From positions 1-18,636 of the forward strand of contig PHCM01000003.1 in assembly GCA_002842255.1 (NCBI GenBank): a DNA stretch of 18,636 nt, in the 5' to 3' direction. Positions 1 through 18,636 of this stretch are shown here, in pieces. The translations under genes were made by a program, and so were the position numbers. Position 1 is the first letter of the stretch, and each line of letters begins with the position of its first letter. Under the pieces are notes generated by a model that worked only from the letters and a program-made list of their open reading frames with translations, made no database searches and was not told the DNA's origin. Origin of the DNA: Betaproteobacteria bacterium HGW-Betaproteobacteria-2. GTDB lineage: Bacteria; Pseudomonadota; Gammaproteobacteria; Burkholderiales; Methylophilaceae.

Positions 1-417
1 ATCTGCGCGCTCGACAAACGCATCAACAAATGTATTCGCAATGTGGCTGAACACGGGTGAGATGAGTTTTTCCAGAAACGCATTGGAAAACTCGTAGTTC
101 AGCCTGAATTCGATTTTACATGCATCCTCGGCCAGTGGAATAAAGCGCCAGACACCCTCCAGATGACGGAAAGGGCCGTGCACCAGCTTGATATCCATCA
201 GGCTGGGATAGACCTTTTCGTTCTCTGTGGTGAAGTTCTGTTTGATGCCGTGGTAATCGATATGCAGGGTGGCGCTGGTGAATTTCTCATCGCGTTTCAG
301 CAGGTCTACGCCGCCGCACCAGGGCAGGAAATCGGGATATTGTTCTACCTCATCGACCAATGCGTACATGCGTGCTGCCGAGTGACCAACCAGCACTGTT
401 TTTTCAACCTGCGCCAT
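1..417 (-). CDS. ratA: RatA-type START-domain protein (Coq10/RatA family), 3' end cut by window
   Basis: The minus strand is open from an ATG at 417 to the window edge, giving 139 residues that begin MAQVEKTVLVGHSAARMYAL and continue with VDEVEQYPDFLPWC, a strong signature of the Coq10/RatA family of START/polyketide-cyclase-like folds. Family members are about 145 residues, so only a few C-terminal codons are missing. Known roles differ by lineage: E. coli RatA is reported to interfere with 70S ribosome assembly, while the mitochondrial homologue Coq10 binds ubiquinone. Which applies here cannot be read from sequence. The gene is divergent from smpB with a 61-bp gap that must hold both promoters; TAAAAT-like -10 candidates occur on both strands there, without convincing -35 boxes. 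The ratA/smpB pairing is common in proteobacteria and supports the call. Confidence 0.9.
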   Translation of the reverse strand, partial: MAQVEKTVLVGHSAARMYALVDEVEQYPDFLPWCGGVDLLKRDEKFTSATLHIDYHGIKQNFTTENEKVYPSLMDIKLVHGPFRHLEGVWRFIPLAEDACKIEFRLNYEFSNAFLEKLISPVFSHIANTFVDAFVERAD

Positions 418-478
418 TCGCAACCAATCTTGGAAACCAACTAGAGTAAAATGCCAATTTTAGTCTATCTGACCTGAC

Positions 479-928
479 ATGAGCATCGCCCAAAACAAAA
501 AAGCCTTTCACGACTACTTTATCGAGGAGAAATACGAAGCCGGTATTGTCCTTGAAGGGTGGGAGGTCAAGGCCATCCGCGACAACCGTGTGAACCTGAA
601 AGAGGCCTACGTCATCATCCAGCGTGGCGAGATCTACCTGATCGGCTGCCATATCACGCCCTTGGGGGCTGCATCCACCCATATCCGGCCGGATGCCATT
701 CGCACGCGTAAATTGCTGCTGCACAGCGAGGAAATTGCCAAGCTCATCGGCAAGGTGGAGCGTGCCGGCTATACGTTGGTGCCGCTGGATATGCATTATG
801 TGCGCGGGCGCATCAAGATTCAGATCGGGCTGGCCAAGGGCAAGAAACAGTACGACAAGCGTGACGCCGAGAAGGAACGAGACTGGGAACGTGAGCGCGG
901 CCGTATCATGCGCGCGCATAACAAATAG
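479..928 (+). CDS. smpB: SsrA-binding protein SmpB
   Basis: The 149-residue product binds tmRNA and delivers it to stalled ribosomes, where its C-terminal tail mimics an mRNA/anticodon element in the decoding site during trans-translation. Visible hallmarks are the N-terminal [18 protein letters not shown], the GWEVKAIR segment that begins the OB-fold core, the [10 protein letters not shown] strand, and the basic C-terminal tail ([20 protein letters not shown], about residues 120-140). Length is typical. The start is the ATG at 479, the first in the conserved frame and 61 bp from divergent ratA. Its RNA partner ssrA lies about 100 bp downstream on the same strand, so both components of the rescue system are neighbours, though ssrA appears to have its own promoter. 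A long antisense reading frame over this gene is a shadow. Confidence 0.98.
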
Positions 929-949
929 GGTGGTTGCGGCTTAATCGGG

Positions 950-955
950 TATAAT
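950..955 (+). promoter_or_regulatory. Candidate -10 box for ssrA
   Basis: A perfect TATAAT lies 22 nt after the smpB stop and about 75 nt before the mature tmRNA 5' end. A TTGCGG at 934-939 is too close (10 nt) to act as its -35, and the region at the right spacing is poor. A second option is TTTGGC (982-987) with TACGTT (1004-1009). ssrA needs strong independent transcription, so a promoter here is expected, but the choice between these is inference. Confidence 0.45.
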
Positions 956-962
956 TCTGCAT

Positions 963-995
963 ATGACTGAACTTTATGCAGTTTGGCTCAGTCAT
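963..995 (+). other. Stem-loop in the smpB-ssrA spacer
   Basis: ATGACTGA (963-970) is perfectly repeated in inverse orientation as TCAGTCAT (988-995), and ACT/AGT inside it (971-973 and 980-982) can extend the structure. There is no T-tract after it, so it is not a standard terminator. Its place between the TATAAT at 950 and the tmRNA 5' end would put it in the 5' leader of pre-tmRNA, which ribonucleases remove; it could also mark the smpB mRNA 3' end. Confidence 0.5.
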
Positions 996-1029
996 AGATT
1001 CGCTACGTTACAAACGTGAGAAACTTTCA

Positions 1030-1392
1030 GGGGCCGACCCGGTTTCGACGTGGGTTGCAAAGCAGTGCAGGGCATACCGAGGGTTCAGGTTTCCTCGTAA
1101 ATCCATCTGAAAAAGTATAGTCGCAAACGACGAAACTTACGCTCTAGCCGCTTAATCCCGGCTGGACGCTGCACCGAAGGGTCTCTCGGTCGGGTGGGCA
1201 ACCACAGCAGCGTCATATAGAGAGACTCGTGTTGTATCGGGTTACTTGATACAACATTAAATCCAAGGTGACTCGCTTCACATTCGCTTGCTCGTTGGTG
1301 GATGTGCGGTTAAATCAAACAACACAGCTAAGTATGTAGAACTGTCTGTGGAGGACTTACGGACGCGGGTTCGATTCCCGCCGGCTCCACCA
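1030..1392 (+). ncRNA. ssrA: Transfer-messenger RNA (tmRNA, one-piece)
   Basis: tmRNA rescues stalled ribosomes by acting first as an alanyl-tRNA and then as a short message. The 5' end GGGGCCGACC with GGTTTCGACG just after it, and the 3' tail GGTTCGATTCCCGCCGGCTCCACCA (T-arm, acceptor strand, encoded CCA), are diagnostic. The 5' GGGGCCG can pair with 3' CGGCTCC through seven pairs including one G-U, which sets the ends at 1030 and 1392 (363 nt, normal for a one-piece tmRNA). The tag frame is 1123-1155 and encodes ANDETYALAA then TAA; with the charged alanine the appended tag is A-ANDETYALAA, ending in the LAA degron recognised by ClpXP-type proteases. The adjacent SmpB gene supplies its partner. 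Confidence 0.97.
1123..1155 (+). other. tmRNA tag-peptide reading frame (ANDETYALAA)
   Basis: The resume codon is GCA at 1123, after the conserved AGTATAGTC context that matches the E. coli GTAGTC region. Codons read A-N-D-E-T-Y-A-L-A-A then TAA at 1153-1155. The ALAA end is the universal protease signal; ANDE at the start is the usual proteobacterial form, and the T-Y at positions 5-6 differs from the E. coli N-Y. Confidence 0.95.
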
Positions 1393-1397
1393 AACAC

Positions 1398-1430
1398 AAA
1401 AGGGTCACTCGAAAGAGTGGCCCTTTTTGT
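1398..1430 (+). terminator. Rho-independent terminator of ssrA
   Basis: An arm AAGGGTCACTC (1400-1410) pairs with GAGTGGCCCTT (1415-1425) around a GAAA tetraloop at 1411-1414, with one G-U pair, followed by a T-run at 1424-1428. It begins within ten bases of the tmRNA CCA end, the usual position. Confidence 0.93.
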
Positions 1431-1447
1431 TTGATCAATACGGGAAG

Positions 1448-1555
1448 CGAACCCGCAGCGGATTCGACTAGCCGACCATGTGTCGGCTGGACGCGGAACG
1501 CAGTGCAGCGGGCCTGAGTGCAGGCCGAGGTTTTCGCGGAAGCAACGCGAAAGCC
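1448..1555 (+). repeat. Cluster of four stem-loops downstream of ssrA
   Basis: Four inverted repeats stand in a row: CGAACCCGC/GCGGATTCG (1448-1466, one mismatch), AGCCGAC/GTCGGCT (1470-1488, five-base loop), GGCCTG/CAGGCC (1511-1526, loop AGTG) and GGTTTTCGCG/CGCGAAAGCC (1529-1555, one G-T pair, seven-base loop). The last ends five bases before a copy of the tmRNA 3' tail. Short matches to tmRNA itself are also present, such as CGGCTGGACGC at both 1159 and 1484. No protein gene fits; minus-strand frames here are artefacts of this structure. It may be an attachment-site scar, a repetitive element or a structured transcript; sequence alone does not decide. Confidence 0.7.
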
Positions 1556-1561
1556 GAGCAA

Positions 1562-1578
1562 TCCCGCCGGCTCCACCA
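1562..1578 (+). repeat. Duplicate of the tmRNA 3' end (att-like direct repeat)
   Basis: TCCCGCCGGCTCCACCA at 1562-1578 repeats 1376-1392 exactly (17 bp). Duplication of a tmRNA or tRNA 3' tail is the classic footprint of tyrosine-recombinase integration, and ssrA 3' ends are well-known targets. The upstream bases differ (the T-arm GGTTCGAT is absent), so this is only the tail, not a second tmRNA. No integrase lies between the copies, which are only 186 bp apart, and no third copy is seen up to 11718. Confidence 0.75.
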
Positions 1579-1611
1579 TTTACCAGCATCACCAAGTATC
1601 AAGAAATGCAG

Positions 1612-1650
1612 AAAACCCTTGTTAATCCTAGTGATTCACGGGTTTTTTGT
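1612..1650 (+). terminator. Terminator-like hairpin after the duplicated tmRNA tail
   Basis: AAAACCC (1612-1618) pairs with GGGTTTT (1640-1646), with an inner AATC/GATT stem (1624-1627 and 1633-1636), followed by more T residues to 1652. It reads as a bidirectional intrinsic terminator and may insulate the downstream operon from ssrA-side transcription. Confidence 0.6.
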
Positions 1651-1680
1651 TTTATTCATCACTACCTAATCACCACAATC

Positions 1681-1728
1681 GGGGTAAGTCACGCTTTAAA
1701 TGGGGTAAGGAGCGCCTTGCTTACCCCA
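1681..1728 (+). repeat. GGGGTAAG motifs: two direct copies and one inverted
   Basis: GGGGTAAG occurs at 1681-1688 and 1702-1709, and its inverse CTTACCCC at 1720-1727; the last two form a perfect 9-bp inverted repeat TGGGGTAAG/CTTACCCCA with a ten-base loop. Short repeated sites this close to an att-like duplication could be arm-type binding sites of a lost integrase, or an operator. No nearby gene for such a protein is present. Confidence 0.5.
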
Positions 1729-1790
1729 TTCCTGCCAACGAGACCTGGGCAGTCAGCAATGTTAATTTGTAGAAACGACGTTACTTTTAT

Positions 1791-1820
1791 TTGACATGCG
1801 TAATCTGGCGGCGCTAAGAT
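1791..1820 (+). promoter_or_regulatory. Sigma70-type promoter for the RM operon
   Basis: A consensus TTGACA at 1791-1796 is followed after 18 nt by TAAGAT at 1815-1820 (four of six matches). Transcription would start near 1827, giving a leader of about 33 nt before the first ATG at 1860. No other promoter of this quality is seen in the operon. No clear Shine-Dalgarno precedes the ATG. Confidence 0.6.
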
Positions 1821-1859
1821 GGTGTCAATTATTATTGTCGTAATGGCGTTTTTGCAAAT

Positions 1860-2441
1860 ATGAACCTTGGCGAGCTGGCTGAAGTACAGATGGGCTACCC
1901 CTTCCGGTCGCGCCTTGAGCACGACCCGCAGGGTGATGTCGCCGTGATCCAGATGAAGGACATCGACGACGCCAACCACCTGCACGCCGAAGAGGCGATC
2001 CGGGTAACCCTGCCCAAGGGCAAGACGCACCACCTGCTGTGCGCGGGCGACCTGCTGTTCCGTTCTCGGGGCCGCAGCAATGGTGCGGCTCGGGTGCTGG
2101 AAGGCATCGGCCCGGCCGTGCTATCGGCGCCGATGCTGCTGATCCGGCCCCGCAACGTGCTGCCCGCCTACCTGTGCTGGTACATCAACGCGCCGGCCAC
2201 CCAGGCCCAGCTGGCAGCGCTGGCCGAGGGCACTTCGGTACGGATGATCAGCGCCGAAGCGCTGAAGGCGCTGGAAGTTCCGCTGCCTTCGCAGGCCACG
2301 CAGCAACGCATCGCGCAGGCCGCCGACCTGGCCGAACAAGAACAAACACTGCTGGCCCGCATTGCCACCTTGCGCCAGCGCCTGACCATGCACATGCTGA
2401 TGAAGCTTGCCCACCCATCCCGAGAAAGGGCCAACCCATGA
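1860..2441 (+). CDS. Half-size type I restriction specificity subunit (HsdS-like)
   Basis: The 193-residue product has one target-recognition domain (about 1-140, opening NLGELAEVQMGYPFRSRLEH) followed by one conserved spacer helix (VPLPSQATQQRIAQAADLAE, then a coiled-coil to about 182). Full HsdS proteins are about 400 residues with two such units, so this is a half-S. Known half-S proteins can dimerise to read a palindromic site, or pair with another S fragment. It is not an obvious broken gene: the start is the first ATG after a good promoter, the fold unit is complete, and no remainder of a second unit lies upstream or downstream. It overlaps hsdM by the ATGA at 2438-2441, implying coupled translation. 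A full-size hsdS lies three genes on, so this copy could be an alternative specificity or a modulator; both are inference. Confidence 0.85.
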   Translation: MNLGELAEVQMGYPFRSRLEHDPQGDVAVIQMKDIDDANHLHAEEAIRVTLPKGKTHHLLCAGDLLFRSRGRSNGAARVLEGIGPAVLSAPMLLIRPRNVLPAYLCWYINAPATQAQLAALAEGTSVRMISAEALKALEVPLPSQATQQRIAQAADLAEQEQTLLARIATLRQRLTMHMLMKLAHPSRERANP

Positions 2442-4012
2442 CCGACCAGCTCACCCAACAAGACGTCAACACCACCACCTGGGCCGCTTGCGACACCTTT
2501 CGTGGCGTCGTTGATCCGGCGCAGTACAAGGATTACATCCTGGTGATGCTGTTCCTGAAATACATCAGCGACCAGTGGGCCGACCATTACGCCGCGTACA
2601 AGAAGGAGTACGGAGACAACGAGGAGCGCATCCGCCGCAAGCTGGAGCGCGAGCGCTTCATCCTGCCCTACGTCGAGTTCAAGGACGAAAAGACCGGCGA
2701 GGTCACCGACCGCTTCCTGGCCGATTTCCACGCCCTCTACGAGCGGCGCAAGGCGGCCAACCTTGGCGAGCTGATCAACATTGTGCTCGACCATATCGAG
2801 GAGGCCAACAAGGCCAAACTCGAAGGCGTGTTCCGCAACATCGACTTTAACTCCGAGGCCAACCTAGGCAAAACCAAGGACCGCAACCGCCGCCTCGAAA
2901 ATCTGCTGGGTGATTTTGCCAAGCTCGATCTGCGCCCCTCGCGCGTGTCCGAGGACGTGATCGGCGATACCTATATCTACCTGATCGAGCGCTTCGCCTC
3001 CGACGCCGGCAAGAAGGCCGGCGAGTTCTACACGCCCAAACAGGTATCGAAGCTGCTGGCGCAGCTGGCCGCCCCCAAACCCGGCGACCGCATCTGCGAC
3101 CCCACCTGCGGCGCCGGTGGCTTGCTAGTCGAAGCCGCAGCACTCGTAGAGGCCAAGGGTAGCCCCGGAAATCCAAACAAAGATTTCGCCCTGTTCGGCC
3201 AGGAGGTTAACGGCAGCACCTGGGCGCTGGCCCGCATGAACATGTTCCTGCATGGCAAGGATGCCGCCCGCATCGAGTGGGGCGACACCCTCAACAGCCC
3301 AGCGCTGGTCGAGGCTGACCGCCTGATGCGCTTCAACGTCGTAGTAGCCAACCCACCTTTCAGCCTCGACAAGTGGGGCGCCAGTGAAGCCGAGGCCGAC
3401 CGTTACAACCGCTTCTGGCGCGGCGTGCCCCCCAAGTCCAAGGGCGACTACGCATTTGTCACCCACATGATCGAAACCGCGCTACCGCAGGAAGGCCGCG
3501 TGGCGGTCGTGGTGCCGCACGGCGTGCTGTTCAGGGGCGGCGCCGAAGGCCGTATTCGACGCGCCCTGATCGAGGAGAACCTGCTCGATGCCGTCATCGG
3601 CTTGCCGGGCAACCTGTTTCCGACCACCTCGATCCCGGTCGCCATCCTGGTGTTCGACCGCGCCCGCGAAAAGGGCGGCCCCCGCGAGGACTGCCAGGAG
3701 GTGCTGTTTATCGACGCCAGCCGCGATTACCAGAGTGGCAAGAATCAGAACGCCCTGCTCAACGAGCACATGACCCGCATCCTGGAAACCTTCCGCGCCC
3801 GGCAGCCGGTGGACAAGTACGCCCATGTCGCCAGCCTGCAGGAAATCGCCGACAACGACTTCAACCTCAACATCCCGCGCTATGTGGACACCTTCGAGGA
3901 AGAGGAAGAGATCGACGTCGCCGCCGTCGAGCAGGAGATCGAGCGCTTGGAGGGGGAGCTGGTGGAAGTGCGGAAACGCATGAAGCAATACCTCAAGGAG
4001 CTGGGGGTATGA
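2438..4012 (+). CDS. hsdM: Type I restriction-modification DNA methyltransferase subunit (N6-adenine)
   Basis: This 524-residue product transfers a methyl group from S-adenosylmethionine to adenine N6 in the site chosen by HsdS, as part of an M2S1 methyltransferase or R2M2S1 restriction complex. Visible are the N-terminal helical HsdM domain (about 1-170, with TFRGVVDPAQYKDYILVMLF), the GEFYTP segment (195-200), SAM-binding motif I DPTCGAGG (221-228), and catalytic motif IV NPPF (305-308). The C-terminus is a charged coiled-coil (about 470-520) likely to contact HsdS. The start is the ATG at 2438, with GAGAAAGGG just upstream and overlap with the half-S stop; the frame stays open upstream to 2039, but that part is a shadow of the half-S. 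It couples by ATGA overlap to the RhuM gene at 4009. Confidence 0.97.
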   Translation: MTDQLTQQDVNTTTWAACDTFRGVVDPAQYKDYILVMLFLKYISDQWADHYAAYKKEYGDNEERIRRKLERERFILPYVEFKDEKTGEVTDRFLADFHALYERRKAANLGELINIVLDHIEEANKAKLEGVFRNIDFNSEANLGKTKDRNRRLENLLGDFAKLDLRPSRVSEDVIGDTYIYLIERFASDAGKKAGEFYTPKQVSKLLAQLAAPKPGDRICDPTCGAGGLLVEAAALVEAKGSPGNPNKDFALFGQEVNGSTWALARMNMFLHGKDAARIEWGDTLNSPALVEADRLMRFNVVVANPPFSLDKWGASEAEADRYNRFWRGVPPKSKGDYAFVTHMIETALPQEGRVAVVVPHGVLFRGGAEGRIRRALIEENLLDAVIGLPGNLFPTTSIPVAILVFDRAREKGGPREDCQEVLFIDASRDYQSGKNQNALLNEHMTRILETFRARQPVDKYAHVASLQEIADNDFNLNIPRYVDTFEEEEEIDVAAVEQEIERLEGELVEVRKRMKQYLKELGV

Positions 4013-5079
4013 AGAAGAAGCAGGAAGCCTCGCTTGTTCGTTCATCGGCGGCGGAGTACCTGACTTTTGTCGCCGCCAGCGGCCAGGGGGGTGTTGAGGC
4101 TGTTTATGCGGACGAAAGCATCTGGCTGACTCAGAAGATGCTGGCTCAGTTGTACGATGTGAACGTGCGCACGGTGAATGAGCATCTAAAAAAAATCTTT
4201 GCCGACAGCGAGCTGCAGGAAGATTCAGTTATCCGGAAATTCCGGATAACTGCCTCCGACGGCAAGAACTACAACACCCAGCATTACAAGCTGCCCGCCA
4301 TCATTGCCGTGGGCTACAAGGTCAACTCCGAGCGTGCGGTGCAGTTCCGCAAGTGGGCCACCGGCATCATCGAGCAGTTCACCATCAAGGCTTACGTGAT
4401 GGATGACGAGCGCATCAAAAGCGGCGGCTCCGTCCTGAGCGACAAGTACTTCGAAGAGCAGCTCCAGCGTATCCGCGAGATCCGCCTCTCGGAACGCAAG
4501 TTCTACCAGAAGATCACCGACCTCTACGCCATGGCGATCGACTACGACGTGACGGCCCAGGCCACCAAGCGTTTTTTCGCCACCGTGCAGAACAAGCTGC
4601 ACTGGGCGATTCATGGGCAGACGGCGGCCGAAGTCGTCTACCACCGCTCGGATGCCGAAAAGGCGAACATGGGGCTGACCACATGGAAGGACGCGCCCAG
4701 CGGCAAGATTCAGAAATTCGACGTGGCCATCGCCAAGAACTACCTGACCGAGGTTGAGATGGCGCAACTCTCCCGCCTCGTCAACGCCTATCTGGACGTG
4801 GCCGAGGACATGGCCCAGCGCAAGATCCCCATGACCATGCAGGATTGGGAAACCCGCCTGAATCGCTTCATCGAGGCCACTGACCGCAGCGTGTTGCAGG
4901 ATGCGGGCAAGGTGACGGCGGAAATCGCCAAGGCACACGCTGAGAGCGAATTCGAAAAATACCGCATCGTGCAGGACCGGCTATTCGAGTCGGACTTTGA
5001 TCGGATGGTGAAAGCGGTGGGGAAGCTGGAGCAGACCGAGCGGGCTCTGGAAGGCAAAGGGCGGGGGAAGAAGAAGTGA
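4009..5079 (+). CDS. RhuM family protein in RM operon
   Basis: The 356-residue product matches the RhuM family, named for a Salmonella pathogenicity-island gene of unknown biochemical role and often found beside restriction systems. An N-terminal segment WLTQKMLAQLYDVNVRTVNE (about 39-58) reads as a winged-helix DNA-binding domain, then the family core GYKVNSERAVQFRKWATGII (102-121). The central part has the ATKRFFATVQNKLHWAIHG block, similar to Fic/DOC-like death-on-curing proteins, but I do not see the HPFxxGNG active site. The C-terminus is helical and ends in a lysine-rich tail. AAGGAG at 3995-4000 precedes the ATG, which overlaps the hsdM stop; the gene ends overlapping the hsdS GTG. Placement between hsdM and hsdS suggests a co-regulated accessory, perhaps a regulator or second-line toxin; neither is shown by sequence. 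A 27-bp palindrome lies within codons 73-82. Confidence 0.88.
   Translation: MKKKQEASLVRSSAAEYLTFVAASGQGGVEAVYADESIWLTQKMLAQLYDVNVRTVNEHLKKIFADSELQEDSVIRKFRITASDGKNYNTQHYKLPAIIAVGYKVNSERAVQFRKWATGIIEQFTIKAYVMDDERIKSGGSVLSDKYFEEQLQRIREIRLSERKFYQKITDLYAMAIDYDVTAQATKRFFATVQNKLHWAIHGQTAAEVVYHRSDAEKANMGLTTWKDAPSGKIQKFDVAIAKNYLTEVEMAQLSRLVNAYLDVAEDMAQRKIPMTMQDWETRLNRFIEATDRSVLQDAGKVTAEIAKAHAESEFEKYRIVQDRLFESDFDRMVKAVGKLEQTERALEGKGRGKKK
4226..4252 (+). repeat. Perfect 27-bp palindrome inside the RhuM gene
   Basis: CAGTTATCCGGAA (4226-4238) and TTCCGGATAACTG (4240-4252) are exact reverse complements around a single A at 4239. It encodes SVIRKFRITA, just after the putative DNA-binding domain. Thirteen-base arms without mismatch are unlikely by chance in coding DNA. 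It could be an internal operator, an mRNA hairpin, or a relic of a small inserted repeat. Confidence 0.9.
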
Positions 5080-6278
5080 CTCACGCAATTGCAAAACACC
5101 GGCTCGGGGACATCACACGTTTTGTGTCTGGTGGAACACCGAGCAAACAAGACCCACGCTATTGGGGTGGCGACACGCCCTGGGTATCGGCGAAAGACTT
5201 GAAGTCGATGCACATAGGCGCATCCATCGACACCCTTAGCGCCTCCGGGCGTGATGCTGCATCTCTTGTACCGCGAGGGACTTTGCTAATCCTCGTGAGG
5301 GGTATGACTCTTTTCAAGAGCATTCCTATCGGCATAGCGTCAAGGGAGTTAGCCATAAACCAAGACCTCAAAGGCTTGATCACCAATAAAAATGTATCGC
5401 CAGAATTTCTTGCGTACAGTCTCTTGACCAAGGAGAGTGAACTCCTGCAAATGGTCGAGGCCGCCGGCCATGGCACGGGACGGCTGGATACAGATGCGCT
5501 GAAAGATGTGTTGGTTCGGGTTCCGAGTCTTCCTGAACAGCATCAGATTGCGAGCGCAATCGCGACGTGGGACGCCTCCATCCAGAAAACCGAGCAACTG
5601 ATCGCTGCGAAGGAGCGGCACTACAACCACGAACTGTCGCGCCTGATCAGCCGGGGCCAGCACCCGCACACCCATGTTGGCAACTTTGCCGAGGAAGTCT
5701 CCACTCGCAATCGCGGCGGCAACGAAGCCCGCGTGCTGAGCGTGACCAACTCACGCGGATTTGTGCTGCCGGAAGATCAGTTCGAGCGCCGCGTTGCCAG
5801 CGCGGATCTGTCCAATTACAAGGTCGTGCGCCGTGGGCAGTACGCCTACAACCCGTCGCGCATCAACGTCGGCTCCATCGCCCGCCTCGACGGCTGGAAT
5901 GATGGCGTGCTCAGCCCTATGTATGTCGTGTTCCGACTCGACGAGAACAAGGCCAACTCGGACTATTTCCTGCACTGGCTAAATTCCCATGAAGCCAGAC
6001 AGCGCATCAAGAACAGCGCCCAGGGCAGCGTCCGCGAAACCGTGTCCTTCTCGGAGTTCGCCGCCATCACGATTCCGCTGCCGGATAAAAACACGCAAAC
6101 CGCCATCGCCCGCTACCTCAACGCCCTGCGTGAGGAGATCAACCTGCTCGGCCAATCCGTGGCGGCGCTGAAGGCCCAGAAGCGCGGCCTGATGCAGAAG
6201 CTGCTCACCGGCCAGTGGCGGCTGAGGGTGCGCCATTCCGAAGCAATAACCCAACCAGAGGAGGCCCACCATGGCTAA
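5076..6278 (+). CDS. hsdS: Type I restriction specificity subunit S (full size)
   Basis: The 400-residue product determines the DNA target of the methyltransferase and nuclease. It shows the usual two-unit architecture: recognition domain 1 (about 1-150, GDITRFVSGGTPSKQDPRYW, then WVSAKDLK), a central conserved helix (SLPEQHQIASAIATWDASIQ, 151-170), recognition domain 2 (about 200-330), and a C-terminal conserved helix (IPLPDKNTQTAIARYLNALR, 333-352) ending AQKRGLMQKLLTGQWRLR. Translation starts at a GTG at 5076 that overlaps the RhuM stop (GTGA), implying coupling. The first recognition domain is visibly more AT-rich than the rest of the gene and its neighbours, which suggests domain exchange. 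The end overlaps the DUF2188 gene by 8 bp. The two recognition domains should give an asymmetric bipartite target. Confidence 0.96.
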   Translation: MTHAIAKHRLGDITRFVSGGTPSKQDPRYWGGDTPWVSAKDLKSMHIGASIDTLSASGRDAASLVPRGTLLILVRGMTLFKSIPIGIASRELAINQDLKGLITNKNVSPEFLAYSLLTKESELLQMVEAAGHGTGRLDTDALKDVLVRVPSLPEQHQIASAIATWDASIQKTEQLIAAKERHYNHELSRLISRGQHPHTHVGNFAEEVSTRNRGGNEARVLSVTNSRGFVLPEDQFERRVASADLSNYKVVRRGQYAYNPSRINVGSIARLDGWNDGVLSPMYVVFRLDENKANSDYFLHWLNSHEARQRIKNSAQGSVRETVSFSEFAAITIPLPDKNTQTAIARYLNALREEINLLGQSVAALKAQKRGLMQKLLTGQWRLRVRHSEAITQPEEAHHG

Positions 6279-6501
6279 AGATAAGAACTACTGGACCCAG
6301 CAACGTCCCGATGGCAAATGGGAAAGTAAACGTGAGGGTAGTGAGCGCGCTTCAAAGGTGACGGAAACCCAAGCGGAGGCATGGGCCTATTCCAAATCCA
6401 AGGCAAAAGAATCAGGCGGCGAAGCTTTCCTCAAAGGGCGCGACGACAAAATCCGTGAACGCAACACCTACGGCAAAGATCCGTATCCGCCGAAGGGGTA
6501 G
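6271..6501 (+). CDS. DUF2188 family small protein
   Basis: The 76-residue product carries the DUF2188 pattern: an aromatic/basic start (NYWTQQRPDGKWESKREGSE), then TETQAEAWAYSKSKAKESGG, and the closing GRDDKIRERNTYGKDPYPPK. The family's function is unknown; it is usually a small soluble domain, and homologues occur in mobile and defence contexts. A strong GAGGAGG at 6258-6264 precedes the ATG at 6271, which lies inside the 3' end of hsdS. It is followed after 3 bp by the DUF4917 gene, so the two may be a transferred pair. I cannot assign an activity. Confidence 0.85.
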   Translation: MAKDKNYWTQQRPDGKWESKREGSERASKVTETQAEAWAYSKSKAKESGGEAFLKGRDDKIRERNTYGKDPYPPKG

Positions 6502-6504
6502 CGC

Positions 6505-7575
6505 ATGACCAACATCCTCACATTTGATGACGCTATCCAACACTCGGTGCGGTTCAAGAAACGGCATCTTCTGCTTGGCAACGGGTTTAGCATCGCCTGC
6601 CGCCCGAAGATTTTCACTTACGGCTCACTCTTCGAGCAGGCTGACTTCTCGTCTGCCCCGAGGCTTCCAGACGTATTCAAAGCCGTCGGCACAACCGACT
6701 TTGAGCACGTCATCAAGATGCTTGAAGATGCATCGCGCGTTGTTCCTGTCTATTCGAAGGATTCGGTTGAAGCTGCAAAGCAGATGGCAGTCGATGCAGA
6801 GGCGTTGAAAGATATTCTGATTCAGACCGTAGCGAATAATCACCCGAACATCCCAAACGATATCGAGGATGGACAGTTCTGGGCGTGCCGGAGGTTCCTG
6901 TCACATTTCCTGGGCGATTCGAACAAAGACGGCAAGGTCTATACCCTCAACTATGACCTGCTTCTTTACTGGACACTGATGCATGAAGACATGGGCTTTA
7001 GCGACCCTATAGAACTTGCCGCCAACGACGGATTCGGCCGCGATGAAGATACCGAGCCGGAATATGTGAACTGGATGGGCGAGAGCGGCGCACATGGGCA
7101 GCGGGTTCATTATCTTCATGGCGCGCTTCACCTGTTTGACGCGGGCGCCGAGCTGCAGAAGTACACGTGGGTGAATACGGGCAAGCCGTTACTGGAGCAG
7201 GCGCGAGAGGCAATGGGAACAGACAAGTTTCCATTGTTCGTCGCTGAAGGCAAGAGTAATCAGAAACTCGCAAAAATCAAGCATAGCGCATACCTGCACC
7301 ATTCTTACAAAAGCTTCTCGTCGCAGATGGCGCAGCGCAATGATGCTTTATTTATTTTCGGCCACAGCCTCGCAGACAACGATAAGCATATCCTGAAAAA
7401 AATCGCACGCGGCAAGATTCCTCAAGTCTATGTAGGGCTCTACGGTGACCCTGAAAGCCGGGGGAATCAGCATATCCGCAATGCCGCTGCCGCCTTGGCA
7501 AATTCTCGCGATGACCGGGCCACACTAGACGTTGCTTTCTTCGATGCCGCGTCAGCCCAAGTCTGGGAGGCTTAG
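6505..7575 (+). CDS. DUF4917 family protein with SIR2-like motifs
   Basis: The 356-residue product resembles DUF4917. Its spaced motifs look like SIR2-type nucleotide-binding proteins: LLLGNGFSIA (22-31, compare the Rossmann-like GxGxS loop), TLNYDLLLYW (147-156, compare the TTNYD element), a HYLHGALHLF block (202-211, compare the LHG of SIR2-like effectors) and FIFGHSLADNDKHI (283-296, compare the GySxxD element). SIR2-domain proteins in several antiphage systems deplete NAD+. Membership of DUF4917 in that superfamily is my inference from these motifs, and activity is unproven. No signal peptide or membrane segment is seen. The gene sits 3 bp after DUF2188 and its TAG (7573-7575) is 2 bp from the hsdR ATG, so it is co-transcribed. 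It is less GC-rich than hsdM and hsdR, suggesting separate origin as cargo. Confidence 0.8.
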   Translation: MTNILTFDDAIQHSVRFKKRHLLLGNGFSIACRPKIFTYGSLFEQADFSSAPRLPDVFKAVGTTDFEHVIKMLEDASRVVPVYSKDSVEAAKQMAVDAEALKDILIQTVANNHPNIPNDIEDGQFWACRRFLSHFLGDSNKDGKVYTLNYDLLLYWTLMHEDMGFSDPIELAANDGFGRDEDTEPEYVNWMGESGAHGQRVHYLHGALHLFDAGAELQKYTWVNTGKPLLEQAREAMGTDKFPLFVAEGKSNQKLAKIKHSAYLHHSYKSFSSQMAQRNDALFIFGHSLADNDKHILKKIARGKIPQVYVGLYGDPESRGNQHIRNAAAALANSRDDRATLDVAFFDAASAQVWEA

Positions 7576-7577
7576 TG

Positions 7578-10500
7578 ATGGACAGTTTCCGCTTCGACGA
7601 GAAATATCTCTCCCAAATTCCTGCCCTGCAACTGTTGATCAACTTGGGCTACCACTACCTGACGCCCGCCGAGGCGATGGCCGCGCGCGGCGGAAAGGCC
7701 GGCAATGTGCTGCTGGAGGAGGTGCTGCGCGATCAGTTGAAGAAGCTGAACCGCATCCAGCACAAGGGCGGCAGCTACCTCTTCAGCGAGGAGAATATCC
7801 AGAGCGCCATCCAGCGTTTGAAGAACGTGAAGTACGACGGCCTGCTCAAGACCAATGAGGCAGTGTATGACCTGCTGACTTTGGGTGTGGCGTTGGAGCA
7901 GTCTATCGAAGGCGACCTGAAGAGCTTCACGCTGAATTATGTGGACTGGCGCAACCCGGCCAACAACGTCTATCACGTGGCGGCCGAGTTCGCCGTGGAG
8001 CGTACCCGCAGCGTCGAGACTTGCCGGCCGGACGTGGTGCTGTTCGTCAACGGCATCCCCTTCGCGGTGATCGAGTGCAAATCGCCCAAGGTCGAGGTGG
8101 CCCAGGCCATTTCGCAGACCATCCGCAACCAGCGCGATGAGTATATCCCGCGCCTGTTTACCTATGTGCAGACGGTGTTGGCGGTGAACAAGAATGAGGC
8201 CCGCTATGCCACCACCGGCACCCCGGCCAAGTTCTGGTCGAAGTGGAAGGAGGACGTGGCGGATGTTGAGTTGGCCCCGCTGCTGGAGCGCTCGTTGCCG
8301 GACTCAGTGAAGGCATCGTTGTTCGACCTTGCTTTTGCCGAGCTGGGCGTGCGCGAGGAGATTGCGCCCTATCTGGTGGGCCGACAGGTGACCGAGCAGG
8401 ACCGCACGCTCTATGCCTTGTGCCGCCCGGAGCGCCTTTTGGAGATGGCCTGGGCGTTTACGGTTTTCGACGGCGGCGTTCGCAAGATTGCGCGCTACCA
8501 GCAGGTGTTCGCCATTCAGGAGGTACTGCGGCGGGTCCGGCAGGTAGAGCCTGCCCTCACCCCCGACCCCTCTCCCGCAAGCGGGCGAGGGGAGTTTGCG
8601 GGCAAACGCCGGGGCGGTATCGTCTGGCATACGCAGGGTTCGGGCAAGTCGCTGACCATGGTGATGCTGGCGCGTGCGCTGGCGCTGGAGCCGGCGATCC
8701 GCAATCCGCGCATCGTGCTGGTGACCGACCGGGTGGATCTGGACAAGCAGCTCGGCAACACCTTTGCCGCCTGCGGCTTGTCGCCTGACCGGGCTGAGAG
8801 TGGCCGTCATCTGGTGGAACTGGTGTCCGACGGCAAGGCGCACATCGTCACCACGCTGGTGCACAAGTTTGACAAGGCGCTGGCTTACAGGAAGTTCAGC
8901 GATGCCTCGCCCGACATCTTCGTGCTGGTGGACGAAACCCAGCGCACCCAGCTGGGCGGTTACTCGGCGCGCATGCGCCAGATGTTCCCCAATGCCTGCT
9001 ACATCGGCTTCACCGGCACGCCACTCTTGACCCGTGAGAAGAGCGATGTGGCCAAGTTCGGCGGCGTGATTCACACTTATGCCATCGACCAGGCGGTGGC
9101 CGATGGCGCCATCGTGCCGCTGCTCTACGAAGGGCGCATGGTGGAACTGGAACAGAACCAGGCCGCCATCGACATCTGGTTCGAACGCCACACCCAGGGG
9201 CTGACCGACCAGCAGAAGGCCGACCTGAAGAAGAAATACGCCCGCGCCGAGATGCTGAACAAGGCCGAGCAGGTGATCTACATGCGCGCCTTCGACATCA
9301 GCGAGCATTACCGCCAGAACTGGCAGGGTACCGGCTTCAAGGCGCAACTGGTGGCGCCCAACAAGGCGGCGGCGCTGCGCTACAAGGCGTTTCTGGACGA
9401 GTTGGGCGCGGTCACCAGCGAGGTGATCATCTCGCCGCCCGACGAGCGCGAGGGTTTCGATGAGATCGACGCCGAGGAATCCACCGATGCGGTGGTGGCT
9501 TTCTGGCAGCGCATGATGAAGCGTTACGGCTCGGAGGAGGATTACAACAAGCAGATAGTCAACGCCTTCAAGTTCGGCGACGAGCCGGAGGTCCTGATCG
9601 TGGTGGACAAACTGCTGACCGGCTTCGACGCGCCGCGCAACACGGTGCTCTATCTGGCGCGGCGGCTCAAGGATCATTCCCTGCTGCAGGCGATTGCCCG
9701 GGTGAACCGCCTATACGAGGACGACTCCGGCAGCAAGGCCAAGGACTTCGGCTACATCATCGACTACGTGGGTGTGCTGGGCGAGCTGGATCAGGCACTG
9801 ACCACCTACAGCGCCCTGGAAGGATTTGAGGCGGCGGATCTCGAAGGTGCGCTGACCTCGATCCATGAAGAAACCAAGGCGCTGCCGCAGCGCCATGCCG
9901 AGCTGTGGGACCTGTTCAAGACGGTGAAGAACCGCCAGGACGAGGAAGCTTTTGAGCAACTGTTGGCTGACGAGAAATTGCGCGCCGATTTCTACGAGCG
10001 GCTGACGGCCTACGCCAAGACCCTGGCCATTGCGCTGTCCAGCGAACGCTTCATCATCGAGACGCCCGAGCAGAAGCTGCGCGCCTACAAGAACGACCTC
10101 AAGCGCTTCGTCAATCTGAGGGCAGCGGTGAAGCTGCGCTATGCCGAGTCAGTGGACTACCGCGATTTTGAGCCGCGTATCCAGAAGCTGCTGGATACGC
10201 ATATCTCGGCCTCCGAGGTGGTGCAGCTGAACGCGCCGGTGAACATCTTCGATGAGGCCGCTTTCCAGAAGGTGGTCGAAGAGCAAGGCGTGGGTAGCGA
10301 GAAGAACCTCGGGGCCAAGGCCGACATGATCGCCCACGCCACCAGGCGCGCCATCAACGAGCGGCTGGAGCAGGACCCGGCCTTCTACGAAAAATTCTCC
10401 AAGCTGATTCAGCAGGCCATCGACGACTATCGCGCCAAGCGCCTGTCCGATCTGGAATACCTGCAGCGGGTCACCGAGATCAAGGACGCTGTGGTTTCGC

Positions 10501-10838
10501 GCAAGGGCGATGACTTGCCACCGGCACTGAACAGCGATGCCGATGCGGCTGCCGTCTATGGCTTGTTGCGCCCCTTCGTGGCGAACCACCTCAGCGACGA
10601 CGAGCGGGCTCAGAACACTGCTGCCGAAGCCGCTATGGCGGTGTGGGATATCTTTCGCCGAAACCGCAAGGTGGGCTACTGGGATGACCTCGATGCCCAG
10701 CGCAGGACCATGAACCAGATCGACGACTACCTTTACGACGAGGTCAAGGGCGTACGCGGCATCGCGCTGTCCACCGAAGAGATGGACGAGATCATCGAGA
10801 AAACCATGCAACTCGCTCGCCACCGGATGGTAGGGTGA
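7578..10838 (+). CDS. hsdR: Type I restriction endonuclease subunit R
   Basis: The 1086-residue product translocates DNA using ATP and cuts it at a distance when the target is unmethylated. Nuclease motif: RPD (150-152) and ECK (166-168), the PD-(D/E)xK type. Motor: Walker A HTQGSGKS (351-358), motif II VDETQ (451-455, where DEAH is more usual), motif III GFTGTP (477-482), VDKLLTGFD (676-684) and QAIARVNR (704-711, motif VI). A helical C-terminal region binds M/S. I chose the ATG at 7578 over an adjoining GTG at 7575, giving the usual MDSFRFDE start; GGAGG at 7566-7570 fits it. Residues about 326-339 (LTPDPSPASGRGE) come from a palindromic repeat inserted in frame just before Walker A. The gene is the largest of the operon and ends next to the peptidase gene. 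Confidence 0.97.
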   Translation: MDSFRFDEKYLSQIPALQLLINLGYHYLTPAEAMAARGGKAGNVLLEEVLRDQLKKLNRIQHKGGSYLFSEENIQSAIQRLKNVKYDGLLKTNEAVYDLLTLGVALEQSIEGDLKSFTLNYVDWRNPANNVYHVAAEFAVERTRSVETCRPDVVLFVNGIPFAVIECKSPKVEVAQAISQTIRNQRDEYIPRLFTYVQTVLAVNKNEARYATTGTPAKFWSKWKEDVADVELAPLLERSLPDSVKASLFDLAFAELGVREEIAPYLVGRQVTEQDRTLYALCRPERLLEMAWAFTVFDGGVRKIARYQQVFAIQEVLRRVRQVEPALTPDPSPASGRGEFAGKRRGGIVWHTQGSGKSLTMVMLARALALEPAIRNPRIVLVTDRVDLDKQLGNTFAACGLSPDRAESGRHLVELVSDGKAHIVTTLVHKFDKALAYRKFSDASPDIFVLVDETQRTQLGGYSARMRQMFPNACYIGFTGTPLLTREKSDVAKFGGVIHTYAIDQAVADGAIVPLLYEGRMVELEQNQAAIDIWFERHTQGLTDQQKADLKKKYARAEMLNKAEQVIYMRAFDISEHYRQNWQGTGFKAQLVAPNKAAALRYKAFLDELGAVTSEVIISPPDEREGFDEIDAEESTDAVVAFWQRMMKRYGSEEDYNKQIVNAFKFGDEPEVLIVVDKLLTGFDAPRNTVLYLARRLKDHSLLQAIARVNRLYEDDSGSKAKDFGYIIDYVGVLGELDQALTTYSALEGFEAADLEGALTSIHEETKALPQRHAELWDLFKTVKNRQDEEAFEQLLADEKLRADFYERLTAYAKTLAIALSSERFIIETPEQKLRAYKNDLKRFVNLRAAVKLRYAESVDYRDFEPRIQKLLDTHISASEVVQLNAPVNIFDEAAFQKVVEEQGVGSEKNLGAKADMIAHATRRAINERLEQDPAFYEKFSKLIQQAIDDYRAKRLSDLEYLQRVTEIKDAVVSRKGDDLPPALNSDADAAAVYGLLRPFVANHLSDDERAQNTAAEAAMAVWDIFRRNRKVGYWDDLDAQRRTMNQIDDYLYDEVKGVRGIALSTEEMDEIIEKTMQLARHRMVG
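8554..8593 (+). repeat. In-frame REP-like palindromic repeat inside hsdR
   Basis: CCCTCACCCCCGACCCCTCT at 8554 runs into a hairpin with arms 8567-8578 and 8581-8592, twelve pairs with one mismatch around AA. This C-rich leader plus CCCTCTCCCGC/GCGGGCGAGGG palindrome is a recurrent intergenic element in many proteobacteria. Here it is translated as LTPDPSPASGRGE, and the helicase motifs continue in frame after it, so it appears tolerated in a surface loop. No second copy was noticed in this window. Confidence 0.8.
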
Positions 10839-10843
10839 AGACG

Positions 10844-11545
10844 ATGACCGGAACGCTGACCTATGGCACCGACACGATCCGCTACGAGGTGCACTTTCTG
10901 GCCTCGCGGCAGACCCTGGCCATCGAGGTCCACCCCGACAGCCGCGTGCTGGTGCGAGCGCCCGTCGATTGCCCCGAGGCACTGATTGCGGAGCGGGTGC
11001 AGAAACGGGCTGCATGGATCAGTCGGCAACTGGCCGAGTTCGAGCGTTACCGGCCCCGCACGCCGGCAAGGCAGTATGTCAACGGGGAATCGCATCTCTA
11101 TCTCGGCCGGCAGTACCGGCTAAAGCTGATCTCGGGGCTGTCAGCAAGCGTGAAACTGACGCGCGGCCAGCTTCTGGTCATGCTGCCCGGCGAGCCAGAG
11201 CCAGAGCGCGTCAAGTCATTGCTGCACCGCTGGTATCTCGACCGTGCACGAGCCGTATTTACTGAGGTCCTGGACGCCAGCCTGCTCCACTTCAAAGGCG
11301 TCGAGCAACCGCGTCTGATCGTGCGCGCCATGCAATCTCGCTGGGGAAGCCTGTCTCGCGCCGGCTCCATGACATTGAATGTTAACCTGGTCCGCGCGCC
11401 CCGCGCCTGCATCGAGTACGTGGTGACCCACGAGCTTTGTCACACCAAACACCGCGACCACGATGCACGATTCTTCAGGCTGCTTGGACAGGTAATGCCG
11501 GACTGGGAACAACGCAAGCAGCGACTGGAAGCGGCCCTGCTGTGA
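10844..11545 (+). CDS. YgjP/SprT-like M48-type zinc metallopeptidase
   Basis: The 233-residue product belongs to the YgjP-like (DUF45) group. The zinc site is visible as HELCH (196-200) followed by the distal H206 in HRDHDARFF, and the flanking RWGSLSRAGSMTLNVNLVRA block (167-186) is characteristic of the family. It should be soluble; no signal peptide is seen. Homologues are frequently found directly after hsdR, but the substrate is unknown. The start is uncertain: a GTG at 10835 overlaps the hsdR stop (GTGA), while the ATG at 10844 has AGGGTGAAG upstream and gives the usual MTGTLTYG opening, so I prefer the ATG. It is the last gene of the RM operon; a weak AGGGTGCA/TGTGCCCT hairpin follows without a T-tract. 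Confidence 0.9.
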   Translation: MTGTLTYGTDTIRYEVHFLASRQTLAIEVHPDSRVLVRAPVDCPEALIAERVQKRAAWISRQLAEFERYRPRTPARQYVNGESHLYLGRQYRLKLISGLSASVKLTRGQLLVMLPGEPEPERVKSLLHRWYLDRARAVFTEVLDASLLHFKGVEQPRLIVRAMQSRWGSLSRAGSMTLNVNLVRAPRACIEYVVTHELCHTKHRDHDARFFRLLGQVMPDWEQRKQRLEAALL

Positions 11546-11718
11546 GGGTGCAGCACGGATGTGCCCTGACAGATGGTGCCCCGCATGATAAACATGTGCT
11601 GTAGCATTGAGGGCTGCAGCTCAGATGATTGTTGCGGGGTTGGGGTGGCTGTCAGCTCTGAAATGAATAAACGACACCGGGCAGTGTGGTTCTTGATGAT
11701 AGGTGGGATTCTGACGAT

Positions 11719-12687
11719 ATGACTTTACCGGTAATTGCGATTTTGTTCGGCCTGATGCTGCTGGTGTGGAGCGCCGACCGCTTCGTCGAGGGTGCTGCGT
11801 TCACTGCACGACACTTTGGCATGCCATCCCTGCTGATCGGCATGGTGATCGTTGGCTTTGGAACATCAGCGCCGGAAATGGCGGTGTCGGCACTGGCTGC
11901 GCTGCAAGGCAATCCCGGCATCGCACTTGGTAACGCCTATGGTTCCAATATCACCAATATTGCGCTGATCATTGGTCTGACCGCGCTCATCAGTCCGATC
12001 GCAGTCCATTCGCAGGTGTTGCGCAAGGAACTGCCAATATTACTCGCCATTACAGCGCTGGCCGCATGGCAGCTGTGGGACGGGGAAATCAGCAGAATGG
12101 ATGCGGTCGTTCTGCTCGTCGTGTTCGCCGGCCTGATGACCTGGAGCATTTACGAAGGCATGCGGAAGAAAACCGATGCACTGGGCGATGAAATCGAGCA
12201 GGAACTTGTCACCCATGCCATGACGCTGCGCTGGGCCATTATCTGGTTGGTGATCGGCCTGCTGTTGCTGGTGGTCAGTTCGCGCCTGCTGGTCTGGGGT
12301 GCAGTCGAGATTGCGCAAGCCTTTGGTGTCAGTGATCTGATCATTGGCCTGACCATTGTCGCCATCGGTACTTCACTGCCGGAACTTGCATCCTCGATCA
12401 TCGCCGCGCGCAAGGGCGAGCACGATATCGCACTGGGCAACATTCTCGGATCCAACCTGTTCAATACGCTGGCGGTGGTCGGTATCGCCGGCATGATTTC
12501 CCCGATGGTGGTCGAGCCGGCAGTCCTCAGCCGCGATGTGATGGTCATGGCCATCCTCACCGTATTGCTATTCATCTTCGGTTATGGATTCCGCAGTATG
12601 GGCCGCATCAACAGGGTGGAAGCTGTAGTCTTGCTTGCGGCCTACATCGGCTATACCACCTATCTGATCACTACGGTCTTTCTTTAA
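11719..12687 (+). CDS. YrbG-type Na+/Ca2+ exchanger (CaCA family)
   Basis: This 322-residue inner-membrane protein should exchange Ca2+ for Na+ (K+-dependent or independent is not readable). The duplicated alpha repeats are clear: GFGTSAPE (46-53) with GNAYGSNITN (71-80), and AIGTSLPE (215-222) with GNILGSNLFN (240-249); the E residues in the SxPE motifs coordinate the cation. About ten hydrophobic segments are split by a charged loop (RKKTDALGDEIEQE, about 149-162). Length is normal for bacterial YrbG-like proteins. The ATG at 11719 gives the standard MTLPVIAILFGLMLLVWSAD; the frame extends to a GTG at 11686 but without family support. AGGTGGG lies upstream at 11701-11707. It stands alone, 173 bp from the RM operon and 119 bp from DUF190, and marks the return to housekeeping cation genes. 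Confidence 0.95.
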   Translation: MTLPVIAILFGLMLLVWSADRFVEGAAFTARHFGMPSLLIGMVIVGFGTSAPEMAVSALAALQGNPGIALGNAYGSNITNIALIIGLTALISPIAVHSQVLRKELPILLAITALAAWQLWDGEISRMDAVVLLVVFAGLMTWSIYEGMRKKTDALGDEIEQELVTHAMTLRWAIIWLVIGLLLLVVSSRLLVWGAVEIAQAFGVSDLIIGLTIVAIGTSLPELASSIIAARKGEHDIALGNILGSNLFNTLAVVGIAGMISPMVVEPAVLSRDVMVMAILTVLLFIFGYGFRSMGRINRVEAVVLLAAYIGYTTYLITTVFL

Positions 12688-12711
12688 GCTGACATCGCTC
12701 AACCGGCTTAT

Positions 12712-12735
12712 CTGTCCATGTGGCAGACATGGCAG
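12712..12735 (+). other. Stem-loop between the exchanger gene and the DUF190/Mrp operon
   Basis: CCATGT (12716-12721) pairs with ACATGG (12727-12732) and CTG (12712-12714) with CAG (12733-12735), leaving one unpaired T at 12715 and a loop GGCAG. No T-tract follows, so it is a weak terminator at best. It could be a regulatory element of either neighbour. Confidence 0.5.
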
Positions 12736-12806
12736 TAAACTTCGTAATGATTGGGCAGTCGGCAGAAACATAATCAGCATCTTGATTGGTTAATAAGGAG
12801 ATCGGC

Positions 12807-13124
12807 ATGCAAGGTTACCAGCTCACATTTTTCACGCAGCAGGATCGTCATCACGGCAATTTGCCATTGGGCGAATGGTTGTTGCAGGAGGCGCGCAGGC
12901 TGGGGTTGTCCGGCGCTACCTTGATTACTGCGGCTCAGGGCTTTGGTCATGACGGCAAGATGCATTCGGCGCGTTTCTTTGAACTGGCCGACCAGCCGGT
13001 CATGGTCATGATGGCTTTAAGTACAGCCGATATTGAGCGTCTGTTTCAGCGTTTGCGCGATGAGGAGGTGGACGTGTTTTATGTCAAGGTACCTATCGAA
13101 TTCGGTATGACCGGGGAATCGTGA
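12807..13124 (+). CDS. DUF190 domain protein, first gene of the Mrp operon
   Basis: The 105-residue product has the DUF190 features: YQLTFFTQQDRHHGNLPLGE (4-23), then LGLSGATLITAAQGFGHDGK and a final strand EVDVFYVKVPIEFG. DUF190 proteins are small and soluble, related to PII-like signalling folds, and are found beside ion transporters such as CrcB and Mrp; a regulatory role is plausible but not shown. AAGGAG at 12795-12800 fixes the ATG at 12807; the reading frame also extends to a TTG at 12786, which is not needed. It overlaps mrpE by GTGA at 13121-13124, so it is translated together with the antiporter genes. Confidence 0.9.
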   Translation: MQGYQLTFFTQQDRHHGNLPLGEWLLQEARRLGLSGATLITAAQGFGHDGKMHSARFFELADQPVMVMMALSTADIERLFQRLRDEEVDVFYVKVPIEFGMTGES

Positions 13125-13591
13125 TCCCCAGTCTGCTCCTGCGTTGCCTCCTGTTCGCCGTGCTTTGGTGGGTACTGGCGGAAGGCCGTATCGACGGCTG
13201 GTGGTTGGGTGCCATTGCGGTGGCGACTGCTACTTGGGCGAGCGCGGTGTTGTTGCCACCCGCCGCGCATCGTCTTCGGCTGGTTCAGATGCCGGGTTTT
13301 GTCTGGTTCTTTCTCAGGAACTCAATACGCGGCGGCTTTCAGGTTGCAATGATGGCGTTACGCGGCCGGTCGGCGCTACAGCCAGGCGTACTGGAGTTGC
13401 AATTGAACTTGCCGGCAGGTGGTGCGCGCGTGCTCATGACCAGCGTGATCGGATTGATGCCCGGCACGCTCAGTGTCGAACTGGCAGAGGACCGGTTGCG
13501 TCTGCACGTGTTGGATGTGCGCCTGTCTCTGGCGGCCGAGGTCGGTGAATTGGAAACCCGGATCCGCGCACTCTTTGGAGTCGGTCCATGA
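13121..13591 (+). CDS. mrpE: Mrp-type cation/proton antiporter subunit E
   Basis: The 156-residue inner-membrane protein matches MrpE/MnhE: two N-terminal hydrophobic helices (LLLRCLLFAVLWWVLAEG and WWLGAIAVATATWASAVLLP), the basic FVWFFLRNSIRGGFQVAMMA segment (60-79), then a soluble C-terminal domain with VLMTSVIGLMPGTLSVEL and HVLDVRL. It corresponds to MbhA in archaeal membrane-bound hydrogenases. Translation begins with GTG at 13121, overlapping the DUF190 stop. E subunits are needed for assembly and activity rather than being the ion channel itself. Confidence 0.93.
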   Translation: MIPSLLLRCLLFAVLWWVLAEGRIDGWWLGAIAVATATWASAVLLPPAAHRLRLVQMPGFVWFFLRNSIRGGFQVAMMALRGRSALQPGVLELQLNLPAGGARVLMTSVIGLMPGTLSVELAEDRLRLHVLDVRLSLAAEVGELETRIRALFGVGP

Positions 13592-13854
13592 CCGGGTTCG
13601 AACTTCCGATAGCGCTTTTTCTGCTCTGCAACCTCATTGTCGCGCTGCTGGCGGCCGCGCGCGGACCGACTGCGGCCGATCGCATGCTGATGGCACTCTT
13701 GTTCGGCAGCACCGGCACAGGCGTGCTGGTGCTATTGGCACATGGCGGCGGTGGCCAAGTGCTTGTCGACGTCGCATTGCTGCTGGCCCTGCTGGCCGCG
13801 ATCGGCGGCATCGCCTTTGCCAGGCGGGCATGGCAAAGGGGCGGTGATGATTGA
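13588..13854 (+). CDS. mrpF: Mrp-type cation/proton antiporter subunit F
   Basis: The 88-residue, three-helix product carries the MrpF/MnhF signature RGPTAADRMLM (25-35) between helix 1 (PIALFLLCNLIVALLAA) and helix 2, and a third helix VDVALLLALLAAIGGIAFAR. Length is typical. The ATGA at 13588-13591 overlaps the mrpE stop, and its 3' end overlaps mrpG by 8 bp. It corresponds to MbhB. Confidence 0.92.
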   Translation: MTGFELPIALFLLCNLIVALLAAARGPTAADRMLMALLFGSTGTGVLVLLAHGGGGQVLVDVALLLALLAAIGGIAFARRAWQRGGDD

Positions 13855-14149
13855 AATCCTCAGTACTGCGCTTCTGATTGTGGGCGCTTTCTTCTATTTT
13901 GCCGGTACGCTCGGTCTGCTGCGTTTTCCTGATGTCTATAGCCGTCTGCATGCGTTGGCCAAGGCCGACAATCTGGGTCTGGGCTGTGTTCTGATCGGAC
14001 TCGCCCTGCAGGCCGAGAATGTTGCCGTTGCTCTGAAACTTTTGCTGATTTGGCCATTGGCGCTGGCGGCGAGCGCAGGGGTGAGTTATGCCATCGCGCG
14101 GCGTGCTGACAGTCTTGGCATTGCGCCATGGCGCAAGGAAAAGCAATGA
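13847..14149 (+). CDS. mrpG: Mrp-type cation/proton antiporter subunit G
   Basis: The 100-residue product has the MrpG/MnhG pattern: helix 1 STALLIVGAFFYFAGTLGLL, then the family motif RFPDVYSRLHALAKADNLGL (25-44), helix 2 and helix 3 (LLIWPLALAASAGVSYAIAR). I start at the ATG at 13847, preceded by AAAGGGG; an upstream extension of the frame to 13742 only shadows mrpF. It overlaps mrpF by 8 bp and the next gene by ATGA. It corresponds to MbhC. Confidence 0.92.
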   Translation: MIEILSTALLIVGAFFYFAGTLGLLRFPDVYSRLHALAKADNLGLGCVLIGLALQAENVAVALKLLLIWPLALAASAGVSYAIARRADSLGIAPWRKEKQ

Positions 14150-14394
14150 GTCTCGAGTTCGTATTCGATCTGCTGCTTGCCTTGGCCATAATCTGGAGCG
14201 CATGGCGGAGTTTGTCTGCATCGCGGCTGGATCTGGCCATCGTCATGTTCATCGTTTTCGGCTTGTTGATGGCACTGGCCTGGGCGCGCCTGTCGGCTTC
14301 CGATATCGGTTTGGCTGAAGCGGCCATCGGCGCCGGGCTGACCGGGGCGTTGCTGCTCGACGCCTACGGGGCACTTAAGCGGAGAGAGGCATGA
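14146..14394 (+). CDS. MbhD-like subunit (DUF4040; MrpA C-terminal piece)
   Basis: The 82-residue membrane protein, three predicted helices, matches the DUF4040/MbhD module that in canonical Mrp systems lies near the C-terminus of MrpA. Visible: LDLAIVMFIVFGLLMALAWA, then the motif ASDIGLAEAAIGAGLTGALL (44-63), where D46 and E51 are acidic residues in or near the membrane. It begins with ATGA overlapping the mrpG stop and overlaps the following gene by ATGA. A separate D gene is the archaeal Mbh arrangement, so MrpA is split here. Confidence 0.85.
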   Translation: MSLEFVFDLLLALAIIWSAWRSLSASRLDLAIVMFIVFGLLMALAWARLSASDIGLAEAAIGAGLTGALLLDAYGALKRREA

Positions 14395-15047
14395 AGCGGC
14401 TGCTGGTCGTTCTCGGTGCGGCCTGCTTTGTTGTGCTGCTGATTGGGGCCATGCTTGATCTTGCGCCGGCAAGCATAGCGTTGCATGCTGCAGTTTCCGC
14501 CAATCTGCCGTCCAGTGGTGTCGAGCATCCGGTGACCGCCGTTCTGTTGAACTTTCGCGGCTACGATACCTTGTTGGAGATCGCCGTATTATTGCTCGCC
14601 CTGATCGTCATCCTCGCTATCGGTATCGACTCAACTACCGATGTGCGACCTGCCGCGAGTCCTGTGCTGCAGGCGTTGGCAAGACTTGCTGCGCCTCTGA
14701 TGATCGTGGTTGCCGTCTATTTGCTCTGGGTCGGAGCCTTCCGTCCGGGCGGGGCTTTTCAGGCAGGTGCCGTGCTGGCCGCTGCTGCCGTGTTGTTGCA
14801 TCTGGCTGAATTATTGCCAGGCTGGCAATCGCCAGGGCTGCGATTGCGCCTGGGACTGGCCGGTGGTTTTCTGATCTTTCTTGCGGTTGCTGCCGGATTG
14901 CTGTTCCAGGGGGCATTGCTTGAATATCCGCCGGAACAGGCAGGTTGGATGATCCTGCTGATCGAATCCGGTCTGACGGTCTCACTGGGACTGATCCTCG
15001 CCGGCTTGTTCCTGCTCCTCTCGCGAGATGATGGAGACAGATCGTGA
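14391..15047 (+). CDS. mrpB: MbhE-like/MrpB fusion subunit
   Basis: The 218-residue product joins two modules. The N-terminus (about 1-85) resembles the MbhE/extreme C-terminal MrpA segment, with HPVTAVLLNFRGYDTLLEIA (46-65) followed by a helix. The remainder (about 95-215) is MrpB/MnhB, with LMIVVAVYLLWVGAFRPGGA, FQAGAVLAAAAVLLHLAE and further helices; GAFRPGGAFQAG is the MrpB hallmark. It therefore covers MbhE plus MbhF. The ATG at 14391 overlaps the MbhD-like stop; GGAGAGAGG precedes it. The end overlaps the GTG of mrpC. The domain boundary is approximate. Confidence 0.85.
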   Translation: MKRLLVVLGAACFVVLLIGAMLDLAPASIALHAAVSANLPSSGVEHPVTAVLLNFRGYDTLLEIAVLLLALIVILAIGIDSTTDVRPAASPVLQALARLAAPLMIVVAVYLLWVGAFRPGGAFQAGAVLAAAAVLLHLAELLPGWQSPGLRLRLGLAGGFLIFLAVAAGLLFQGALLEYPPEQAGWMILLIESGLTVSLGLILAGLFLLLSRDDGDRS

Positions 15048-15346
15048 GCGCCGGGCTGCTTTTTGCCAGTGTCGGCGTGATTTTGTTCGCGCTGGGTGTG
15101 GCCGGTGTGCTACTGCTCGGACATCTTCTGCGTCGCATACTTGCCTTCAATGTCATGGGTAGCGGTGCGTTTCTTGTGCTGGTCGGTCTCGCGCAGCGCA
15201 ACGGTATTGCAGACCCGGTACCGCAGGCCATGGTGCTGACGGGCATCGTCGTCGCCGTCGCCGCAACGGCATTGGCGCTGGCCTTGGTGCGGCGACTGTA
15301 TGTGCTGACCGGCAAAATCGAACTGCCGCAGGATGATGAAGGATGA
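15044..15346 (+). CDS. mrpC: Mrp-type antiporter subunit C (NuoK-like)
   Basis: The 100-residue, three-helix product matches MrpC/MnhC, the homologue of complex I NuoK. Features: LLFASVGVILFALGVAGVLL, then LRRILAFNVMGSGAFLVLVG (29-48), and DPVPQAMVLTGIVVAVAATA (57-76), the last being the most conserved family block. Translation starts at a GTG (15044) overlapping the mrpB stop, and the TGA overlaps the next ATG. It corresponds to MbhG. Confidence 0.93.
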   Translation: MSAGLLFASVGVILFALGVAGVLLLGHLLRRILAFNVMGSGAFLVLVGLAQRNGIADPVPQAMVLTGIVVAVAATALALALVRRLYVLTGKIELPQDDEG

Positions 15347-16764
15347 TGGTCTGGCTGATCCTGCTGCCGCTGCTATGGGCCAGCTTTGCCTTTTTGCTGG
15401 GACCAGGCCGTGGAACCTGGCTCGCCATGGCAGGATTGTTTGCGCAGCTTTGGCTCGCTTTCGCGCTTGCTTCGGAAATCGTCGCCGGTGGGGCAGTAAT
15501 ACATGCGATCGGTGGCTGGGGCGCGCCGCTCGGTATCGACCTTGTCGCCGATGGATTGTCAGCCGCCATGCTGCTGTTGACGCAGTGTATCGCACTGCCG
15601 CTGGCAGTCTATGCCCATGCCTATTTCAAGCGTGATGACCCGGCCGTGACTTATTTCTGGCCGCTTGTCGGATTTCTGCTGGCAGGACTCAATGCGCTGT
15701 TTCTTTCGGCCGACTTGTTCAATATCTATGTCACGCTCGAACTGCTTGGCCTGGCTGCGGTAGGTCTGGTTGCGGCTGGCGGTGGCGCGCAACAGATTGC
15801 GGCAGCCCTGCGCTATTTGTTTGCCACGTTGGTCGGCTCCGGAGCCTATCTGCTCGGTGTTGCACTGATTTACGGTGCTTACGGAACGGTGTCTATCCAT
15901 ACGCTCACTCCGCTGATTACTGCCGAGGCGCCTGATCTGGTATGGATTGCGGGAGGCTTGATGATGGTCGGCCTGATGCTCAAGACCGCATTGTTTCCTT
16001 TCCATTTCTGGTTGCCGCCGGCACATGGCGGCGCGCCTGCCCCGGTCTCGGCACTGCTGTCTGCGGTTGTGGTGAAAGCCTCGTTCTATCTGATTCTGAG
16101 GCTGTGGATCGGGCCATTCTCGTCGCTGACTGATGCGGCTGGTCTGGTTGTCTGGCTGCCGGCATTGCTTGGTGCGCTGGCCATTTTCTGGGGCTCGTAT
16201 CAGGCCATACGTGCCGAACGCCTCAAGATGCTGATTGCTTATTCGACCGTGGCGCAACTGGGCTATCTGTTTCTGATTTTCCCGCTACTGGCCAGTGCCG
16301 GAGCGTTGCAGGCCGGTATCATGCAGGCATTCGCGCACGGCCTCGCCAAAGCCGCCATGTTTATGGCAGCAGGGACGCTGATCAAGGCAACCGGACAGGA
16401 CCTGGTAGCGGGTCTTGCCGGGGTGGCCGAGCGTATGCCGGTGACGCTATTTGCCTTCGGGCTGGCGGGGATTACCTTGATGGGTCTGCCGCCTTCATCG
16501 GGCTTTCTCGCCAAATGGCAATTGATTGAGCTAGCGCTGTCACAGCAGTACTGGGTCATCGCATTCGTGGTTCTGGTCGGAGGCTTGCTGGCAGCCGTCT
16601 ATGTATTCCGTGTATTGCGCCAGGCATTCCTGCTGGCACCTGCAAACAGCGTAGTGACGCCAGTGCCGCGCACGCTGGAATGGACGGCTTTCGTCCTCGC
16701 AGCTGCCAGCGTTCTGCTGGGCTTGCGTGGTGTTGAGTTGATGCAGTTGGTGGGCGTTACATGA
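15343..16764 (+). CDS. mrpD: Mrp-type antiporter subunit D (NuoM/NuoN-like proton-conducting subunit)
   Basis: The 473-residue polytopic inner-membrane protein belongs to the proton-conducting transporter family shared by MrpA, MrpD and NuoL/M/N. Key residues are present: E133 in helix 5 (IYVTLELLGL), K214 in helix 7 (GLMLKTALFPFHFWLPPAHG), K245 in helix 8 (SAVVVKASF), H332 and K336 in the AHGLAKAAMF block, and K391 in helix 12 (GFLAKWQL), which form the axis of polar residues used for proton transfer. It starts at the ATG at 15343 overlapping mrpC (a second ATG follows at 15346) and overlaps the next gene by ATGA. With C directly before it, it corresponds to MbhH. About 14 hydrophobic segments are expected. 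Confidence 0.93.
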   Translation: MMVWLILLPLLWASFAFLLGPGRGTWLAMAGLFAQLWLAFALASEIVAGGAVIHAIGGWGAPLGIDLVADGLSAAMLLLTQCIALPLAVYAHAYFKRDDPAVTYFWPLVGFLLAGLNALFLSADLFNIYVTLELLGLAAVGLVAAGGGAQQIAAALRYLFATLVGSGAYLLGVALIYGAYGTVSIHTLTPLITAEAPDLVWIAGGLMMVGLMLKTALFPFHFWLPPAHGGAPAPVSALLSAVVVKASFYLILRLWIGPFSSLTDAAGLVVWLPALLGALAIFWGSYQAIRAERLKMLIAYSTVAQLGYLFLIFPLLASAGALQAGIMQAFAHGLAKAAMFMAAGTLIKATGQDLVAGLAGVAERMPVTLFAFGLAGITLMGLPPSSGFLAKWQLIELALSQQYWVIAFVVLVGGLLAAVYVFRVLRQAFLLAPANSVVTPVPRTLEWTAFVLAAASVLLGLRGVELMQLVGVT

Positions 16765-18284
16765 ATTTCAACGAACTCTTGCCATTGGCGGTTTTGGCAT
16801 CTTCACTGATACCGGGTCTGCTTATCTTTGCGCTGCCGGAGTCATGGGTCAGGCTGCGCACGGCGCTTAATCTGTTCGGTGCGCTGGTCAAGCTGGCTCT
16901 CGTTCTGCTGCTGATTGTGGGCGTGCAGGCAGGGGAGAGCTATGGCGTGCATTTTGCCGTGCTGCCCGGTCTCGATCTTGCCTTCAAGGCAGATGCACTT
17001 GGCCTGTTGTTCATTACGCTATCGGCCGTGCTCTGGCTGTTCACTACACTTTATGCGATCGGTTACCTTGAGGGCGCACCGCGCCGCAGCCGTTTTTTCG
17101 GTTTTTTCAGCCTTTGCGTCACGGCTACCATGGGCATCGCTATGGCTGCCAACCTGTTTACCTTTTTCGTTTTTTATGAACTGTTGACCCTCGCCACCTT
17201 CCCGCTGGTCGTTCATCGCGGCACAGCAGCATCCATGCGTGGTGGTACGACCTATCTGGTTTATACGCTGCTTGGCGGGGCGGTACTGCTGACCGGCATC
17301 ATCTGGCTGCATCATCTGCTGGGGCATACCGATTTTGCCCATGCCGGTATCGCGTCGGCATTGGGCTCAGCGTATGACTTTCAGTTGCAGATGATCTTCC
17401 TGCTGTTGATGATCGGGGTCGGTGTCAAGGCGGCCATCGTTCCGCTACACGGCTGGTTGCCACAGGCGATGGTGGCGCCGGCTCCGGTCTCGGCGCTGCT
17501 GCATGCGGTCGCTGTGGTCAAGGCCGGTGCTTTCGGCATCGTGCGTATCGTCTATGAAGTGTATGGTATCGAATTCGCCCAGTCGCTCGATCTGCTCCTG
17601 CCACTGGCGTTGTTCGCCGCGCTGACCATTGTATGGGGCAGCTTTCGCGCGCTGTTTCAGGATGATCTGAAGAAGCGGCTGGCTTTCTCGACGGTGAGCC
17701 AGGTGTCCTACATCGTGCTGGGTGTCGCGCTGTTCGGCCCTATCGGCACAGTCGGCGGGCTGGTGCATCTGGTGCATCAGGGCATCATGAAGATCACGCT
17801 GTTTTTCTGCGCCGGCAACTACGCAGAAACCCTCGGCATCCACAAGGTCAGTGAAATGAACGGCGCCGGGCGGCGTATGCCGTTGACGAGCATCGCCTTT
17901 ACGATCGGTGCGTTGGGGATGATGGGGGCGCCGCTGACGGCCGGAGCCGTCAGCAAGGCATGGCTGATGGATGGCGCATCGGCTGCCGGCATGGACTGGG
18001 CGATATGGGTGCTGTGGACGTCCAGCCTGTTGAATGCTGCTTATTTCCTGCCCATTCTCTGGCGCCTTTGGTTCAAGTCTGTTCCCAAGGTCTGGCCGGG
18101 GGAACATATCGCAGCGCGCGGTTGGCGCGAAACCGCCTGGCTGCTTTTATTGCCCCCGGTAGTCACTGCAGCGATGACGCTTGCAGCCGGCACACTCTCC
18201 AATAACCAGATGAGTCCCCTGTCATGGGCCAAACTGATCGCCGAGCGTGAATACCTGCACGAGACGATTATCAGGACGCCATAA
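16761..18284 (+). CDS. Second large antiporter-like subunit (NuoL/MrpA N-terminal/MrpD type)
   Basis: The 507-residue membrane protein is another member of the NuoL/M/N-MrpA/D family. It has E140 in helix 5 (FVFYELLTLATFPLVVH), K223 and H230 (VGVKAAIVPLHGWLPQAM), K254 (HAVAVVKAGAF), H339 and K344 (VHQGIMKITLFF) and K399 (AVSKAWL), so the full proton-transfer axis is intact. FKADALGLLFITLSAVLWLF with YAIGYLEG resembles MrpA/NuoL/MrpD N-terminal regions. It lacks the long lateral helix of NuoL and the C-terminal extension of MrpA, which is instead encoded by the two genes upstream. Hence it most likely supplies the MrpA-like antiporter half; a second MrpD paralogue is the alternative. ATG at 16761 overlaps mrpD; the operon ends with the TAA at 18282-18284. 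Confidence 0.87.
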   Translation: MNFNELLPLAVLASSLIPGLLIFALPESWVRLRTALNLFGALVKLALVLLLIVGVQAGESYGVHFAVLPGLDLAFKADALGLLFITLSAVLWLFTTLYAIGYLEGAPRRSRFFGFFSLCVTATMGIAMAANLFTFFVFYELLTLATFPLVVHRGTAASMRGGTTYLVYTLLGGAVLLTGIIWLHHLLGHTDFAHAGIASALGSAYDFQLQMIFLLLMIGVGVKAAIVPLHGWLPQAMVAPAPVSALLHAVAVVKAGAFGIVRIVYEVYGIEFAQSLDLLLPLALFAALTIVWGSFRALFQDDLKKRLAFSTVSQVSYIVLGVALFGPIGTVGGLVHLVHQGIMKITLFFCAGNYAETLGIHKVSEMNGAGRRMPLTSIAFTIGALGMMGAPLTAGAVSKAWLMDGASAAGMDWAIWVLWTSSLLNAAYFLPILWRLWFKSVPKVWPGEHIAARGWRETAWLLLLPPVVTAAMTLAAGTLSNNQMSPLSWAKLIAEREYLHETIIRTP

Positions 18285-18313
18285 GCAGAGCAGTATTTTG
18301 TTTCGTTGGACTG

Positions 18314-18345
18314 GCTATAGTCGGGTTGCAGCTAAAGTCGAGTTG
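18314..18345 (+). repeat. Tandem 15-bp direct repeat
   Basis: GCTATAGTCGGGTTG (18314-18328) and GCTAAAGTCGAGTTG (18331-18345) match at 13 of 15 positions and are spaced 17 bp apart. The pair sits in the 189-bp gap between the antiporter operon and the last gene, upstream of the latter, where a binding site for a dimeric or repeated regulator is possible. Confidence 0.6.
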
Positions 18346-18394
18346 AGGACGCGAGCGATGGTTTTATGTCAAGATGCTCGATTGAAACCGCGTG

Positions 18395-18433
18395 ACCGGG
18401 GATGTGTCATCCGGTAGCAGCCTTTAAAGGCTG
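18395..18433 (+). other. Two adjacent hairpins upstream of the last gene
   Basis: ACCGG (18395-18399) pairs with CCGGT (18411-18415), with ATG/CAT inside. Next comes the perfect 16-bp palindrome CAGCCTTTAAAGGCTG (18418-18433). They lie about 40 bp before the ATG at 18474, so may be a terminator or operator or part of its mRNA leader. No T-tract follows and I recognise no known riboswitch. Confidence 0.5.
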
Positions 18434-18473
18434 TGTGCTGTCAATCAATCATTACAAATAAATCAGGGGCAAC

Positions 18474-18636
18474 ATGAAAACAAGACTGATCGAGTTACGC
18501 GCTTCCTTGCAGGCATTGAAGGAGGCTTCCATGTTCAGGAAGGCAGAAGCGGCTGAAGTTTCCTTGCTGGCAGCCTTGGCCTTGCTGGAGGAGATGGTGA
18601 CAGAAATAGACAAGCTGAAACGGGCGCAAGCCAAAG
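18474..18636 (+). CDS. Unrecognised small helical protein, 3' end cut by window
   Basis: An ATG at 18474, preceded by AGGGGC, opens a frame without stop to the window edge (54 codons): MKTRLIELRASLQALKEASM, then FRKAEAAEVSLLAALALLEE and MVTEIDKLKRAQAK. The pattern of leucine, alanine and charged residues predicts one continuous amphipathic helix or coiled-coil, with no signal peptide or membrane segment. I cannot assign a family, and the rest of the gene lies outside. A minus-strand frame over the same bases is considered a shadow because it has no ribosome-binding site and is equally open only by composition. Confidence 0.6.
   Translation, partial: MKTRLIELRASLQALKEASMFRKAEAAEVSLLAALALLEEMVTEIDKLKRAQAK

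Follow-up and report, generated by a model that had tools for sequence, protein, structure and literature searches.

A predicted eight-gene antiviral operon in a Methylophilaceae genome looks like a mobile type I restriction-modification chassis with exchangeable cargo and paired operator-like sites

The window analyzed here, a stretch of 18,636 nucleotides from contig PHCM01000003.1 of Betaproteobacteria bacterium HGW-Betaproteobacteria-2 (Methylophilaceae), contains type I restriction-modification (RM) genes together with genes for RhuM, DUF2188, DUF4917 and zinc peptidase proteins. The locus raises the question of whether these genes form one new multi-component machine or an RM system to which separate genes have been added, and of what role is played by the half-size specificity gene (S1) with which it starts. 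The features considered are the following.

1769-1787, + strand: operator-like site A, arms GTAGAAA and TTACTTT around CGACG (10/14 to the consensus of relatives)
1791-1820, + strand: sigma-70-like promoter TTGACA-18-TAAGAT, between sites A and B (consensus scan)
1837-1855, - strand: operator-like site B, an inverted copy of A right before the S1 start (consensus of relatives)
1860-2441, + strand: S1, half-size HsdS with one recognition domain, chassis gene (Pfam Methylase_S, 8e-7; AF2/fold match)
2438-4012, + strand: hsdM, N6-adenine methyltransferase subunit, chassis gene (TIGR00497; N6_Mtase, 2e-103; HsdM_N; NPPF)
4009-5079, + strand: RhuM family protein, cargo slot 1, M-S (PF13310, Virulence_RhuM, 1e-105; PADLOC PDC-S05, 2e-149)
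5076-6278, + strand: hsdS, full-length specificity subunit, chassis gene (Methylase_S PF01420, 2e-24)
6271-6501, + strand: DUF2188 small protein, cargo slot 2, S-R (PF09954, 1e-18; PADLOC PDC-S16)
6505-7575, + strand: DUF4917, SIR2-like predicted NADase, cargo slot 2 (PF16263, 1e-74; PADLOC PDC-S21, 2e-126)
7575-10838, + strand: hsdR, restriction/translocase subunit, chassis gene (TIGR00348; HSDR_N, 1e-41; SWI2_SNF2)
10835-11545, + strand: YgjP/SprT-like zinc peptidase, chassis gene (PF01863, YgjP-like, 1e-58; HELCH)

An ORF check of the window returned eight ORFs on the + strand spanning 1860-11545, every one present within the span that a preliminary description of this DNA had given and each named by Pfam, in the order S1, hsdM, RhuM, hsdS, DUF2188, DUF4917, hsdR and YgjP peptidase. 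The close coupling that had been described was borne out, successive junctions being overlaps of 4, 4, 4 and 8 bases, a gap of 3 bases and overlaps of 1 and 4 bases, and RhuM and DUF4917 were indeed embedded between core RM genes in the M-S and S-R positions. Three accessory genes (RhuM, DUF2188 and DUF4917) are interposed rather than the four described, since the peptidase is a chassis gene and lies at the edge; hsdM, hsdS and hsdR stood as the type I core, while the first gene had to be corrected to a half-size hsdS which is conserved as such. The identical eight-gene set and order was found in four further lineages (L002, L003, L005, L006), so the arrangement is not a product of chance. The eight ORFs are a real, tightly coupled operon of predicted antiviral function and are probably all co-expressed from a single promoter.

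Five of these genes (half-size S1, M, S, R and zinc peptidase) make up a type I chassis. HsdM scored 278 bits against TIGR00497 (cut-off 243) with NPPF intact, as for a type I methyltransferase, and HsdR scored 462 bits against TIGR00348 (cut-off 285) with ECK and GSGKS intact, as for a nuclease with an SF2 translocase. The hsdS product at 5076-6278 is a two-domain subunit, PF01420 matching two stretches, and the peptidase zinc motif HELCH was intact. The order S1-M-S-R-peptidase was observed in 15/15 opened plasmid loci (in one, L051, S and R are fragmented) and also in the same-family genome loci with contigs reaching that far, and the peptidase followed hsdR in all 37 same-family chassis, window included, where the contig extends past hsdR. 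L028 and L008 are one contig and were counted once, as were L030/L031, two pieces in one genome. HsdS was just 34-63% identical among chassis with HsdR 85-94% identical to that of the window.

The genes carried by the chassis occupy at least two slots, slot 1 between M and S (RhuM in the window) and slot 2 between S and R (DUF2188-DUF4917 in the window). Slot-2 genes differed in 6/6 pairs of chassis having 93-95% identical HsdR (L036/L002, L050/L005, L035/L006 and L034/L006, 95%; window/L054, 94%; window/L053, 93%), and S-R cargo of such chassis comprised Shedu, HAD, TIGR04141, PDC-M07 and DUF3800. The slot was empty in sister chassis L039, L052 and L055. Other loci combined the genes differently: L058 carried DUF4917 and an Abi gene in the S-R slot with neither RhuM nor DUF2188, DUF2188 was placed between S1 and M in L057, and RhuM occupied the S-R slot in L061 and L076. 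The GC content of the window cassette was 0.53-0.54 compared to 0.58-0.66 for the remaining six genes, and GC3 of DUF2188 was 0.57 compared to 0.82-0.84 for S1, M and R. At four-fold sites the L005 and L006 cassettes were closer to each other (DUF4917, 84%; DUF2188, 76%) than were the chassis genes (M, 67%; R, 63%; peptidase, 54%). Cargo is exchanged between near-identical chassis.

Of the cargo proteins, DUF4917 gave an AF2 model (pLDDT 77) for which the best Foldseek match was SIR2 of SIR2-HerA (Nezha; PDB 8J4U, 8SU9; E 7.6e-10, identity about 14%), which agrees with the SIR2-like assignment made earlier and points to a predicted NADase; Pfam identified no HerA among the eight genes of the operon, a difference from SIR2-HerA. 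Motifs GNGFS, TLNYD and LHG were intact in the window, and N149 and H205, which we take to be the catalytic Asn and His of SIR2 type, were conserved in at least 90% and in all, respectively, of 28 aligned sequences. DUF4917 protein identity between the window and L002, L003, L005 and L006 was 86-89% at four-fold identity of 26-50%, and synonymous sites were near saturation between the window and alphaproteobacteria. DUF4917 is thus under strong purifying selection. Its 87-89% conservation between the window and alphaproteobacteria was rejected as proof of a recent transfer between them; four-fold identity is 26-49% there, so the conservation reflects constraint. The window RhuM was 40-44% identical to RhuM of sister chassis L003, L053, L054 and L055, which share a type differing from that of the window. 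A Bro-N domain was considered for the window RhuM and rejected, as only model part 125-456 was matched; the slot-1 PDC-S13 protein of L053 has Bro-N and matches one RhuM model in N-terminal part 9-126 only. PDB sequence searches with DUF4917, RhuM, DUF2188 and peptidase returned no match, and among the literature matches listed no entry named DUF4917 or DUF2188.

The association of the cargo with RM genes proposed in the preliminary description was retained for RhuM, found at no fewer than 20 above-cut-off places within 10 kb of HSDR_N among the HSDR_N matches listed, and was mixed for DUF4917, with type I genes nearby in 13/25 distinct loci opened. For DUF2188 it was not seen beyond the window; of its 58 places in 299 genomes only that of the window lay within 10 kb of HSDR_N among the HSDR_N matches listed.

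The closest known arrangement is RRDM (RptR-RMS-DarTG2-M48), an island of enteropathogenic E. coli. As described in excerpts of PMC12255303, it shares with the window a type I RM system whose hsdS and hsdR flank a defence cassette, a zinc metallopeptidase gene downstream (M48 there and YgjP here, likened by description only) and, probably, a single regulated promoter, and its hsdS-hsdR site is termed a potential recombination hotspot. By the same description RRDM is regulated by RptR, a distinct protein of 79 residues that acts at TAGCTA repeats, whereas the first confident gene of the window operon is a half-S preceded by small ORFs without Pfam match. RhuM, DUF2188 and DUF4917 match PADLOC-DB candidates PDC-S05, PDC-S16 and PDC-S21. 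These candidates come from a guilt-by-embedding approach (excerpts of PMC12988326; source Payne et al. 2024 preprint, as cited in PMC12988326, PMC12629846 and PMC12255303), and in these excerpts they are catalogued as single genes, with chassis slots, cassette exchange and a half-S operator not found there. In EcoprrI, as excerpted from PMC12707154, PrrC, an effector encoded within a type I locus, is activated once restriction is inhibited; PrrC is an anticodon nuclease, which none of the eight window genes is by Pfam. RhuM in RM loci has been proposed as part of multilevel defence (excerpts of PMC3710099), and from these two sources the layered-defence idea is already in print.

One way to read the operon is as a single integrated layered system in which the RM system needs RhuM, DUF2188, DUF4917 and the peptidase as partners and the SIR2-like effector fires on restriction failure. 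The tight gene coupling, the order kept in the window and four other lineages and the PrrC and RhuM precedents fit such a system, and RhuM was also present in 5/5 DUF2188+DUF4917 loci with visible slot 1, which would be compatible with a functional link. That all eight parts form one obligate system is unlikely, however, given that chassis with 93-95% identical HsdR bear different S-R cargo and three sister chassis bear none; L058 keeps DUF4917 without RhuM or DUF2188, four plasmids (L043-L046) carry DUF4917 with no annotated RM gene across the opened 21 kb, and the window RhuM is unlike the type common to its sisters. The earlier designation as a candidate undescribed multi-component system was not supported, near-identical chassis differing in cargo. 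It is equally improbable that the cargo consists of selfish hitch-hikers, toxin-like or mobile genes that are expressed and maintained by way of the RM operon but bring no benefit to defence. The atypical GC and exchange of the cassette would suit this, as would DUF4917 away from RM genes and, in L046, adjoining phage genes, but many of the genes in the slots are members of defence families, known or candidate (Shedu, Fic, AbiD, PDC-M07, PDC-S13, PDC-S20, OLD-like), and the strong purifying selection on DUF4917 speaks against it as well. We consider it likely that the locus is a horizontally moving five-gene type I chassis with at least two cargo slots and back-up defences, on top of which self-control by S1 may be placed.

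The S1 model (AF2, pLDDT 86) had an HsdS fold including the long helix; its best structural match was the half-length S-like protein Esub1 (8VSR/8VSQ; E 7.7e-12, about 20% identity), followed by HsdS structures. Esub1 is characterized here from PDB names and titles, a literature search by name having returned nothing relevant. That S1 arose by decay of a full hsdS, as its half length might suggest, is hardly credible and was rejected: the half-length gene is conserved as first gene with its invariant residues kept, 860 homologues were found among 2124 scored candidates (proteins 0.55-1.75 times the length of S1), and S1 has operator-like sites of its own. S1 is at times exchanged between near-identical chassis (S1 identity 52-55% at R/M identity 92-97%), and the idea of a constant S1 recognition domain, with variation confined to S, was dropped, S1 being exchanged too, though less often than S. 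An engineered half-S enzyme has the interrupted palindrome GAAN7TTC as target (excerpts of PMC2877798), and among the literature matches listed no half-S regulator was recognized.

Paired interrupted palindromes bracket the S1 promoter across loci. A single-palindrome test was weak for single loci and was replaced by a two-site test, in which 18/31 S1 loci of the first set scored at least 24/28 and 16/31 exceeded all 60 shuffles, values which are optimistic because the statistic was devised after the first sequences had been inspected. The second set of 17 loci is the sole replication, and many loci are related; there 9/17 scored at least 24 and 4/17 exceeded all shuffles, compared to 0/90 control promoters on either count. 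Scores below 24 were obtained for 13/31 first-set loci and 8/17 second-set loci. The window was among the former (22/28, p 0.39), and its site pair was detected only with a window-clade consensus, GCAGTAA-N5-TTACTGC, derived from L056/L057. With this consensus the two window sites gave p 0.0035 (2000 shuffles) and window-clade sites p 0.0005-0.0035 in 5/5, again optimistic as the consensus was designed after all first-set sequences had been seen; no control promoter (0/90) reached 10 at both sites. L064, whose contig ends within S1, and L082, for which no start codon was found, were left out of the site test, and L057 was tested with the start placed on a non-start codon.

The start-to-start spacing of A and B was 66-69 bases in the window, L053, L054, L003 and L055, with a promoter resembling that of the window in L054 and L003 and a weaker one in L053. 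TTGAC lay between the sites in 19/27 loci (overlapping a site in two) compared to 11/90 controls. The same layout was seen in L074 (score 25), where S1 is paired with a short methyltransferase and 16 kb of sequence gave no match to hsdR; its relative L075 had the same arms (score 23, p 0.15). LexA was considered for the CTGTA...TACAG sites; LexA sites have a CTGT-ACAG spacing of 8, the spacing here is 9-10, and the arms differ in other lineages. RptR-type control was also considered; its site, TAGCTA, is unlike those described here.

Covariation gave a mixed picture. Across 25 operators (L068 and L081, with no M in the matrix, omitted) the half-site tracked S1 when M was controlled for (r 0.45, p 0.0005), compared to r 0.07 (p 0.10) for M when S1 was controlled for. 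Where all chassis genes were present (17 loci), the half-site correlated with M or R once S1 and S were accounted for (r 0.67-0.69, p 0.001), and less with S1 once the others were (r 0.19, p 0.025). The site and the S1 gene are adjacent, so linkage alone could explain the S1-site correlation. S1 might simply be an additional specificity subunit through which M gains a second methylation target, with another regulator on the paired sites, a reading we hold to be possible although somewhat doubtful. It accords with the HsdS fold, the occasional exchange of S1 and the weak S1 covariation in the 17-locus subset. Against it, no other gene constantly adjoins the sites in the opened loci, the four ORFs tested (63-114 codons, some on the opposite strand) between ssrA and S1 had no Pfam match, the layout persists in L074 despite an M only 32-43% identical to that of every other compared locus except L075, and the sites, two short arms with a 5-7 base spacer, are built as for a half-S dimer. 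We infer a role for S1 as operator-binding protein and autoregulator, by which it may control the whole operon. The chances seem about even that half-S with HsdM is an autoregulator throughout a widespread type I operon family, acting via promoter-bracketing palindromes, with the solitary S1-methyltransferase pairs as its ancestral or minimal form.

In the mechanism we propose, M with S would modify DNA and M, S and R together would restrict it, with the cargo as separate back-up defences added to RM. DUF4917 would most likely deplete NAD upon phage sensing or restriction failure, RhuM, for which a toxin role has been proposed in print, would be an effector, and the probable role of the peptidase is to limit self-damage through an action on HsdR or some other subunit. 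Upon entry into a new cell S1 and M would be produced first. An S1 dimer, probably with HsdM, would bind both palindromes around its own promoter, and may methylate them, which would keep expression low once the operon is established.

The locus looks less like a single new machine of eight parts than like a mobile DNA-cutting chassis with exchangeable weapons. Sister chassis that differ in cargo amount to natural experiments, in which nearly the same restriction machine is combined with different back-up genes so that cargo function can be separated from RM function. The paired sites offer a concrete and cheap test of how such an operon enters a new cell without cutting it, and, if the proposal is true, the recognition machinery that marks self would also set the dose and order in which the restriction genes and cargo are expressed.

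The interval 1860-11545 was filled by eight ORFs on the plus strand, with neighbours overlapping by 1-8 bases or lying 3 bases apart. Pfam, PADLOC and NCBIfam identified the products, in order, as a half-size HsdS (S1), HsdM (M), RhuM, HsdS (S), DUF2188, DUF4917, HsdR (R) and a YgjP-like zinc peptidase, and the active-site motifs were intact. The features of this region are:

1030-1392: tmRNA gene ssrA, which the operon follows, as it does smpB
1860-11545, plus strand: eight-gene operon
11686: sodium/calcium-exchanger gene, next after the operon

The assembly containing the window comprises 1.74 Mb in 333 contigs and is 74% complete. The last 17 bases of ssrA (1376-1392) are repeated exactly at 1562-1578, 186 bases downstream and 281 bases before the operon start, and the window holds three matches to this sequence with at most 3 mismatches where 0.07 are expected. 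The 3' end of ssrA is a classic insertion point of islands, and the repeat resembles an attachment site.

The compact operon set out in the preliminary description is real and recurrent, since scanning genome contigs for DUF4917 gave nine loci of which four had the complete set in an unchanged order (L002, Rhodobacteraceae; L003, Burkholderiales; L005, Rhodobacter maris; L006, Paracoccus). Two more (L004, L007) carried as much of the set as the contig allows, and the remaining three (L008-L010) encoded DUF4917 proteins 55-57% identical, and there the query panel matched no hsd gene. An S1 search of plasmids returned 50 records, and the order S1-M-[slot 1]-S-[slot 2]-R-peptidase was present in all 15 loci opened among the 30 listed. 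One of these, L051 from an Acetobacter pasteurianus plasmid, has hsdS and hsdR in several unannotated pieces (13352-17599) with S1, hsdM and the peptidase open, and another, L049, has an additional 102-residue ORF between S1 and M. Two genome searches supplied further examples of this chassis: S1 matched 19 of 274 genomes in the class, from which 12 loci were fetched, and a 19-sequence S1 alignment matched 19 of 398 genomes in the phylum, from which 18 loci were fetched; both sets of 19 include the window's genome. The peptidase, initially listed as an accessory gene, followed hsdR in 37/37 same-family chassis with contigs extending past hsdR, window included, and is therefore, with the half-S, core to this family; L078 and L081, where S1 accompanies a distant type I system, had no match to it. 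The window hsdR also has an in-frame insertion of about 15 residues (ALTPDPSPASGRGEF, about 8550-8597) immediately ahead of Walker A, which is near-identical in L054, missing from L003, L053 and L055, and looks like a short dispersed repeat.

The contents of the two slots vary. Slot 2 of the 15 plasmid loci held TIGR04141/DUF6119 (3), Shedu+HAD (2), nothing (2; L039, L052), Shedu+DUF3800, HAD, DUF3800, PD-(D/E)XK, Fic, NucS+Abi or hypothetical+kinase. Slot 1 was empty in 8 and held RhuM in 4, PD-(D/E)XK in 1 and a hypothetical protein of 78 residues in 1, L051 being unclear. Cargo from the genome searches included PDC-M07, PDC-S13, PDC-S20, OLD-like, SoFic, AbiD and DUF3800 genes. At 93-95% HsdR identity slot 2 differed between L036 or L048 (Shedu) and L002 (DUF2188-DUF4917), L050 (HAD) and L005, L034 or L035 (TIGR04141, without RhuM) and L006, and the window and either L053 (PDC-M07AB) or L054 (DUF3800). 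The window RhuM was 36-47% identical to 14 others in one matrix, 62% to that of L057 and 56% to that of L067, while its sisters L003, L053, L054 and L055 share a common type (66-96% alike). Elsewhere RhuM lay in slot 2 (L061, L076), a DUF2188 protein lay between S1 and M (L057), and DUF4917 accompanied an Abi gene without RhuM or DUF2188 (L058). The DUF2188-DUF4917 cassette of the window has GC 0.53-0.54, and its GC3 of 0.57-0.62 compares with 0.82-0.84 in S1, M and R and with 0.71-0.81 in S, RhuM and the peptidase. Identity at four-fold sites between L005 and L006 was 84 and 76% for the cassette and 54-67% for the chassis, a sign of transfer; between the window and L003 the cassette (50%) lies between chassis values (M and R 63-68%, peptidase 35%) and is uninformative. 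Slot 2 of L060 also contains an opposite-strand 363-residue ORF (9048-10136) adjoining OLD-like and DUF3800 genes, with no match in Pfam or PADLOC, and two Rhodobacterales plasmids whose HsdR proteins are 97% identical carry an AbiEi/AbiEii toxin-antitoxin pair directly upstream of S1 (L034, 9867-11604; L035, 9884-11621).

Among 299 genomes sampled from the phylum, 10 had DUF4917, 46 had DUF2188, 77 had RhuM (75 of them above the cut-off) and 166 had HSDR_N. Co-occurrence with hsdR was seen for RhuM, at least 20 of its places over the cut-off having a listed HSDR_N match no more than 10 kb away, and for DUF2188 it was seen at the window only (at least 1/58 places); both counts were read from lists and are lower bounds because HSDR_N matches were listed down to about E 2e-21. 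For DUF4917 it was divided: the stretch included a type I gene at 13 of the 25 distinct loci opened, and none was visible at the other 12, among which were plasmids from Leptospira, Leisingera, E. coli and Bacillus, in a sample biased by six loci entered as close relatives and with a query panel that a distant hsd gene could escape. DUF4917 thus looks like an autonomous gene also carried by type I operons. In PDB sequence searches it had no match, and RhuM and DUF2188 had no solved relative. The predicted DUF4917 structure (pLDDT 77) matched the SIR2 of SIR2-HerA (E 7.6e-10), with sirtuins and ThsA weaker, and its GNGFS, TxNYD and LHG motifs were conserved across the window protein and the 27 homologues aligned, out of 120 listed; fold and motifs together make NAD depletion its likely activity.

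The preliminary interpretation is supported in part, though not as regards an undescribed obligate multi-component system. PADLOC already lists RhuM (PDC-S05), DUF2188 (PDC-S16) and DUF4917 (PDC-S21). In the literature such PDCs are called putative candidates from guilt-by-embedding, for which the Payne preprint is cited (PMC12988326), RhuM is proposed as a toxin that would work alongside RM and PrrC-like proteins in a multilevel defence (PMC3710099), PrrC is described and data on type I transcription are called scarce (PMC12707154), and an E. coli island carries DarTG2 between hsdS and hsdR with a metallopeptidase downstream and gives phage protection (PMC12255303). The idea and the parts are therefore known; the exact eight-gene set was not found described among the literature matches listed.

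Interrupted palindromes were observed in many S1 promoter regions. In some alphaproteobacteria CTGTAG-N6-CTACAG occurs twice, 58 bases apart, flanking TTGACA, and other forms are TTGCATCA-N7-TGATGCAA and TGCACCA-N7-TGGTGCA. Site pairs sharing one 7-base arm (half-site), with spacers of 5-7 and 40-90 apart, were scored to a maximum of 28. In a first set of 31 loci 18 scored at least 24 and 16 exceeded all 60 dinucleotide shuffles, and in a second set of 17 loci, scored after the statistic had been fixed, the counts were 9 and 4, many loci being related and the counts thus not independent; among 90 control promoter regions, taken from other ORFs of those records, both were 0. TTGAC lay between the paired sites in 19/27 (overlapping a site in two) against 11/90 controls. 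The window clade (window, L003, L053-L055) fails this symmetric test (window 22/28, p 0.39). GCAGTAA-N5-TTACTGC, a consensus derived from L056/L057 and picked after sequences were seen, matched both promoter flanks in 5/5 clade members (p 0.0005-0.0035), a score attained by 0/90 controls.

S1 has roughly an even chance of being the protein that binds these sites. L074 and L075 have S1 and a short N6 methyltransferase, with no S, R or peptidase match within 16 kb, and keep the two-site layout (L074 above all shuffles; L075 not, p 0.15); their arms resemble those of L068, L071 and L072 despite M proteins only 32-43% identical to those of L071 and L072. Across 25 operators the arm tracked S1 once M was controlled for (partial r 0.45, p 0.0005) and, once S1 was controlled for, did not track M (0.07, p 0.10). 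In the subset of 17 loci that have every chassis gene, the arm tracked M or R (0.67-0.69, p 0.001) above S1 (0.19, p 0.025) and did not track S (-0.20). Either outcome could arise from linkage between site and gene. Pairs of a half-S and an N6 methyltransferase of about 420 residues (L074, 12537-14410; L075, 2020-3899; L079, 2011-3844), with no adjoining match to chassis S, R or peptidase, form a possible minimal S1-M module; L079 had no paired site (score 21). In L081 (1997-12711) a half-S and short methyltransferase directly precede a second type I system, a distant one, whose S and R genes are separated by an SMC-like ATPase.

Anatomy, cargo exchange, fold and sites were established here, and from them we infer the remainder of a mechanism. 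When the operon enters a naive cell its promoter would be free and S1 and M would be produced first; the paired sites would then fill, or become methylated, and expression would fall before HsdR builds up. HsdR of known type I systems is acted on by proteolysis, and the peptidase may act on HsdR as a second brake. The cargo, under the same promoter, would be expressed with the chassis and may serve as a back-up upon failure of restriction.
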